DNA from: Pseudaminobacter soli (ex Zhang et al. 2022)
Lineage (GTDB): Bacteria; Pseudomonadota; Alphaproteobacteria; Rhizobiales; Rhizobiaceae
Assembly: GCF_014595955.1 (NCBI RefSeq)
Contig: NZ_JABVCF010000010.1
Span: forward strand, 1-64,000
Length of the DNA: 64,000 bases
Direction: 5' to 3'
The position numbers and the translations under genes are program-made. Below the pieces are notes generated by a model. It did no database searches. It worked only from the letters and a program-made list of their open reading frames with translations, and was not told the DNA's origin. Positions 1-64,000 of the stretch are shown piece after piece (within the stretch, counting starts at the first letter, position 1; each line of letters starts with the position of its first letter).

Positions 1-76
1 GGCGCTCACCGTCGCCCTACAATAAGGGGGTCAAAATTGGACGCCGATCAGGGGTCAGTTTTGCGCGCCGATTGAC
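1..76. mobile_element. IS21-like insertion sequence, outer terminus only
   Basis: Two adjacent 24-bp imperfect direct repeats lie at 26-49 and 50-73; they share a GGGGTCA start and a CGCCGAT end and agree at about 17 of 24 positions. Read on the minus strand the block begins TGTCAATCGGCG, that is with the TG expected at the tip of an IS21-family element, so the tip is placed at 76. Multiple internal repeats at each end are a known IS21-family trait. No transposase is in the window; the body would lie to the left. The family call comes from recall of rhizobial IS21 ends and is not proven. Confidence 0.45.
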
Positions 77-139
77 ACTCACGAAGTTGAACGAACACGT
101 CGATCATGAGGGGAAACGCTGATCGACCAGAGAGTCAGT

Positions 140-760
140 CTAGTGAGACCTGCGGCGGCCTTGGACAACCACTTTGCTCAGCAGTTCGTGCAGCCAATCA
201 TCAAGAGAGCGGTTCGCGGGGCGGTCGTCGATGGTCGCAATTGCCAGCCGGAGCGCGCTTTCCACCAGTTCGTCCGCTTCTTCCTGGTCATGGGTGATGA
301 CTGCGGCTGCCCGTCTCAGCTTCGGGATACACGTGTCAGCCTCGCCGGTGCTACGTTCATTGGATCTCCGCGTGCAAGCAGCCGGTTCGGCGTTTTCCAT
401 CGAGTCCGCGGGACGCAACTTCGCATCGAACAGAAGCACCGAGAAGCCCATGGCCAGCGCATGGGAGGCAACGAGCTCCGCAAGTTCTGCATCCGAAATC
501 TCAGGTTCGGGTATCGAGCCGCGGATCTTTTTCACCGCTTGAGCCAAGGAGAGCGCCTGATCCCGGGAGGCTGCCTCCAAGAAGTTCAGATTGCATTGGC
601 GGTCGTCGCGGTATTGATCATCTGCCCAATCTTTTTTCTTGATCTTAAGAAGATGGGGTCTTGCGGCAACAACATGGGTTATTTTTTCGAGTGGAGCATT
701 GTTCCGATTGGGCCAATGGCGGAAACTTTCGAGTAGGACCGCTCTTGGCGCAACCACCAC
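140..760 (-). CDS. hypothetical protein with sigma-factor-like C-terminal segment
   Basis: A 206-residue open frame with a GTG start. The C-terminal 50 residues (roughly 145-195) read like the helical N-terminal domain of ECF sigma factors or PhyR-type regulators: a basic LRR start, an ITHDQEEADELV stretch matching the usual 'LTGDxxxAEDLV' pattern, and a following helix. The N-terminal half is not recognised. The gene stands alone beside the IS21-like end, so it could be a disrupted remnant. A nearly as long antisense frame exists, but its protein looks arbitrary. Function is not assigned. Confidence 0.4.
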   Translation of the reverse strand: MVVAPRAVLLESFRHWPNRNNAPLEKITHVVAARPHLLKIKKKDWADDQYRDDRQCNLNFLEAASRDQALSLAQAVKKIRGSIPEPEISDAELAELVASHALAMGFSVLLFDAKLRPADSMENAEPAACTRRSNERSTGEADTCIPKLRRAAAVITHDQEEADELVESALRLAIATIDDRPANRSLDDWLHELLSKVVVQGRRRSH

Positions 761-1353
761 GACCCCAGTGATCGCCGGGCATGTCTGCTTCTAGGAAACG
801 GCGCAACTGATTTCTACGGCCGCCAAGTGGGCGCAGAGCTGCCGCTCGCAACGCGGACCGGGAGGGCACCGATCGGTTAAACGCGTGAATACATTCTCAC
901 CAACCAAGCCGTCGCGCACTTAGATGGTAGCTGCGGGCTTGGCACCGGACGACGCGTATATGACCGTTTCGCAAATGCAGGTACAGCAAACACCAGCACG
1001 ACTGCGGCCAAGGCAGGTTTGTTGCTTACGCGAAACTATCTCCCTCCTAGCAACACGACTCTATCGGGAACCCTTCAACACGCCCAATCGCGTCAGCTTC
1101 CCCTGTCGCCAGGGCAATGCCGTCGAAAAACCGAAATTTGGCTGACGCCATGCCGGCGAGGACCGTGAAGGCCGTATGGGCGCCAACGAAAGGCAATTCG
1201 CAGCGCTGCAGCCAGCAGGTGCTGCCGCCTGAGCCCCATAGCCGCGACATCAAATACGGGCCCAACGTTATCCTTCTTGCCTGACGGATCGCCTCTGGCG
1301 TCGAGGCGCCCCAATACAGAGCTCCATCGTTTCGAACGACAAGGATGCTCCCA
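761..1353. other. about 590 bp without a confident gene
   Basis: No protein family is recognisable here. The best minus-strand frame (1047-1370, TTG start, 107 residues) overlaps the end of the M20 deacylase gene by 17 bp and could be a small translationally coupled protein, but its sequence suggests no family and competing frames exist on both strands. No terminator with a clear T-run was found. Confidence 0.35.
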
Positions 1354-2643
1354 TCAAGGCCTGTGATCAATTTCCTGGCCCTCTGCTCCGCACCAATCGT
1401 AGATACTGAGCGCCATCACCTTGATGGCGGTGATGTAGTCATCGATGGACACGTATTCGTCGTTGGCGTGCATCACCGCCGTCGAGCCGGGTCCAAAGAT
1501 CACCGTCGGTGTGTTGCCATAGCTGTTGAGGAAGCGCGTGTCGGCAGCACCCTGGCGACCGCTGATCACCGGCTGGCGGCCTGTGATCTCGGTAAGGTTC
1601 TTCCCCACAAGATCCACAATGGCATGGTCGCGCGGGATCTCGGACGCTTCGGCGTCATAGCCGACGAAGCGCACCACCGGCGGATGATCCTTCATCCACT
1701 CGTCCTTCGCCGCGACCTCGGCGATCTTGGCGACTAGGCTCTGCTTGACGCCTTCATGGTCCTCGCCCGGAACCGTGCCGATCGAGCCCTTGAGCACGGC
1801 GCTCGCCGGGAAGGCGCTCGGATAGTTGCCGGCCTGGAAGCTGCCGATGATGCAGGGCAGCGAGTCGAGCGCATTCGGATAGAGCGGGTGCTTCACCGTC
1901 GCAACGCGATGGTCCTCGAGTTCCTGGACCGCCTTGACGATCTTGTTGCCCAGTTCGATGGCGCTGATGCCGAGGTAGCGCTGCTGGATGCCGGCCGGCT
2001 TGCCCTGTACGTCGATTTGGAACCAGATGCGGCCGATGCAGGCCGGCTGCACATGCAGGTCGCTGGTCTCGCCCGAAATCCCGGCATCGGCCTTGTAGCC
2101 GCGGATCACGGTGTCCAGCGTGCCGTGACCGGACACCTCCTCGTCGATGACGACGTTGATATAGACGTCGCCCTTGAGCTTGACGCCAGCCGTCTTCAGG
2201 AACTCGACCGCCAAGATGTGGCTGGCTACCCCGCTCTTCATGTCGCAGGAGCCGCGGCCATAGATGCGACCGTTCTCGATCTTGGCCGACCACGGGTTGT
2301 CGCTCCAGCCCTCGCCGTTGCCGACCGGGATCACGTCGGTGTGGCCGTTGAGCAGCAGCGAGCGGCCGCCGCCGGTGCCCTTGGCCGTAGCCACGATGTT
2401 GGGTCGGCCCTCGTAGCCGCGGTCGACCGGGCGATAACCGGGATGCTTCTTCAACCCCTCCCAGTCGGTCTCCCACATGTCGACCTCAAGCCCGATGCCG
2501 TTCATGTAGTCGGCGACAAAGGCCTGAATCGCCGCCTCGTCGCCGGTCACGCTCGGGATCGACACCATTTTCTGCAGAAACTCGATCGCCTTCTCGCGGT
2601 TCTGGTCGATCGTATCCAGGATGGCCTGGCGCTGGTTGGTCAT
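1354..2643 (-). CDS. M20 family metallo-hydrolase (ArgE/DapE/ACY1 type deacylase)
   Basis: A 429-residue zinc-dependent amidohydrolase of the acetylornithine deacetylase / succinyl-diaminopimelate desuccinylase class, which removes an acyl group or cleaves a small amide. The family motifs are present: LLLNGHTDVIPVG (first metal His and Asp), GRGSCDMKSG (bridging Asp) and VVIDEEVSGHGT (catalytic Glu pair). The length is normal. It is the last gene of the dctP-dctQ-dctM operon, 66 bp after dctM, so it probably acts on the compound the TRAP system imports or on its first product. The substrate cannot be read from sequence; calling it argE would be unjustified. Confidence 0.9.
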   Translation of the reverse strand: MTNQRQAILDTIDQNREKAIEFLQKMVSIPSVTGDEAAIQAFVADYMNGIGLEVDMWETDWEGLKKHPGYRPVDRGYEGRPNIVATAKGTGGGRSLLLNGHTDVIPVGNGEGWSDNPWSAKIENGRIYGRGSCDMKSGVASHILAVEFLKTAGVKLKGDVYINVVIDEEVSGHGTLDTVIRGYKADAGISGETSDLHVQPACIGRIWFQIDVQGKPAGIQQRYLGISAIELGNKIVKAVQELEDHRVATVKHPLYPNALDSLPCIIGSFQAGNYPSAFPASAVLKGSIGTVPGEDHEGVKQSLVAKIAEVAAKDEWMKDHPPVVRFVGYDAEASEIPRDHAIVDLVGKNLTEITGRQPVISGRQGAADTRFLNSYGNTPTVIFGPGSTAVMHANDEYVSIDDYITAIKVMALSIYDWCGAEGQEIDHRP

Positions 2644-2709
2644 TCGAGAACTCCAAAATGAAAGCTGGCTGGAGCGCGGCCGCGCGGCAATGGACGCGGC
2701 CGTGCAGGA

Positions 2710-4023
2710 TCATTTCATCTGGTTGGGAAGCCAGAGAACGACGTCGGGGAACGCAATCATCAGCCCCATCAGAAGAATGTTGATGAGGATGAACGGCACC
2801 GCGGCCCGATAGATGTCGCCCATGGTCGTGTTGGCTGGTGCGATGCCCTTCATGACAAAGAGCGACAGACCGAATGGCGGCGTGATCGTCGCCATCTCGA
2901 GGTTCACCATCATGATGATGCCGAACCAGATCGGGTCCCACTGCATCTGATGAACGATCGGCAGGAAGATCGGGATGGTGACCAGAACGATCGACGTCTG
3001 TTCGATGAACATGCCGAGGAACATCACGATCAACTGCATCATGACGAGCAGCAGCAACGGGTGCACCGGCATCTCGTTTGCCAGGCTGGTGATCGCCGCG
3101 GTCGCACCTGAGTAGCTCAGCAGTTGGCTAAAGGCGGCGGAGCCCGTCAGGATGATGAGGATCATCACCGACAGTTGCGTCGCGGAGCTCACGCCCTTGA
3201 CCAGCACGCGCCAGTTGAGCTTGCGGTAGAGGAACGCCAGCACGAAAGTCAGGAAGGTGCCGATGGCGGCCGCTTCGGTCGGCGTCGCCGTTCCGAAGAA
3301 GATCAGTCCGATGATCATAACGACGATGCATACCGGCGGCACCAGATATAGCGCAGCGTCGCGCAGCCGCCGAGCAATCGGAACGCGCGGTGCGTAATAG
3401 GCCGGCGCCTCGTCCGGCCGCAGCTTCGCCCTGATGATGATGTAGCCGATGCACAGGACGGCGAGCATGAGGCCGGGCACGATGATACCGATCAGGATCT
3501 TCGCTACCGAAAAGCCGCCCAGGCTCGCCAATACGATGGCCAGCGTGCTCGGCGGAATGAGGATTGCGAGCCCGCCGCTAGCCAGGATCGGACCAATCGA
3601 CATCGACTTCGCGTATCCGTGGCGTTCCATCTCGGGCGTCAGGGTCGAGCCCAGCATCGCGACCGATCCCATGGCCATGCCGGTTAGCGTGCCCAGTACG
3701 GCGCCGGCGCCGATCGCCAGCACGGAAAGGCGGCCTGCCACGAAGCCAAGCCATTGATCGAGCACCTCGATCATGCGCTGCGCGATGCCAGAGTAGAACA
3801 TGATCGATCCCATGAGGATGAACATGGGAACCGGGACAAGGACGAAGGTCGAGATCGAGCTATCGATGCTCAGGATAAGCTGGTTGAAACCGGAAACACC
3901 GCCCCAGAGATAGAAGACACCGGCCAGGTTCACGAGCAGGAAGGCAATGGCGACCGGCAGCCCGATCACCATGAGCACCGCGAGGCCGACAAAGAACGAT
4001 AGAAGAAATTGCCACCACTCCAT
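2710..4023 (-). CDS. dctM: TRAP transporter large permease (DctM family)
   Basis: A 437-residue inner-membrane protein with about 12 hydrophobic segments, which couples substrate import to the sodium gradient in TRAP systems. Family signs include the N-terminal LSFFVGLAVLMVIGLPVAIAF segment, the GSVAMLGSTLTPEM region and the conserved IPPSTLAIVL motif near residue 155, where substrate-translocating helix breaks occur. It follows the small permease gene with a 3-nt gap, so the two are translated together. No fusion to DctQ. Substrate specificity is set by the partner DctP. Confidence 0.95.
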   Translation of the reverse strand: MEWWQFLLSFFVGLAVLMVIGLPVAIAFLLVNLAGVFYLWGGVSGFNQLILSIDSSISTFVLVPVPMFILMGSIMFYSGIAQRMIEVLDQWLGFVAGRLSVLAIGAGAVLGTLTGMAMGSVAMLGSTLTPEMERHGYAKSMSIGPILASGGLAILIPPSTLAIVLASLGGFSVAKILIGIIVPGLMLAVLCIGYIIIRAKLRPDEAPAYYAPRVPIARRLRDAALYLVPPVCIVVMIIGLIFFGTATPTEAAAIGTFLTFVLAFLYRKLNWRVLVKGVSSATQLSVMILIILTGSAAFSQLLSYSGATAAITSLANEMPVHPLLLLVMMQLIVMFLGMFIEQTSIVLVTIPIFLPIVHQMQWDPIWFGIIMMVNLEMATITPPFGLSLFVMKGIAPANTTMGDIYRAAVPFILINILLMGLMIAFPDVVLWLPNQMK

Positions 4024-4026
4024 GGC

Positions 4027-4542
4027 TCAAGCCTCCATGCGGGGAGTGTCGGATTGAACGGCCTCGCCTTGCCAGAAACGGGCGGCGCGCCGCAGGAATT
4101 CGATGCCGAGCAGGAAGCAGCCGAGCGGAATGACCCAGAGATTTACCGCGCGCGGGATTTCCAACTCCGCCGCCACAACGATCCCACGATGCAGCGAGAG
4201 CATCACACCCTTGGTCCCGAACCATGTGAGGACGAAGCAGATCGCAGCGCCGAGGAGTGAACTGGTGGTCATGACGAGGCGCCGGCTCGCCGGCCGCAGA
4301 TTACTAGTCACGATGTCAACGGAGACGTGCCCGTCCTGGCGCAGCACCCAGGCCGCGCCGAAGAAGGTGAGGTAGACCATCATCGTGCCGCTGATCTGGT
4401 CTATTCCCAGAATGCCGTGGTTGAAGAACGCGCGCAGCGCGACCTTGACCACTGTGGCAAGCATCATGGCCACGAGAATGACGCCCGCCAGAATGGCGCC
4501 AGCATCAAGGAGTCGGTCGAGAAGCCGTCCGATCGATTTCAT
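4027..4542 (-). CDS. dctQ: TRAP transporter small permease (DctQ family)
   Basis: A 171-residue membrane protein with four hydrophobic segments (about residues 12-36, 51-68, 88-110, 130-150). It carries the family pattern of a tryptophan followed by a basic/polar loop (GAAWVLRQDGHVSVDIV) after helix 2. It is the obligatory small subunit of the DctQM complex. It sits between dctP (63 bp upstream, across a terminator-like hairpin) and dctM (3 nt downstream). Confidence 0.92.
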   Translation of the reverse strand: MKSIGRLLDRLLDAGAILAGVILVAMMLATVVKVALRAFFNHGILGIDQISGTMMVYLTFFGAAWVLRQDGHVSVDIVTSNLRPASRRLVMTTSSLLGAAICFVLTWFGTKGVMLSLHRGIVVAAELEIPRAVNLWVIPLGCFLLGIEFLRRAARFWQGEAVQSDTPRMEA

Positions 4543-4570
4543 ATTGTCCGCCAGTGCATGACTGAGTGAA

Positions 4571-4600
4571 AAGCCCTGCGGACGGAGCCCGCAGGGCTCT
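4571..4600 (-). terminator. hairpin between dctP and dctQ (partial terminator)
   Basis: A 10-bp perfect stem at 4572-4581 and 4589-4598 (AGCCCTGCGG / CCGCAGGGCT) with a 7-nt loop, followed on the minus strand by CTTTTC. In binding-protein operons such an element usually lets only part of transcription through, or protects the 3' end of the upstream message, giving more DctP than permease. Confidence 0.7.
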
Positions 4601-4605
4601 TTCGA

Positions 4606-5607
4606 TTATTTTGATTCGAACAGCGCCTTGATCTCGCCGATGTGCTTGGCATCCAGCGCCGTCTCGTAATAGGCCCACAGCGAATCCCTGGCGACGGCGT
4701 CCCAGCGCTTGGCCTCCTCATCGGAGAGCTTGACGATTTCCATGCCGGCCTCGACCATAATCTTCTGCTGCTCCTCCTGGTTCTTCTGGAACCAGTCCAG
4801 AGCGAAGCGCTGGGTTTCGGCTATGGCCTTGAGCAGGATGTCCTGCACCTCCGGCGACAGGCTTTCCCATTTGTCGAGATTCATGGCCACGCTGCCGCCA
4901 CTGCGGTACATGGGCTGTTCGATCATGTATTTAGTGACGTTCTGCCATCCGTAGCGAGTGAAGGCATCGGCGACCGGCCAGGAAAAGCCCTCAACTGTGC
5001 CACGATCCATAGCAAGGAAGATTTCGGACGGCGGCAGGGTGACCGATTCCGCACCGGCGGCTTGGACAAAATGGCGGGTCAGCGGCGCGACGCGCAGCTT
5101 CTTCCCCTTCAGGTCATCCACGGATTTGACCGGGAAATTGGTCGAGACGTAATGGGCACCTTCGCCTGGATCGCCGGCGGCATGGCCGAGATGGCGCACG
5201 CCCTTGGCGGCGTAGAGTTGGACCATGTAGTCGTATAGGGGCGAACCCGGCCCGCCGTCGGGAATGGTGAGGGGCGAAAGCTCGGTGATGTCCCCGCCCG
5301 GCACAATGCCCGCCCAGTAGTTCGGAGCCCCGTACCATACGTCGAAAACGCCATTGACCAAGGCTTCAGGCTGATCAAAGGGCGGCAGAACGTCGTCAGC
5401 GCCGACGTATTGCACCTTGACCTTGCCTTCACCGAGACGGTTCACATTCTCCATGAAGTTCTTGCCGACCTCGGCGGTCGGCGAAAATCCATGGGCCCAT
5501 GCACCCACCATCTTCAGCGTCACGACATCGTCGGCGTGAGCTGCGACGCTACCCAGCATCGCAAGTCCGAATGCTGCCGCGCCCCAAATTTGGGCAAAAC
5601 TTTTCAT
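4606..5607 (-). CDS. dctP: TRAP transporter periplasmic substrate-binding protein (DctP family)
   Basis: 333 residues with an N-terminal signal peptide that should be cleaved after about residue 25 (hydrophobic core, then VAAHA-DD). The body follows the DctP fold: a VTLKMVGAWAHGFSP first strand, the KSVDDLKGKKLRVAPL motif near residue 158, and the catalysis-independent binding Arg in that motif that usually salt-bridges a substrate carboxylate. The MDRGTVEGFSWP stretch is also typical. First gene of the TRAP operon, divergent from the molybdenum hydroxylase genes. The retained Arg suggests an organic acid substrate (inference). Confidence 0.93.
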   Translation of the reverse strand: MKSFAQIWGAAAFGLAMLGSVAAHADDVVTLKMVGAWAHGFSPTAEVGKNFMENVNRLGEGKVKVQYVGADDVLPPFDQPEALVNGVFDVWYGAPNYWAGIVPGGDITELSPLTIPDGGPGSPLYDYMVQLYAAKGVRHLGHAAGDPGEGAHYVSTNFPVKSVDDLKGKKLRVAPLTRHFVQAAGAESVTLPPSEIFLAMDRGTVEGFSWPVADAFTRYGWQNVTKYMIEQPMYRSGGSVAMNLDKWESLSPEVQDILLKAIAETQRFALDWFQKNQEEQQKIMVEAGMEIVKLSDEEAKRWDAVARDSLWAYYETALDAKHIGEIKALFESK

Positions 5608-5721
5608 TGGAATTCCTCCTCGGCGGTCCGCGCGAAACGCATTTGCGCGACCCCGCTCTCCCCTGTTGCCGGCAATTCTCCTCAGCCAGCGCCGATCTCA
5701 CATAATGCGCCAATCCCAGAT

Positions 5722-5752
5722 TTGTCTACAATTTTTTTTCCATTGCATACAA
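5722..5752. promoter_or_regulatory. two-box operator between dctP and the molybdenum hydroxylase operon
   Basis: Boxes TTGTCTACAA (5722-5731) and TTGCATACAA (5743-5752) are separated by exactly 11 nt, mostly T. The same arrangement occurs at 14687-14717 and 19988-20018. The site lies 115 bp from dctP and 108 bp from the FAD subunit gene, centrally in the divergent region. TTGnnnnCAA boxes suit FCD-type GntR regulators; the gene at 11069-11752 is the local candidate (inference). Confidence 0.65.
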
Positions 5753-5859
5753 GACTTACGTGGCATAGCCTTCGGCGCGGGATTAGGCTGAAACAATCCG
5801 GCAGGCGCAGCGGCTTCTTGCGGATTTTCAGGATCCTAGTCGATTGTTAAGGGGAACCG

Positions 5860-6729
5860 ATGAGGCCAGCGACATTCGAGTACCATCGCGCTACTTCGCT
5901 TGAGCACGCGCTGCAGTTGCTCGGCGAGTTCGGCGAGGAAGCCCGCCCGATCGCAGGTGGGCAAAGCCTGGTTCCAATGATGAATTTCCGGCTCGCCAGA
6001 CCCGGTCATCTCGTCGACATCAATCGACTTCCGCTCAATGCGATTGAGATCGTCGGTTCCATGCTCAGGATCGGAGCGCTGACGCGCCACGGCGCCTATT
6101 TCGACCACCCGCTAATCGCAAGGCACTTTCCTGCCTTTCTCGATGCGGTGCACTACATCGGCCACCCCACTATCCGGCGCAACGGTTCCATCGGCGGCAG
6201 CATCTCGCATGCGGACCCGACCGCGGAACTGCCGGCCGTCGCGGTGCTCCACGATGCCGACATCGTCGTCCGTTCGGCGGCGGAAGAGCGCCGCATCAAG
6301 GCGAGCGAGTTCTTCGTCAGCGCCTACGTCACGGCTCTCGAGCCAGGCGAAATGGTCGTGGCAGTGGAATTTCCGATCCCGCCGGCGGCATCGGCCGGGA
6401 GCTTCGTAGAGATGAGCGAGCGCAGCGGCGACTTCGCGACCGCGTCGGTCGGTATCGTGCTCGAGCACGAGGGCGGCCGGATTGCCAAGGCGGCGATGGT
6501 GTGCTCGGGCGCAGGCCTAGTGCCAATCCGAGCGCCCGATGTGGAAAGCCATCTGCTCAACCGAGCGCTCAATGACCCGCATGCGGAAGAGGCCGGCCGG
6601 ATTTTCGCGGCCTCGATAGATCCCGTCGACGACCATATCGCATCCGCGGCGTACCGGCGCAGCCTCATCGCAGAGCTGACGCGCCGCGCAATCGAGACTG
6701 CCTGCTCCAGAGCACTGGGAAGATCATGA
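5860..6729 (+). CDS. molybdenum hydroxylase, FAD-binding medium subunit (CoxM/XdhB type)
   Basis: 289 residues of the xanthine dehydrogenase-family FAD subunit, which passes electrons from the iron-sulfur subunit to the acceptor. It starts directly on the fold with the RPATFEYHRATSLEHALQLL pattern, has the FAD pyrophosphate loop AGGQSLVPMMNFR (about residues 30-42), and the second FAD motif NGSIGGSISHADPTAE near 110. Start ATG preceded by GGGGA. First gene of a three-gene operon with 4-bp stop/start overlaps. The hydroxylated substrate is not identifiable from this subunit. Confidence 0.93.
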   Translation: MRPATFEYHRATSLEHALQLLGEFGEEARPIAGGQSLVPMMNFRLARPGHLVDINRLPLNAIEIVGSMLRIGALTRHGAYFDHPLIARHFPAFLDAVHYIGHPTIRRNGSIGGSISHADPTAELPAVAVLHDADIVVRSAAEERRIKASEFFVSAYVTALEPGEMVVAVEFPIPPAASAGSFVEMSERSGDFATASVGIVLEHEGGRIAKAAMVCSGAGLVPIRAPDVESHLLNRALNDPHAEEAGRIFAASIDPVDDHIASAAYRRSLIAELTRRAIETACSRALGRS

Positions 6730-7220
6730 TCGAGATCACGCTTGAGGTGAACGGTGTCACCAAGACGCTGAGCGTCGAACCGCGTCGACTGCTGGCCGAC
6801 GTGCTTCGGCAGGAGTTCAATCTTTGCGGTGTCCACATCGGATGCGCGCACGGGGCCTGCGGGTGCTGCACTGTCCACCAGGACGGCACGCCCAGGCTCT
6901 CCTGCCTGACGTTCGCCGTCCAGTGCGATGGAGCTTCGATAAGGACTGTCGAGTCGCTCGGAGGTCCGACCGCGGAGCATTCTCTCCAGCAAGCATTCCG
7001 CAGCGAACATGGCCTGCAATGCGGTTATTGCACGCCGGGATTCCTGATGACCCTCGTGCCCTTCGTGGATGAGATGGTGGAAATCGGACGCAGGCCTGAC
7101 GACGAGGAGATCAGGGAAGCGATGAGCGGAAATATCTGCCGCTGCACAGGATACCACGGCATCGTGGCGGCCGTTCGCAAGGCCATCGACGACGGTCTCG
7201 GTGAAGGGAGCGTGGCATGA
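6726..7220 (+). CDS. molybdenum hydroxylase, 2Fe-2S small subunit (CoxS/XdhC type)
   Basis: 164 residues with two iron-sulfur domains. The N-terminal plant-ferredoxin-like cluster ligands lie in CGVHIGCAHGACGCC and a later Cys in PRLSCL. The C-terminal helical domain has CGYCTPGFLMT and NICRCTGYHGI. Together these bind the two [2Fe-2S] clusters that wire the Mo centre to FAD. It overlaps the FAD-subunit gene and the large-subunit gene by 4 bp each, so a fixed subunit ratio is likely. Confidence 0.95.
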   Translation: MIEITLEVNGVTKTLSVEPRRLLADVLRQEFNLCGVHIGCAHGACGCCTVHQDGTPRLSCLTFAVQCDGASIRTVESLGGPTAEHSLQQAFRSEHGLQCGYCTPGFLMTLVPFVDEMVEIGRRPDDEEIREAMSGNICRCTGYHGIVAAVRKAIDDGLGEGSVA

Positions 7221-9559
7221 AGGCGGGTCGACCCAGACATATTGGCGCGCGGGTCCAGCGCTTCGAGGACATCCGCCTCCTCTCCGGCTCGGCGCGCTAT
7301 ATTGACGACGTCCGCCTGCCTGACATGCTGCACCTCATGTTCGTGCGATCGGACACGGCTCACGCCCGCATCCGTTCGGTCGACACCTCCGCCCTGTCGG
7401 ATCTCGAGTTTCCGACATGGGTGTTCACTGGCAAGGACACGGCCGGGCTGTCGATGAAAGCGCATCAGGACTATCCGGAGATGCAGTATTCGGAGCAGCC
7501 GCTGCTCGCCGAAGACAGAGTGCGCTTCGTCGGCGAGCCGGTCGCAGTCGTTCTCGCAGAGGACGCCTACAAGGCGGAGGACGCAGCAGAGCACATTTTC
7601 GTCGACTACGAGCCGCTACCGGTCGTCGGCACCATGGAACAGGCGCGCGATGCTGCGATCCCGCCTTTGTTCGACGGGTGGAAGAGCAACGTCATCGTCC
7701 AGCGGCAAATGAAGGGGGGCGACCTGGAAGCAGCCAAGGCGGCCGCCGCCCATGTCGTCAAGCGCACCTATCGGACGCAGCGCCAGGCCGGTGTTCCGAT
7801 GGAAGGCCGCGGGGTGGTCGCTCGCTACGACCATTCCGACCGGGTCCTGACCGTATGGTCGTCAACCCAGATGCCGCACCTCGTGCGCACCTACATTTCG
7901 GAGGAGCTTGGTCTTCCTGAATCCCGTATCCGCGTGGTCGCGCCCGACGTCGGCGGTGGTTTCGGCGTGAAGGGCCAGGTTTATGCCGACGAAGTGCTGA
8001 TTGCGTGGGTGGCGATGAAGACCGGCCGCCCAGTGAAGTGGATCGAGGACCGGCGCGAGCACCTGATCGCCAGCATCCATGCCCGCGATCACGAACACAC
8101 ACTCGAGGCCTATGTCTCGGCCGACGGCCGCCTGCTCGGCCTGAAGGCCGACATCACGGTGGACAACGGCGCCTACTCTACCTTCCCGTTCACCTCGGCC
8201 GGCGAGCCGGGCATGGTCGGCAAGGTGCTTCCCGGCCCTTATGACTTCCATGCCTACGAGGCCACCTTCAGGGCGGTTGCCACAAACAAATGCGCGATCG
8301 GCACCTATCGCGGCGTGGCCCGCCCGTCCGCGGTCTTCTCGCAGGAACGGCTGATGGACGACATCGCCACCGAGTTGGGGATGGACCCTTTCGAATTCCG
8401 GCTAAAGAACATCATCCGCGAGTTCCCTTACCGCAACGTGCTCGGCTTTACCTACGATGCCGGCTCCTATGCGGAATCCCTGGAAAGAATGCGCAAGCTT
8501 CTGGCCGAAGACGTAGCCCAGGCTGCCGCCTCGCACGGCTCCCGCACCAAGCGCATCGGCGTCGGGATAGCCTGCTTCATCGAGCAGACGGCCCACGGCA
8601 CGCCGGACTTTACGCGCCGCCGCGTGCCCATTGAAACAGGCTACATCGCGGCTCGGGTCGAGATGTCGCCGGATGGCGAGGTCACCATCGATCTCGGCCT
8701 GCAGAACCACGGCCAGGGCCTCGAGACAACGATGGCGCAGGTCGCAGCCGACGCGCTAGGGGTGCAGCCGGAAAACGTATACGTGCGCCACGGCGACACG
8801 CTGACGACGCCCTATTCAGTCGGCACCTGGGGCAGCCGTGGCGGTCCGCTCGGAGGCGGCGCCGTTCATATCGCGGCGAGCCGCATTGCCGACAAGCTGC
8901 GTGCGATCGCCGCGCATTTGCTTCAGGCCAGGCCCGACGAGATCGAGTTGGCGGACGGCCTCGCCTCGGTGCGCGACAATCCCGGGAGGCACATCAAGAT
9001 CTCGAGGCTCGCGCGCATCGCGCTGCGCAATGTCGACCAGCTTCCGGAAGGAATGGCGCCGGGACTGGAGGCCCAGTTCAGCCTCGACGGACCGCGGGAC
9101 GGCACCTACTCAAACGCGGTGCATGCGGCTGTGGTGGAGATTGATGTGCCTACGGGCAAGATGAAGCTTCGCCGCTTCGTGGTGATCGAGGATTGCGGCA
9201 CGATCCTGAATCCGCTCGTCGTCGACGGTCAGGTGCGGGGCGGCGTGGTGCAAGGCATCGGTTCGGCCATGTTCGAGCACTTCATCTACGACGGTGAGTG
9301 CCAGCCGCTCACCACCAGCTTCGCCGACTACCTCATGCCGTTGGCGCCGGAAATCCCCAATATCGAGGTGCATCATATCGAGACGCCAACCCCGCTGACG
9401 CCGCTCGGAGCCAAGGGCCTTGGCGAAGGCGGAGCCATCGGGCCCGCGGCGGCCATCGCCAATGCGGTTTCGAATGCACTTGGCGTCAACGTGAGTGCCA
9501 CTCCGCTCAACGGCAACGCAATCTGGAACCTGTCCCGGCATCTTCGCGACGCATCCTGA
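7217..9559 (+). CDS. molybdenum hydroxylase, molybdopterin-binding large subunit (CoxL/XdhA type)
   Basis: 780 residues of the xanthine oxidase/aldehyde oxidase family. Seen in order: the aldehyde oxidase a/b-hammerhead domain with RIVEDIRLLSG-like start, the VAPDVGGGFGVKG molybdopterin loop (about residue 245), GTYRGVARPSA (about 360), and the C-terminal LGAKGLGEGGAIGPA loop holding the catalytic Glu (about 738). The CO dehydrogenase form-I active-site signature AYRCSFR is absent (TYRGVAR instead), so this is not a CO dehydrogenase. A heteroaromatic, purine-like or aldehyde substrate is more likely. The enzyme is cytoplasmic and needs Mo cofactor maturation genes that are not in the window. 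Confidence 0.93.
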   Translation: MKAGRPRHIGARVQRFEDIRLLSGSARYIDDVRLPDMLHLMFVRSDTAHARIRSVDTSALSDLEFPTWVFTGKDTAGLSMKAHQDYPEMQYSEQPLLAEDRVRFVGEPVAVVLAEDAYKAEDAAEHIFVDYEPLPVVGTMEQARDAAIPPLFDGWKSNVIVQRQMKGGDLEAAKAAAAHVVKRTYRTQRQAGVPMEGRGVVARYDHSDRVLTVWSSTQMPHLVRTYISEELGLPESRIRVVAPDVGGGFGVKGQVYADEVLIAWVAMKTGRPVKWIEDRREHLIASIHARDHEHTLEAYVSADGRLLGLKADITVDNGAYSTFPFTSAGEPGMVGKVLPGPYDFHAYEATFRAVATNKCAIGTYRGVARPSAVFSQERLMDDIATELGMDPFEFRLKNIIREFPYRNVLGFTYDAGSYAESLERMRKLLAEDVAQAAASHGSRTKRIGVGIACFIEQTAHGTPDFTRRRVPIETGYIAARVEMSPDGEVTIDLGLQNHGQGLETTMAQVAADALGVQPENVYVRHGDTLTTPYSVGTWGSRGGPLGGGAVHIAASRIADKLRAIAAHLLQARPDEIELADGLASVRDNPGRHIKISRLARIALRNVDQLPEGMAPGLEAQFSLDGPRDGTYSNAVHAAVVEIDVPTGKMKLRRFVVIEDCGTILNPLVVDGQVRGGVVQGIGSAMFEHFIYDGECQPLTTSFADYLMPLAPEIPNIEVHHIETPTPLTPLGAKGLGEGGAIGPAAAIANAVSNALGVNVSATPLNGNAIWNLSRHLRDAS

Positions 9560-9609
9560 GACCAAGACCGGAGCGCTCACGAAGCGGCGCCCCGGAATAT
9601 CGCAAACGG

Positions 9610-9643
9610 AAAGGCCGGCGAAGCCACAGCTTCGCCGGCCTTT
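9610..9643 (+). terminator. terminator after the molybdenum hydroxylase operon
   Basis: A perfect 14-bp stem, AAAGGCCGGCGAAG at 9610-9623 and its complement at 9630-9643, with a 6-nt loop and a short T-rich tail (TTTCTATAT). It lies 50 bp after the large-subunit stop and faces the convergent terminator at 9688-9721. Confidence 0.85.
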
Positions 9644-9687
9644 CTATATCCGCGGGCATCTTCAATTCAGATGACCGGCGCAAAAAA

Positions 9688-9721
9688 GTGCTGGTGCCCT
9701 CCCCTTGGAGGACGCCAGCAC
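9688..9721 (-). terminator. terminator after the ammonia-lyase gene
   Basis: A 15-bp stem with one wobble and one mismatch (9688-9702 with 9707-9721), CCTT loop. On the minus strand it is followed by TTTTTTG, a good rho-independent signal for the dpaL-like gene that ends at 9757. Confidence 0.9.
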
Positions 9722-9756
9722 GAAAAACGTTTGTTCAGGTAGTCGTCATCAGACGC

Positions 9757-10953
9757 TTACGCATGCATCGCGGCGGGCAGCGGTCTTCCATGCAGGAGCG
9801 CTTCATAGACATCGGGATCGGTGGCGCCTTCGGTACCGATGAGCAACACGCGCGAGGCGGCGTCGAGGCCGAGGGTAGCGCGGAGCGTGCTGTCGCCGGT
9901 CGCGGCCAGAAGCCCCGCTAGTCCCGCGGCGCCGGACTCACCAATGCGCAGTTCCGGGTCGCCGGACAGCGGGCGCGCCAGGCGCTGCAAAGCCTCCACG
10001 GCGGTCTCATCTGGCACGTCGATATAGAAGTCGGCGGCCTTTTCCAGGATCTCCCAGGCTGTCAGCGACGGCTCGTAGCATTCCAGCATTGCCATCACAG
10101 TGGCCTCTCCGGCGGCGATCGCGGTCCGGCGCCCCGTCTCGGCGCTGACCTGCAGGCAGTTCGCTCTGTCGGGCTCGACCACGACCAGCTTCGGGCGCGA
10201 AGCCCCGTGCCGGTCCAGAAGATGGCCCGCGACCGCCGCGGCCAGCCCGCCGACACCACCCTGAACGAAGACATGCGTATAGGGCCGCTGCGCCTGGGCG
10301 AAAATCTCGTCGAGCATCAGCGTGTAGCCCTGCATGACCAGGCTGGGAATCTCGGTATAGCCTTCCGAGGCGAAATCCGAGACGACGGTCCATCCCTCCC
10401 GGCGCCCGGTCTCGCTCGCTTCCGCGACCGACTGGTCGTAATTGCCGGCGGTCCGCCTGATCTCGGCTCCGAAAGCGGCGATCGCCTTCTCGCGACCGGC
10501 AGAAACGCCGCTGTGGAGGAAGATTACGCAGCGGCATCCGAACATCTGGGCACCAGACGCAACAGAGCGTCCGTGATTACCGTCCGTCGCACAGCAGACC
10601 GTGAGGTCGGCCGCCAGCTTCCGTACCTCGTCACTCAGCAGCTCTGACGGGTCAATGGGGCGGCCGAGCCTAGGCTCGCAGTGCTCGCGCACGAGCCGCG
10701 CGACCGCATAGGCGCCGCCGAGGGCCTTGAAGGAGCCGAGCCCGTAGCGACGGCTTTCGTCCTTGATGTCTATCCCCGCAATCCCAAGGCTTGCCGCAAG
10801 CGAGGGAAGGCTTGTGAGCGGCGTCGGTTCATAGGTTGGGAAGGCGGGCAGGAACTCGCGTACGGTCTCCGATGCCTTGGCGCCAGCAATCGCAGCCTCC
10901 GCCATGCTCAGGGAGGCGTTCCGCTTCGATGAGCGGTTTTCGACTAGTTTCAT
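9757..10953 (-). CDS. diaminopropionate ammonia-lyase-like PLP enzyme
   Basis: 398 residues of the fold-type II PLP family close to DpaL/YgeX, which converts 2,3-diaminopropionate (either enantiomer in E. coli) to pyruvate and ammonia. The PLP lysine is in GLGSFKALGGAYAV (K76), preceded by the DESRRYGL pattern typical of this subgroup. A glycine-rich phosphate loop (FVQGGVGGLAAAVAG) and CATDGNHGRSVA are also present. Start chosen at the internal ATG of MKLVENRSS because the longer frame overlaps nothing family-like. It is 115 bp downstream of the GntR gene on the same strand, hence probably co-transcribed. A threonine/serine dehydratase-like role is the main alternative. Confidence 0.82.
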   Translation of the reverse strand: MKLVENRSSKRNASLSMAEAAIAGAKASETVREFLPAFPTYEPTPLTSLPSLAASLGIAGIDIKDESRRYGLGSFKALGGAYAVARLVREHCEPRLGRPIDPSELLSDEVRKLAADLTVCCATDGNHGRSVASGAQMFGCRCVIFLHSGVSAGREKAIAAFGAEIRRTAGNYDQSVAEASETGRREGWTVVSDFASEGYTEIPSLVMQGYTLMLDEIFAQAQRPYTHVFVQGGVGGLAAAVAGHLLDRHGASRPKLVVVEPDRANCLQVSAETGRRTAIAAGEATVMAMLECYEPSLTAWEILEKAADFYIDVPDETAVEALQRLARPLSGDPELRIGESGAAGLAGLLAATGDSTLRATLGLDAASRVLLIGTEGATDPDVYEALLHGRPLPAAMHA

Positions 10954-11068
10954 CTCTTGGACCTCGCTTGCTCGCGCCGGTCGCAGTAGCGCCGGCCGCA
11001 GGATAATCGTCTCCCATCCCGGCGGAGACTCGCGCCGCCGGGCAAAGTTCACCTCGAAAAGGTCGAAC

Positions 11069-11752
11069 CTATTCCCTGTTCTCGGTTTCCAGCGACAGCA
11101 GAACGTCGGCGGCCGCCCCCGCCACCAGGTCGACGTGCTCGCGCATCAGTCTGGCAGCAAGGTCCTCTTCACCGGCAGAGATCGCTTCGACGATCCGGCC
11201 ATGCTCGACCACCGACTTCGCCATCTTGCGCGGTGTCGTGATGTGGCGGCGATAAACATTGAGCCGATTACGCAGCTTTCGGCTTTCCGTTTGCAGGAAC
11301 GTACTGCGCGAGCCTCGGAAGATCGCGTCGTGGAGTTCGTTGTTGGCCGCGTAGAAGCCTTCCTGATCCCCCGCTTCAGCACACTTGGAGCACTCCTCGT
11401 GCCACTTGCGCATTTCGGCAGTTTCCTCTCGCGTCATGCGCCGGGCGGACAGACGCGCCGAAAGACCCTCGTACTCCGCCATCACCTGGAACATTTCGAT
11501 GAGTTCGGCAGTGGTGAGGCGCCGCACCGTGGCGCCCTGGTTCTTGCGGATCTCGACTAGCCCGCTGGAGGCCAGATGGCGAAGCGCCTCGCGCACAGGG
11601 GTGCGCGAGACTTCGAAACGGCGCGCCAGCGACTGCTCGTCAAGTCGGTCTCCCGGCTTCAGGATGCTGTTGAGGATGTCATCCTCGAGAACGCGCACCA
11701 GATTGTCTGCCGACAATCTGGTTTCCTTCTCCTGGTCCATGACTTCGCTCAC
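11069..11752 (-). CDS. GntR family transcriptional regulator, FCD (FadR) subfamily
   Basis: 227 residues. Winged helix-turn-helix at about 15-80 with LARRFEVSRTPVREALRHL, the hallmark recognition region, and LVEIRKNQGATVRRLT wing. The C-terminal all-helical FCD domain (about 90-215) has metal/ligand His and Arg/Glu positions in NNELHDAIF, ITTPRKM and HGRIVEAI. FCD regulators usually repress catabolic operons until a carboxylate effector binds. It is the only intact regulator inside the island, so it is the best candidate to bind the three two-box operators. Confidence 0.92.
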   Translation of the reverse strand: MSEVMDQEKETRLSADNLVRVLEDDILNSILKPGDRLDEQSLARRFEVSRTPVREALRHLASSGLVEIRKNQGATVRRLTTAELIEMFQVMAEYEGLSARLSARRMTREETAEMRKWHEECSKCAEAGDQEGFYAANNELHDAIFRGSRSTFLQTESRKLRNRLNVYRRHITTPRKMAKSVVEHGRIVEAISAGEEDLAARLMREHVDLVAGAAADVLLSLETENRE

Positions 11753-11770
11753 CGAACACCCCTAGAACAG

Positions 11771-11812
11771 TCGCATCCGATGTTAGATGCATCCTTGCCC
11801 AATTTGATGCAA
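11771..11812. promoter_or_regulatory. possible autoregulatory repeats upstream of the GntR gene
   Basis: GATGCA occurs at 11786-11791 and 11806-11811, 20 bp apart, within TTAGATGCATC and TTTGATGCAAG; a GCATCC lies just before, at 11773. The second box resembles the reverse complement of TTGCATACAA. This is a weaker match than the three main operators and could be a self-control site of the GntR gene whose start is 30-60 bp away. Confidence 0.35.
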
Positions 11813-11829
11813 GCACCCGCTGTACGTGC

Positions 11830-12162
11830 TTATTGCTGAACGGTGATCACGAGGCAGGCGCTCTCTTCCTCGCCTTCGTTGATCGTGTAGTGCGGATCGC
11901 GCGGCTCGAACAGCACGGCTTCGCCCTGCTTTAGAGTGAAGCGTTCCTTGCCGGTATCGAAGGTCATCTCGCCCTTCACGACGTAGAAGACCTGCGACCA
12001 GTCGTCGTGGTGGTGCAACTCACCGCCACCGCCCTTCGGCGCCTTGGAGAGCTGGACGGAAAAGTTGCTGCCACGAAACGGCACGATATCCAGCACGTTC
12101 AACCCGCCAAAGTGGTTCGGCGGTGTAACTCCGGTCGCCGCACCGTTCTTCCAGATGTTCAT
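11830..12162 (-). CDS. small cupin-domain protein
   Basis: 110 residues forming a single cupin barrel. Motif 1 is GGGGELHHHDDWSQVFYVVKGEM, with the metal-binding His cluster and Glu/Gln replaced by Gln; motif 2 is around EAVLFEPRDPHYTINEG with the final His. Start placed at MNIWKNG. It follows the ThDP-enzyme gene with a 29-bp gap in the same operon. Roles could be isomerase, small dioxygenase or sugar/acid sensor; none is demonstrated. Confidence 0.8.
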   Translation of the reverse strand: MNIWKNGAATGVTPPNHFGGLNVLDIVPFRGSNFSVQLSKAPKGGGGELHHHDDWSQVFYVVKGEMTFDTGKERFTLKQGEAVLFEPRDPHYTINEGEEESACLVITVQQ

Positions 12163-12191
12163 GTCGCTCTCTCTCGATCCTGCAGCGCCCA

Positions 12192-13844
12192 CTAGGAGAT
12201 GTAGGCCATGTAAGGGCTGATAACGCTACGCACCGGCACCTGGATGATCGCCGGCTTGCCGCTGGCGATCGCATCGCCGAGCGCTTGCGCGATCTCGCGT
12301 TCATTGCGCGCGAGATATCCCTTTCCACCAAGTCCCTCGGCAACCTTGGTCCAGTCGCGGCGGGGCAGCTTCATTTCGTAAGTCTCGCCGAAGCTCTGCT
12401 GCTGCGGCAGCGCTATTGCCCCCCAGCTCTCGTCGTCGAGCACCACCACGATGAAGGCCCGACCATAGCGCTCCGCGGTATCCAGTTCCGAGACGTGGAA
12501 GCCGACACCGCCGTCGCCGACGAATACGATCACAGGCGCCTCGGGATCCGCAAAGCTCGCCCCGGCGCCATAAGGAAGCTCCGCGCCCAGCGCACCTGAC
12601 TGACCAGCCCGCAGATAGCGGCCAGGCGCGAAGACGCGTAACCGAGCATCCGCCCAGAAGTCGATGTTGCCATGGGATGTCACGAAAATCGCGTTTTCCG
12701 GCGCGGCCGAACTGACCGCATCGATTGCAGCGACCGGGTGCATCCCGTTAGCGTCACCGTCGCCGAGTTGAGCCTTGCGTTCCTCGCTCCAGGCGGAGAC
12801 GAGACCGTCGCACCAAGCGCGGTCTGCCTGTAGTGCCGGCATTCCTGCGAGCAATTCGATGAACGCGGCTGGCGAGGACGCAATGCCAAGCTCCACGCGC
12901 CGGTTGCGATGCAGCAGTTCCTGGTCCGAGCAGACCTGGATTATGCGGGCCTGCGAGCCCACGCTGTCGCCAAACTCTAGGTCGAACTCGAAATGATGGC
13001 CGAGCAGGAGGATGCAGTCCGCCTCCTTCATGGCCCGCCGAAGCGTTGCATTACAGGGAGCGTAGGCCGGTCCCATCCAGCGCTCATGGCGCTCATCGAC
13101 GATGCCACGGGCAAGGCGCATGGTGGCAAAAGCAAGTCCGTGCTTCTCGACGGCCTCGACGATCTTTCCGGAGCGGCTCCAGAAGAGTTCGTCGCCGAGG
13201 ATCAGCAGAGGACGAGCGGCGGCGGCAACAAGGGCGCGCGCGGCATCGGCATCGGCCGAGGCCAGCCCCGGGATCCCAGGATTTGCCGGCGCAACACTGG
13301 CGGGCCTGCCCTTCAGCGGAGCCGACAGGATGTCGGTCGGCACCTCGATGAAAACCGGACCGGGGCGGCCCGCCCACATCTTGCGCCACGCAATGTCGAG
13401 ATACTCCTGCAGCCGATCCGGGTCCGTGCAGCGTGCAGCCCATTTGGTAACGTTCTTCATGATCGGCAGCACGTCGTAGGCCATGCCTGCACCGCGTTCG
13501 GCCGAACGCGTTGCGGCTTGTGCGCCGACGATGATGACCGGAGTGCCGGCAAGCATGGCGACAAGCCCCGGAGTCACGGCGTTGGTGACGCCGGGACCAA
13601 GAGTGACGACTGCCGCACCCGGCCTTCCGGTCACGCGCGACTGCGCTTCGGCCATGAAGCAGGCCGCGGCTTCGTGGCGAGCGTGAACCAGCCGCACCCC
13701 TTGATGCGCGCAGGCGCGATAGACCGAATTGATCGGCCCACCGGAGACGGAGAACACATTCCGTATACCGGCTTCCTTGAACCAGGCGACGATGGCTGCG
13801 CCGCCATCCATGGTCTGGGCGTCGGCACCTTCCTTAGTAGGCAC
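12192..13844 (-). CDS. thiamine diphosphate-dependent enzyme (acetolactate synthase-like)
   Basis: 550 residues with the three-domain layout of the ThDP decarboxylase/carboligase family: PYR domain (about 10-175, catalytic Glu in HARHEAAACFMA), central Rossmann-like domain (about 190-320), PP domain (about 365-540). The ThDP/Mg motif is present as FVGDGGVGFH, ending in VVLDDESWG where most relatives have NN. Start is a GTG preceded by GGAGG at 8 nt, overlapping the SDR stop by 11 bp. The longer frame is a shadow of the SDR gene. Likely decarboxylates or ligates a 2-oxo acid in the pathway; a biosynthetic acetolactate synthase is unlikely because no regulatory subunit is adjacent. Confidence 0.85.
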   Translation of the reverse strand: MPTKEGADAQTMDGGAAIVAWFKEAGIRNVFSVSGGPINSVYRACAHQGVRLVHARHEAAACFMAEAQSRVTGRPGAAVVTLGPGVTNAVTPGLVAMLAGTPVIIVGAQAATRSAERGAGMAYDVLPIMKNVTKWAARCTDPDRLQEYLDIAWRKMWAGRPGPVFIEVPTDILSAPLKGRPASVAPANPGIPGLASADADAARALVAAAARPLLILGDELFWSRSGKIVEAVEKHGLAFATMRLARGIVDERHERWMGPAYAPCNATLRRAMKEADCILLLGHHFEFDLEFGDSVGSQARIIQVCSDQELLHRNRRVELGIASSPAAFIELLAGMPALQADRAWCDGLVSAWSEERKAQLGDGDANGMHPVAAIDAVSSAAPENAIFVTSHGNIDFWADARLRVFAPGRYLRAGQSGALGAELPYGAGASFADPEAPVIVFVGDGGVGFHVSELDTAERYGRAFIVVVLDDESWGAIALPQQQSFGETYEMKLPRRDWTKVAEGLGGKGYLARNEREIAQALGDAIASGKPAIIQVPVRSVISPYMAYIS

Positions 13845-14622
13845 GGGATTTTCCTCCGTCGAGTGCAATGGCAGTTCCGGTGATGAAGCCGGCGCGTTCG
13901 GATGCCAGCATGGCGACCATTGCTCCGAAGTCGCTCGGATCGCCGAATTTGCGCGCCGGCACCTCGTCCAGCCACAATTCCTCGGCCGCCGCCCGATCGA
14001 GCCCGTCGCGCTCCATGCTGGCCTTGATGAGGTCTTCCATGCGGTCCGTCGCGAACGGGCCCGGGCACAGGCAGTTGACCATGATGTTCTCGTGCGCAAA
14101 CTCGATCGAGAGCGACTTCGCCAGCCCAACGACCGCAAGCCGCAGCGAATCCGATAGCACCATGTTCGGCTGAACGACCTTTACGCCCACCGTCGTGACG
14201 AAGACGATGCGCCCAAAGCCACCGGCCTGCATGTGCGGGAGCACGGCATGGGAGAGATCCACCAGCGGCAGCAGTATCTCGTTGAGCGCGCTCTCCCAAC
14301 CCTCGCGCGGCACGCTGAGGAACGGGCCTGACGCCGGCCCGCCGGTGTTGCCGACGAATATGTCGAGCCCACCGAATTCGCGGGCGACCGCATCGACTCC
14401 GGACTTCAGGGTCGCCCGGTCGGAGAGGTCCATAGCCACGCCCATCGCGCCGGATGCGCCGGCCTGACGGAGCTCTGCGACGAGGCCCTCCATGGCGGCA
14501 ACGTTACGCCCTGCGACCGCGACCTTGGCGCCCTCCGCCGCAAGCGCCAGTGCTGACGCCCTGCCCAAACCGCGGGAAGCGGCAGTCACCAGGGCGCGCT
14601 TCCCCTCCAGACCAAGCTTCAT
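13834..14622 (-). CDS. SDR family oxidoreductase
   Basis: 262 residues, classical short-chain dehydrogenase. The cofactor loop is VTAASRGLGRASALALA (TGxxxGxG variant with AASRGLG), and GNTGGPASGPF replaces the usual NNAG. The Tyr-x-x-x-Lys motif is not standard: the region reads VQPNMVLSDSLRLAVVGLAKSL, so the active-site Tyr appears substituted while the Lys seems retained. This pattern is seen in the divergent SDRs annotated as 3-oxoacyl-ACP reductase-like. First gene of the SDR-ThDP-cupin operon, divergent from the aldehyde dehydrogenase. Confidence 0.85.
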   Translation of the reverse strand: MKLGLEGKRALVTAASRGLGRASALALAAEGAKVAVAGRNVAAMEGLVAELRQAGASGAMGVAMDLSDRATLKSGVDAVAREFGGLDIFVGNTGGPASGPFLSVPREGWESALNEILLPLVDLSHAVLPHMQAGGFGRIVFVTTVGVKVVQPNMVLSDSLRLAVVGLAKSLSIEFAHENIMVNCLCPGPFATDRMEDLIKASMERDGLDRAAAEELWLDEVPARKFGDPSDFGAMVAMLASERAGFITGTAIALDGGKSRAY

Positions 14623-14686
14623 TGGGTATTACTCCGATGGGTCAATGTGCAGTCTGGCTACCAGCGTGTAAACACGATGTCAATTC

Positions 14687-14717
14687 ATGTAGACAATCTT
14701 TTTTATTTTGCATACAA
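14687..14717. promoter_or_regulatory. two-box operator between the SDR and aldehyde dehydrogenase operons
   Basis: Boxes ATGTAGACAA (14687-14696) and TTGCATACAA (14708-14717) with an 11-nt T-rich spacer, matching 5722-5752 in box identity, spacing and spacer composition. It lies 65 bp from the SDR start and 33 bp from the aldehyde dehydrogenase start, so one bound regulator could control both directions. A longer reading of the aldehyde dehydrogenase from the TTG in this box is unlikely for that reason. Confidence 0.68.
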
Positions 14718-14749
14718 CCTTGCCAGAACCGGCCAAAGAGACGGCATCA

Positions 14750-16222
14750 ATGGAGCCCTACATGATCGAACGACCCCTCATCCCCATCGTCGTCGGCAAC
14801 AAGGTCCTCAACGAGGGATCCGACGGAATCGGCCAGTCGTTCGACCCTGCAACCGGCGAGTTGGTTGCCCAGTTTGCGCGGGCGGGACAGGTGGAAGTCG
14901 AGATGGCCGTCGCCGCTGCGCGCGAGGCGTTCGACAATGGTCCGTGGCGTCGCATGCGGCCGTTCGAGCGGGGTCGCATCCTGCAGCGAATCGGCGAACT
15001 GATGCTGCAGCGGCGCGGCGAGATCGCGCGCAAGGAAAGCCGGGACAGCGGCAAGCCCCTGCGGGACTCCTATTGGGAGGTCGACTGCTCGGCGCGCTTT
15101 TTCGAGTTCTATGGCGGCGCCGCCGACAAGATGCACGGCAATTCGATCCCTCTCGGACCGGACTGGTCGGACTGGACCGTCAAGGAGGCGATCGGCGTCA
15201 GCCTCCACATCATCCCGTGGAATTATCCTTTCCAGCTGATCGCGCGCGGCGTTGCGCCCGCGCTTGCGGCCGGCTGCGCCGTGATCATCAAGCCCTCGGC
15301 CGACACGCCCGTCACGGCCTATGAATTCGTTAAGATCTGCCAGGAAGCCGGCCTGCCCGAAGGGTTGGTCAACCTCGTGAACGGCCGCGGCTCGCTCGCC
15401 GGTGACCTGCTCGCGCGGCACAAGGGCGTGGACCAGATCACCTTCACGGGATCCGTCGCCACCGGAGAACGCGTGCTGGTCGCCGCCGCCTCGCATGCAA
15501 TTCCCTGCAACATGGAGCTTGGCGGCAAGTCACCGCAAATCCTGTTTGCAGACGCCGATCTCGACAGGTCGCTGCCGATCGTCGCCGGTGGCTTCCTTAC
15601 CCATTGCGGGCAGGTCTGCAACGCAGGCACCCGCCTGTTCGTGGAACGCAAGATCCACGACCGCGTCGTCGAGCAACTGCACGCGCGCATCAGCAAGATG
15701 ACCCTTGGCGCGGGCATCGACGATCCGGACATGGGGCCGCTCATCAGCAGGGCGCACAGGAGCGATGTGGAGCGCTACTATGACGTTGCCCGTGAAGATG
15801 GAGAGCTCCTCCTCGGCGCCGAGCTGCCGCAGGCACCCGAACTTGTCGATGGCGCCTTCGTTCGCCCCGGTCTCGTGGTCGGCGCGGGCAACAATACTCG
15901 AATCGCACGTGAGGAAATCTTTGGCCCGATCCTGACGGTGATACCGTTCGATACGGCCGAGGAGGCCATCTCCGGCGCCAACGACTCGCCCTTCGGGCTC
16001 GTCGCCGGCGTGCACACCACCAACATCGACAAGGCGCTTGGCGTCGGCGAGAAGCTGCGCGTCGGCCAGGTCTGGATCAACTCCTTCGGCGTCGGGCTCG
16101 ATGTCGAGTTCCCCTTCGGCGGCTACAAGCTGTCCGGCTTCGGCCGCGAGAAGGGCCTAGAGGCGCTGGCCGCCTACCAGCAGATCAAGAACATCGCGAT
16201 CCATCATCCGCTGCCGCGCTGA
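14750..16222 (+). CDS. NAD(P)-dependent aldehyde dehydrogenase
   Basis: 490 residues of the classical ALDH superfamily, oxidising an aldehyde to its acid. Key sites: IIPWNYPFQL (oxyanion Asn), FTGSVATGERV (cofactor Gly loop), MELGGKSPQIL (general-base Glu) and HCGQVCNAGTRLF (nucleophilic Cys). The C-terminal PFGGYKLSGFGREKGLEAL tail is intact. Two ATGs are possible, at 14750 and 14762; the second has GGAG 6 nt upstream. It is followed by the CoxG-like gene after a GC-rich imperfect hairpin. Could act on the product of the ThDP enzyme. Confidence 0.93.
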   Translation: MEPYMIERPLIPIVVGNKVLNEGSDGIGQSFDPATGELVAQFARAGQVEVEMAVAAAREAFDNGPWRRMRPFERGRILQRIGELMLQRRGEIARKESRDSGKPLRDSYWEVDCSARFFEFYGGAADKMHGNSIPLGPDWSDWTVKEAIGVSLHIIPWNYPFQLIARGVAPALAAGCAVIIKPSADTPVTAYEFVKICQEAGLPEGLVNLVNGRGSLAGDLLARHKGVDQITFTGSVATGERVLVAAASHAIPCNMELGGKSPQILFADADLDRSLPIVAGGFLTHCGQVCNAGTRLFVERKIHDRVVEQLHARISKMTLGAGIDDPDMGPLISRAHRSDVERYYDVAREDGELLLGAELPQAPELVDGAFVRPGLVVGAGNNTRIAREEIFGPILTVIPFDTAEEAISGANDSPFGLVAGVHTTNIDKALGVGEKLRVGQVWINSFGVGLDVEFPFGGYKLSGFGREKGLEALAAYQQIKNIAIHHPLPR

Positions 16223-16335
16223 TTCGGCGAGGCTGCCCCTCCGCCGGAAGCGCCGCATGATCGCGGGGCTTCCGGAGGGCGGCCCCGCGAAGCGCATCCC
16301 TCTCCCATCGCATCCAGTCGTTAGAAGGAACTCAC

Positions 16336-16782
16336 ATGTCATTGGTCATCGAGGGCGAGGAGCGCATCGCGGCGCCGATCGGCAGGGTTTGGGAAGCTAT
16401 CAACGATCCTGAGATGTTGAGATCGTCGATCCCGGGGTGCACCGAGCTTGCCAAGACGTCGGACGACACCATGACCGCCACCGTGGTGCTGAAGATCGGT
16501 CCGATAAAGGCCACCTTCGCCGGGCAGGTCACCCTCTCCAACCTTCAGCCGCCGAGCGGACTCACCATCTCCGGTGAGGGAAAGGGTGGCATCGCGGGCT
16601 TTGCGAAAGGCGGCGCGGACGTCTCACTGAGCGAGGACGGCCCGGACACCACGATCCTCAAATACCAGGCGAAGGCCGATGTCGGCGGCAAGATCGCGCA
16701 GCTCGGCAGCCGGCTGATCGTGTCGACCTCGAAGAAGCTCGCTGAACAGTTCTTTTCGAACCTCAGCAAGGCGATCTCCTGA
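16336..16782 (+). CDS. CoxG-like SRPBCC protein
   Basis: 148 residues of the START/SRPBCC fold as in CoxG (CO dehydrogenase subunit G), seen beside many molybdenum hydroxylase operons. The start EGEERIAAPIGRVWEAINDPEMLRSSIPGC is diagnostic, followed by alternating strands and a long C-terminal helix. Relatives lacking a membrane anchor are thought to help recruit or mature the Mo enzyme. Its presence ties the aldehyde dehydrogenase operon to the hydroxylase at 5860-9559. SD GAAGGA before the ATG. Confidence 0.9.
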   Translation: MSLVIEGEERIAAPIGRVWEAINDPEMLRSSIPGCTELAKTSDDTMTATVVLKIGPIKATFAGQVTLSNLQPPSGLTISGEGKGGIAGFAKGGADVSLSEDGPDTTILKYQAKADVGGKIAQLGSRLIVSTSKKLAEQFFSNLSKAIS

Positions 16783-16981
16783 CCTTCAGTCCCTTGCACC
16801 CTGAGGGTCGGGGTTTCGCACCGGGGCCTCGAGGTTCCGTAAGTGGCAATTTCGCCAGCCACGCGTCCCCTACCCTATCCGACAACCTGGACAACGACCG
16901 TTTTCCCTCTGGGCCGTCGTTGAAGGTTGGGCCTTACCAATCGGCTCTAAGAACCCCATGCTGCACGAGGCGCAGGAGGAA

Positions 16982-17912
16982 TCACTTCACATTCGGAAGC
17001 GGCCCTCGACTGAGCGCTGTCTGGCGACGGGAAAGCCCGATGATCCACGCGCGCAGCTCCATGCCAAGCGGCTTTTCCAGAGCGGAGCGCTGCCACGCAA
17101 GAAAGTAGGTTTGCTTCAGCTGTAGGCGCAGATCGAAGGGGATTGCCAGCCGCCCAGCAACGAGGTCGTCATAGATCATGGAAAGCTGGGCGAGAACGAA
17201 GCCGCGTGTTGATCGCCGCATCGATCGCCGCGCTCGAGATCGAGAACATCAAATCTCCGGAGCGCCGCGGCGAAATCTCGCCGATGCTAGCCGCCCAATC
17301 GTTCCAGCTGGGAGGCTGCTGATAGCCGGATTCCCATTCGATTCCGAGCAAGGAACGCGCCAGGATGTCGCTGGGTCGGTGCACGGGGTTCGCAGCAAGG
17401 AACGCCGGTGAGCAGCAAGGCACGACCCAGTCGGTAAACAGCTCGGAATAAAGCTCGAAGGACCGGACCCGGTCTCCATAGGAAATGCGGAAGTCGATCG
17501 GATCGGCATTTGGCGCTGGTTCTGCACCTGTCGCCACAAGTCGGACGTTCGCTGCGGATTCAGCCTGCCAGTCGACGAGTTTCGGGCCGATCCACTTGCT
17601 CGCCAAGGATGGTAAGCAACTGACCGTCAGACTGCTCCGCTCCCTCATGCTGTGAAGTTCGTTCTGTGCCTCGCGAAGCTGGTCGAACGCCTTGGTGACG
17701 CGGGCATGATAGATGCGGCCCCAATGCGTGAGCGCAATGTTTCTGCCGTTTCGCTCCAGCAGCCGAATGCCGAGAATTTCCTCTGCCCGTTTGATCTGCT
17801 GGCTGACAGCGCCGCTCGTCACGCCAAGTTCGTCCGCGGTCGCACTGACGCTGCCGTTACGGCCGAGTGCCTCGAACGTCTGGATGGCACGCAATGGCGG
17901 AAGTTTTCTCAA
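16982..17912 (-). pseudogene. GcvA-like LysR regulator broken by a one-base frameshift
   Basis: The helix-turn-helix half (from RKLPPLRAIQTFEALGR) and most of the effector domain read in one frame, down to SSAAIDAAINTR. The rest (GFVLAQLSMIYDDLVAG to the end) continues in another frame. Adding one G/C in the GCCGC run at about 17202-17205 joins them into a normal full-length regulator of about 310 residues. The start is best taken as TTG at 17912, preceded by GGGGGGAG; the upstream ATG extension is not family-like. It is either a recent mutation or a base-call error. It lies divergent from the diiron protein gene, so it probably controls that gene pair. Confidence 0.85.
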
Positions 17913-17937
17913 TCGGCTCCCCCCCCAGAATTCTCGC

Positions 17938-17952
17938 TTTAGCAGAACTAAA
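17938..17952. promoter_or_regulatory. inverted repeat TTTAG-N5-CTAAA upstream of the LysR gene
   Basis: A perfect 5-bp inverted repeat with 5-nt spacer, 26 bp upstream of the TTG start. The T-N11-A-like shape and position suit a LysR autoregulatory box. Confidence 0.4.
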
Positions 17953-18160
17953 CCAAATCGCAATTTCAATCATTTTGCTTCGGGCTGGCCCCTGGCTATG
18001 ATTCGAATGTCCGGCCACCGTGGGAGCGGCTTAGGAAGCGAGTGCTTCGCCGGGCTGAACTGAAATACGGAAATTTGCAGGGGTGCCTCGTTGGCGGCCA
18101 TTCGATGGCTTGACCAGTCGAAGTCGCTCGCCTGCGGCCATCGTGGCAAGGAGGGCATAA

Positions 18161-18853
18161 ATGGTTGATGTTCGCAGGGTGCGAGGCGGTAGCGGTCTGG
18201 ACGAGATCAATGACGAACTCGACCAGATCCTCGACTCCGTCGTCGAGAACACGCGGAATGCCACGGAGGCGTTCTTCGCATCGTATGACAAGAATCCAGA
18301 TCCGCAGATCCTGGCTGACTGGCTGACGCCACGCGCCTGGCGCGAGATCGACTACGTGTTCCTGCTCAATGAACAAATTCGACGCTATGGCCTCGCCTTC
18401 GAGCGCAAGCACATCACGCTGCTGGCAAAGCAGTCCTTCCAGGAGGCCGAGCACTACGAGATGGTCGGACAGGCGATCGAGTCTCTCGGCGGCAAGGTCC
18501 CGACCTCGGCACCTCCGGAAGCTCGCCCCTGGAGCGAGTTTCTATGGGAGTGCCTGGAGCGCCATCCTCTGGCGGCGATCGCTGCATGGAATTGTTCGGA
18601 AACTTCTGCGTCCGGAAGCTTCGAGCCAACGTTCAGGGCGGGCGCCAGGCACGGCTTCGACGAAGTTGTCCGGATCTACAAGCAGATCGAGACCGACGAG
18701 AAATTCCACGTCGGCCTCGGACGGCAGGTGCTCGCGGCCTACGCCAAGACTGACAAGGATCGCGACGAGATCCTGCGGGCGATGCGCGGCATGCGCGACA
18801 TAGCCTGGAAGACCTTTACGCCGGAATCCGTCTCCCAAGCACGCGCCGGCTGA
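18161..18853 (+). CDS. ferritin-like diiron protein, putative oxygenase
   Basis: 230 residues, nearly all helical. It has the spacing of a four-helix diiron carboxylate site: E71 (LLNEQ), E95-x-x-H98 (EAEH), E147 (CSETS) and E180-x-x-H183 (EKFH). Start ATG is preceded by a strong AAGGAGGG. The next gene, 57 bp on, is a VanB-type NAD(P)H reductase with its own 2Fe-2S cluster, suggesting an electron supply and hence an oxygenase or oxidase rather than iron storage. No specific family name could be attached; an AurF-, ribonucleotide-reductase- or COQ7-like assignment is not supported beyond the ligand pattern. Confidence 0.75.
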   Translation: MVDVRRVRGGSGLDEINDELDQILDSVVENTRNATEAFFASYDKNPDPQILADWLTPRAWREIDYVFLLNEQIRRYGLAFERKHITLLAKQSFQEAEHYEMVGQAIESLGGKVPTSAPPEARPWSEFLWECLERHPLAAIAAWNCSETSASGSFEPTFRAGARHGFDEVVRIYKQIETDEKFHVGLGRQVLAAYAKTDKDRDEILRAMRGMRDIAWKTFTPESVSQARAG

Positions 18854-18910
18854 CCTCTGCCACCCGACGCCTCGGCTTCTTCTCCCAGCAGGGCAACGGC
18901 AATCAAGTGA

Positions 18911-19909
18911 ATGACGCAGATCAGTAGCATGACGACATTCAATCCGCAGTCTGGCGGCAAGGCGAGCCAGTTGTTCGACATGACCGTTGCAGAACTGCGC
19001 TTGGTCGCCGATGGCGTGATCGCCATTGAGTTGGCAGCGCCGGACGGCGGTGACCTGCCCTCCTGGGAGCCTGGAGCACACATCGACGTACTGCTGCCGA
19101 ATGGCTTGGTCAGGCAGTACTCACTGTGCGGCGATCCTTCCCTGCGCGATCGCTGGAGGATCGCCGTGTTGCGCGAACCTTCCAGCCGGGGTGGGTCGAG
19201 TTGGCTGCATGACCAACTGCAGGAAGGGCAGCGGATCGCCGTGGCCGCACCCCGCAACAATTTCAGGGTCGTGGAATCCGAACGTTATCTGTTCGTCGCC
19301 GGCGGGATCGGGATCACGCCGATACTTCCCATGGTCCGTTCAGTTGCTGCAAAGGGCAAACAATGGACGCTTCTCTATGGGGGGCGTAGCCGCCGGTCCA
19401 TGGCCTTCCTCGAAGAGATCGAAGGCTTTCAAGGGGGCGCATCCCATATCATCCCACAGGACGAGTTCGGGCTGCTGGATCTCGACAGCTTCCTTGGAGA
19501 GCATCAGCCTGACACGGTCGTCTATTGCTGTGGCCCGACGCCCCTGATCGAAGCAGTGGAGCAGAGATGCCGCAACTGGCGACAGGGCGCTCTACACCTG
19601 GAACGCTTCGCGCCAAGCGAAAAGGCAAAGACTCGAGAGAAGGGTAGTTTCGAGGTCGAACTCGCCCGCTCCGGCCGGCGCATCGTGGTTCCGCCTCATC
19701 GCAGCATCCTCGATGTACTGGAGGAAAACGGCTGCAAAGTCACCAACTCATGCCGGGCCGGCATCTGCGGCACTTGCTTGGTGAAGGTCCTTTCCGGCGT
19801 TCCCGATCATCATGACGATGTGCTCAGTCTGGATGAGCAAGCGGCGGGAGACGCAATGCTCGTCTGCGTCTCACGCGCTAAGAGCGACCGTTTGGTGCTG
19901 GACCTCTAG
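18911..19909 (+). CDS. VanB/phthalate dioxygenase reductase-type ferredoxin reductase
   Basis: 332 residues. Order: FMN/FAD domain with the RQYSLC motif (about residue 70), NAD(P)H domain with VAGGIGITPI (about 130) and YCCGPTPL (about 206), and C-terminal plant-type [2Fe-2S] domain with ligands in SCRAGICGTC and a last Cys in MLVCVS. This order (flavin, NAD, 2Fe-2S last) is that of phthalate dioxygenase reductase and VanB, which deliver electrons to an oxygenase. No Rieske oxygenase is nearby; the natural partner is the diiron protein just upstream. Confidence 0.92.
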   Translation: MTQISSMTTFNPQSGGKASQLFDMTVAELRLVADGVIAIELAAPDGGDLPSWEPGAHIDVLLPNGLVRQYSLCGDPSLRDRWRIAVLREPSSRGGSSWLHDQLQEGQRIAVAAPRNNFRVVESERYLFVAGGIGITPILPMVRSVAAKGKQWTLLYGGRSRRSMAFLEEIEGFQGGASHIIPQDEFGLLDLDSFLGEHQPDTVVYCCGPTPLIEAVEQRCRNWRQGALHLERFAPSEKAKTREKGSFEVELARSGRRIVVPPHRSILDVLEENGCKVTNSCRAGICGTCLVKVLSGVPDHHDDVLSLDEQAAGDAMLVCVSRAKSDRLVLDL

Positions 19910-19987
19910 GCCAGTTTGGAGGGCCTAAAGATCGTTTGGCGAGGAGTTGCCGAGAGGATGTAAGCAAGATCAGCATACGCGCCGGAG

Positions 19988-20018
19988 TTGCATACAAAAT
20001 TACAACAATTGCATGCGC
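19988..20018. promoter_or_regulatory. two-box operator upstream of the MHS symporter gene
   Basis: Boxes TTGCATACAA (19988-19997) and TTGCATGCGC (20009-20018), again exactly 11 nt apart, 114 bp before the symporter start. The first box is identical to the second box at both other operators. Confidence 0.6.
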
Positions 20019-20131
20019 GAGACTTCTCTGTGATGCTGCGAGTGGGAAATCGCTTTGGGCGATGCCGTTTCGGGGATGTGTGCGCCACCGAATGGTTGTC
20101 CGGTCAATCGCGCACGATTGGGAGGGAAATG

Positions 20132-21478
20132 ATGGTAGAAACCGACAAGGCGATGCAACGGCGCGTTGCTATCGCAAGCTTAATTGGCACCACCATCGAG
20201 TTCTATGATTTTTACATTTACGGAATTGCCGCGGCGCTTGTCTTCAATGGTATCTTCTTTCCGAGTCTCGATCCCGCGGTCGGTATGATCGCTGCGTTCG
20301 CGACGTTTGCGGTAGGCTTCGTTGCGCGCCCGCTTGGCGCGATAGTCTTTGGGCATTATGGTGACCGCATCGGCCGCAAGGCCATGCTGGTCGCCTCACT
20401 GTTGACGATGGGCGCAGCTACGGTGCTGATCGGCTTACTCCCCACCTATGAATCCATCGGCATTGCAGCCCCCATACTGCTTTGCCTCCTCCGGTTCTTG
20501 CAGGGTATCGGGCTCGGCGGAGAGTGGGGCGGAGCGGCCCTCGTTGCGACCGAATTCGCCCCGAAGAAGCGGCGGGGACTGTTCGGCTCTCTGCCTCAGT
20601 TGGGCAGCGCCCCAGGGTTCCTCCTCTCAAACGGAATCTTTCTCTGTCTCAGCCTTCTGCTGACGGATGAGCAATTTTCAGCCTGGGGCTGGCGCATTCC
20701 GTTCCTGCTCAGCACGGTCCTTATCATTTTTGGTCTATACATACGGTTGAGCATTGCCGAGACGCCGGTCTTCCAACGCGTTCTCGACAAGGAAACTCAG
20801 TCCAGCGTACCTATCGTTAGCGTCCTGAAATCGAACTCCCTTCAGGTCATCCTTGGGGGTATGTCTACGGCCATCACCTATGTTCTGTTCTTCACCACCG
20901 GAACGTTCGGACTGTCTTACGGAGTGAAGACACTGGGTATCGAACGCTCGCAAATGCTGTCGCTGACGATCGTGGCAGTCATTGCAATGGCGGTCTCCAC
21001 ACTCGTTTGCGGCATGCTCGGCGACCGCTTCGGGCGTCCTCGCGTAATCATGATCTCGGGCGTCGTGGCGATCATCTGGTCATTCTTCTTCTTCCCGATG
21101 CTCGATACGCGCGAACCGGTTCTGATCGCTGCGGCGTTCTCGATAACGCTCGCTGTGATGGGTGGCATCTACGGCCCCATGGGGGCGTTCCTGCCGGAGT
21201 TGTTCAAGCCGAGCGTTCGCTATACCGGCGCGGCTCTGGCCTACAGCCTTGGCGGCATCTTCGGCGGAGCATTGGCACCGATCATCGCGACCGATCTTGC
21301 GGCAACCTTCGGCTCCCATTCGATCGGCTACTATCTCGCGGCGATGGCCCTGGCCAGCATAGTGTGTGTCGTGATCCTGCGTGGACGCATGCCGACGAAC
21401 TTCGCGGAGGAGGACTATTCTACCGAGACCGCAAGCAACCCGGCCGGCTCCGTTCGCGCCGCGCTACCTGCCAACTGA
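20132..21478 (+). CDS. MFS metabolite/proton symporter (MHS family)
   Basis: 448 residues with 12 predicted membrane segments. The sugar-porter-like loop GHYGDRIGRKAMLVASLL (after helix 2) and GLGGEWGGAALVATE mark the MHS group that includes KgtP, ProP and ShiA, importing organic acids, betaines or shikimate. Start set at the second of two ATGs (20132) because GGGAGGG lies 5 nt upstream; the longer TTG reading begins inside the operator. Second importer of the island, alongside TRAP. Confidence 0.92.
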   Translation: MVETDKAMQRRVAIASLIGTTIEFYDFYIYGIAAALVFNGIFFPSLDPAVGMIAAFATFAVGFVARPLGAIVFGHYGDRIGRKAMLVASLLTMGAATVLIGLLPTYESIGIAAPILLCLLRFLQGIGLGGEWGGAALVATEFAPKKRRGLFGSLPQLGSAPGFLLSNGIFLCLSLLLTDEQFSAWGWRIPFLLSTVLIIFGLYIRLSIAETPVFQRVLDKETQSSVPIVSVLKSNSLQVILGGMSTAITYVLFFTTGTFGLSYGVKTLGIERSQMLSLTIVAVIAMAVSTLVCGMLGDRFGRPRVIMISGVVAIIWSFFFFPMLDTREPVLIAAAFSITLAVMGGIYGPMGAFLPELFKPSVRYTGAALAYSLGGIFGGALAPIIATDLAATFGSHSIGYYLAAMALASIVCVVILRGRMPTNFAEEDYSTETASNPAGSVRAALPAN

Positions 21479-21495
21479 TCTCCCCCTGCGGGCAT

Positions 21496-21519
21496 CGGGT
21501 CTCGCTCTCCCGAGACCCG
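21496..21519 (+). terminator. hairpin after the MHS symporter gene
   Basis: Perfect 9-bp GC-rich stem (CGGGTCTCG at 21496-21504, complement at 21511-21519), 6-nt loop, 17 bp after the stop. No T-run follows, so it may be a weak or rho-assisted end. Confidence 0.5.
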
Positions 21520-21682
21520 TCACTGCATAGGAGCCTCAGGACAGCAGCGCGACCCCCGCGCTGCTGTCAAACAGTGGAGCATAGGGGCGACCACTGACCG
21601 CATCACAATCTATAGGCTTGGCGCCGAAGCTCCTGCTGGCTCTGAATGGCTTCTCTACCAGCTCTGATGTTGAACCAGCAAA

Positions 21683-21901
21683 TTGCGCCAAGAGCTGACG
21701 CCCTCGGGCGAGGTCGAACGCTACTATTTCCGCTCGCTCTATTTTCGCGAACCGGGCGGCAACCTGTTCGAAATCGCGAGCGACACCCCGGGGTTTGCGG
21801 TGGACGAGCCCTTTGAGACCATGGGCGAGGCCCTGTCGCTGCCGCCGTTCCTGGAATCGCGTCGCGCGCAAATCGAGGCCGGTCTGAAGCCGCTGGACTG
21901 A
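21683..21901 (+). pseudogene. C-terminal fragment of a ring-cleaving VOC dioxygenase
   Basis: The frame [26 protein letters not shown], then [18 protein letters not shown], matches the last 65 or so residues of the PcpA/MhqO-type glyoxalase-fold dioxygenases, including the metal-binding Glu in LFEIA. The first 80% of the gene is missing and upstream sequence is unrelated. A terminator follows. Confidence 0.75.
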
Positions 21902-21911
21902 TCGCCTGACA

Positions 21912-21938
21912 AGGGGCCGCCGAAGCTAGCGGCCTTTT
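21912..21938 (+). terminator. terminator after the dioxygenase fragment
   Basis: Stem GGCCGC (21915-21920) / GCGGCC (21929-21934), 8-nt loop, followed by TTTT. It survives as the natural 3' end of the broken gene. Confidence 0.65.
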
Positions 21939-22153
21939 GCCAACTGGTTCGAGCCGCCCGGGGGCCTTTGGATGACCGCGAATAGCGGTGCAGCGGGGCC
22001 CGCGACATGACACTGGAAACCGTCAGCCAGATGAGCGATGATCCCTCATCAGCCTGCCAGCCGCGGCGCGCTGAACTGCCGGCCCAAGGCCGGAGAGCAC
22101 GGCGACCGAAGCCGTCAGCTACATCACCCCTGAGACGCGTCCGGTACTGACCA

Positions 22154-22618
22154 ATGTCGAAGGACAATCCGATGCCAATATCAGCCAACCCAGATCCCAG
22201 GAGCTTTCCCGCGCCCCGCGAGGGGTTTGTGGTCACGCACCTGCTCATAGTCGCCGACCAAGACCGATCGCGCGAGTTCTACCGCGCCGTGCTGGGTGCC
22301 GAGGTGGTCCGCGAGCGCGACCCGGTCGCGCTGCGCTTGAGCAACACCTGGCTCATCCTCAACGTCGGCGGCGGTCCGACCGACGACAAGCCGGACGTCA
22401 TTGCTGCGCCGCCCCAGAGCGCGCACGTACTCACGAGCGCTCTAAACATCCGCGTCGCGGACATCCAGGCTGTCTACCGCGAGTGGAAAGCGCGCGGCGC
22501 CGAGTTCCTTACCGAGCCCAAGGACCGCGGGTCCGAGATCCGCTGCTACATGAAGGACCCCGACGGTCACATCATCGAAGTCGGGCAGTCCACCGGAATT
22601 CTCCGCCAGCAGGCATAG
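22154..22618 (+). CDS. VOC (glyoxalase/bleomycin-resistance fold) protein
   Basis: 154 residues containing one VOC module: VTHLLIVADQDRSREFYRAVLGAEVV at the first strand-helix unit and KDPDGHIIEVGQS near the end with a metal-type Glu. Start at ATG 22154, with an alternative at 22172. Such proteins include isomerases, epoxide-opening thiol transferases and drug-binding proteins; nothing local decides. It appears intact, unlike its neighbours. Confidence 0.85.
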   Translation: MSKDNPMPISANPDPRSFPAPREGFVVTHLLIVADQDRSREFYRAVLGAEVVRERDPVALRLSNTWLILNVGGGPTDDKPDVIAAPPQSAHVLTSALNIRVADIQAVYREWKARGAEFLTEPKDRGSEIRCYMKDPDGHIIEVGQSTGILRQQA

Positions 22619-22710
22619 ACCAGCTTGTTGAAACACCGTGACGATGTTGCTGGACTGGTTTGTTCGACGGTCGAATCCAGCATTCTCGACCTGATCGTGC
22701 CGCTCGAGCG

Positions 22711-23243
22711 TCAGCGCGGATTGACCCGATCAAACACAGTTGCGAAACGGCCGGTGGCTTCCGCCGTGCGCAGCGCCTTCACCCGCTCGACCAGGATTTC
22801 GGCCGCCTCCGGGTCCGCTGCCAGCAGGGTCATGCTTTCGCGGATGAAATCCTCGAGCGGCATCGCGCGCGGGTTGTCGCGCTGGCCGGCCGTCAGGTCG
22901 GTGGCCACCGCCACCTCAATGACCGGCACAGCGGTGTCCCGGAGTTGGTGGCGCAGCGAGATGCTGTAGGAATGGATCGCAGCCTTCGTCGCCGAATAGG
23001 TCGGCGTATCCGCGCGCGGCACGAAGGCGAGGCCGGAGGAAACATTCACCACCGCGGCCTGCGGTTGGGCCAGAAGGTAGGGCAACAGAAGGACTGCAAC
23101 TCCCGTACCGCCCTTGACATTATTAGCGGCCCGACCGTTTCGATCGCGTTTTCTTGCAGCATGCAGGCCAGGCTCTCGTCGAACACCGCCGCGATCGGGC
23201 GCAACGTAGGAGAGGCACGCTGCCCCGTTAGCCCGTTGTTCAT
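22711..23243 (-). pseudogene. 5'-truncated, frameshifted SDR (DltE-like)
   Basis: The C-terminal two thirds is well preserved: LLLPYLLAQPQAAVVNVSSGLAF, then the active-site PTYSATKAAIHSYS (Tyr and Lys present), and a normal tail. Upstream the homologous NNGLT...AVFDESLACMLQENAIETVGPLI part is in another frame, and the cofactor-binding N-terminus is absent. Joining needs at least one frameshift near 23120. Confidence 0.75.
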
Positions 23244-23308
23244 CCCCCGACCCGATGCATGCGAACCCCACTTCTACGCCGTTACGCGAGTTGCGCAATC
23301 GCTGGCAG

Positions 23309-24022
23309 TTACTCGCACTGTCTGCGGGGCCCGCCGCTATAAGGCTGATAGCTGTTGTCCTCAGGACGGTACGAGCGATACCGGGCGAAGCACGATTCGA
23401 TGTGATCGGAAGAGATTTCGCTGCCGCTCTCAGCGATGCCGCCGGTCACAGAGGCTTCGAGGTAACCACCGACCTCTTCAGAGCTCCCCGAATATGGCGA
23501 AATGCACTCGCGCCGTGCTCCGCTGTAGGAGGTATAGGTATTGTCCTCAGGCCGGTAGGAGCGATAGCGATGCGAACACCACTCGCCATGCCCGGTCTGC
23601 ATTTGCGCCTCCTGATCTGATTTCGGCTGCTCCTGCTCAGAAGCCTTGGGCACCGCGGCTGTCGCCATTGGGTCGACGAACTCCGGGTCTGGGTCGGAAA
23701 CAAAATCGTTTCGGAACTCCGCTGGAGAAGTATCGGTGAGCGCCTCGACCAAATGATCTTGCTGACGCCCCCTTCCATTGCTCGATAATCTCGATGCGGC
23801 ACGTGCCGGAACACGCTTCAAGTCCGCAGGATGGGGCTTCACGGTGATTGGGCGGTCAGTCCACAGCTCGGATGTCTGAAGATCGAGTTTCCGGTCCTGG
23901 ACAGGCTCAGAGGCCAGTAAAAAGACGGCGGTGAGCGCGCCCCCAACAAATGTAACGAGCATGGCAGCCATCCCGCTCAGTGCCGCCAAGAATACCCTCA
24001 TCCTTCCGCTCCCAGGTCTCAC
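23309..24022 (-). CDS. membrane-anchored protein with two BA14K-type repeats
   Basis: 237 residues. An N-terminal hydrophobic helix (about residues 10-38, MRVFLAALSGMAAM onward) should act as signal anchor. A disordered acidic stretch follows, then two copies of the pattern C-x2-RYRSYRPEDN-x-Y-x2-YSG-x2-R-x-C at about 148-172 and 212-236. This pattern is the core of BA14K, a Brucella/rhizobial surface antigen family with proposed lectin-like activity. Most relatives carry one copy. The ATG at 24001 is an equally good start. Confidence 0.75.
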   Translation of the reverse strand: MRPGSGRMRVFLAALSGMAAMLVTFVGGALTAVFLLASEPVQDRKLDLQTSELWTDRPITVKPHPADLKRVPARAASRLSSNGRGRQQDHLVEALTDTSPAEFRNDFVSDPDPEFVDPMATAAVPKASEQEQPKSDQEAQMQTGHGEWCSHRYRSYRPEDNTYTSYSGARRECISPYSGSSEEVGGYLEASVTGGIAESGSEISSDHIESCFARYRSYRPEDNSYQPYSGGPRRQCE

Positions 24023-24266
24023 CCCTCCTAGTCAGAATGCTAAGAGGCCCGAGCAGTTCCGAGGTAGACGCTTGAGCGCCCTAGTTGGATGCCTGCCAAG
24101 TGGGAATGACCGCCGCGTGACGCATAGTCACCATCCGCGGGCATGGTTTCGGGGCGGGACAGAATCAACTGCCACATCCGGTGAACATGTGATGGGCCAT
24201 GTTGGCGCTAATGCTCTTCTGCGGCGCGCTCGCCCTCATGTTGGTGTTCGGCTGGAGGCGTCTCTG

Positions 24267-24395
24267 ATGTGCAATCTCTATAACGTTAGCACCAACCATC
24301 AGGCGATCATCGAATTCGCCGACTTCGGGGACGCCATGACACCGGAACTCATCGAGCGCGAGGAGCAATTGCGCGAGAGAGTCTCCCACCGATAA
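24267..24395 (+). pseudogene. start of a YedK/SRAP (HMCES-like) gene, truncated
   Basis: Begins MCNLYNVSTNHQAI, the invariant start of SOS-response-associated peptidases in which Cys2 forms the covalent link to abasic DNA. After about 17 residues the homology ends and a stop follows at residue 43. A hydrophobic 22-residue frame (24199-24267) ends on the A of this ATG and may be a coupled small membrane peptide, or chance. Confidence 0.6.
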
Positions 24396-24618
24396 GGGCT
24401 CCAACGGATTGGTTTTTGCCTCGACGGATACAAGCGCCTCCCACTCCCTGGGATCGGCGACGTCTTGGCAAAGGTCGATCGGCGGGTGGATGGGACCGGA
24501 TGATGCGGTAGGTGGCGGCAAGCGGGCGTCGCACCGACAGCCCGTTCAATCGCCGCGCCGCGACCAGCATAAGGATCAGGGCCTCTGCTTGTCCGCAATC
24601 GAAAGCCGACCGACTCAA
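24380..24618 (-). pseudogene. N-terminal remnant of a RES-domain toxin gene
   Basis: On the minus strand TYRIIRS in one frame is followed in another by PPIDLCQDVADPREWEALVSVEAKTNP, the typical opening of RES-domain NAD-degrading toxins. The catalytic C-terminal part is absent and replaced by sequence antisense to the SRAP fragment. Frameshift near 24500. Confidence 0.55.
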
Positions 24619-24677
24619 CGATCTTGCCGACTGAGAAGTAAGGCCGCCTCGATGCGGCCTTACTCTGTCGTTTGGAT

Positions 24678-25448
24678 TCAGGTTCGATTGATCGACACGC
24701 CACCATCGGCAAGAACGGCGGCGCCAGTCATGAAACTCGCTGCTGGGGAGACGAGAAAGAGGGCCGCTTGGGCAATCTCTTCTGGCCGAGCAAGTCGCTT
24801 CAGAGCATGAAGTCCCTCGATAAAGCCTCGCGTTTCGGAGGCCGCGCCGGGCAAGTTCGCCGCGTTCGATGGGGTGTCCGTCCCGCCAGGCAACAAGGCG
24901 TTGGCGCGTACGCCTCGTGACCCAAACTCTGCGGCAATTGTCTGGACAAGACCCACAAGTCCCGCCTTCGCTGCGGCATACGCTGCCATGCCCGGAAATC
25001 CGACGGTGTTGCCCACGAACGAAGACGTGAACACCAAGGCTCCTCCGCCGCGATTGATCAATGCGGGCAATTGATGCTTCGCGCTCAGGAACGCGCTGGT
25101 GAGATTCGTGCGCAATGTGTCGTCCCAGCCGTCGAGCGTCAGGTCAGTGACCGCCCCCATCGCGCCGGATGAGCCGACATTGTTGAACGCGATGTCGAGG
25201 CCGCCGAATTCTTCAATTGCCGTCTCGACAAGTTTCTTTGCATGGGATTCAGCCCGGACGTCACCAGTTACGGAGACTGCACTTCCTCCGGCCCCTTTGA
25301 TCTCGGCGACAACATCGGCGAGTTCTTCGCTGCGCCGACCGGACAGCACGACTGAAGCGCCTGCTTGCGAGAAGAGCTTTGCGGCCGCCTTTCCAATCCC
25401 CGAACTGGCGCCGGTGATAATGGCCACTTTATCTGTGAGAATCGTCAT
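24678..25448 (-). CDS. SDR family oxidoreductase (glucose/3-oxoacyl reductase-like)
   Basis: 256 residues, intact classical SDR. TGASSGIG cofactor loop (about residue 12), NNVGSSG in place of NNAG (about 89), catalytic Ser in FTSSFVG, Tyr and Lys in AAYAAAKAGLVG (about 155), and a C-terminal GAAVLADGG. One of the few undamaged genes in the 21.5-28.8 kb zone. Substrate unknown. Confidence 0.92.
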   Translation of the reverse strand: MTILTDKVAIITGASSGIGKAAAKLFSQAGASVVLSGRRSEELADVVAEIKGAGGSAVSVTGDVRAESHAKKLVETAIEEFGGLDIAFNNVGSSGAMGAVTDLTLDGWDDTLRTNLTSAFLSAKHQLPALINRGGGALVFTSSFVGNTVGFPGMAAYAAAKAGLVGLVQTIAAEFGSRGVRANALLPGGTDTPSNAANLPGAASETRGFIEGLHALKRLARPEEIAQAALFLVSPAASFMTGAAVLADGGVSINRT

Positions 25449-26303
25449 CGGTCAGAAGCTCCTTCGTGGTTGAGGAGCCTGCTAATCAAAACAATTGAAG
25501 CCGCCGGCCACCCGTTTCCTGCTTGAGCACGCGAGGCCGAGCTTCCCACCCGATCCAGTCATACGGAAATCGGTTTCCGTTACGTTCGGGCCGCAAACGG
25601 ACTGCCGGCTTAGGTCGTCGGATCTCAAAAGCAGACCTCCACGTCGGGGCGGAGATCGTAGTGGCGTGCCCCTTGGCAGAGATTGCGTTTGAACGTCTCT
25701 CCGTTGCGGAGGGTGAAGCAGTGGCATCGGCCAGTCGCTTCACGGCCTGGGTGTTGTCACGGTTCCTCGGCAGCTTCGGCGAGCGCCTTCCTCCCTTCGC
25801 TAGCGCCCCTGCAGCATGGTTGCTGTCCCTGGCCAGGTTTCCATAATCCCAAAAATTCGAGTGCTTCTGGAATAGGGGACACCTTCAGCCGGCCTTGTTT
25901 TGCTTATCTTTTTGGATCGAGTGTTCCACCGTCTAAGGGCCTCACCGCCGCTTAGCATGCTCATTGATCTTCCGGTGCTGACCTCGTTCTGGCTGGCGAC
26001 CTTGGCCGTCTCCGATCGAGAGTTGCAAACTCTTCGTCTTTGCCTGCTGCGGGAAGCCGCCAATAGAGAAGGGGCTTAGCGCCTACACTCACCGTAAGGG
26101 ATAGCCATGCTTTCCGTACTGGATGCACGCGGTTTGCCTCTCCCGAGGTGGATGGATTGCTCTTCTATCGCCCCGGAGTCGTGCCTTTCGCCGGGCGCGG
26201 TCTGCGCGCCATTTCGGAATGTCTTTCCACGGAACACTCCGAAGCCGAAAATATTAGGGCCGCACGCTCCAATAGCGCCTCATCTGATTGGAAGGAGAGT
26301 GCA
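25449..26303. other. about 850 bp with no recognisable gene
   Basis: Short frames exist on both strands, but none resembles a family. A 40-residue plus frame at 25957-26079 (MLIDLPVLTSFWLAT start) has no visible ribosome site. The stretch just before 26304 provides the leader of the Gly/Ser-rich protein gene. The region probably consists of decayed sequence, like its surroundings. Confidence 0.4.
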
Positions 26304-26987
26304 ATGAAACACAGCATCATAGCGGCTACAGCGCTTGCGCTGTGCCTTGGCACGCCAGTCCTCGCTCAGACCTCTGGGGGTGGTGGCGGCGGTGGCCATG
26401 GTGGCACCACGGGTCACGCGACTACGCCCGGCGGTGGAGCTACGAAGGGGGCCGGCACCGCCGGCTCCTCGTCCATGTCCGGGACGTCTGGTGCCACGGC
26501 GGGTATGCCAAGCGGATGGAGCGGTGACATCGCAAATGCCCTTTTCAGCGATCCGTCTCACGCCACCCTGCGCTCACCCGACGAGATCCGCGCGCACTGG
26601 CAGAACCTGTCCAGTCAACAGCAGGCTCAAGTCCGGCAGGGCTGCAGCAACATGATGGCCAGCAACGCCGATGGCGGCACAAACAGGATGGCACAGGGCT
26701 CGACCGGCCAATCGAGCGGAAGCTCCACGATGGGCTCGTCCGGCGGGCAGAGCGCGGGCGGTAATGCCGAAAACCTGACCACAGGTAGCACCAAGCGGTT
26801 CCAAGGCGCTTCCCCAAGCAGCGAACCAGGCGGTAGTTCGGCAGGCGGCAACTCGATGGAGGGCTCTGGGCAAAACGAGAGCAGCGGCGCCATGGGTAGC
26901 GCTTCGGGTGAAACGGCAGGCGGCGGTAACTCCCCCGCACAGATGGCGTCGTTGCATCAACTATGCTCGACCATCCAGGGCATGTGA
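26304..26987 (+). CDS. secreted Gly/Ser-rich protein
   Basis: 227 residues. Signal peptide MKHSIIAATALALCLGTPVLA with cleavage after LAQ region. The mature part is mostly Gly, Ser, Thr, with two ordered islands: GWSGDIANALFSDPSHATLRSPDEIRAHW (about 73-100) ending in QQQAQVRQGCSNMM, and a C-terminal SLHQLCSTIQGM. The two Cys (about 112 and 222) could pair. Start chosen at ATG 26304 with AAGGAGAG upstream. Similar low-complexity proteins are common in rhizobia; function unknown. Confidence 0.75.
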   Translation: MKHSIIAATALALCLGTPVLAQTSGGGGGGGHGGTTGHATTPGGGATKGAGTAGSSSMSGTSGATAGMPSGWSGDIANALFSDPSHATLRSPDEIRAHWQNLSSQQQAQVRQGCSNMMASNADGGTNRMAQGSTGQSSGSSTMGSSGGQSAGGNAENLTTGSTKRFQGASPSSEPGGSSAGGNSMEGSGQNESSGAMGSASGETAGGGNSPAQMASLHQLCSTIQGM

Positions 26988-27235
26988 GCAAAGCTTGGGG
27001 AGTTCGGTGCGGGCTCCGTGCCGAGTCGGCCCAACCCTGGCGGAGTATCCGAGATCTGCCCCGGTGCCCGGTGGCCGTCTCAACGCGGAGGGGAGATGCG
27101 CCTCCCCTCCGATATCTAATAGACCCTTCAACGCCCGATCAGTCCTCGCCCTCGTGCTGCTTCCGCGATCGGCGATTTTTGCGACGCATCGGCACGCCGG
27201 CCCATTAGAGCGGAGAGTGCGTCAGCCGCCCAGGA

Positions 27236-27430
27236 TCACGAGACCGTGCCGCCGGTTGACCGATTGATGGTGGAGCTCGAACCGGTCGCGCCTCCGCCCA
27301 CGCCGTGCCCGGTCGTCGGACTGGCCGCTGAGCCCTGAGCCGGCGTATCGCTCGGGTTTGCTACGGGCGGCGGAGCAGTGGTGGCCGTGGCGGCTCCTCC
27401 CTGGATGCTGCCGGTCGTCGGGTTAGTCGA
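27236..27430 (-). pseudogene. tail of a secreted Thr/Gly/Pro-rich protein
   Basis: A 60-residue minus frame rich in Gly, Thr, Ser and Pro (NPTTGSIQGG..., ending STINRSTGGTVS). It reads like the C-terminus of small exported low-complexity proteins of rhizobia, but it has no signal peptide. Its 5' part has been replaced by the cytochrome c peroxidase fragment on the other strand, junction near 27430-27440. Confidence 0.45.
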
Positions 27431-27437
27431 GGATTTC

Positions 27438-27953
27438 TCAGAATTCGAGCAGCGCACCGCCTATTTCAACGGCGACCACGTGAGCGCGACCCGCAAGGGG
27501 GTGCACCTGCCGGACCGGCCGAACCAGGTCGCGATGATGGCGCAGATGCAGAACATGATCGACTTCCCGCCCACGCCGAAACTCGACCCGCTCAACCGCC
27601 TCGACCCGAGCAAGGCAAGTTTAGTGGAACTAAAGGGCGAGCAGATTTTCATGGGCAAGAGCCGCTGCGCCGAATGCCACATCCCAACGCTGTCCTTCAT
27701 AGACAACAACGTGCACGACCTGAAGCTGGAGCGCTTCTACAAGGTCGGCCAGACCTTCAATGACATGGTCACCATACCTGACGGGCCGATCAAAACATTC
27801 ACGTTGCGCGGCATCAAGGACTCCCCACCCTATCTGCACGACGGCCGCCTGATGACGCTCGCCGATACGGTGGAGTTCTTCAACCTCGTGCTCGGGACCA
27901 AGCTCGACCAGCAGGAGAAGGATGCGCTGGTGGCGTACCTGCTCACCCTCTGA
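27438..27953 (+). pseudogene. C-terminal half of a di-heme cytochrome c peroxidase/MauG-like protein
   Basis: From EFEQRTAYFNGDH on, the frame follows the second heme domain of CCP/MauG proteins: heme motif CAECH with downstream RGIKDSPPYLHDGRLMTLADTVEFFN (distal region and conserved Tyr/His) and a helical end. The first heme domain, signal peptide and start codon are missing. The plus frame runs back into antisense of the neighbouring tail, so the gene is 5'-truncated and should be inactive. Confidence 0.8.
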
Positions 27954-27978
27954 ACCGAGTTGCGCCAACGAGGCCGCC

Positions 27979-28570
27979 ATGCGTGCAGTTGCCATTACAT
28001 TCGGCCTGATCCTCATGTGGGCGCCGGCTTCAGCCAGATCGGCAATCCTGCCGGACTGGCGCCGAATACCGTCATAGAGCAGCCGGGTGTCCCGGCACCC
28101 GGACAATCCAACTATCAGGACAATCTCTTTGCGCAGTTGGCTCTGCCGGAGGAACTGCCGAAATCGAGTTCGGCAAGCTCGCTGCCGAGAAGACTGGCGA
28201 TGATGCGGTAAGACGTTTTGCCGACCGCATGGTCACCGATCATCGTCAAGCCAGCGACCAGCTGACCGAAATAGCCGGCAACAGCAATATTTCGCTCCCG
28301 AGCATGCTTGATCCGGATCACCAGCGGATCCGGACTGAGCTCGAGCATCTCGACGGCGCGCAGTTCGACCACGTGTATATCGCATCGCAGATTGTCGACC
28401 ATCAGAAGACAGCACAGTTGCTCGCCTGGGAGATCGGCTTTGGACAGAATGCCGAGTTCCAGCGCTTTGCCGCCCAGGTCTTACCGACCGTGCTTGAGCA
28501 TCTCGCAATGGCCACAAGGACTCAGGCCGAACTGGCGAGCAAAGGCGCGCCAAGGCATCCGCCAAACTAG
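27979..28570 (+). pseudogene. DUF4142 family exported protein with two frameshifts
   Basis: Three frames in order give one protein: signal peptide MRAVAITFGLILMWAPASA (frame 1), QIGNPAGLAPNTVIEQPG to NLFAQLA (frame 2), then GGTAEIEFGKLAAEKTGDDAVRRF and the rest (frame 3, open to 28570). The last part has the DUF4142 pattern of a ferritin-like helical bundle: FADRMVTDHRQASDQL, then a central HVYIASQIVDHQK. Shifts lie near 28020 and 28140. Confidence 0.75.
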
Positions 28571-28665
28571 CTAATCATGTCTAATCGCCTGCCCGCTCAA
28601 ACGGCAGCGAGACGCCGATCGAACGGGACCTCCTTTCCGGAGAAGTTCGGCGGCTTGCCGAATTT

Positions 28666-28790
28666 TCAGCGTTTTGCGTTCACGCCCGCGTCCTCGCGCA
28701 TGAGATAGGCTTTGGTCGTCTCGGGGATTCTCTCGGCCAGCCACGCGGCCATCGCCTCTTCCTCGCGGCAGATCGGTCCTTGCCTGCATA
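28666..28790 (-). pseudogene. C-terminal tail of a DUF892 (YciE-like) ferritin-like protein
   Basis: A minus frame reads EEEAMAAWLAERIPETTKAYL and ends GVNAKR-stop, like the last helix of DUF892 stress proteins. Nothing upstream on that strand continues the fold. Short match, hence modest confidence. Confidence 0.4.
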
Positions 28791-28825
28791 CTGAATGACG
28801 TCAGAGTACGCCCGCGTCCCGCGTT

Positions 28826-29626
28826 TCAGGCCAGCACGAAGCGAAGCGCGCGCTGAATCTCGAAGAAATCCGTTGCCGCGAAAGCGATTGCGCGCGGACC
28901 ATGCGAACGCGCGCCCGGATACCAGGAGGCCCGATACGCGTCGGACGGATTGCAGAATTCCACGACAACCTCGTAGGCCTCGGCCGGCGGCGGAACCAGT
29001 CCGGAGAGGTCGCGGGAAAGAGCCGCCTCGACCCCCTGCCGGATCAGCGCCCGGGATCGGGCCGGCGAGAGCGAGTTGGCGGCGCGCCCTGCCCCTTCCA
29101 AGGTCGCCACCGTGGCGATGCCCGGGATCATGGCGCGGGCATCGGCACAGATCCCTGCATCACCGGCCAGAAAGGCAGACGGTACTCCGTAGCGGGCGGC
29201 GCAGAGCGCGTTCACGGTGAACTCGGAGGCGACCTCTCCATTGAGCAAAAGCCGTGAGACGGTGGTCGTCGTGGTATGGGCGAGCGGATTCGCCTCCGTT
29301 CCCGCCTTGGAATGGTAGCCGACATAGATCGCCGCGGCAAAATCGGCGGCGATGCCGAACATCATGGCGTCGGGATGGCCGGACCAGCCGCGGACGATGC
29401 GCACATAGTCGGGCAGCAGGTCGAGGACGAGATTGCGGCCGCTGTCATGCGCGTCCTTGACGACGACTTCTTCGGCACCGGCGGCACGCGCACCCTCGCA
29501 GGCGGCCACCACCTCCGCCGTCATCAGCGTCCGGAACTCGCGGTGATCCGGATGGCTGCGATCGGCTTCGTCCCAGTGAGCGATTCCGGCCGTTCCTTCG
29601 ATGTCCGCGCTGAGGAAGATCTTCAC
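28826..29626 (-). CDS. M55 family D-aminopeptidase (DppA-like)
   Basis: 266 residues. It starts VKIFLSADIEGTAG, the conserved first strand with the metal-binding Asp and Glu of Bacillus DppA. Further ligands are in VVVKDAHDSGRN, YVGYHSKAG and HTTTTT. DppA frees D-Ala and other D-residues from peptides with a self-compartmentalised decamer. GTG start overlaps the P1-peptidase stop by 4 bp, so the two are coupled. Last gene of the operon that also encodes the transporter. Confidence 0.92.
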   Translation of the reverse strand: MKIFLSADIEGTAGIAHWDEADRSHPDHREFRTLMTAEVVAACEGARAAGAEEVVVKDAHDSGRNLVLDLLPDYVRIVRGWSGHPDAMMFGIAADFAAAIYVGYHSKAGTEANPLAHTTTTTVSRLLLNGEVASEFTVNALCAARYGVPSAFLAGDAGICADARAMIPGIATVATLEGAGRAANSLSPARSRALIRQGVEAALSRDLSGLVPPPAEAYEVVVEFCNPSDAYRASWYPGARSHGPRAIAFAATDFFEIQRALRFVLA

Positions 29627-30672
29627 GGCAGCGGGTTCTCCTTCAGCCATTCCGCGAGCGCGGGAAACCGTCGGCCAGTGCGTCCTGTCGTGGCCGGCGC
29701 GGCACAAAGCGCGCTCAGCACCGCCTCCTGCGTCGCCTCGGCGGCGGCGCGGAACGGCATGTCGATCCGGTCCTCGGCAAGCTGCCGGACCGGCTGGAAG
29801 GCTGCCCGCGATTCATGCACAACCGGATCGGCCGTGGTGAAGCACAGGGCGATGTCGCCGCTGCCATTGCCCCAGAAAGCGCCCAGGCGAGCCAGCCCAG
29901 CCCCCGCCCGTCGCGCAACGCGGCGGAGTTGGCGGTCGCCGAGCGGCAGATCCGTGGCGAGAATGATGATGACGGAACCCTTTTCCGCCTCCGCCGTCCG
30001 GCGCGGGTCGGGCCGGCGGCCGTCCGGCAGCACGAGGTCTCCTGCCCGCCCGAAATTCGCCAGCACGAGGGCCCCCAGCACATAGTCATGCCCGTCGATC
30101 CGCATAAGCCGCGAAGCGGAACCGATGCCGGCCTTGAAGCCGAAGCTTGTCATCCCGGTGCCTGCCCCTACCGCGCCCTGCAGCACCGGGCCGCCCTTGG
30201 CGTCTTCGAGCGCCGCCTCGGCGTCGGCCGCCGTCACCGCCATGGCCTGGATGTCGTTGATCGGGCCATCATTGCATTCGAAGACCAGCGGATTGACGGT
30301 AGAGGTCTCGCGCCCGATGTCCGGATTGGCTGCGATCGCCCGGCGCACCAGTGCTTCGGCACAGGGTGCGACGGAGAAGGTGTTGGTCAAAAGGATCGGT
30401 GTCTCGACGGTGCCGAGTTCGGCCACCTGCATCATGCCTACGGACTTTCCGAAGCCGTTGATCACCTCCACCCCGGCGCGAACCTTTTGGCGGAAAAGAT
30501 CGCCCTGATGCGGCAGGATGGCGGTGACGCCGGTGGCCAGACCCTCGCCGGAAAGCGTGCGGTGGCCGACCGTCACGCCGCCGACATCGGTGATGGCGTT
30601 CAGCGGTCCTGGCGGCAGGATGCCCGAACCCAGGCCGAGATCGCGCGCTGATGGCATACCGGAACCCTTCAT
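29623..30672 (-). CDS. P1 family peptidase (DmpA/BapA-like aminopeptidase)
   Basis: 349 residues, N-terminal nucleophile hydrolase of the DmpA family that self-cleaves ahead of a Ser. The family start LGLGSGILPPGPLNAITDVGGVTVGHRTL is clear. The region GAVGAGTGMTSFGFKAGIGSASR is where the cleavage and new N-terminal Ser are expected in homologues; here the residue run GTGMTSFGFKAGIGS needs alignment to place it. DmpA relatives release N-terminal D-Ala, beta-peptide or L-residues. Alternative start at ATG 30657 has AAGGG 7 nt upstream. Confidence 0.88.
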   Translation of the reverse strand: MKGSGMPSARDLGLGSGILPPGPLNAITDVGGVTVGHRTLSGEGLATGVTAILPHQGDLFRQKVRAGVEVINGFGKSVGMMQVAELGTVETPILLTNTFSVAPCAEALVRRAIAANPDIGRETSTVNPLVFECNDGPINDIQAMAVTAADAEAALEDAKGGPVLQGAVGAGTGMTSFGFKAGIGSASRLMRIDGHDYVLGALVLANFGRAGDLVLPDGRRPDPRRTAEAEKGSVIIILATDLPLGDRQLRRVARRAGAGLARLGAFWGNGSGDIALCFTTADPVVHESRAAFQPVRQLAEDRIDMPFRAAAEATQEAVLSALCAAPATTGRTGRRFPALAEWLKENPLP

Positions 30673-30682
30673 CGTGCCTCGG

Positions 30683-31426
30683 TCAGAGCCTGCCGGCCTT
30701 CTTCAGGCTGCGCAGGAAGGCCTGCGTACGCTCGCCCTTCGGATTGCCGAATATCTCCGCCGGCGGCCCCTGTTCATAGATCTTGCCGGCCTGAAGAAAG
30801 CAGATCCTGTTGGCGACTTCGCGGGCAAAGCCCATTTCGTGCGTGGCGAGCATCATGGTCATGCCCCGGGCCGCGAGGTCGCGGACGATGTCCAGCACCT
30901 CGGCCACCAGTTCGGGATCGAGAGCAGAGGTAATCTCGTCCAGCAGGAGCAGCATGGGATCCATCATCAGCGCGCGCACGATGGCCACGCGCTGCTGCTG
31001 ACCGCCGGAAAGCCGGTCGGGATAGTCGCCCGCCTTGTGGGCCAGGCCGATGCGCTCGAGGAAGGCCATGGCCCGATCCTCGGCCTCGCGCCGCTTCATG
31101 CCGAGCACTTTCAGCGGCGCCAGCGTGGTGTTTTGCAGCACCGTCATGTGGGGAAACAGGTTGTATCCCTGGAAGACGATGCCGATGTCGCGCCGCAGCC
31201 GGTCGAGATCCACTCCAGGTCCGGTGATCCGGTCGCCATGGATGCGGATCTCGCCGAGCGAGATCTCCTCGAGCCGGTTGATGCAGCGCAGCAGCGTGGA
31301 TTTTCCGCAGCCCGACGGACCGATCAGGCAGATCACCTCGTGCTCATCGACCGAGAGCGACAGGTTCGAAAGGACCTCGAGCGTGCCGTAGTGCTTGGTC
31401 ACGCCGTCGATTTCGAGCAGCGCCAT
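30683..31426 (-). CDS. polar amino acid ABC transporter ATP-binding protein
   Basis: 247 residues. Walker A GPSGCGKSTLL (about 37), Q-loop FQGYNLFPH, ABC signature LSGGQQQRVAIVRAL, Walker B LLLLDEITSALD and H-loop ATHEMGF. The short length and the YNLFPHMT sequence place it with GlnQ/HisP-type importers. Lies 3 nt after the permease gene and 10 nt before the P1-peptidase start. Confidence 0.95.
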   Translation of the reverse strand: MALLEIDGVTKHYGTLEVLSNLSLSVDEHEVICLIGPSGCGKSTLLRCINRLEEISLGEIRIHGDRITGPGVDLDRLRRDIGIVFQGYNLFPHMTVLQNTTLAPLKVLGMKRREAEDRAMAFLERIGLAHKAGDYPDRLSGGQQQRVAIVRALMMDPMLLLLDEITSALDPELVAEVLDIVRDLAARGMTMMLATHEMGFAREVANRICFLQAGKIYEQGPPAEIFGNPKGERTQAFLRSLKKAGRL

Positions 31427-31429
31427 GCC

Positions 31430-32548
31430 TCAGCCCCCCGCCCGGATCCGGCGCCGGTCGCGCTCGACCAGCCGATCGACGAACCGCGCCTGCGGGATGG
31501 TGACGACGATGAACAGGATCGCGACGGTGGTCACCGCCGATAGATTAAAATTGTTGGCCGCGATGATCTTCGACTGGTTGAAGGCGTCGATGGTGCCGAT
31601 GATGGCCACCAGCGCGGTGTCCTTCTGCAGGCTGATGCAGTTGTTCATCAGCGGCGGAATGATGTTGCGCACGGCCAGCGGCACGACCACGTAGCGCATG
31701 GTCTTGAAATGGCTGAGGCCGAGCGAACGGGCGGCTGCGACCTGGCTGTGATGCACGCCCTCGATTCCGGCGCGATAGACCTCGGAGGTGTAGGCCCCGT
31801 AGGTCAGGGTCAGTGCGATGATCGCATAGGCGGTAGAGGACAGGTCCGACAGCACCGGCAGGTTGGTCAGCGGCAAGCCGAAGCCGATCAGGTAGATGGT
31901 GATGATGGCGGGCAGGCCTCGGAACAGGTCGCCATAGGCGATGGCAAGGAAGCGCAGAGGCCGCCCGGCATCGCCAGGAAGGGTACGGGCAACGGCCACC
32001 AGCAGCGACCAGATCACGATCAGAACGGCCGAAACCGCGAAGATGACGATATTGGTGCCGAAGGCCCAAAGTACCTTGCTGGCAGAGTCGCGGATCAGCG
32101 CCAGGTCAAAGAAGGTACGGCTGACGGCGGCGTCGTTCACCACCATGAACCAGGCGCCGGCGGTCACGATGAGCAGCGCCCCGCACCACGACAGCGCCTG
32201 CCACGCCGCCATCGAGGCCTCCGCGCCAAGCGCGCGGGCGGCATAGACGTCGGCGCTGCGAGCGGAAGCGAGCGATTTCAGGAAAGCACGTGCCGCGATC
32301 ACCAGCACCATTGCCGCAGCCAAGGCCGCAACGGCACCCAGTACCACCACCGCAATGGACGCGATGCCCTGCGAAACGGCGAAGGAACCGATGTGCTGAA
32401 CCGACACCGCGACCGCCACGAAGGTCAGCACAGCCAGCGCAAGGGTCAGGGCTGCGCGGCCGCGATGCGTACGCGTGACGGCCCGAGCGCGCCATGCGGC
32501 GGCGCGCCCGTCCTCTTCCGATGCCATAAGGTGATCGGGTGCCGCCAT
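31430..32548 (-). CDS. polar amino acid ABC transporter permease with N-terminal extension
   Basis: 372 residues, against about 220 for GlnP/HisQ-type permeases. The conserved core is C-terminal: RGLPAIITIYLIGFGLP and the ATPase-coupling EAA loop (SEVYRAGIEGVHHSQVAAARSLGLSHFKTMRYVVVP). The extra 150 residues hold about three hydrophobic segments (around 35-55, 60-85, 115-135). Start at 32548 chosen because it lies 4 nt after the binding-protein stop; the longer frame overlaps that gene. Only one permease is present, so a homodimer is likely. Confidence 0.9.
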   Translation of the reverse strand: MAAPDHLMASEEDGRAAAWRARAVTRTHRGRAALTLALAVLTFVAVAVSVQHIGSFAVSQGIASIAVVVLGAVAALAAAMVLVIAARAFLKSLASARSADVYAARALGAEASMAAWQALSWCGALLIVTAGAWFMVVNDAAVSRTFFDLALIRDSASKVLWAFGTNIVIFAVSAVLIVIWSLLVAVARTLPGDAGRPLRFLAIAYGDLFRGLPAIITIYLIGFGLPLTNLPVLSDLSSTAYAIIALTLTYGAYTSEVYRAGIEGVHHSQVAAARSLGLSHFKTMRYVVVPLAVRNIIPPLMNNCISLQKDTALVAIIGTIDAFNQSKIIAANNFNLSAVTTVAILFIVVTIPQARFVDRLVERDRRRIRAGG

Positions 32549-32552
32549 CGGC

Positions 32553-33401
32553 TCAGAACTTCCAGGTCGGAACGTCGGCCGGCGTCTTGCCACCCCATGC
32601 AGGGGCCAGATACTGCGCCTCGAGATCCTTGAGCGTGCCGTCTTCCTGCATGTCGGCGATGATCTTGTCGATCACCGACTTTGACGACGATCCCTTGGGA
32701 TAGATGCCTGCGGTCTCGCCACCGATCTCGTACTGGCCGACCACCTCGAGCTTGCCGTTCGAAGCCGCGACCTGACCCAGCACGATCGACAGTTCGGTCA
32801 TGACAACGTCGACGTTGCCTGCGGCGACGGCTGTAAACATCGCGCCAGTGTCGTCGAAGACCGAGAGGTTGTTCACTTTCAGCGTATCCTGCGCCCACGA
32901 CACCATGGTGGTGCCGGCCTGGGTGCCGAACTTGGCGTCACGCACATTGTCTTCCGTGACGTTCGAGCCGGCCTTGGCCGCCAAGCCATAGGAGCCGAAG
33001 GAATAGGGCGTCGAGAAATCGACTACCTTCTTGCGCGGCTCCGTCACCGAGATCAGCGCCAGGGCGATGTCGAAATCCTTGTTCTGGCCCGCGACGATGG
33101 AATCGAAGGAGGCGTTTTTCAGCACGACCTTGTCGAGACCGAGGCGGTAGGCGATGTTGACCGCCATGCAGAATTCGCGGCCGCTGGTGACCGTCTCCGG
33201 CGTGTCTCCGTTGAATTCGCCGACCGCCGGCAGGTTGATGATGGCAGTGAACTGCCCGGGAACCGCCGGCGTGATCTGCTCGGTGCCCTGCTTGCCGTAG
33301 AGCTTGCATTCGCCGTAGCCCTCGGCTGCCGAGGCAGCGGTGGCGGCGAGCGCCATCATCGAGCCGGCGGCAAGGCCGGCCACTTTGTTGCTGAATTTCA
33401 T
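32553..33401 (-). CDS. polar amino acid ABC transporter substrate-binding protein
   Basis: 282 residues, exported (signal peptide to about residue 25, ATAASA-AE). Family 3 solute-binding fold: FCMAVNIAYRLGLDKVV, the FDIALALISVTEPRKKVVDFSTPY motif typical of glutamine/histidine/opine binders, and GTQAGTTMVSWAQ. First gene of the operon, preceded by AGGAGAA. Ligand could be a D-amino acid or peptide given the neighbours (inference). Confidence 0.93.
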   Translation of the reverse strand: MKFSNKVAGLAAGSMMALAATAASAAEGYGECKLYGKQGTEQITPAVPGQFTAIINLPAVGEFNGDTPETVTSGREFCMAVNIAYRLGLDKVVLKNASFDSIVAGQNKDFDIALALISVTEPRKKVVDFSTPYSFGSYGLAAKAGSNVTEDNVRDAKFGTQAGTTMVSWAQDTLKVNNLSVFDDTGAMFTAVAAGNVDVVMTELSIVLGQVAASNGKLEVVGQYEIGGETAGIYPKGSSSKSVIDKIIADMQEDGTLKDLEAQYLAPAWGGKTPADVPTWKF

Positions 33402-33443
33402 CTGGTTCTCCTCAGGGTGGTTTGGATGGTGTTCCGTTCGTGG

Positions 33444-34310
33444 TTATCCAGGCAAGGCCGGCACGGAACCGAGCGCGGCCTCGATGTAATAGGATTGCAG
33501 GCGCCGGGTCAGCGGGCCGGGTCGGCCGTCCCCGATTGCAACGTCGCCGATCCTGACCACGGGGGTGACGAAGGACGAGGCGCTGGTGACGAAGGCCTCG
33601 ACCGCCGCTTGCGCTTCTGCCGGCGAGAAAGCGCGCTCGTCAAGGCGCAGGCCGTGGGTTTGGCAGAGGCGAAGTACCGCATGGCGCGTACAACCGGGCA
33701 AGGTCGAGCGTGAATTGGGCCGCGTCACGACGCGGTTGTCGGCGGTGATGATGAAGGCGGTAGAGGAAGAGCCTTCCGTAACCAGGCCGTCCTGAACCAT
33801 CCAGACGTCGTCATATCCGTCGGTGCGGGCCTGGCGCTTGGCCAATACCTGGCCGAGCAGCATAGCGGTCTTGATGTCGCGCCTGGCCCAGCGCAGATCC
33901 TCGGTGAGGTCGACGGAGATGCCGTTCCGTTGCGCCGGCGTGTCAGCGAGCTTTTTCGCTTGGGTGAAGGCGACGAAGTTCGGCTTGAGCCCTTCGGGAT
34001 AGAGAAAATCACGATCGGCCTCGCCGCGGGAAACTTGCAGGTAGATAATGCCCTCTGCGAGTTCATTGCGCGCCATCAGTTCGGCCTGGATCTGCTCCAG
34101 TTCGGCACGAGACACCGGCATCGGAATCGAGAGGGCAGCCAGCGACCGCTCGAGCCGGTCAAGGTGGAGGTCGTTGTCGATCAGCCGCCCGGCGAGGACA
34201 GCCGTGACCTCGTAGATCGCATCACCGAACAGGAAGCCGCGGTCGAAGATACTGATACGTGCATCTTCCTCCGGCGTGAAAACACCGTTGCAATAGACAA
34301 TTCTTCCCAC
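33444..34310 (-). CDS. class IV aminotransferase, D-amino acid transaminase type
   Basis: 288 residues, fold-type IV PLP enzyme. The start RIVYCNGVFTPEEDARISIFDRGFLFGDAIYEV is that of D-amino acid transaminases and BCAT relatives. The PLP Lys is in RWARRDIKTAMLLGQVLAK (about 146), PLP Glu in LVTEGSSSTAFII (about 178). It would move amino groups between D-amino acids and 2-oxo acids such as pyruvate or 2-oxoglutarate. It lies 42 bp upstream of the transporter operon on the same strand and divergent from the LysR gene. Aminodeoxychorismate lyase is a less likely alternative. Confidence 0.88.
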   Translation of the reverse strand: MGRIVYCNGVFTPEEDARISIFDRGFLFGDAIYEVTAVLAGRLIDNDLHLDRLERSLAALSIPMPVSRAELEQIQAELMARNELAEGIIYLQVSRGEADRDFLYPEGLKPNFVAFTQAKKLADTPAQRNGISVDLTEDLRWARRDIKTAMLLGQVLAKRQARTDGYDDVWMVQDGLVTEGSSSTAFIITADNRVVTRPNSRSTLPGCTRHAVLRLCQTHGLRLDERAFSPAEAQAAVEAFVTSASSFVTPVVRIGDVAIGDGRPGPLTRRLQSYYIEAALGSVPALPG

Positions 34311-34418
34311 GGCGGCTGCGTCCCCTCGTCCCTCGCAATGTCAGCGAGATGCCGGGCCACCCTGCAATGGCACGCGCCGGTCGCGCCAATTCATTTTCAA
34401 CAACAGGCCATTCCGATT

Positions 34419-34440
34419 TTGCATAACCTCGTTGTATCAA
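34419..34440. promoter_or_regulatory. imperfect inverted repeat in the dat/LysR divergent region
   Basis: TTGCATAAC-CTC-GTTGTATCAA has near-dyad symmetry with one inserted base in the right arm. It is 57 bp before the LysR start and 110 bp before the transaminase start, a usual place for a LysR binding site. Confidence 0.35.
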
Positions 34441-34496
34441 CCTTCTATCGTGGCGACTTCCGCCATATTCGGCAACACCGCGCTGGGCATCGGCAA

Positions 34497-35453
34497 ATGG
34501 AACTGAAATGGCTGGAGGACTTCGTAGCCGTGGCAGAGACGTTCAGTTTCTCACGCGCGGCCGACACCCGGCACGTCACCCAGTCGGCGCTGAGCCGGAG
34601 AATCAAGCAACTCGAGGCCTGGCTCGGCGCCACCCTGATCAGCCGTGCGACGGTGCCGGCGGAACTCACGCCTGCCGGTAATAATTTTCTGCCGGTGGCG
34701 CGGGAGGCGATCCGCACATTCTACACCTCAAGGGAAATGCTGCAGCCTGTAGCCGAACAAGGCATGATACGGCTTGCGGCACTGCACACGCTGACGGTCA
34801 CCTTCTTTCCGAACTGGCTTCGTTGCCTGGAAGTGGAGATATCCGGTCTACGGACCTCGCTTATCCCCGACCGCGGCGGCATCGAAGCCAATCTGACTGC
34901 GCTGATCGATGGCGAGGCTGACTTCTTCCTGACCTACGCGCATCGCGACGTGGCCTTCCACCTCGATCGCGAGCGTTTTGATTTCCTGACGATCGGCAGC
35001 GACAAAGTGATCCCGGTGAGCGCTCCCGAGCTTCGCATCCGCGGACAAGCCGTTCCGGGCACCGGCCTGCTCGAACGCGCGATGGCGGAACGGTTGACGG
35101 TGCCGTATCTCAGCTACGGGTTCAGTTCGTTCTTTGGCGTGGCGCTGCAGCGCTTGTTCGCAGCGCGGCCGTCCTTCCTGCGCCGCACCGTGCACGAGAA
35201 CACGATCAGCGCCGGATTGAAGACACTGGCCCTGACCGGCTCGGGTCTGTGCTGGCTTCCCGAGAGCCTGGTGGAGAACGAGCTTCGCAGCGGGTCGCTC
35301 GTGCAGGCGGCACGGGCGGACGACTGGACGCTCGACCTGCAGATCAGGCTGTACCGGGCGCTCGAAAACAGCAGTTCGGCCACCGACACTTTCTGGCGGG
35401 CGGCACAGGCGGTCGCTGCACGAAGTCGCCAAGCCGGTGATCAGCCGTCCTGA
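34497..35453 (+). CDS. LysR family regulator of the D-amino acid cluster
   Basis: 318 residues. Helix-turn-helix at about 1-60: WLEDFVAVAETFSFSRAADTRHVTQSALSRRIKQLEAWLG, followed by a linker helix and a periplasmic-binding-like effector domain. The WLEDFLA... start and RRIKxLE sequence resemble the HypT/YjiE subgroup. Start at ATG 34497; the 189-residue extension upstream is antisense to the transaminase. Divergent placement suggests it controls the transaminase-transporter-peptidase genes. Confidence 0.92.
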   Translation: MELKWLEDFVAVAETFSFSRAADTRHVTQSALSRRIKQLEAWLGATLISRATVPAELTPAGNNFLPVAREAIRTFYTSREMLQPVAEQGMIRLAALHTLTVTFFPNWLRCLEVEISGLRTSLIPDRGGIEANLTALIDGEADFFLTYAHRDVAFHLDRERFDFLTIGSDKVIPVSAPELRIRGQAVPGTGLLERAMAERLTVPYLSYGFSSFFGVALQRLFAARPSFLRRTVHENTISAGLKTLALTGSGLCWLPESLVENELRSGSLVQAARADDWTLDLQIRLYRALENSSSATDTFWRAAQAVAARSRQAGDQPS

Positions 35454-35551
35454 GGTTGCCGGCTAACTCGGCGGAGGACAACGGGGTCTGTGATGCGAAG
35501 CCATCGCCCCTGATCAGCCCAGCGCCGAGGCAAGTGCCCACGCGCTCAAAA

Positions 35552-36049
35552 TCAGGAGCAGTAGATCCCTCTCTCGTGGAGATGGCGGCCGTGGCCTCCA
35601 GCTTCTTGTGTCCGGAGACTTGACCCGGCGCAGACGCAATCCCATCTCGGCGCTAACCCGTGCGGCTCGGGCAGTTTCGCAAGACCGAACTCGGCAAACG
35701 ACTTACCATCGACGTGCCCGACGGCGCAGCGCACCGGGCCGATATTCTCCTCCAGCACGAAAATTGCCGGCGAGTTACTGCCTGACAACTCGGCAAGCGC
35801 GATGGCAGTCCCTACGGTCGGATGTCCCGCAAACGGCATCTCGTAATCCGGGGTGAAGATGCGCACGCGGGCCTTGTGACGGGGATCCTGCGGCGGGAGT
35901 ACGAAGGTCGATTCGGACAGGTTGAACTCGCGCGCGATCCTCTGCATCGCGTCGCCCTCGAGCCCTTCACAATCGAGCACGACAGCCAGCGGGTTGCCCG
36001 TCAGTACCTCACTGGTGAACACGTCGTAGATCACATAACGGCGCTTCAT
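35552..36049 (-). pseudogene. truncated PhzF-family isomerase-like gene
   Basis: Residues 1-130 follow PhzF closely: YVIYDVFTSEVLTGNPLAVVLD, the catalytic Glu in FNLSESTFVLPP (about 47), RIFTPDYEMPFAGHPTVGTA. After KLPEPHGLAP the match stops and unrelated residues lead to a stop. PhzF proteins are about 280-300 residues, so the C-terminal lobe is lost. Likely non-functional. Confidence 0.8.
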
Positions 36050-36159
36050 CTTTCATGATCCCTTCGCATGCCGATGGTGAGCCAGAGCCGACCCGATCCC
36101 GGTTCGTCAAGCAGGTAAGCACGGATGGCCAGGTCTTCCAACGCATCGCACAACCGTAT

Positions 36160-36876
36160 TCACCCGGAAAAATGCCAGTCGATGATGGCCTTCATGTACG
36201 GCATGACGCCGTCCGGCAAGTTGTCACGCTCCCGGATGATGACAGGCCCTTCGATCTCCGGATCTGTCTCCCGCGCCACGAAGTCGCTGATCTTCGCGGC
36301 AATCAGGTCGGCAGGTTCGCCCATGTAGTAGCGCCTGAAGATGACCGTGATGCCGTCGCGCGAGAAAAGCTGGTACTCGTCGTCCCGGGGGAGCCGCAAA
36401 ATGTCGAGGCCGGTCTCCTCCCGCACCTCGCGCGCCATGTTGCCCTCCACGTCGACCATGCCATCGACGAAGTCCATGGGCTCGAAGGATCCCGCTGCGA
36501 AGTAGACCTTCCCGGGATTGGCCGTGTGGGTACCCATCCTGATAGCGACCAGGGCGCCGTCGGACGACACCAGCGCCGCATGCGCATAGGCGTGCTCTGC
36601 ACCCGCGGGCCGGGCCCGGCGCCAATAGAGCAACGTCGCGTAGCGGACGGAATGACAGCGCCCGATCACCCGCTTCTGCTCGTAACTGACCTGTGAGAGG
36701 AGGACCAGCCGGCCGTCGAACAGCGCCGGGTTGGCCTCGCGCTCGCGGCGCCAGTTCTCCTCGATCGCGAGTTGATGCTCCAGTTCGAAAGGGTGCGAGG
36801 TCGCGTCGAGCCGGACCTCCACGCTTGAAACCGGCACCACACGATCGCGGGGCAGTGAGAACGAAAGCTTGCTCAT
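36160..36876 (-). CDS. Nudix-like hydrolase
   Basis: 238 residues. The AREVREETGLDI helix of the Nudix box is intact (about 150). The preceding half is longer than the GX5E spacing, and the first Glu position is not standard. The front third (to about residue 75, with FELEHQLAIEENWRREREANPALFDG) is an extra domain seen in NUDIX proteins of eukaryotic NUDT22 type that act on UDP-sugars. Start overlaps the upstream phosphatase gene stop by 4 bp, so the pair is co-translated. Confidence 0.8.
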   Translation of the reverse strand: MSKLSFSLPRDRVVPVSSVEVRLDATSHPFELEHQLAIEENWRREREANPALFDGRLVLLSQVSYEQKRVIGRCHSVRYATLLYWRRARPAGAEHAYAHAALVSSDGALVAIRMGTHTANPGKVYFAAGSFEPMDFVDGMVDVEGNMAREVREETGLDILRLPRDDEYQLFSRDGITVIFRRYYMGEPADLIAAKISDFVARETDPEIEGPVIIRERDNLPDGVMPYMKAIIDWHFSG

Positions 36877-37985
36877 ACGATGTCCAGGGTGACTGCAACC
36901 GGGCAGTGGTCGGATGCCTTGGGGCGATCCCACCCGGCCCTCGGAAACCGGTCGACCTCCTGTCCAGGCGGGAAAATGGTCCGCCAAGGCTGTCCAGCGC
37001 GGATGATGTCGGGCACGGCGGTAGAGTTCCGCCGTGCGAGTGCGGGCGAGACGAGGATGTAGTCGAGTTGGCAGAGGTGCCGCTCCTGCGGACCACGCGT
37101 ATGGTAGAGCGTCCAGCGCTCGATCTTCGGCAGCCGCTCAACGAGATTCTCGGCGAAGCCATCCGCGAGCAGCGGATCAAGCGCGGATTCCGACTCGTTC
37201 ACCACAGTGAAGGTGTAGCCTGCCAGGTCGTCGCCGCCCACGACGATACGCTGGCGATAGTCGTTGAAATCGCCGCAGATCATCCATCGTTTGGATGCAG
37301 CATGATCCTTGCCGAAGCGCGTCTCGATGATACGGCGGACGGCCCTCGCCTCCGCTTCGCGTATCAGCCTGGTGGCGGTTCGGCCATCCATGCCGTTCCT
37401 CGCGGCGCCCATGGACTTGAGGTGCACGGTATAGATCGTGAGCGGCAGGCCGCCCACCCTGACGTCTATCTCGAGGCAATCTCGCCGAAAGAGGCGCTCG
37501 TGCGGCGCGATCCCGAGCGCCGCCAACTCCGCAGTGTGCAGGTCGAGTTCGCCATAGGTGAGATGCGCGTGGCTGGTCATGCGCACGAATTCGATGGGCT
37601 GCCCGTCACGCGTCTCTTCGCGCATGATGACCGCGACGTCGATACCGCGGCTGTCGTTGCCGGCCGTGGTGTATTTGTGCCGGTAGCCGTAGCCGATCAT
37701 CTTGAACCGATAGCCGTATTCGAACGCTTTCAGAGCTTCGATATTGTCGATCTCCTGCAGGCAGAGAATATCGGCGCGCGTCGCCGCTATCGCCAGCGCC
37801 GTGAGTTGGCGCGTGTCGTCGGTGTGTGCGATCGTGCGCGCCTGCTCCAATAGCCTGAATTCCGCCTCGTCCTTGATCTCGAACAATGCAAGGGCTCGAT
37901 CTTGATGCAATTGGTTACGATAGCCCGAGAAGTCGAACCTGCTCATCAGGTTCTCGACGTTGAAAGTGGCGATCCGTAGCGACAT
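36873..37985 (-). CDS. endonuclease/exonuclease/phosphatase family protein
   Basis: 370 residues of the EEP (DNase I-like) metal-dependent phosphoesterase fold. Motifs in order: RIATFNVENL (Asn), DILCLQEIDN (metal Glu), TVHLKSM (His), ICGDFNDY (Asp, Asn), LDYILVS and the terminal SDHCPVAVTL (Asp-His pair). No signal peptide, so cytoplasmic. Substrate may be nucleic acid, a nucleotide sugar or an inositol phosphate. Start at 37985, matching the family start. The first 45 codons of this gene recur as decayed copies at 39251-39372 and 39938-40060. Confidence 0.92.
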   Translation of the reverse strand: MSLRIATFNVENLMSRFDFSGYRNQLHQDRALALFEIKDEAEFRLLEQARTIAHTDDTRQLTALAIAATRADILCLQEIDNIEALKAFEYGYRFKMIGYGYRHKYTTAGNDSRGIDVAVIMREETRDGQPIEFVRMTSHAHLTYGELDLHTAELAALGIAPHERLFRRDCLEIDVRVGGLPLTIYTVHLKSMGAARNGMDGRTATRLIREAEARAVRRIIETRFGKDHAASKRWMICGDFNDYRQRIVVGGDDLAGYTFTVVNESESALDPLLADGFAENLVERLPKIERWTLYHTRGPQERHLCQLDYILVSPALARRNSTAVPDIIRAGQPWRTIFPPGQEVDRFPRAGWDRPKASDHCPVAVTLDIV

Positions 37986-38215
37986 CGGGTCCGCTTTTGC
38001 CTGTCGGCGAGGCCGAAGACAAGCGGGCCGGGTGCGCGTATCCGACGGCCGTACGAACACGGCATCCAATCAAGACCCAACCCCGGGCAAGACTCACCCC
38101 GGAACATCCCACACGCCGCAGAGTTCGACCGCCAAGCGGGAATGGCACTCATTCGGGTTCAAGGGAAGAAACGTCCTCAGAGCGGCAGGCATGACCACGC
38201 TTCTGGAGACTGACA

Positions 38216-39157
38216 ATGACTACCCAATCTTTGAAGTTCTCATTTGCCGGCGTCGTCGCGCTGGCGGCTTGTGCAGGTGGCGCGGCTGCAGCACCACAGA
38301 GTCGGGTCCCCGAACCAGGGCACGCGGGCCCCGCTTCAGCGGGTCCTGCCCACCAGGCCTACGGTAACGATGCCTCCATCCTGCTGGTGGGCGGTGGCGG
38401 CGGCGGGGGCGGCGGCAATGGTGGGGGTGGAAATGGTGGGGGTGGAAACGGCGGCAATGGTGGCAACGGCGGCCACGGCGGCCACGGCGGCAACGGCGGC
38501 CACGGTAGCAGCGCTGGTCACGGCCACGGCCACGGACACGGGGCTGGCGCCAACGGCATGGGCTTTGGCCATGGCATCGGATTTGGCCATGGCATGGGAT
38601 TTGGCCCCGGCATCGGATTTGGCCCCGGCATCGGGAGCTTCGGTGGCAACACCATGGGAGGCTTCGGCGACGAAGGCATGGGAGGCAACGGCGGTCATGG
38701 CAAGGGAGGCAAAGGTCACCATGGCATGGAAGGCAAAGGCGAACACGGCAAGGAAGGCAAAGGTCGCCATGGGATGGAAGGCCAAGGCCACCACGGCATG
38801 AAAGGCAAAGACGAACACGGCAAGGAGGGCAAAGGTCGAAACCATGGGATGGCAAGTAATGGGAAGCATGGCAAGGGAGGCAAAGGGCGCCATGGATTTG
38901 GCTCTAACAGCTTCGGTCAGAACGGCTTCAGCAATAGCGTCGGACAAAATTCCTTCGGTAGCGGTGATCCCGGAAACGTGGGCGGGATCGGCAGCGGCGG
39001 GCTTGGCGGCGACACTGGAGGATATGGGCTGAGTTTCCCCGGCTACTGGGCTCCTGGATGGAATGGAGGATACGGCATGAGCGCCCCCGGTCCCTGGGGC
39101 GAGCCGTATGGGATGGGCGCTCCCGGCTACGCCCCACGCGACTACTACGGCTACTGA
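38216..39157 (+). CDS. secreted Gly/His-rich repeat protein (paralog 1)
   Basis: 313 residues. Signal peptide with cleavage near AGGAAAA-PQ, then HAGPASAGPAHQAYGNDASILLVGGGG, a leader shared with the genes at 39442 and 40201. The middle is low complexity: GGNGG/HGG runs, FGHGMGFG/FGPGIGFG repeats, then 10-13-residue repeats of the type HGMEGKG-HGKEGKG rich in Lys, His and Gly. The C-terminus is aromatic (GYWAPGWNGGYGMSAPGPWG). TGGAGA ribosome site before the ATG. His-rich repeats hint at metal binding; function unknown. Confidence 0.8.
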   Translation: MTTQSLKFSFAGVVALAACAGGAAAAPQSRVPEPGHAGPASAGPAHQAYGNDASILLVGGGGGGGGGNGGGGNGGGGNGGNGGNGGHGGHGGNGGHGSSAGHGHGHGHGAGANGMGFGHGIGFGHGMGFGPGIGFGPGIGSFGGNTMGGFGDEGMGGNGGHGKGGKGHHGMEGKGEHGKEGKGRHGMEGQGHHGMKGKDEHGKEGKGRNHGMASNGKHGKGGKGRHGFGSNSFGQNGFSNSVGQNSFGSGDPGNVGGIGSGGLGGDTGGYGLSFPGYWAPGWNGGYGMSAPGPWGEPYGMGAPGYAPRDYYGY

Positions 39158-39250
39158 CTGCGCATTTGCGTGAGGCTGTAGCGGTCGGGCGCCGGCGACC
39201 ATCCAGTGGCCGTCCGGCGCCCGTCCGGGGCTGGATTATTTTACCAACGG

Positions 39251-39372
39251 ACGAGATTCCTTCCGTCCTTGATATTGAACAAGGCGGGCATGCGCTCCTG
39301 ATGCGTTATTGGGGGTGGTCTGAAGGTTGGACCGATCATCAAGTTGACGACCTCGAAGGTAGCAAGCGACAG
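39251..39372 (-). pseudogene. relic of the endonuclease/phosphatase 5' end (copy 2)
   Basis: Minus-strand translation LSLATFEVVNLM ... HQERMPALFNIKD lines up with residues 2-40 of the intact protein at 36873-37985 (SLRIATFNVENLM ... HQDRALALFEIKD). It is divergent from the secreted-protein gene at 39442, just as the intact gene is divergent from that at 38216. Stop-free stretch is too short to be functional. Confidence 0.7.
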
Positions 39373-39441
39373 CAACTTTCATTCGAAGCTCAAGGCAACA
39401 TCCAAGGGCGGCGGGCACCACCTCGCTTCTGGAGATGATCA

Positions 39442-39849
39442 ATGATCAGGCAATCTTCGAAACTCGCAGGCGCAATCGCACTCGGCTCGCTGGCAGTCTT
39501 TGCAGGGACTGCGGATGCTGCACCGCTGAGCCCCATTCCCGATTTGACACATGCATCGGATCTGAGGTCGACAGGCCGCCCTAGCCACGCGTTCGGAAGC
39601 GACGCTGCCGTCATAAAGGTGCAAGGTGTCGGGCTGGGCTATGGTGGCACGACCGGTGGCCTTTGGCTGAGGCTACCCGGACTGAATTGGAACGCGCCGC
39701 CAGCAGGCTATTGCGGACCTTACGGATTCAGCGCCCCCGGATGGTACAGTTGCCGCTGGATGAGGGCCAGCACCGCCGGAGGCCGCCGCTGGTACACGCA
39801 CATGTATTGGGGACACGGTTATGAACGGGCGCCCACCGACGGATATTGA
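39442..39849 (+). CDS. small secreted protein (paralog 2)
   Basis: 135 residues. Signal peptide ending FAGTADA-AP, then DLRSTGRPSHAFGSDAAVIKVQGVG, matching the post-signal leader of the two neighbouring paralogs. The Gly-rich middle is nearly lost; the rest is Trp/Tyr/Pro-rich (GYCGPYGFSAPGWYSCRW) with two Cys that may pair. Same 18-nt leader, CTTCTGGAGA plus ATGA start, as paralog 1. Short version of the family. Confidence 0.75.
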   Translation: MIRQSSKLAGAIALGSLAVFAGTADAAPLSPIPDLTHASDLRSTGRPSHAFGSDAAVIKVQGVGLGYGGTTGGLWLRLPGLNWNAPPAGYCGPYGFSAPGWYSCRWMRASTAGGRRWYTHMYWGHGYERAPTDGY

Positions 39850-39937
39850 TGTCGCGTCCCGGTGAGGCAATACCGACGGAGCCCAGTCCCAACGCTGGGC
39901 TCTGTCCGCACGCTGCCTCGCGTCAACCCTCGCCGTG

Positions 39938-40060
39938 CTCAATTCGACCTTGTCTTTGATCTCGAGCAAAGCAAGCCTGTGTGGCTGGTGCAATTGATTG
40001 TGACAGGGCGAAGTGTCGAACTGCCCGGCAATCGCTCGACAGGAAGGTGGCGAGACGCAG
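39938..40060 (-). pseudogene. relic of the endonuclease/phosphatase 5' end (copy 3)
   Basis: LRLATF (matching LRIATF) in one frame is followed by FDTSPCHNQLHQPHRLALLEIKDKVEL in another, matching RFDFSGYRNQLHQDRALALFEIKDEAEF of the intact gene. Decayed by at least one frameshift, divergent from the gene at 40201. The remaining 350-bp gap between 39850 and 40200 holds only this relic and a possible leader. Confidence 0.75.
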
Positions 40061-40200
40061 AAAAAACCGGCTCCGCTACCGACGCGAACAATGTTCGGCG
40101 TTGAACCGGCCTTGATCCTGTGTCCCAGGAGCAGGCTCCCGCAGTAATCCGGATCTCAAGAATCCGTGGATGGGGGGTGGCTCGCCTATGGAGACCGACA

Positions 40201-41067
40201 ATGATCAAGAAACCCTCGAAGTCTATCAGGACTGGCCTGATCGCACTTGGCGTGTTGACCGCCTTTGCTGGCAGTTCGTTCGCGGCGCCTCTGGCCCGGC
40301 CCTCGATCCCGCGTCCTGCGGCGGATTTGCCTTTAGGCGGCCACGCGGCGCAGGCATTCGGCGGTGAAGCGGGGATCATACTGGTCCGCGGCGGTGGCGG
40401 CCGCGGCGGCGGCGGTGGCGGTCGCTTCATGGGTGGCGGTCGCGGCGGTTGGGGTGGCGGCCACTTCATGGGCGGCAGAGGCGGTTGGGGCGGGAGGCAC
40501 TTCGCCGGCGGCGGCTGGGGAATGCGCGGAAATCCTCGCTGGATTCGCGGCGGCTGGGGAGGACGCGGCTGGAGGGGCGGCACTTGGGGCGGACGCCATT
40601 TCGTTGGAGCTAACACCTGGCGCGGTGGCGGCTGGAGGGGCGGCACTTGGGGCGGTCGCGGCTGGCGCAATGCAGCCTGGAACGGAAACTGGGGCGGTCG
40701 CGGCTGGCGGGGTCGTGGATGGCGCGCTGCAGCCTGGAACAACGGGTGGCGAGGTCGTGGCTGGCGTAATGCAGCCTGGAATAACAGGTGGAACAACAAT
40801 TGGTGGGGAAACGGCGGTGACAACTTCTTCCTCGGCCTGGGATGGCCGGCGGTCTGGCCCGGTTACGGGTGGGGAGACTACTACGGTGCCTATGGGCTCT
40901 CGAGTCCCTATTACGGGGGCTACGGCAGCTATGGCCTCTCTCCCGTCTCCTACGGAGTAAGCGATCCCGTTGCATGGTGCACGAGACGTTATCGTACCTA
41001 CCGAGTCTCGGACAACACCTTCGTGAATGTGCGAGGCCGCAGGGTCGTGTGCGTCGCCCCATTCTGA
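40201..41067 (+). CDS. secreted Gly/Trp/Arg-rich protein with BA14K-type end (paralog 3)
   Basis: 288 residues. Signal peptide ending GSSFA-AP, then LPLGGHAAQAFGGEAGIILVRGGG as in the paralogs. The middle is a run of GGRGWRGG / AAWNNxWRGRGWR repeats, unusually rich in Trp, Arg, Gly and Asn. The C-terminus has a single BA14K-type motif (WCTRRYRTYRVSDNTF ... GRRVVC) with paired Cys. Start at ATG 40201 after TATGGAGACCGACA. Surface or periplasmic; cationic and aromatic content suggests polysaccharide or envelope binding (inference). Confidence 0.8.
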   Translation: MIKKPSKSIRTGLIALGVLTAFAGSSFAAPLARPSIPRPAADLPLGGHAAQAFGGEAGIILVRGGGGRGGGGGGRFMGGGRGGWGGGHFMGGRGGWGGRHFAGGGWGMRGNPRWIRGGWGGRGWRGGTWGGRHFVGANTWRGGGWRGGTWGGRGWRNAAWNGNWGGRGWRGRGWRAAAWNNGWRGRGWRNAAWNNRWNNNWWGNGGDNFFLGLGWPAVWPGYGWGDYYGAYGLSSPYYGGYGSYGLSPVSYGVSDPVAWCTRRYRTYRVSDNTFVNVRGRRVVCVAPF

Positions 41068-41247
41068 TACGCACTCCAAAAAGTCGAGCCGGCGCAGTCC
41101 CCTGGCTGCGCCGGCTCTATGTGCCGCCGCTGGCGCCCCCCGGAACCAGCCAGCGACACGTCCCCAGGCAGCCTATCGGCTGCCCTCCCTCCCCGCTTCA
41201 GTCACCCGACCGTTCACTAGAGCCACGCGTCCCCAAAGCGCGGCCAG

Positions 41248-41538
41248 TCATTCGAAGGTGACGCCGAGCGCATTCATGCTGCGCCAGCGCACGATCGCAG
41301 TGCGGGAATAGTCTTCGTCGGTGATGAGGAGTTCGAAGCGGCCCGGCACAGCCGTGGAATCGCCGAAGCTCAGCCGCGCCCCACAATCGGACATGTTGCG
41401 CACGACGCATTCGAACACCGCGTAGCCCCTATTGAAGCTGAGCCGCGCTCCCTTCAGGACGCGCCGGCGTGTGGTCTCGCGACGATCGGGAAAGACCCGT
41501 CCGTCCAGCCCGATGGCGTTTTCGGTGAGCGCTGTCAT
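41248..41538 (-). CDS. PilZ domain protein
   Basis: 96 residues, a single PilZ barrel. The N-terminal RRETTRRRVLKGARL supplies the RxxxR-type loop, and VRNMSDCGARLSF stands where D/NxSxxG binds cyclic di-GMP. A ligand-competent protein is therefore likely, although Cys replaces the second part of the motif. Start at MTALTENA, as the upstream extension is not conserved-looking. Confidence 0.82.
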   Translation of the reverse strand: MTALTENAIGLDGRVFPDRRETTRRRVLKGARLSFNRGYAVFECVVRNMSDCGARLSFGDSTAVPGRFELLITDEDYSRTAIVRWRSMNALGVTFE

Positions 41539-41619
41539 GGCACAATCTCCTCTGTCGAAGGACGAAGCAAGGATCAGGCCAGATGCCACATGTTCCGCAA
41601 TGGGACAGGACAAAAGCAA

Positions 41620-41645
41620 GCGGCCCCGTCCGGGGACGGGGCCGC
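41620..41645 (-). terminator. terminator downstream of ilvC
   Basis: Perfect 11-bp stem (GCGGCCCCGTC at 41620-41630 with 41635-41645), 4-nt loop. On the minus strand it is followed by TTGCTTTTG. It lies 128 bp after the ilvC stop. Confidence 0.65.
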
Positions 41646-41772
41646 AATGTGGCTGCGACTAACTGGCTAGGATTTTTTCTTCGTCTGTCCAGCAGCTCTT
41701 TTTTATGATCTGCCCCCCGCGCCCTCAGGGCAAAACCCGAGGACCGGCAGAGGCAGAAGCGTGGATCGCCGA

Positions 41773-42858
<1,086 letters not shown>

Positions 42859-43509
42859 TCATGCGTTCGTGCTCCCGCCAAAAAGGGCCAGGAACTGCGA
42901 CGTCGCGCGCTCCGCATCGCGCGCGATCTCGGCTCGGGTCAGCGTGAGTTCATCGCCTAGCAAGAGGCGAATCTGGACGTCGCGGCCGACCAACCCGAAA
43001 AAGGTGCGGAATGCGGTTTCAGTGTCCTCGAAGTCGAGCAGCCCGGCTTTGCGCCCGGCCTCGAGAAGCGGCTTCAGGCGCTCGCCGATTGCGAAACGGC
43101 CATTCGCCAGCACGATCTGCCCGAGATTGCTCTTGCCGGATGCCGCATGGCTCACGGCGACACGATTGAGCGCGATCGAGGTGCTCGATGAAATCACGGT
43201 CAGCCAGTTCGCGCCGAAATTCTGCAGGCTTTCCCGCAGCGCGGCCGTATCCAGATGCTGGCTGTAGTAGTTGCCGGCGCGGACCTTCGAGGCCTGCCAG
43301 CGGACCGTTGCCGCCAGCAGCCCGTCGCGGTCGCCGAACCATTTGTACAGCGTTTCCTTGGAACAGCTGGCGCGCCGCGCGACGTCGGTCATGGAGAACT
43401 CGCCGCCCTGCTCCACCATAAGCGCGAGCACAGCATCGAGGACGTCCTGCTGACGCTCGGTCAGAGCCTCGTTCCAGGCACATTCGTGTTGGGGCTCAGA
43501 CTGTAGCAC
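42859..43509 (-). CDS. TetR/AcrR family regulator
   Basis: 216 residues. HTH at about 35-65: TDVARRASCSKETLYKWFGDRDGLLAATV. The C-terminal domain (TetR_C, about 95-205) is of the AefR-like type with a LARDAERATSQFLALFGG end. It lies 66 bp upstream of ilvC on the same strand, an arrangement seen in other rhizobia, but direct control of ilvC is unproven. Confidence 0.9.
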   Translation of the reverse strand: MLQSEPQHECAWNEALTERQQDVLDAVLALMVEQGGEFSMTDVARRASCSKETLYKWFGDRDGLLAATVRWQASKVRAGNYYSQHLDTAALRESLQNFGANWLTVISSSTSIALNRVAVSHAASGKSNLGQIVLANGRFAIGERLKPLLEAGRKAGLLDFEDTETAFRTFFGLVGRDVQIRLLLGDELTLTRAEIARDAERATSQFLALFGGSTNA

Positions 43510-43748
43510 TCGCCTTCCCGCTGCGGCTCAAGCCGTACCGTACGTTACGGTTCGGTTCTATGCACGCAGGAGTTCTTACATTCAAGCCGATATTGTCGGC
43601 CGGGCGCAAAATAGAGTGAACGAAGTCGCATAGGGGCCCAAGTTGAGCGGCAGCCCCTGCGACCGGCCTTCCTCTTCACCGTCGATCGGAGAAGAGGTGG
43701 TCGGCGAAGCCGACCGGAGTGGTCGAACCCAAATGCGATAGCACAGGG

Positions 43749-43780
43749 AAATGAGGGGAGGCCCGGGCCTCCCCTCATTT
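43749..43780. terminator. perfect 32-bp palindrome, likely bidirectional terminator
   Basis: AAATGAGGGGAGGCCC at 43749-43764 is followed with no gap by its exact complement (43765-43780). It ends 15 bp from the RTX gene stop and on that strand is followed by CCCTGTG rather than a T-run. Too long and perfect for chance. Confidence 0.6.
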
Positions 43781-43795
43781 GCGGTCAGCCCTCGA

Positions 43796-45430
43796 CTAAA
43801 TGACGACGAAGTCAGCGTTGGTCACGATAGGCTTAGTGGTGAGGGTTGCGAAGTGGATGCCGGCCGCCGAACCAGTGCCGTCGGCGTCGTAGAACAACTT
43901 GCCCGTGTCGGTTTCGTAGATGATGCGGTCGCTGCTGTCGCCAGCCAGTCCAGTGGTGTTGGCCCGGAAGGCAGCGGCCGTCAGTGTTCCGGTAGCGGTC
44001 AACGCTTTGAATATCGCGTTCTCCAATTGGATCGTGTCATCTGCAACAACGAAGTCGGCGATCGTATCGACATTGCTGGTTCCGAGCGCATTCGCGAAGC
44101 GGAAGTTGTCGAGTCCGGCTCCTCCGGTCAGCTTGTCGTTACCGGCACCGCCATTGAGTATATCATTGCCGGCACCGCCATTGAGGGTATCGTTGCCGTT
44201 GCCGCCACTGAGCGAGTTGTTGCCGGCATTTCCGGTTATGACGTTGTTGAGGTTGTTGCCCGTCCCGTTGATCGCAGCGCTGCCGGTAAGTGTCAGGTTC
44301 TCGACGTTGCCGAATACGACTGATGTATTCGCGAGGCTGAAAGTGATGGAGGATCGGACTGTGTCGGTCCCATTCGCCGAGTCAGTACCGGGATCTTCAT
44401 TAACTCGGTCCCCGGCATTATCCACGACATAGGTGTCGTTGCCCCGACCGCCCCACATATCGTCGGCGCCACCGCGGCCGTCCAGGAAGTCGTTGCCGTC
44501 ATATCCGCGAAGGCGATTGGCAACACTGCTGCCCGTAAGGGAATCAGCCTTCAACGTGCCTCGGACGTTCTCGATGTTGATCAGGGTATCCTGCTTGCCG
44601 AAGCCGTCGATCGCCACGCCGGTCGTCAGGTTCACCGTGACCCCGTCCATCCCTCCCCTGCGATCGTCGCGATCATAGCGTACTTCATCGATGCCACCCT
44701 TGCCGTCGATCACGTCGCGGCCGCCCATTCCGATGAACGACTCGTTGAGTGCAGACCCATTTATCGTGTCAGCGAAATGCGAGCCACGATAGGCTTCGAA
44801 CCCCACGAAAGTCTCGTTGTTGCCCCAGGGATCCGTCACTGTCCCTGCCTGTGCATCCAACACGATCCCACGTCGCGCCGTAGGATCAAAGTAGGTGTCG
44901 TCGAAGCTCAGTTGATCAAATCCGGCCCCGCCGTCATAAGAGTCCTTTCCCGCGCCACCCTGAACGTAGTCGTCACCGGCATTTCCTTTCAGGATGTCAT
45001 TTCCGGCATGACCGAACATGTCGTCATCGCCTGAAGATCCATTGACCGTGTCGTTGCCGTTCATCAGCCACTGATTCATTCCCCAGGCATTGAACCCATC
45101 ATCGTAGCTGAAGGCATCGACGGTGTCGTAGACATCAATCATCGGCAAGTTCAGGCCCGTGACGGCCTGAAGGACCGTTGTACCGTTTGCAAGGAACAGT
45201 TGCAGACCGGTCAGCGTGCCCGCAGTGGGGAAGCCGTCTGCGTCAAAGGCAAAGCCCGTCCCGTTCAGTCTCAGAACAAGACCATTCTGTAGTTGGTATT
45301 CGATCCTCGTCCCGGTCGGGGTACCCCGCGGGGTCGCATTTGCGAGGTTGATCAATTCGCCGAGAGAGGGATTGTAATCGTAACCGGGAAGATAAGCCCC
45401 TCCCGGGAAAGACATAGTCACGGTTGCCAT
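43796..45430 (-). CDS. RTX-type calcium-binding secreted protein
   Basis: 544 residues with at least two blocks of GGxGxDxxx nonapeptides: about 130-165 (GSSGDDDMFGHAGNDILKGNAGDDYVQGGAG) and about 405-440 (GGNGNDTLNGGAGNDILNGGAGNDKLTGG). These form calcium-filled parallel beta rolls after export. The C-terminal 100 residues (FRFANALGTSNVDTIADF ... LFYDADG ... FATLTTKP) are the usual type I secretion end domain, closing with a short hydrophobic tail. No catalytic domain is recognised in the first 120 residues, and no HlyB/HlyD exporter is nearby. Confidence 0.88.
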   Translation of the reverse strand: MATVTMSFPGGAYLPGYDYNPSLGELINLANATPRGTPTGTRIEYQLQNGLVLRLNGTGFAFDADGFPTAGTLTGLQLFLANGTTVLQAVTGLNLPMIDVYDTVDAFSYDDGFNAWGMNQWLMNGNDTVNGSSGDDDMFGHAGNDILKGNAGDDYVQGGAGKDSYDGGAGFDQLSFDDTYFDPTARRGIVLDAQAGTVTDPWGNNETFVGFEAYRGSHFADTINGSALNESFIGMGGRDVIDGKGGIDEVRYDRDDRRGGMDGVTVNLTTGVAIDGFGKQDTLINIENVRGTLKADSLTGSSVANRLRGYDGNDFLDGRGGADDMWGGRGNDTYVVDNAGDRVNEDPGTDSANGTDTVRSSITFSLANTSVVFGNVENLTLTGSAAINGTGNNLNNVITGNAGNNSLSGGNGNDTLNGGAGNDILNGGAGNDKLTGGAGLDNFRFANALGTSNVDTIADFVVADDTIQLENAIFKALTATGTLTAAAFRANTTGLAGDSSDRIIYETDTGKLFYDADGTGSAAGIHFATLTTKPIVTNADFVVI

Positions 45431-45615
45431 TTTAGCACCTCCCCTTGCTCCCCTGTCTAACGCTCCAGAATATTGCGATACTCTGACTCGCTTCGATCAT
45501 TCCGGGCAATACATCTTCTCGGAAAGGTTTACACAGTCAATCTCTCCCCACACGGAATTCTTGGCCGCCTAGGCACATTTTATCTCTGAAAAACATCAAC
45601 TATAAACGTCGATGC

Positions 45616-46212
45616 TCAGCCGGGTAGATATTGCTTCAGCCCCGGGTATCTTTGGTCGAATCGCGCCGCCCAGCGCCTCAGCCTGTGCCGACCCCGTTCC
45701 CACTGGCCGGGGAAGCGCAGGTCGAGATAGCCGAGACAGGCGCGCAGCGCGATATGGCCCGCATGGGCTCTCTTGCCGAGGCGGGGCGGCTGGGCATTCA
45801 GCCTGTCCAGCGACCGCAGCGCCTTTGACCACTGCAGGTCGAGCCAGGGCTGATGCACCTTCTCGGGCGGCCTCATCCGGCGTTCATAGACATGAGCGAG
45901 CAGGCAGTCGCAGATGCCGTCGGCCAGCGCCTCGAGCAGTTCTGCTTCCAGTCGCTTGCCGGCTGTTCTGGGGAACAATGCTCCCTTGGACATCCGGTTC
46001 AGGCACTGGGTGATGGCGCGGCTGTCGAAAACGGCGTTGCCGTTGTCCAGGACCATAGAGGGCACCTGGCCAAGCGGGTTGACCGAGGTGAGTTCCTCGG
46101 GCTGCGGCCCGGTCTCGACCGTCACCGGCTCCAGGTCGATGCCGGCGACAGCTGCCGCCATGAGCACCTTGGAGCTATAAGGAGACGTAGAAGCATATAG
46201 TACTTTCGGCAT
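45616..46212 (-). CDS. glutathione S-transferase family protein
   Basis: 198 residues. Thioredoxin-like N-domain (MPKVLYASTSPYSSKVLMAA, with YSSK where the activating Ser/Cys lies; cis-Pro in GQVPSMVLD; DSRAITQCL as the gamma-Glu site) and an all-helical C-domain ending RRWAARFDQRYPGLKQYLP. Start chosen at MPKVLY. The substrate class is not decidable. Confidence 0.9.
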   Translation of the reverse strand: MPKVLYASTSPYSSKVLMAAAVAGIDLEPVTVETGPQPEELTSVNPLGQVPSMVLDNGNAVFDSRAITQCLNRMSKGALFPRTAGKRLEAELLEALADGICDCLLAHVYERRMRPPEKVHQPWLDLQWSKALRSLDRLNAQPPRLGKRAHAGHIALRACLGYLDLRFPGQWERGRHRLRRWAARFDQRYPGLKQYLPG

Positions 46213-46331
46213 AGCAAGCGATCCCCCCATCGACTACACACGCAAGCTATTTCGCCTGTGGATGGGAAGCAATCTCCAGACAGCTCCAAGTCGCCATGGA
46301 TTGAAGCTATCCCCCGATGCCTCTCTTCTGC

Positions 46332-47024
46332 TTAGGCTACGCGGCGCTGCTCGCCAGCGAAAGAACTGAAGCCGAGCCACTTCTGGATTGCGCTTGCGAC
46401 GGGGCGCTCGCCCTCAAGCCTCAAATTGCCTGCTGCGACTTCATTCGGTATTTTCAGCAGGCCCATCCAGACCGCTGTCATCGTGTGCAGAGAACTGCGG
46501 ACGAGCAGATTGATTTCGTATCCGGGATCGAAGCCGCACAGATCGACCTCGCCGTTCTCGATGACCAGCCACCAATTCCTCTGCGGCTCGGGCAATTCGG
46601 GGTACTGAAACTGAATCGTGCAGCGGCCGTCAGGAAGCGGCCGCGGATCGAGCCTGCGGCGGATGTCCCACATCAGCAGCGAAGGGTCGAGATTCTTGAG
46701 CGACAGGCGGGATTCGACCCAGCGATGACCCCACATGCCCATCGTTTCGATCAGCGGCTTCAACTCTTCCCCAGCGCTGGAGAGTGCATATTCCACATTG
46801 CCGCTCTCTCCGGGAACGGCGGCGATTACGCCGGCTTTCTCCAGTTCTTTCAAACGCTTGGACAGAAGCGCCGGCGACATGCGTGGCACCCCTCGGCGCA
46901 GATCGTTGAAGCGGCGCGATCCGCAAAGCAGTTCACGCACGATCAGGATCGTCCAACGCGTGCACAGGACCTCGGCCGCCATCGCAACCGGACAAAACTG
47001 CCCGTACCCGCCGCGCTCCTCCAT
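46332..47024 (-). CDS. HxlR family regulator with C-terminal extra domain
   Basis: 230 residues. Winged HTH of HxlR type in the first 110: YGQFCPVAMAAEVLCTRWTILIVRELLCGSRRFNDLRRGVPRMSPALLSKRLKELEKAG, including the Cys often used for redox or aldehyde sensing. The remaining 120 residues form a small sterol-carrier-like (SCP-2) fold by pattern (IQFQYPELP, WWLVIENGEVDLC). Divergent from the acyl-CoA dehydrogenase gene, its probable target. Confidence 0.88.
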   Translation of the reverse strand: MEERGGYGQFCPVAMAAEVLCTRWTILIVRELLCGSRRFNDLRRGVPRMSPALLSKRLKELEKAGVIAAVPGESGNVEYALSSAGEELKPLIETMGMWGHRWVESRLSLKNLDPSLLMWDIRRRLDPRPLPDGRCTIQFQYPELPEPQRNWWLVIENGEVDLCGFDPGYEINLLVRSSLHTMTAVWMGLLKIPNEVAAGNLRLEGERPVASAIQKWLGFSSFAGEQRRVA

Positions 47025-47213
47025 CTCGTCACCCTTCACTGAGCCTACGCACCGACAATAGTACCGGAGCGCCGAACTGCCAATAATCGGGATATCCATG
47101 CGCCGACAATGCTTTGCGACGCTCGTTCTGGTACAGTTCCTGAACTTGTTCCTTCTTGCGATCTGCTGACTTTGGCGACCTGTCAAAACAGACAAGCCAC
47201 AGGAGAATGGACA

Positions 47214-48368
47214 ATGACCATCAGAGTGGATCCGACCGCCGAAGCACACAGATCGGATGTGATTGCGGCCGCCCGGGAACTTGGACCGATGTTGGCGTCG
47301 CGCGCGGCAGAGGTGGACGCAAACGACCAGTTCGTCGCGGAGAACTACGAGGCCCTCAAGGCGGCGGGACTGATCGAGGCGGGCGTGCCGGCCGAATTCG
47401 GCGGCGGCGGCGCAGAGATTTCCGAATTGGCCGAGATGCTGCGCGAGCTTGCACACCATTGCAGTTCCACAGCGCTTGCGTTCGCCATGCACACCCATCA
47501 GGTTGCCATCCCCGCGTGGCGCTGGCGGCACCAGAAGGTAGCGGCGGTCGAGCCCCTGCTCAGGCGCGTCGCGAGTGAGCGGATCGTGCTCCTTTCGAGC
47601 GGCGGCTCGGACTGGATCGCAGGCTCCGGAGAGGCGGTGCGTGTGGATGGCGGCTACCGGATCAACGCGCGAAAGGTGTTCACCTCGGGCGCAGCGGCGG
47701 GCAACCTGCTGATGACGGGTGCCCTGGTGAAATCGGAAGGAGAGCCGGACACCGTCATCCATTTCGGCGTGCCGATGGCCTCGCCGGCCGTGAAGATTGC
47801 CGACACCTGGCGGGTGCTCGGAATGCGCGGCAGCGGCTCGAACGACGTGCTGATCGACGGCCTATTCGTTCCGGACGCCAGCGTAGCCGCGTCACGCCGG
47901 AGCGGCGAGTGGCATCCGCTGTTCCAGATCATCGCGACCGTCGCATTCCCGCTGATCTACGCAGTCTATCTTGGCGTGGCCGAGAGCGCCCGCGACATCG
48001 CCGTCGGGCTCGCAAAGTCGAGGAAGCCGACGCAACATACGGTCCAGCTTGCCGGCGAGATGGAGACGGCGCTGCGTTCGGCCCAACTCGCGCATCGCTG
48101 GATGGTCGAGATCGCCGAGCAAAACACGCCATCCGCCGAGTCCGTGAACGAGATCATGATCGGTCGTCAGTTGGTCGGAAAGAACTCGATTCGGACCGTC
48201 GAACTCGCGATGGAGGCGGCCGGCGGCGCGAGCTTCTATCGCAGCAATGGATTGGAGCGCCGATTCCGCGACGTCCAGGGCGCGCGCTTCCACCCCATGC
48301 AGGCTGGTCCGCAGGCGGAATATGCGGGCGCCATAGCGCTCGGGCTGCCGACCGGCACGATCTTCTGA
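47214..48368 (+). CDS. acyl-CoA dehydrogenase family flavoprotein
   Basis: 384 residues. N-terminal helical domain, middle beta domain (RINARKVFTSGA, DTWRVLGMRGSGSNDVLIDG) and C-terminal four-helix domain with AMEAAGGASFYRSNGLERRFRDVQGARFHPMQ. The usual catalytic Glu before the last helix is not obvious. The GAxxxxxxxxLeRxxRDxxxAxxHPMQ ending is like that of the DszC/XiaF flavin monooxygenase-type members of the superfamily, so oxygenase or nitroalkane-oxidase activity is possible. ATG preceded by AGGAGAATGG. Confidence 0.87.
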   Translation: MTIRVDPTAEAHRSDVIAAARELGPMLASRAAEVDANDQFVAENYEALKAAGLIEAGVPAEFGGGGAEISELAEMLRELAHHCSSTALAFAMHTHQVAIPAWRWRHQKVAAVEPLLRRVASERIVLLSSGGSDWIAGSGEAVRVDGGYRINARKVFTSGAAAGNLLMTGALVKSEGEPDTVIHFGVPMASPAVKIADTWRVLGMRGSGSNDVLIDGLFVPDASVAASRRSGEWHPLFQIIATVAFPLIYAVYLGVAESARDIAVGLAKSRKPTQHTVQLAGEMETALRSAQLAHRWMVEIAEQNTPSAESVNEIMIGRQLVGKNSIRTVELAMEAAGGASFYRSNGLERRFRDVQGARFHPMQAGPQAEYAGAIALGLPTGTIF

Positions 48369-48391
48369 TTGGTCGGCTTCTGCCCGGAACG

Positions 48392-48430
48392 GGCGATGCC
48401 GCGTCCTTTTCAGTCAGGCGCGGCATCGCC
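48392..48430. terminator. bidirectional hairpin between acyl-CoA dehydrogenase and RNase T2 genes
   Basis: Perfect 12-bp stem (GGCGATGCCGCG at 48392-48403 with 48419-48430) and a 15-nt loop in the convergent gap. No strong T-run on either side. Confidence 0.55.
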
Positions 48431-48442
48431 GTTCTCGATAAG

Positions 48443-49171
48443 CTAACCACCCCGCACCGGCGGCATCACCACCTTGTCGGCCCGGCAGGCGCGGCGATCG
48501 ACCTCCGGGCAGGCTCGGAATTCGAGTTGCTTGGTCATGCAGATGCGCACTTCGCTAAGAAAGCGCTTGTCGCAGGTGACGGCCATGTCCTCGGGCTCTA
48601 GGCCGGGATTAGCCTTGAGGAAAGAAGCCTCTGCCGCGCCGGGGGCGACAACCTGATAGTCCTCTAGCCGCCTGAACTCCGGCGGGATCACGACGCGCTC
48701 GCGAGCCTGCCGCAACACGCGGAAATACTCTTCCTGCGAGAGACCCGAACATGTCCCGTGCTTGCGCCATTCGTGCCGGATCAGCCCGGCCGAAGGCATG
48801 ATGTCGTAGAGGCTGCGCAACGTTTCGCGGTCGACTTCGCGGTCGCCGTCACAGTTTTCCGGATAGCCGCGCTCGAACTGCGGCCAGAGACCGTGGACGA
48901 CAAATGCATAGGGACGGCCGTCCAAACACTGCTGCCGGTTGGCGTCTTCGCCCTTCGCCTCGCAATAGCTCGGCGACCATGACAGGGAGAGCACGTAGAA
49001 GTCGAAGCCCCTCCCAAGCGGCACTTCTGCGGATGCTGCCGAAGTCTGTTCGCTGGGTGTGGACGGATGGTTAGGAGGAGTGCCCGCCTGCTGTTCGCAC
49101 GCCGAAAAGAGCAGCAGGCCGGCAAATAGCAGCAACCGGCCACCGCGGGGCGGCCGGAGCCGGCGGGTCAT
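48443..49171 (-). CDS. ribonuclease T2, exported
   Basis: 242 residues. The start has a lipoprotein signal (GLLLFSAC, lipobox Cys at about 25) or plain signal peptide. The two RNase T2 catalytic segments are intact: FVVHGLWPQF (CAS1, first His, about 91) and RHEWRKHGTC (CAS2, Glu, Lys, His, about 133). Several Cys suit disulfides in the periplasm. It degrades RNA non-specifically to 2',3'-cyclic phosphates. Preceded 4 nt by the stop of the small secreted protein gene. Confidence 0.93.
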   Translation of the reverse strand: MTRRLRPPRGGRLLLFAGLLLFSACEQQAGTPPNHPSTPSEQTSAASAEVPLGRGFDFYVLSLSWSPSYCEAKGEDANRQQCLDGRPYAFVVHGLWPQFERGYPENCDGDREVDRETLRSLYDIMPSAGLIRHEWRKHGTCSGLSQEEYFRVLRQARERVVIPPEFRRLEDYQVVAPGAAEASFLKANPGLEPEDMAVTCDKRFLSEVRICMTKQLEFRACPEVDRRACRADKVVMPPVRGG

Positions 49172-49175
49172 GGCG

Positions 49176-49616
49176 CTATTCCCGGAGGACGCGGCAGCGC
49201 CCGTTGTAGACGTACCAGCGATCGAAGCCGGAGACGCAGAACTCGACATTGTTGCCGACGCCCGCGAACCCCATGCCGTACTCGACCAGGTACCACATGT
49301 CGCGGATGTCGCCGTCGGAAAGAACCACGGTCGCGCCGCAATAGAGCCTCGGGATCGGCCAATCCGTAGAATCGCCCTCGTAGCGGCGCTCGTGGATGTC
49401 GCGGAATTCCAGGATCGATACATCAGGGAGCCCAGGAACATGCCTGACCTGATACCGGAAACGATTGTAGATCTGGTTGAGGAAACGCTGTTCCGCACAG
49501 GGTCCATTATAGACGTAGGTGCCGACCGACACATCTGCAGCCTGCGCGGACGAGTTCCACCCGAGCGCGGAGGATATCAGTCCGACAATGGCAAGCGCCT
49601 TCGCGACATAGGTCAT
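49176..49616 (-). CDS. small exported protein of unknown function
   Basis: 146 residues with a clear signal peptide (about 1-26, SSAQA-AD). The mature part has four Cys (in NGPCAEQ, RLYCGATV, VEFCVSG, NGRCRVL) that could make two disulfides, plus many aromatic and acidic residues. Start at MTYVAK. It is the first of a two-gene unit with RNase T2. Not recognised; an RNase T2 partner or inhibitor is an untested possibility based only on position. Confidence 0.7.
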   Translation of the reverse strand: MTYVAKALAIVGLISSALGWNSSAQAADVSVGTYVYNGPCAEQRFLNQIYNRFRYQVRHVPGLPDVSILEFRDIHERRYEGDSTDWPIPRLYCGATVVLSDGDIRDMWYLVEYGMGFAGVGNNVEFCVSGFDRWYVYNGRCRVLRE

Positions 49617-49676
49617 GGGGGCTCCGCATTTCAGAGAGTCTGACTGCGACACTCTGCTTCAAAGCTCCATTCAGGG

Positions 49677-50537
49677 TCAAGCGGCGGTTGCCTCGGTAGA
49701 CAGCCATTCGAGCGACCACCTGGCGGCTGGAGCCTCGGCGAGAGCCTTCTGCAAGGCTGGCATGATCGTCTTCAGTTCGGCCGCAAGAGTATAGGGCGGG
49801 TTGACCACGATCATGCCGGATCCATCGAGCCGCGGCTCAGCCGAAGGCGGCCTCACCTCCTGCCGGATCGCCAGGATCTTCAGAATGCCGAGTTCTCGCA
49901 ACTCCTGCTCGAAGGCAGCGACCGCGGGCCGGTCCTTGATGGGATACCACAGAGCGTAAATCCCGCCCGGCCATCGACGATGTGCCTTCTTAAGCCCCTC
50001 GATCATGCGGGCGAATTCGCCCAACTGTTCGAAGGGCGGATCGACCAGCACCAGGCCGCGCTTCTCTTTGGGCGGCAGGTGGGCGCCTAGCGCCAGCCAG
50101 CCATCGAGCTCGATGACCCGAACCTGATGATCGCCGGCGAAGTTCGCCGCCAGGTCACGCGCGTCCTCGGGGTGCAATTCGATCGCTGTCAGCCGGTCCT
50201 GCCGGCGCAGAAGTTGGCGCACAATCATGGGCGAGCCGGGATAATAGCGGAGGCGATCGCCTTCGTTCAGGTCGGAAACCGCCTCGAGATAGGGCGCGAT
50301 CAGGGCGCGCACTGCATCCGGAAGCGTGCTCTCCCGGAGCCGGCCTATGCCGCCGAGCCACTCGCCTGTCCGTGCGGCCCGCTCGCCCTCGAGATCGTAG
50401 AGGCCGACCCCGGCATGGGTGTCGATGACGCGGAACGCCTTATCCTTGAGCTTCAGGTACTCGAGGATTCGCATCAGGACGACGTGCTTGAGGACGTCGG
50501 CGAAGTTTCCGGCATGGAAGGAGTGGCGGTAGTTCAC
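49677..50537 (-). CDS. rlmJ: 23S rRNA (adenine2030-N6)-methyltransferase
   Basis: 286 residues. It starts VNYRHSFHAGNFADVLKHVVL, the invariant RlmJ N-terminus, from a GTG; the longer ATG-type reading is discarded for that reason. The SAM region includes VIDTHAGVGLYDL, and the catalytic VLVDPPFEQ (DPPF motif). It methylates A2030 of 23S rRNA before ribosome assembly. Confidence 0.95.
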   Translation of the reverse strand: MNYRHSFHAGNFADVLKHVVLMRILEYLKLKDKAFRVIDTHAGVGLYDLEGERAARTGEWLGGIGRLRESTLPDAVRALIAPYLEAVSDLNEGDRLRYYPGSPMIVRQLLRRQDRLTAIELHPEDARDLAANFAGDHQVRVIELDGWLALGAHLPPKEKRGLVLVDPPFEQLGEFARMIEGLKKAHRRWPGGIYALWYPIKDRPAVAAFEQELRELGILKILAIRQEVRPPSAEPRLDGSGMIVVNPPYTLAAELKTIMPALQKALAEAPAARWSLEWLSTEATAA

Positions 50538-50658
50538 GGCCGGTCCGGCGCTCCCCTGCCCCGCTGCAAACCATAGGGCGCCGATACGAACAGTATCCGA
50601 CCCAAACCAGGCCAGATCTCCCGACTGGGGCAATCGCCAAGCAGTGACAGCCCTTGGG

Positions 50659-51108
50659 TCACGCCTTGCGCTCCCAGCGCCGGTCATCCGTCTGCTGCCA
50701 GTAGGTCACGCTGTGGCCGGCCTTCTTGTTGGTGGACCAGTGGGCGCGCGCGGCCTCGACCTGGCTGTTGTCGTGGCCATCGAACATGAACACCATCCGC
50801 TCATAGCCGTCCGCTGGCGGCGGATCGGCGCCGTCCACAACGAAGCGCACCGCTGCGCCGTTCGGATTGTCCTGGCTGACAGTGAGCATGATCGGCTGCG
50901 CCGCGGCGTGAAGGTCGAGATCGGTTCCGTGCGCGAGAAACGAATCGTCGCGATAGACCCAGAGGTGCGCATCAAGGCTGTCGCGCCGCTCCTCGCTGCC
51001 CGTCTGCACCACCGCCTTCCAGCCGCGCTGGAGGGTCCGCTCCAGGAGGGCAGGCAGCGCCTCTTCCAGAGTAGACAGTGTCAGGTGGTAGAACAGGACC
51101 TCGGCCAT
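50659..51108 (-). CDS. holC: DNA polymerase III subunit chi
   Basis: 149 residues. LFYHLTLSTLEEALPALLERTLQRGWKAVVQ is the characteristic first half, with DAHLWVYRDDSFLAHG and the MVFMFDGHDNSQVEAARAHWS end. Links the clamp loader to SSB. Twelve bp after pepA, a gene pair common across Alphaproteobacteria. Confidence 0.95.
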   Translation of the reverse strand: MAEVLFYHLTLSTLEEALPALLERTLQRGWKAVVQTGSEERRDSLDAHLWVYRDDSFLAHGTDLDLHAAAQPIMLTVSQDNPNGAAVRFVVDGADPPPADGYERMVFMFDGHDNSQVEAARAHWSTNKKAGHSVTYWQQTDDRRWERKA

Positions 51109-51120
51109 GCCGGACCGGTG

Positions 51121-52617
51121 TCAGTTCTCGTAGTGGTCGCGCACCAGCCGGTCCAGGAGGCGCACGCCGAAGCCCGTGCCCCAGGACTGGTTGATCTCGT
51201 TGGCGGGCGATCCCATTGCCGTGCCGGCGATGTCCAGGTGCGCCCAGGGCGTATCCTTGACGAAGCGTTGCAGGAACTGGGCGGCTGTGATGGCGCCGCC
51301 ATGGCGGCCGCCGGTGTTCTTCATATCGGCGTTCTTGGTGTCGATGATCTTGTCGTACTCGCTGCCGAGCGGCATGCGCCAGACCCGCTCCTGGGTGGCT
51401 CGTCCTGCCGCGGTCAGCCTCTCCGAGAGTTCATCGTTGTTGGAGAAAAGCCCAGCATAGTGGTGGCCGAGGCTTACGATGATCGCGCCCGTCAAGGTCG
51501 CGAGATCAATCATGAAGGCGGGCTGGAAGCGATCGTTACAGTACCAGAGCGCGTCCGCCAGGATCAGCCGCCCCTCCGCATCGGTATTGATGACCTCGAT
51601 CGTCTGCCCCGACATCGAGGTCACGATGTCGCCGGGGCGCTGCGCATTGCCGTCGACCATGTTCTCCACGCAGGCGATGACGCCGATCACGTTCGCCTTC
51701 GCCTTGCGGGCGGCGAGAGCCCGCATGAGGCCGGTAACGGCCGCCGCGCCGCCCATGTCGCCCTTCATGTCCTCCATGCCGGCCGCGGGCTTGATCGAAA
51801 CGCCGCCCGAATCGAACACCACACCCTTGCCAACGAAGGCCACCGGCTTGTGCTTGGCGTTGCCGCCATTCCACTGCATCACGATCATACGCGGGGGGCG
51901 CACCGAGCCCTGCGCCACGCCGAGCAGCGCGCCCATGCCGAGCTTGCGCATCTCCTTTTCGGTGAGGATGTCGACCTTCACGCCGAGTTCTGACAACTCC
52001 GCCGCCTTGGCGGCGAATTCGACGGGACCAAGCACGTTGGCCGGCTCATTGACGAGATCGCGTGCCATGAACACGCCGTCCACCACCGCTTCTAGGGAGG
52101 CGAACGCCTTCTTCGCGGCGCTGGGATTGTCGCACTGGATGGTGATGCGCGCCGGCTTGTCCGGCTGGGAATTGTTGTTGTTCTCGTCCTTCTTGGTCTT
52201 GTACCGGTCGAAGCTATAGCTCCGCATCAGCAAGCCCGCCGCTAGTGCCGCCGCCTCTTCGCCGCCGATGGACGCGCCGGCAAGGTCGGCGACCACTGTA
52301 AGGTCCCTCGCCTTCTTCATGTTGGCGGCGATGGTGCCGCCGAGCTTCCACCAGGCGTATTCATCCAGCGCCGAGGGCTTGCCTACGCCCACGGCGAGCA
52401 GCCGGTCGAGCGGCGACTTCTCCGGTGCGATCACATCGACGACGCCGCCGAACTTGCCCTTGAAGTCCGCCACCGAGAAGGCGCGGCCGAGCACATCACC
52501 CGGGTCGCAGGCGTGAGCCGCCGCGCCGAGATCGCCGTCCTCGGCGGAGAGCACGACCGCCACCCCCTTTTTTGGGGCGGCGAACTTGGCAAACGCGATC
52601 TCCGGCCTGTGCTTCAT
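51121..52617 (-). CDS. pepA: leucyl aminopeptidase, M17 family
   Basis: 498 residues. Metal and active-site elements are all present: [17 protein letters not shown] (Lys and Asp), [11 protein letters not shown] (catalytic region), and [16 protein letters not shown], the M17 signature NTDAEGRL. The C-terminal WRMPLG segment and the [19 protein letters not shown] region complete the di-zinc domain. Two adjacent ATGs; the second (52617) has GAGG 7 nt away. Confidence 0.96.
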
Positions 52618-52939
52618 CATTCGTCCTCTTTTCGGTGCGGGACATGCCCCCTCGCGCGAGCTTTGGTGGTTTTCCCGCCCATTTGCAAGCGAGCCGGCTC
52701 GGCGGGCAATTCCGCGCACTCGGTACTTCGCCAGTTTTGCGTTCGCTCGGACCTGTACGACGCAAAGGCCTTCACGACACTTTCACCATGATTGTTGACG
52801 AATTCTTTGCCAGGAATGGCGACAAATGGACGTATCAAGGGATCATCGGAAGGGCGGTCATCAAACCGGCCGGATTGTGCTGCGCATGCTGGACGGGTAG
52901 TTTCGCGCGCTGCTTCGGAAACAGGATGTCGCCACATCG
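52618..52939. promoter_or_regulatory. divergent pepA/lptF promoter region
   Basis: 322 bp separating two conserved divergent operons. No clear sigma-70 boxes or operator could be picked out by eye; a few short overlapping frames (for example antisense to 52617-52937) look like chance. Promoters for both pepA-holC and the lpt operon must lie here. Confidence 0.5.
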
Positions 52940-54142
52940 ATGATGGTCATTGAACGCTACATCCTGAAACGGACGGTGGAGGTCTTCCTCGCCGCGCTGT
53001 TCTGGACCCTGGCGATCGTCTGGACGACGCAGGTGCTCACCAAGATCGACGTGGTCACCGACAGCGGCCAGTCGGCGCTTACCTTCTTCGAGATCGCCGC
53101 GCTCATCCTGCCGTCGATGATTCCAATCGTGGTGCCCTTCGCGCTCGTCATCGCCGTAGCGCAGACGCTGAGCGCCATGAACGCGGATTCGGAGTTGGCC
53201 GTGATCAACGCGGCGGGAAGCTCCCGCATGGCCGTCATACGGCCGATCCTGGTGCTTGCGGCAATTGCCAGCGTCTTCTGCTTCGTCGTGGACAACGGCG
53301 TGGAGCCCTCTGCGCGCGAACGCACTCGGCAGCTTGTGGCTGCGGCCCGGGCGGACCTGCTCTCGCTGCTGGTGCAGGAGGGGACGTTCAGGAAGATCGA
53401 GGACGGGGTGTTCGTCCAGATCGGCGAAAGGCTGCCCGATGGCCAACTCGGCGGCATCTTCGTGGCTGATTCGCGCCAGGAGGGCACCGATCTTGCCTAC
53501 TACGCCAAGACCGGCGCGGTCGTGAAGGATGAAGAGGGCAAGGACCTGCTGGTCATGAGGGACGGGCAGGTCCACCGCAAGACGCCGTCCGGCGATGTCT
53601 CGGTTGTGCGTTTCTCTTCGTATGCCCTTGATCTGTCGGCTTTTTCCAAGGCATCCGACAAGATCAAGCTGTATCCCAAGGACCGCACGCTCAACTATCT
53701 CTTCGATCCCGATCCGAACGATCCGGAGTTCCAGGACGATCCGCGGTCGTTCACCGTCGAACTCCATCGCCGCTTCAGCGAGTGGCTGTATCCCCTTATC
53801 TTCGCGGTGATCTGCGTCGCAGTTGCGGGGGACCCCAGATCGCACCGTGAAGGGCGCGTGCACCCGCTGATCAGCGCAATCGCCATCTGCCTGCTCGTCC
53901 GCTGGCTGGGCTTCTTCGCCACGGACCAGAGCGAAAGCTCCCCATGGCTCACCTTCGGGATCTATCTCGTGCCGGCGGGAAGCACTGCGATCGCCGCATG
54001 GTTCATCTTCAACAACAGGACCATGGAACTGCCGATGTCCTGGTTCGAGTCGCTGCAGGATGCTGCCCGCAAGGTTCGTAGCGTGGCGGCGAGGTTGTGG
54101 GCGCGGGTGACCAACCGTCGCGCCATGGGAGGCCGGGCATGA
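52940..54142 (+). CDS. lptF: LPS export ABC transporter permease LptF
   Basis: 400 residues. Six membrane segments arranged as two, then four around a periplasmic beta-jellyroll domain (about 125-280). The start MVIERYILKRTVEVFLAALF with the IPIVVPFALVIAVAQTLSAMNADSELAVINAAG coupling helix is diagnostic. With LptG and LptB it pulls lipopolysaccharide from the inner membrane. Overlaps lptG by 4 bp. Confidence 0.95.
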   Translation: MMVIERYILKRTVEVFLAALFWTLAIVWTTQVLTKIDVVTDSGQSALTFFEIAALILPSMIPIVVPFALVIAVAQTLSAMNADSELAVINAAGSSRMAVIRPILVLAAIASVFCFVVDNGVEPSARERTRQLVAAARADLLSLLVQEGTFRKIEDGVFVQIGERLPDGQLGGIFVADSRQEGTDLAYYAKTGAVVKDEEGKDLLVMRDGQVHRKTPSGDVSVVRFSSYALDLSAFSKASDKIKLYPKDRTLNYLFDPDPNDPEFQDDPRSFTVELHRRFSEWLYPLIFAVICVAVAGDPRSHREGRVHPLISAIAICLLVRWLGFFATDQSESSPWLTFGIYLVPAGSTAIAAWFIFNNRTMELPMSWFESLQDAARKVRSVAARLWARVTNRRAMGGRA

Positions 54143-55227
54143 TCGGCTTCACCCTCGGACGCTACTTCTTCATGCGCTACGCGGTGATCACGACCTGGAT
54201 CCTGCTTGGCATGCTCGGCCTTATCTTCCTGATCGATTTCACCGAGTTCTCGAGCCGCACTTCAGGCATGCCCGGCTTCTCCTTCTCGTCGGCGCTTGCG
54301 GTCTCCGCGCTCCGGATCCCGATGATTCTCCTGCAGACCGTGCCGTTCGTCGCCCTGTTCTCGGCGATGGCGACGCTGGTTTCGCTCAACCGCAGCTACG
54401 AGCTTGTGATCGCCCGGTCGGCAGGGATCTCGGCCTGGCAATTCCTGCTGCCGCCCTGCCTCGGCGCTTTCGTGTTCGGCGTGCTCGTGATCCTCTTGCT
54501 CAATCCGCTGGCAGCGCACGGCTACTCATATTCCGAGGTCATCGAGGCACAGGTCCGCTCCAAGAACTCCAACAAGGTATCGGCCTTTTCGGCACCGTGG
54601 ATCCGCCAGAAGACAGGCGACACGGACACGATCATCGGGGCTCGTGCCATCCTCAACCGAGGCATGGAACTCGCCGACACGGCATTCTTCTCCCTCGATT
54701 CCGATGGCGAGATTGTCGAACGCCGAGACGCCAGGCGGGCAGTCCTGCGCGACGGCTATTGGGAACTGACGGATGTCCGTCGCTTCAAGGACGGCGAGAA
54801 GGTCGAAGCGATCGCCGAGGATCGGGTTCCAACGAACCTGAAGCCTGAATTCGTGCAGGAGCGCCTGGCCAGGCCGGAAACGATTCCCTTCTTCGAACTG
54901 CCGTCCAAGATCGAGGTGGCGCGGTCCTTCGGCCTTCGGGCAAGCGCGTTCGCAATGCAGTTCCACTCGCTCGCGGCCCTGCCCGCCCTGCTTGTGGCCA
55001 TGACGCTGATTGCCGCCACCGTGTCGATGCGTTTCGCACGGCTTGGTCAATCCGCCACCATGATTCTGGGTGGCATCGTGGCCGGCTTTCTGCTTTATGT
55101 GGTATCCGTTCTCGTGAAGGCGTTCGGCAACGCCGGAATCGTGCCGGCCTATATAGCGGCGTGGCTACCGGCGGTTGTTGCAATGTTTTTCGGTGTTACT
55201 TTTCTACTTTATAAGGAAGACGGCTAG
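54139..55227 (+). CDS. lptG: LPS export ABC transporter permease LptG
   Basis: 362 residues, same fold as LptF. TLGRYFFMRYAVITTWILLGML start, PMILLQTVPFVALFSAMATLVSLNRSYELVIARSAGIS coupling region, periplasmic domain about 125-260, and a final three-helix set. Start at ATG 54139 (overlapping the lptF stop) with a GGAGG-like site upstream. Confidence 0.95.
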   Translation: MIGFTLGRYFFMRYAVITTWILLGMLGLIFLIDFTEFSSRTSGMPGFSFSSALAVSALRIPMILLQTVPFVALFSAMATLVSLNRSYELVIARSAGISAWQFLLPPCLGAFVFGVLVILLLNPLAAHGYSYSEVIEAQVRSKNSNKVSAFSAPWIRQKTGDTDTIIGARAILNRGMELADTAFFSLDSDGEIVERRDARRAVLRDGYWELTDVRRFKDGEKVEAIAEDRVPTNLKPEFVQERLARPETIPFFELPSKIEVARSFGLRASAFAMQFHSLAALPALLVAMTLIAATVSMRFARLGQSATMILGGIVAGFLLYVVSVLVKAFGNAGIVPAYIAAWLPAVVAMFFGVTFLLYKEDG

Positions 55228-57653
55228 TGAGGGGACCGTCGTCACAGCCTAGGACTGTGTCGGGGAGAATCGCCCGCCTTTGCGCCACGACTGCGCTGGG
55301 CTGCATTCTCGCGGGCGGAGTGGCGTTGGAGCACGCCGCTGCGCAGGACGTCAGTGACCTGACCGAAAGGGTTGCCGCCTCAGTCCCTTCCGATTCGCAG
55401 ATGCTGCTGGAAGCAGACACCCTCGTCTATGACGTCGACAAGGACACGGTGACCGCGGTCGGCGGCGTGCGAATCGACTATGCCGGGAACAAACTCGTCG
55501 CCCAGCGCGTGAGCTACAACCGCAAGAGCCGCCGTCTCATGGCGAGCGGCGGAGTCGAGATCGTCAACAGCGACGGCACCAAAGTCTTCTCGGACGAGGT
55601 CGACATCACCGAGGATTTTGCTGACGGCTTCGTTAACGCCCTACGGGTCGAGACGGTGGACAAGACCTACTTCGCGGCCGAAAGCGCCGAGCGGGTGGGC
55701 GGCATCACCACGATCTTCAACAATGGCGTCTACACCGCCTGCGCCCCTTGCGAGGAGAAGCCGGACCGCGCTCCTGTCTGGCGCATCAAGGCGCAGAAGA
55801 TCATCTGGAACGGGAAGGCAAAGACCGTTCGCTTCGAACGCTCGCGATTCGAGTTCTTCGGGTTCCCCATCGCCACGCTGCCTGCGTTCGAGATCGCGGA
55901 CCCGACCGTCAAGCGCAAGAGTGGCTTCCTCTTTCCCAGAATCGCGGGCGGTTCCGATCTCGGCGTCGGCGTCGCCGTTCCGTATTATTTCGCGCTCTCG
56001 CCGACCTACGATCTCACCGTCACGGGAACCGGCTTCACCAAGCAAGGCTTCCTGGGCGAGGCCGAATGGCGGCAGCGCTTCAACAATGGCGGATACAACC
56101 TGAAGATCGCGGGCATCTATCAGGCTGACCCCGGAGCCTTCGACAAGAACAGCGTCAACTCAGGCCCCGAAGGCGATCCGAATCGCTGGAGAGGGATGAT
56201 CGGTTCGAAGGGCAACTTCAAAATCAATCCACGGTGGCAGTTCGGCTGGAATATTCTCGCTCAGGGCGACAAGAATTTCTCGCGGACCTACGAGATCGAG
56301 GGCTTCAGCGATTATGTCCATCGCTCGGAGATTTATCTGACCGGCCTGAACAATCGTAACTACTTCGATCTGCGCGGCATGAAGTTCGACGTCCAGGAGG
56401 ACATCCTGAACTCGGACCCGCGGTCAACAAACGACGACCAGCCGTGGGTGCTGCCGAGCTTCGATTACAGCTATATCCCGGACGAGCCGCTGGCAGGCGG
56501 CGAACTCCAACTGGCTCTGAACGCCCGCTCGAATTACCGGTCGACCTTGGACGACTCGACCTTCGACAACCGCTTCGATTCCAGGAACGACTTAATCCAG
56601 GGCATCGAAGGCTATTCGGGCCGACTGACGGGCGCGGCCGAATGGAAGCGCAACTTCATCACCGAGGGCGGCCTGGTCGTCACGCCGCTGCTAGCCCTCC
56701 AGGGGGACACCACCTACGTCAACCAGTCGCAGGCATCGATCGACGCAATCAATGCCTTCGCGAACACGCCGGTGACCGGTGTCGAGGCGGATATCCGCTC
56801 GGCCTATTACAGGTTGATGGCGACCGCAGGTATGGAATTGCGCTGGCCGGTGCTTTTTTCCCTGGCAAGCGCCTCCCACGTGCTCGAACCGATGGCGCAG
56901 GTGTTCGCGCGGCCTGACACGCCCTTCGAGAACTCCCTCGGCATTCCCAACGAGGACTCGCAGAGCTTCGTGTTCGACGCCTCCACGCTGTTCGACCGCG
57001 ACAAGTTCTCCGGCTACGATCGCATCGAGGGTGGAACGCGCGCCAATATCGGGCTGCGCTACAGCGGAGTCTACGACAACGGCTGGACGACGAACGCGCT
57101 CTTCGGCCAGTCTTATCAATTGGCCGGCGAAAACCCATTCGACGCCCCGGATTTCGTCAACGTAGGAGCCAACTCGGGCCTGGAGACCGATACATCCGAC
57201 TACGTCGGTCTGGTCGGCTTTGCCTCGCCTTATGGCCTCTCGGCCTCGTTGAGCGGCCGTTTCGACGAACAGAGCTTCGAACTCCGCCGGGCTGCGGCCA
57301 AGGCCGGCTACACTAATGGACCGGTGGCGGTGACCGCGAACTATGCCTACATCCAGGCGCAGCCGCTCTATGGCTTCAACGAGGACCGGCACGAGATCAG
57401 TGCCGGCGCCTCCATCCGTTTCCACGAGAATTGGCGCGCCTTCGGGTCCGGCAGCTACGACCTCCAGTCCGGCGTACTCGTCTCCGATTCGATCGGCCTT
57501 GCCTATGATGACGAATGCTTCGCCTATACCCTTTCGATGACGGAGACGCGCGACACGGACGGCGGGGATGACACCGAGCGGAGGTTCGGTATCAGCGTCT
57601 CGCTTCGCACGCTCGGCGATTTCGGCAAGGGCGCGGGAGCCTGGGGAAGCTAA
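55227..57653 (+). CDS. lptD: LPS assembly outer-membrane protein LptD
   Basis: 808 residues. Signal peptide to about residue 40 (HAAAQ-DV), periplasmic OstA-like domain (about 55-200: DTLVYDVDKDTVTAVGGVRIDYAGNKLVAQRVSYN), then a large beta-barrel. The Cys pair TACAPCEE and a C-terminal Cys (DDECFAY) may form the disulfides needed for assembly. GTG start shares a base with the lptG stop. Imports LPS through the outer membrane with LptE. Confidence 0.96.
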   Translation: MRGPSSQPRTVSGRIARLCATTALGCILAGGVALEHAAAQDVSDLTERVAASVPSDSQMLLEADTLVYDVDKDTVTAVGGVRIDYAGNKLVAQRVSYNRKSRRLMASGGVEIVNSDGTKVFSDEVDITEDFADGFVNALRVETVDKTYFAAESAERVGGITTIFNNGVYTACAPCEEKPDRAPVWRIKAQKIIWNGKAKTVRFERSRFEFFGFPIATLPAFEIADPTVKRKSGFLFPRIAGGSDLGVGVAVPYYFALSPTYDLTVTGTGFTKQGFLGEAEWRQRFNNGGYNLKIAGIYQADPGAFDKNSVNSGPEGDPNRWRGMIGSKGNFKINPRWQFGWNILAQGDKNFSRTYEIEGFSDYVHRSEIYLTGLNNRNYFDLRGMKFDVQEDILNSDPRSTNDDQPWVLPSFDYSYIPDEPLAGGELQLALNARSNYRSTLDDSTFDNRFDSRNDLIQGIEGYSGRLTGAAEWKRNFITEGGLVVTPLLALQGDTTYVNQSQASIDAINAFANTPVTGVEADIRSAYYRLMATAGMELRWPVLFSLASASHVLEPMAQVFARPDTPFENSLGIPNEDSQSFVFDASTLFDRDKFSGYDRIEGGTRANIGLRYSGVYDNGWTTNALFGQSYQLAGENPFDAPDFVNVGANSGLETDTSDYVGLVGFASPYGLSASLSGRFDEQSFELRRAAAKAGYTNGPVAVTANYAYIQAQPLYGFNEDRHEISAGASIRFHENWRAFGSGSYDLQSGVLVSDSIGLAYDDECFAYTLSMTETRDTDGGDDTERRFGISVSLRTLGDFGKGAGAWGS

Positions 57654-57731
57654 ACCGGTAGTCGGTCATCGTTTCGCCCTACAACTCATTCAACGAGCGC
57701 CATATCCGCGGGGCAGCTACGGGTTATTTTC

Positions 57732-58667
57732 ATGATGGGATTGAGAAAGACACTCCTTTCACTGAGCGTTGCGGCAATGGCGGCCGTTTCCGCGCCCGGC
57801 TTCGGCGGGGTCACGACGGCTCACGCGAGCGAAATCAAATACGTCGTTAACGACATTGCCATCACCAGCTACGACATCCAGCGCAGGGCGGCTTTCCTCA
57901 AGCTGCAGCGCAAGCAGGGCAATCTGAATCAGCTTGCCGGCGATGAGATGGTGAACCAGACGCTCAAGCACGCGGAGATCCAGCGGCTGGGCATCAAGGT
58001 CAGCGACGAGAACGTGGCCGCGGCCTATGAACGCTTTGCGAAGTCGAACAAGATGACGACAAAGCAGCTCGACGGCATCATGAACCAGGCGGGCGTGACT
58101 CCCCAGCACTTCAAGGAGTACATCAGAACCCAACTCGGCTGGAACCAGGCTCTGACTCGCCGGTTCCGGGCGCAGGGCGGCGCCCTGAGCGAGCAGGAGG
58201 TCGTCCGCAAGATGCTGGAGAAGGGCGGCGCCAAACCGTCCGCGACCGAGTATATGCTGCAGCAGGTGATTTTTGTCGTCCCCGCTTCCGAGAAGGGTTC
58301 CATCGGCAAGCGCAAGCGCGAGGCAGACGCATTGCGCGCCCGCTTCTCCGGATGCGATCGGACGCGCGAATTCGCCAAGGGGCTGGTCGACGTGACCGTG
58401 CGCGACCTCGGTCGCGTGCTCGCACCGGAATTGCCCAAGGAATGGGCCGATCAGATCAAGGCTATCAACACCGGCGGAGCGACGCCGGTGCGCGAGACCG
58501 AACGCGGTGTCGAATTCATTGGTATCTGTAGCGCCAAGGAAGTATCCGACGACCGGGTTGCCAAGTCGGTGTTCAACGCCGAGGGAACGGACGACGAGAA
58601 GGCGGACGAACTCGACAAGAAGTACTCCGAGGAACTTCGGAAGCGGGCCCGCATCGTCCAGCGTTGA
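57732..58667 (+). CDS. SurA-like periplasmic chaperone
   Basis: 311 residues. Signal peptide to about 33 (TTAHA-SE). The SurA N-terminal helical domain follows: EIKYVVNDIAITSYDIQRRAAFLKLQ and the long helical hairpin with MVNQTLKHAEIQRLGIKVSDENV. One degenerate parvulin-like domain (about 165-280, TEYMLQQVIFVVPASEKG) has no clear catalytic set. Placed between lptD and pdxA as in other rhizobia, in line with a role in outer-membrane protein folding. Confidence 0.9.
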   Translation: MMGLRKTLLSLSVAAMAAVSAPGFGGVTTAHASEIKYVVNDIAITSYDIQRRAAFLKLQRKQGNLNQLAGDEMVNQTLKHAEIQRLGIKVSDENVAAAYERFAKSNKMTTKQLDGIMNQAGVTPQHFKEYIRTQLGWNQALTRRFRAQGGALSEQEVVRKMLEKGGAKPSATEYMLQQVIFVVPASEKGSIGKRKREADALRARFSGCDRTREFAKGLVDVTVRDLGRVLAPELPKEWADQIKAINTGGATPVRETERGVEFIGICSAKEVSDDRVAKSVFNAEGTDDEKADELDKKYSEELRKRARIVQR

Positions 58668-58731
58668 TTGGCACCGCTCCCTCGAGGCTGCCAGCCCCTG
58701 TCGTCCGTGACCGGCAATCGGGAAAACCGAA

Positions 58732-59754
58732 ATGGCCTCCCAATCACCCATCCTGCCGCTCGCGATGACGCTCGGAGAGCCGGCCGGGATCGGCCCGGAC
58801 ATCGCGCTCGCGGTCTGGATGGCGCGCACGAAGCTCCACATCCCGCCGTTCTACCTGATCGGGGACGCAGCGTTCCTGACGTCGCGGGCCCGCCGCCTGG
58901 GGTATACGGTACCCATAGTCGAGACCGCACCGGCCGAAGCCACCCGCCTGTTCCCCAACGCGCTGCCGGTGGTTCCGATCGGATTTCCTATCGACGATCG
59001 TCCCGGCGACCCTAGCCAGTCTACTGTTCAAGCCGTGGTCGGGTCCATTGACCGTGCCGTGGAGGATGTCTTCGAGGGCCGCGCGGCTGCCATCGTCACC
59101 TGCCCAATTTCGAAGAACGTCCTCTACGGAGGCGGGTTCGCCTTTCCCGGACATACGGAGTACCTTGCCGAACTGGCGCTCAGGCGCACCGGCGAGAAGC
59201 GGCATCCGGTCATGATGCTGGCCGGCCCGGATTTGCTCGTCGTGCCCGTCACGATCCACATCCCCTTGGCCGAAGTGGCGTCAGCGCTGACTCAGGACAT
59301 GATCGTTGAGACGGGCAGGATCGTCGGAAACGCCCTCAAGGCACAGTTTGGGATTCCACGTCCCAGATTGGCCATAGCCGGCCTCAACCCTCATGCAGGG
59401 GAAGGCGGCACGATCGGCAGGGAGGACGAGGAGATCGTCCGGCCCGCGGTCGAGGCGCTACGGAGCGAGGGCTTCGAAGTGGCGGGTCCCCTGCCCGCCG
59501 ACACGATGTTCCACAGCCGCGCGCGCAGCACCTACGATGCGGCGCTCTGCATGTATCACGACCAGGCGCTCATCCCGGCCAAGACGCTCGGCTTCGACGA
59601 CGCGGTGAATGTGACCCTCGGCCTGCCTTTCATTCGCACCTCTCCCGATCACGGTACGGCGTTCGAGCTCGTCGGCAGCGGAAAGGCGTTGCCGGACAGC
59701 CTGATAGCGGCCCTCAAGCTTGCCGCGAAGATGGCTGCACGGTCGACGCAATGA
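58732..59754 (+). CDS. pdxA: 4-hydroxythreonine-4-phosphate dehydrogenase
   Basis: 340 residues. [15 protein letters not shown] start, zinc His residues in [10 protein letters not shown] (about 141), and later in HAGEGG and [18 protein letters not shown]-dependent step of the DXP-dependent vitamin B6 pathway. Overlaps rsmA by 4 bp. Confidence 0.96.
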
Positions 59755-60587
59755 CGCTGTCGATGGACGGGCTCCCGCCGCTGCGGGAGGTGATCGAGGA
59801 ACACGGGCTCCAGGCGCGGAAATCGCTTGGACAGAATTTTTTGCTCGATCTCAACCTGACGGGCAAGATAGCCCGCGCGGCCGGCCCGCTGGAGGACGTC
59901 ACGGTGCTGGAGGTAGGCCCCGGTCCCGGTGGACTGACGCGGGCGCTGCTCATGCATGGCGCCAAGCGGGTTGTCGCTATCGAGCGCGACGAGCGGTGCC
60001 TGGCAGCCTTGGCGGAGATTTCGGCGCATTATCCGGGGCGGCTGGAGGTCGTCTCCGACGATGCGCTCAAGGTCGACATGGCAGCACTGACCGGCGGCGG
60101 CCCAGTCAAGATCGCCGCCAACCTGCCCTACAATATCGGTACCGAGTTGCTGGTCCGCTGGCTCACGATGCCGAACTGGCCGCCTTTCTACGAGTCGCTC
60201 ACGCTGATGTTCCAGAAGGAAGTAGCCGAGCGGATCGTCGCCAAGCCTGGAAGCGCAGCCTATGGGCGGCTGGGAGTGCTCGCGGGCTGGCGGGCCGATG
60301 CCCGAATCCTGTTCGACATCCCTCCGCGCGCCTTCACACCGCCGCCGAAGATCACCTCGTCGGTGGTTCAGTTGATCCCGAAAGCCGATCCCCTCCCCGC
60401 CGACCTGCGCAAGCTGGAACGGGTAACGGAAGCGGCGTTCGGCCAGCGCCGCAAGATGCTGCGCCAGAGCCTGAAATCGCACGGCGGCGAGGCACTGCTC
60501 GCCACGGTCGGAATAGATGCAACCCGCCGGGCGGAGACGCTCAGCATCGAAGAATTCGTGTCGCTGGCGAACGCGCTCGGAGAATGA
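59751..60587 (+). CDS. rsmA: 16S rRNA (A1518/A1519) dimethyltransferase
   Basis: 278 residues. [13 protein letters not shown] start, SAM loop [15 protein letters not shown] (about 46-60), acidic AIERDERC, and catalytic [11 protein letters not shown]. Modifies the two adjacent adenines near the 3' end of 16S rRNA (KsgA). End of the lpt-pdxA-rsmA run. Confidence 0.97.
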
Positions 60588-60692
60588 AAAACGGATCGTT
60601 CGCCTGGCGACACTCCTAGCAAGAGGCATGATGCTTGTGCATAGCTAGCATCGTCGCAATATGTGCTTGGAGAATGTCAGAGAACAGGCGCG

Positions 60693-61130
60693 ATGTCACA
60701 GGCAGCGGACTACCCGGATCTTTATTTCACCCGAGAACAGCTCATGCTTTCTCCCGAGGAGACATTAGAGGTCGCCAAGGACCTGATGAATTGCTCCCCT
60801 CCGGCCTCGGCAATCACCGACACCGATCGAGCCTTTGTGCAGCGTGCCTTGCTCATTGTTGTCGACAAGAGCGAAAAGACCACGGCGATGTTCGACGTCT
60901 TTGCCTCTTTCATGACGAAGGCGCCATCCGGCTCCGTCCTGAAGATCGCAAAGAGCCTCGCCAAGCGTACGGCGAGGCGCTGGTTCAAGAAATACATCGA
61001 TGATACGCCGAAATACAGCGCCGTCGGGAGAGCCGGCTTCCTGTACTACAGCGCGATGCCGATGGAATGGCGGGTGAGAGTGGCAACCGGTGATGTGGGG
61101 ATGATCACCAACTATCTGCTGGCCAGATAG
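60693..61130 (+). CDS. hypothetical protein
   Basis: 145 residues, mostly helical with several Lys/Arg-rich stretches (KIAKSLAKRTARRWFKK) and no signal peptide. Start at MSQAADYP; a TTG 30 nt upstream is possible. It is oriented with rsmA but 105 bp after it, and convergent with gmk. No family recognised. Confidence 0.55.
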   Translation: MSQAADYPDLYFTREQLMLSPEETLEVAKDLMNCSPPASAITDTDRAFVQRALLIVVDKSEKTTAMFDVFASFMTKAPSGSVLKIAKSLAKRTARRWFKKYIDDTPKYSAVGRAGFLYYSAMPMEWRVRVATGDVGMITNYLLAR

Positions 61131-61203
61131 CGCCAAATACAATGCTTGCGCGCCCCGCACTCGAGGGCAGCAGCAAAGGCGACCAGAGCATCGTAGGAAT
61201 CAG

Positions 61204-61866
61204 TCAGGTCGTCTTTTCGTCCAGAAGACCCGCCACGAAATCGAACAGGCCGGAGTTGCGGTCGCGGCGCAGTCGTTCGGCCGTGACGATCGCCTTCACC
61301 TCGGCGAATGCGGGCTGGAGGTCACGGTTGACGACGACATAGTCGTAGTCGCGCCAATGCTCGATCTCCAGCCGGGCGTTCTCCAGCCGGCGCTCGATCG
61401 TCTCGTCCGAATCCTCGGCGCGTCTCTTCAGGCGGTTCTTCAGTTCGCTCATCGACGGCGGCAGGATGAAGATCGAGACGATGTCGGCGCGCATCTTCTC
61501 CTTGAGCTGCAGCGCGCCCTGCCAGTCGATGTCGAACAGCATGTCGCGGCCCTCGGCCATGGCCGTCTCGACCGGCTCGCGCGGGGTCCCATAGCTGTTG
61601 CCGTGGACCTCCGCCCATTCCAGCAGGGCATCGGAATCGCGCAGGCGCTCAAACTCGCGCTGGGACACGAAGCGATAATGGACGCCGTCGATCTCGCTGC
61701 CGCGGCGCGCGCGCGTGGTCACGCTGACGGACAGGCTGAGCTCATGATCCTTCTCGAGCAGGTTGCGGGCGATCGTCGACTTGCCGGCGCCCGAAGGCGA
61801 CGACAGCACCAACATCAATCCGCGCCGGCGAATCCCGGCAGGTACAGGCGCCGCTCCCATCGTCAC
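61204..61866 (-). CDS. gmk: guanylate kinase
   Basis: 220 residues. P-loop [17 protein letters not shown] (about 20), GMP-binding [22 protein letters not shown], and [12 protein letters not shown]. Phosphorylates GMP to GDP. Start overlaps the yicC stop by 4 bp. Normal length. Confidence 0.97.
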
Positions 61867-62753
61867 TCCAAATTCTGGACCTGTTCGCGGAACTGATCGA
61901 CGACGGCCTTCAATTCAAGCCCGATCGCCGTCACGCTCGCCGCATTCGATTTTGAGCAGAGCGTATTCGATTCCCGGTTAAATTCTTGTGCCAGGAAATC
62001 GAGCTTCCTGCCGATCGGCCCACCGGCCGCCAGCAAGGCACGACCCGAGGCCACATGGGTTTTCAGCCGGTCGATCTCTTCCCGTATGTCGGCCTTCGCC
62101 GCAAGGAAGGCCGCCTCCATGTGAAGGCGCGTCTCATCCAATCCGGCAGCGGCATCCATCAGCAAGGCGACCTGCTCCGCGATTCTGGCCCGGATGGTGG
62201 CCGGCTCGCGAGACGGATCGGCTTCGGCCCGCTCCACAAGCGCCTCGATCGCATCGAGATGGCCGAGAAGCAATACACGCAGCGCGTCTCCTTCCGACTG
62301 GCGAGCGATCTCCAATTCGGCGATCGCCGCGCCGAGCACGGTCAGGATCGCGCCGTCCACGGCGGCGCGGCTCTCCTCCGTCTCGAGCGCTTCCGGCGGC
62401 TCGAGCACGCCCCTCAGCGCCAGCAGGCCGTCGGCCCGGGCCGGCGCCAGCCCGTACTGCTCCTCAAGACGCTTCGCAAGGCCGGCGAGATCCTTGAGGA
62501 AGGTCTCGTTGATCACCGGCTGCGCAATGCTTCCAGCAGCCCGACCGAGGGTGAGGGTGGCCTGGAAGTTGCCGCGCGCAAAGCGCCGCTGAAGAGCCTG
62601 CCTCGCCGCCGCTTCGAGCCGCTCCCAGCCGGGCGGAAGACGCAGCCTGATCTCGACGGTCTTGCCGTTAACCGATTTCAATTCCCAGGCGATCGCCAGC
62701 CCGTCCCTTTCGCCGGTGGCCCGCGAAAAACCGGTCATGCTCTGGAGGTTCAT
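61863..62753 (-). CDS. yicC: YicC family endoribonuclease
   Basis: 296 residues. [38 protein letters not shown] is the invariant YicC/YloC start, and the end with [45 protein letters not shown] is equally typical. Members act as manganese-dependent RNases. Between mltG and gmk as in other rhizobia. Confidence 0.95.
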
Positions 62754-62856
62754 TCCGCAGATTCCTTGGGATGGACGATTGATGCCCTTGCGTCAGGTCA
62801 GTGGCCTGGCTATTTCGGGGCAGCGATCGAGGCTCAGTTGCCTTCCTAACCCCCTT

Positions 62857-64000
62857 TTACTGGGCTTCGTTCGCGGCACCCTCGGCGGGCTGCTGACCGG
62901 ATTTGACGGACTCGGCCTGCTGCTTCTGGACCTGGCGCCAGCGAGCCACGTTCTTATTGTGCTCCTCCAGCGTCTTGGCGAACACGTGCCCGCCGGTGCC
63001 ATCCGCCACGAAATAGAGATCTTCCGTGTCCAGAGGATTGGCTACGGCCTGCAGTGCCGCGCGTCCGGGATTGGCGATCGGCGTCGGCGGCAAGCCGTTG
63101 ATCACGTAGGTATTGTAGGGCGTCGGCTTCTCGATATCCGACTGATAGATCGCCCGGTCGGCCGGCTTGCCGGCGCCGCCGAACAATCCGTAGATGATGG
63201 TCGGATCGGACTGCAGGCGCATCTTCTTGCGCAGCCGGTTGATGAACACCGAAGCGACATGAGGCCGCTCTGAGTCGATCCCTGTCTCCTTCTCGACAAT
63301 CGAGGCGAGCGTGACGAACTCATCCACGGTCTTGACCGGGAGGTCGGGAGAGCGCTTCGCCCAGATCTCTTCGATCAGCTTGGCTTGCTGCTCTCGCATC
63401 TTGGCGATGATCGCCTTGCGTTCCTCGCCCCGGGTGAAGCGTTGCGTATCGGCCGCAAGGCTTCCCTCTGGCAGCAGTTCCTTGGGCATCTCGCCGCTCA
63501 ACGCCTCGTGCTCAGCGATCCTGCGGAACGCCTGCGCCACGGTCAGGCCTTCCGGAATGGTGAGCGAATGGAGGATCGACTTGCCGCTCTGCAGCAGTTC
63601 CATCACGTCGCGCATCGAGGCGCCGGCCTGCACTTCATACTCGCCGGCCTTGAACGTCTTCTCCCCGCCATAGGTACGCACGCCGATCCGGAAGATCGTC
63701 GCGTCCGTGATGAAGCCGTTCTGCTCCAACTGCGCCGCGATCTGGCCAACGCCGCTGTTCGGCTTGACCAGAAACGCCTTGGCCTGGGTAGTCGGCCCGG
63801 GCGCCTCGAACGCCTGCTTGCCGAAGTAGAGCGCGGCGCCGGCGGCTACGACTGCAAATACCACCAGTGACATCATGAAGTTCATGAAGACGATGATCTG
63901 GTTGCGCGATGCGCGCGACCGCCGGGGCGGAGGCGGCGTGCCAGGTTCCGGCCGCAACGCCTCCCTGGCCGTCTTGGGCGTGATCTGTCGTGGAGATTCA
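62857..64000 (-). CDS. mltG: endolytic murein transglycosylase MltG, 5' end cut by window
   Basis: The frame stays open to the right edge; upstream in-frame residues ITPKTAREALRPEP resemble the start of rhizobial MltG, so the true start is beyond 64000. Visible parts: a membrane helix (RNQIIVFMNFMMSLVVFAVVAAGAALYF), a LysM-like domain, and the YceG catalytic region with LASIVEKETG (catalytic Glu) and LQSDPTIIYGL. Terminates glycan strands during peptidoglycan growth. A long Gln/Pro-rich tail ends the protein. In relatives acpP and fabF lie just upstream. Confidence 0.94.
   Translation of the reverse strand, partial: ESPRQITPKTAREALRPEPGTPPPPRRSRASRNQIIVFMNFMMSLVVFAVVAAGAALYFGKQAFEAPGPTTQAKAFLVKPNSGVGQIAAQLEQNGFITDATIFRIGVRTYGGEKTFKAGEYEVQAGASMRDVMELLQSGKSILHSLTIPEGLTVAQAFRRIAEHEALSGEMPKELLPEGSLAADTQRFTRGEERKAIIAKMREQQAKLIEEIWAKRSPDLPVKTVDEFVTLASIVEKETGIDSERPHVASVFINRLRKKMRLQSDPTIIYGLFGGAGKPADRAIYQSDIEKPTPYNTYVINGLPPTPIANPGRAALQAVANPLDTEDLYFVADGTGGHVFAKTLEEHNKNVARWRQVQKQQAESVKSGQQPAEGAANEAQ

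Follow-up and report, generated by a model that had tools for sequence, protein, structure and literature searches.

Is the catabolic island near the start of contig NZ_JABVCF010000010.1 of Pseudaminobacter soli controlled as one regulon and, if so, through which sites and by which protein? The stretch of DNA that was analysed (64,000 nucleotides, hereafter the window) carries repeated short boxes in front of several of these genes, which an initial annotation had read as one paired operator serving three promoter regions and five transcription units under a GntR protein. Among the listings shown by literature searches, none dealt with this island or operator. The genes concerned are:

1354..5607, - strand: S1 minus-strand unit, TRAP transporter P, Q and M and M20 deacylase (TRAP M by position and sequence only)
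5860..9559, + strand: S1 plus-strand unit, three-subunit molybdenum hydroxylase of CoxM, CoxS and CoxL types (CoxS likewise)
9757..14622, - strand: S2 minus-strand unit, SDR, ThDP enzyme, cupin, GntR and a diaminopropionate-ammonia-lyase-like (DAPAL-like) PLP enzyme
11069..11752, - strand: VanR-type FCD GntR regulator, proposed repressor, frame open without stops (Pfam, model and fold matches)
14762..16782, + strand: S2 plus-strand unit, aldehyde dehydrogenase (ALDH) and CoxG-type protein
20129..21478, + strand: MHS metabolite/H+ symporter downstream of S3 (TIGR00883, 445.4 bits, cut-off 443.45)

The sites, all three being read at their coordinates, are:

5722-5752: S1, TTGTCTACAA N11 TTGCATACAA
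5722..5731, + strand: S1 box B, TTGTCTACAA, TRAP-proximal (sequence, genome scan)
5743..5752, + strand: S1 box A, TTGCATACAA, CoxM-proximal (sequence)
14687-14717: S2, ATGTAGACAA N11 TTGCATACAA
14666..14675, - strand: possible degenerate third box of S2 (box C), GTGTTTACAC, a further 21 bp along
14678..14683, - strand: TTGACA, putative SDR -35 element, located between boxes B and C (conservation)
14687..14696, - strand: S2 box B, TTGTCTACAT, SDR-proximal (sequence, conserved S2-type pair)
14708..14717, + strand: S2 box A, TTGCATACAA, ALDH-proximal (sequence, conservation)
19988..20018, + strand: S3, TTGCATACAA N11 TTGCATGCGC, in front of the MHS symporter gene; the weaker site, not conserved

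S1 and S2 each comprise two 10-bp GntR-type palindromes at a start-to-start distance of exactly 21 bp, the first box of S2 being the reverse complement of TTGTCTACAT. As annotated initially, TTGCATACAA is identical in the three sites (5743-5752, 14708-14717 and 19988-19997) and each copy has a partner box across an 11-nt gap. The box consensus TTGnnTACAA had to be given up, the common element being the palindrome core TGTnnACA. Both boxes are convincing at S1 and S2; S3, the third of the proposed paired operators, is weaker.

A search of the 6.1-Mb genome with the two-box pattern, allowing up to 3 mismatches, matched S1, S2 and S3 only (reversed control pattern: 0 matches), which agrees with the earlier expectation of few additional hits. 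The expected number per genome is 0.004 when up to 2 mismatches are allowed, which covers S1 and S2, and rises to 0.10 with up to 3, the level of S3. The single box TTGCATACAA has 4 genomic copies, 3 of them inside the island, with about 2.3 expected genome-wide under a first-order model of the window. The fourth copy, on another contig, was rejected as an operator; it lacks a partner box, and its flanking genes appear unrelated. Since the scan pattern was derived from the sites themselves, the independent support comes from conservation.

The main evidence is phylogenetic footprinting. Pairs of the S1 or S2 type are present in 16 of the 17 orthologous islands examined, with S1-type pairs at 13/13 CoxM starts and S2-type pairs at 14/15 SDR starts (14/14 within a set of 16 islands; the island added afterwards has no site at its SDR). 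Counted over these 16 islands at a threshold of 13 of 16, pairs lie upstream of SDR (14/14), CoxM (11/11), TRAP_P (8/8) and ALDH (13/14), and none was found at the unit-internal genes ThDP (0/14), cupin (0/15), GntR (0/16), DAPAL (0/9) and TRAP_M (0/10). Of 13 orthologous loci, 11 contain strong pairs at the 21-bp pitch (17 pairs in all), while 34 alternative pitches from 10 to 44 gave 2 pairs together; around more distant GntR homologues, 67 loci yielded 1 pair at any pitch and 0 at 21. The start distance of 21 is thus kept in the pairs found while distances to the gene starts vary, as in double-site divergons with constant spacing. Genome rarity, fixed pitch and conservation in orthologous islands together rule out a chance origin of S1 and S2. 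Recent copying of one promoter is not favoured either, because the flanks of S1 and S2 differ and the spacers differ between islands (13 distinct of 14 at S2, 9 of 11 at S1). In the closest islands, spacers are T-rich at both S1 and S2. We also considered as an operator a 20-bp palindrome at the start of the GntR reading frame, but rejected it because most orthologues do not keep it.

S3 calls for a separate assessment. Its second box agrees with the palindrome at 4/8 positions (7/10 to TTGCATACAA), and the strong box stands first, not second. It may be a chance match that leaves the MHS symporter outside the regulon, a reading to which we give somewhat less than an even chance. The poor second box and the expected 0.10 matches are consistent with this, as is the result for two close MHS relatives, whose 4.3-kb loci contain no box of 7/8 or better (0/2) though both genomes carry the island. 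Against it, S3 is one of only three genome matches and lies inside the island (expectation about 2e-4 when scaled to 14.3 kb), and 0.25% of window positions match as well as its second box does. Of the five-unit regulon in the initial annotation, the shared operator is supported, and the S2 minus-strand unit runs on through the GntR and DAPAL-like genes; inclusion of the MHS symporter is weak.

Which protein may bind these sites? The islands were mostly retrieved with the GntR protein as query, so the presence of GntR in them is by construction. Among 397 genomes of the order, GntR is found in 6, the operator in 7 and both in 5 (Fisher 1.6e-9), i.e. the operator is present in 5/6 GntR genomes vs 2/391 others (G320 and G353). 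The one genome with GntR but no operator has an island without SDR and ThDP in the stretch covered. In a family sample of 297 genomes, GntR occurs in 5, and the independently searched ThDP enzyme in the same 5; among the matches listed, zero-mismatch operator matches with a non-AT B box also fall in these 5. Operator, GntR and enzymes are inherited as a block; the genomes are therefore not independent, and co-occurrence alone cannot single out GntR.

The protein itself matches PF00392 (66.7 bits) and PF07729 (87.3 bits), both above cut-off, with an N-terminal GntR winged helix-turn-helix and a C-terminal FCD domain. The AlphaFold2 monomer model (mean pLDDT 86.6) has six helices after residue 80, as in the VanR group of FCD proteins, whose effector domain has six helices and lacks the extra FadR helix. 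Fold ranking places VanR chains (Atu1419, AlkR) as well as McbR, TM0439 and 3ihu, classed as VanR by PMC7797058, above FadR chains. Residues S49, R50, T51 and R54, invariant in 19 homologues, match the DNA contacts Ser44, Arg45, Thr46 and Arg49 described for Atu1419; N137, H141, H184 and H206, equally invariant, match its site of three His plus Asn/Asp (PMC7797058, available part) and may form a putative metal site. The conserved boxes of TTGTnnACAA type show the GT..AC palindrome of GntR/FCD proteins and fit the 2 nt between GT and AC given for some FadR-subfamily groups in the accessible part of PMC4494728. Among the other FCD proteins of the genome, the nearest paralogue shares just 38% identity with the island GntR. 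By its domains, model and fold matches, the candidate regulator is a VanR-type FCD GntR protein. Its earlier designation as likely regulator is supported by co-occurrence in genome samples, linkage, GntR-type boxes and the conserved recognition helix. A motif noticed by eye has thereby become a testable regulon with 17 islands examined, one candidate regulator and two conserved divergent operator regions.

Three features are new relative to the initial annotation: non-equivalence of boxes A and B, a degenerate third box 21 bp on, and the position of boxes on or beside -35-like hexamers. The core of box A is AT in 25/25 cases and that of box B in 0/25; at S1, box B has AG at its core (CT when read from the opposite strand) in 10/11 islands and CG in 1. 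Averaged across 14 islands, box C scores 4.64 out of 8, a value that among 600 offsets is exceeded only at A and B; it is a possible third box at the SDR promoter. A general sigma-70 scan of the S1, S2 and S3 regions gave no promoter at its thresholds, so the proposed promoter positions derive from conservation. TTGCAT is present at S1 in 11/11 islands, with TAGnnT 17 nt further in 9/11 (TTGCAT-N17-TAGCCT at box A fits a putative CoxM promoter), and TTGTAG in 10/11; the TTGACA of the SDR unit is exact in 12/14 islands, with a TA-type hexamer 17 nt downstream in 12/14. On this alignment evidence, the boxes are non-equivalent and polar, on or beside conserved -35-like hexamers.

We consider it likely that the VanR-type FCD GntR protein encoded in the island has S1 and S2 as its operators, and with less certainty S3; it would block polymerase until a pathway metabolite releases it. 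One GntR dimer would bind each 10-bp palindrome via the SRTPVREAL helix. A pitch of 21 bp corresponds to two turns, so the dimers would lie on one face of the DNA and could bind jointly, whether by forming a tetramer (the dimer-of-dimers of the initial annotation) or through contacts between neighbours. The S1 boxes fall on the proposed -35 hexamers of both divergent promoters, one for CoxM and one for TRAP. At S2, the proposed -35 of the SDR promoter is next to box B, with the weak box C situated between this hexamer and the -10. Bound GntR would therefore block RNA polymerase. A metabolite in the FCD pocket would release GntR, and transport, molybdenum hydroxylase and downstream enzymes would be induced together. 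The GntR gene lies inside the S2-controlled unit, so GntR may limit its own level and the circuit is probably autoregulated. On sequence grounds, the paired boxes mark a true regulon of an already known kind, tying together the genes of a catabolic pathway; docking sites before the island probably let one repressor hold it off until its compound appears.

This arrangement could be read differently. GntR may be an activator, or repress some units and activate others: at the SDR promoter, boxes A and B precede the proposed -35, with centres near -44 and -65 relative to the inferred start, a place where activators also bind. The S1 boxes, set on proposed -35 hexamers, and the place of box C between -35 and -10 agree with repression, and the VanR-type relative Atu1419 is a repressor (PMC7797058). 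We regard full or partial activation as rather unlikely. The pitch could also stem from the promoters, with boxes kept as -35 or neighbouring elements and any GntR binding by independent dimers. The hexamers conserved at S1, and the outward-facing TTG hexamer in each S1 box, agree with this. At S2, however, the pitch is the same although the conserved TTGACA falls outside both boxes, A and B; both palindrome halves are conserved; and four operators of malonate-/TRAP-linked FCD GntR proteins keep the pitch with TTGACA (3) or TTGACT (1) in the spacer, in a search that fixed the gap at 11 nt. We regard this explanation as unlikely.

Another regulator, for instance the LysR protein encoded at 17169-17969 or a protein from elsewhere in the genome, is a very improbable binder. 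A LysR gene is nearby, and a different LysR cluster occurs in 5/15 retrieved islands; but the frame in the window stops early (profile 232 of 305), only one of 16 other islands has a match to it, a weak one (85 residues, 31%), and the boxes are of GntR type.

Repression by GntR, the reading we prefer, has partial parallels. Atu1419 of Agrobacterium fabrum, also a VanR-type FCD GntR protein, resembles the island protein in fold, in its 10-bp palindrome with TGTnnACA core (box ATGTATACAT) and in recognition-helix residues, and also in the three His plus Asn metal-type residues and control of a catabolic region; the fold comparison gave 26-27% identity between the two. The Atu1419 palindromes are separated by 190 bp, with loops visible by electron microscopy, or by 109 bp, where the second is degenerate, in contrast to 21 bp here. 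Atu1419 is a tetramer (PMC7797058), whereas the island protein was modelled as a monomer. In E. coli NanR, three dimers bind (GGTATA)3, which is similar with respect to adjacent dimers, set spacing and a possible third dimer, but these repeats differ from the TTGTnnACAA palindromes, and cooperativity depends on a 32-residue N-terminal extension where the island GntR has only 16 residues before its Pfam match (PMC8012715, available part). NanR fits the model poorly (TM 0.41-0.48). Divergons of the FadR/HutC subfamily have constant-spacing double sites, the central pair serving both divergent units and being read as co-operative, as proposed here; the co-operative class carried the regulator gene inside, whereas S1 lies between two structural units, and in divergons lacking a regulator gene the double sites all acted separately, according to the text available (PMC4494728). 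A 21-bp code was not found in the accessible part of that paper (PMC4494728).

The malonate-type FCD GntR operators (loci L128-L131) share the layout: two palindromes at the same 21-bp pitch beside an FCD GntR gene, with malonyl-CoA decarboxylase or TRAP genes alongside. One box is TTGTATACAA (AT core) and the other varies; unlike in the island, TTGACA or TTGACT stands in the spacer. The GntR proteins of these loci (MatR) are 36-40% identical to the island protein. We tentatively suggest, while regarding it as doubtful, a phased-array code in one branch of VanR-type GntR proteins, in which A (AT core) and B (non-AT) palindromes follow every 21 bp and the number of dimers sets the promoter threshold. 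Two boxes would then serve the transport and oxidation units and three the repressor-containing unit, with the -35 on or between boxes and one inducer of an undescribed molybdenum-hydroxylase pathway. The A/B asymmetry together with the 21-bp pitch offers a clean test case for cooperation of adjacent VanR-type dimers.

No clear pathway emerged from the DAPAL-like gene and the extra genes of the islands. The DAPAL-like gene is present in some islands only, and other islands additionally carry genes for a PALP-fold protein, an arylmalonate-decarboxylase/EutA-like protein and a 2-hydroxyacid dehydrogenase.

Paired 10-bp boxes with an 11-nt gap, that is, a pitch of 21 bp, are read directly in the sequence at three places:

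5722-5752, S1, flanked by the TRAP/M20 and molybdenum-hydroxylase units
14687-14717, S2, flanked by the SDR and aldehyde-dehydrogenase units
19988-20018, S3, upstream of the MHS symporter

On direct reading, every strong box of S1, S2 and S3 is a near-palindrome with the core TGTnnACA. Across the genome (6,106,750 bases, 51 contigs), an exact scan finds TTGCATACAA in 4 copies, 3 of them inside the window, and the two-box pattern at up to 3 mismatches matches S1 (both strands), S2 and S3 only, which bears out the initial annotation's expectation of few genome-wide matches. The reversed control of the two-box pattern gives 0 matches in the same genome at up to 3 mismatches. Under a first-order Markov model of the window, the expected counts are 2.3 for single boxes and, for pairs, 0.004 (up to 2 mismatches) or 0.10 (up to 3). 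The single palindrome TTGTnnACAW is common genome-wide, with 67 forward and 69 reverse matches versus 25 and 23 for the control (window-based first-order Markov expectation about 93). Hence, specificity comes from the pair.

Search with the FCD GntR protein of the island (11069-11752, minus strand) against a species-level genome collection yields 110 relatives; the best 80 loci were analysed further. The same island is present in 13 of these 80 (L005-L017, GntR identity 56-80%) and absent from the remaining 67. Counting pairs of at least 14/16 points as strong and comparing pitches from 10 to 44, the island loci display 17 strong pairs at the 21-bp pitch, in 11 loci, and 2 at the 34 other pitches; the 67 loci without the island display 0 at 21 bp and 1 across all pitches. 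Sixteen islands (the 13 loci, L124 and L127 from a family search, and the window) were tabulated for pairs of at least 13/16 points within 300 bp upstream of a gene. Such pairs precede SDR in 14/14 and ALDH in 13/14 islands (L013 lacks it), CoxM in 11/11 and TRAP_P in 8/8, these counts viewing identical sites from opposite sides. M20 has one in 1/8, namely L011, where M20 is the first gene after S1; TRAP_M (0/10), DAPAL (0/9), cupin (0/15), ThDP (0/14) and CoxG (0/3) have none. A seventeenth island (L139) has an S1-type site and no site at its SDR gene; in this island SDR follows the TRAP genes in the same orientation. An S1-type site is also present in L141, from the genome of L014; the stretch read in L140, from the genome of L013, has none. 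Overall, at least one site is found in 16 of 17 islands. We regard the S1/S2-type operator and its regulon as real and conserved, new in its details and of a kind already known.

The initial annotation had assigned the operator to three promoter regions; S1 and S2 are kept across islands, whereas S3 has no counterpart at two close relatives of the MHS symporter. Of 296 other family genomes, two have such a relative (75%, 87%); both carry the island, and neither locus has a box of at least 7/8. S3 could have arisen by chance or through a recent local gain; we lean somewhat towards S3 being real.

The sites have a defined polarity. Written A then B, the core is AT in box A at 25/25 sites and in box B at 0/25; B lies closest to SDR or TRAP, A closest to ALDH or CoxM. 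A third box C at S2, a further 21 bp on, averages 4.64/8 matches and is weaker than A and B; its offset ranks third of 600 behind those two (next best 4.07) and gives 2.45 at S1, over a background of 1.7-1.8. Because box C falls within a promoter spacer that is itself conserved, scores just 1 and 2 in L014 and L017 (2/14 islands), and the islands are related, it is suggestive only. TTGACA stands between boxes B and C in 12/14 islands, with a TA-type hexamer 17 nt further in 12/14. At S1, box A holds TTGCAT in 11/11 islands, with TAGnnT 17 nt further on in 9/11; on the other strand, box B holds TTGTAG in 10/11, then GCATTA in 7/11. A general sigma-70 scan of the three site regions returns no promoter, and these hexamers are thus conservation-based proposals for candidate promoter elements. 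The spacers of S1 (5732-5742) and S2 (14697-14707) both hold T-tracts in the closest islands, which may bend DNA.

GntR presence in the 13 island loci is given by construction, as they were fetched with this protein; order-wide GntR and operator searches and the family-wide ThDP search are less circular. In the family sample, GntR (E <= 1e-60) occurs in 5/297 genomes and the ThDP enzyme (E <= 1e-150) in those same five, so that the enzyme is never seen without the regulator in this sample. Among the matches listed, zero-mismatch operators with a non-AT B box fall in these five, and one 1-mismatch operator of this type (G214) lies in a genome without GntR. The other genomes of the genus lack GntR and ThDP (3/3), one of them (G080) having a 2-mismatch operator match. 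Among 397 genomes of the order, GntR occurs in 6, the operator in 7 and both in 5 (Fisher P 1.6e-9, genomes treated as independent); in the four besides that of the window, the sites share a contig with GntR, at a distance of up to ~12 kb. Where the operator occurs without GntR (two genomes), its spacer includes GTCAA or TTGACA, resembling malonate-type operators; TGTCAA likewise stands in the S1-type spacer of the GntR-carrying genome G457.

Among the matches listed in the family scan, a second motif recurs in many rows: one of its boxes is TTGTATACAA, and its spacer contains TGTCAA or GTCAA. Its pitch is also 21 bp, the gap being fixed by the query. In each of four loci examined (L128-L131) the adjacent gene encodes an FCD GntR protein, with a domain check for L128 and L131; the malonate-type regulator goes by the name MatR. 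Neighbours are malonyl-CoA decarboxylase (L128, L130) and TRAP genes (L129; L131 by sequence only). A study of GntR divergons calls double sites of constant spacing co-operative, only if the divergon contains the regulator gene (PMC4494728), and one on NanR describes three dimers side by side (PMC8012715). Our literature search found no publication on this island.

Profile search assigns Pfam GntR and FCD domains to the regulator, and its predicted model displays six effector-domain helices. The top fold match is a GntR structure from Brucella (7u5q) and the next is Atu1419; AlkR, PmiR, McbR and TM0439 also outrank FadR chains. Ser49, Arg50, Thr51 and Arg54 are invariant in 19 homologues, as are Asn137, His141, His184 and His206. 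A further study states that the equivalent SRT..R residues of Atu1419 contact a 10-bp palindrome, and that some VanR members hold metal by three His with Asn or Asp (PMC7797058). The closest paralogue within the genome has 38% identity.

The minus-strand unit at S2 comprises, in order, SDR, ThDP enzyme, cupin, GntR and diaminopropionate-lyase-like enzyme with intergenic gaps of at most 77 bp; GntR is therefore probably under its own operator, autoregulated through S2. At the GntR start itself, 0/16 islands have an upstream pair of at least 13/16 (L009 and L012 score 12). Boxes just 5' of GntR occur in L005 (TTGTATGCAA at -26), L009 (TTGTATACAA at -81) and L012 (TTGTATGCAA at -91), and none of these in the window; they are possible lineage-specific autoregulatory sites.

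Further genes lie between S2 and S3:

17169-17969, minus strand, GcvA-like LysR gene with a prematurely ending frame (profile 232/305)
18161-18853, plus strand, 230-residue protein with ferritin-like diiron motifs by eye
18911-19909, PaaE/GbcB-like reductase adjoining the previous gene

Downstream of the LysR gene, the family sequence resumes by eye on the same strand in another frame. The 18161-18853 product has no Pfam or NCBIfam match; with the reductase it may form a possible two-part oxygenase. A conserved PALP-fold protein of ~490 residues, not seen among the island genes of the window, occurs in 6 of 15 fetched islands (L124:11596-13077 and five others). An insertion inside the island of L012, L016 and L127 encodes an arylmalonate-decarboxylase/EutA-like protein alongside a LysR protein and a second TRAP transporter.
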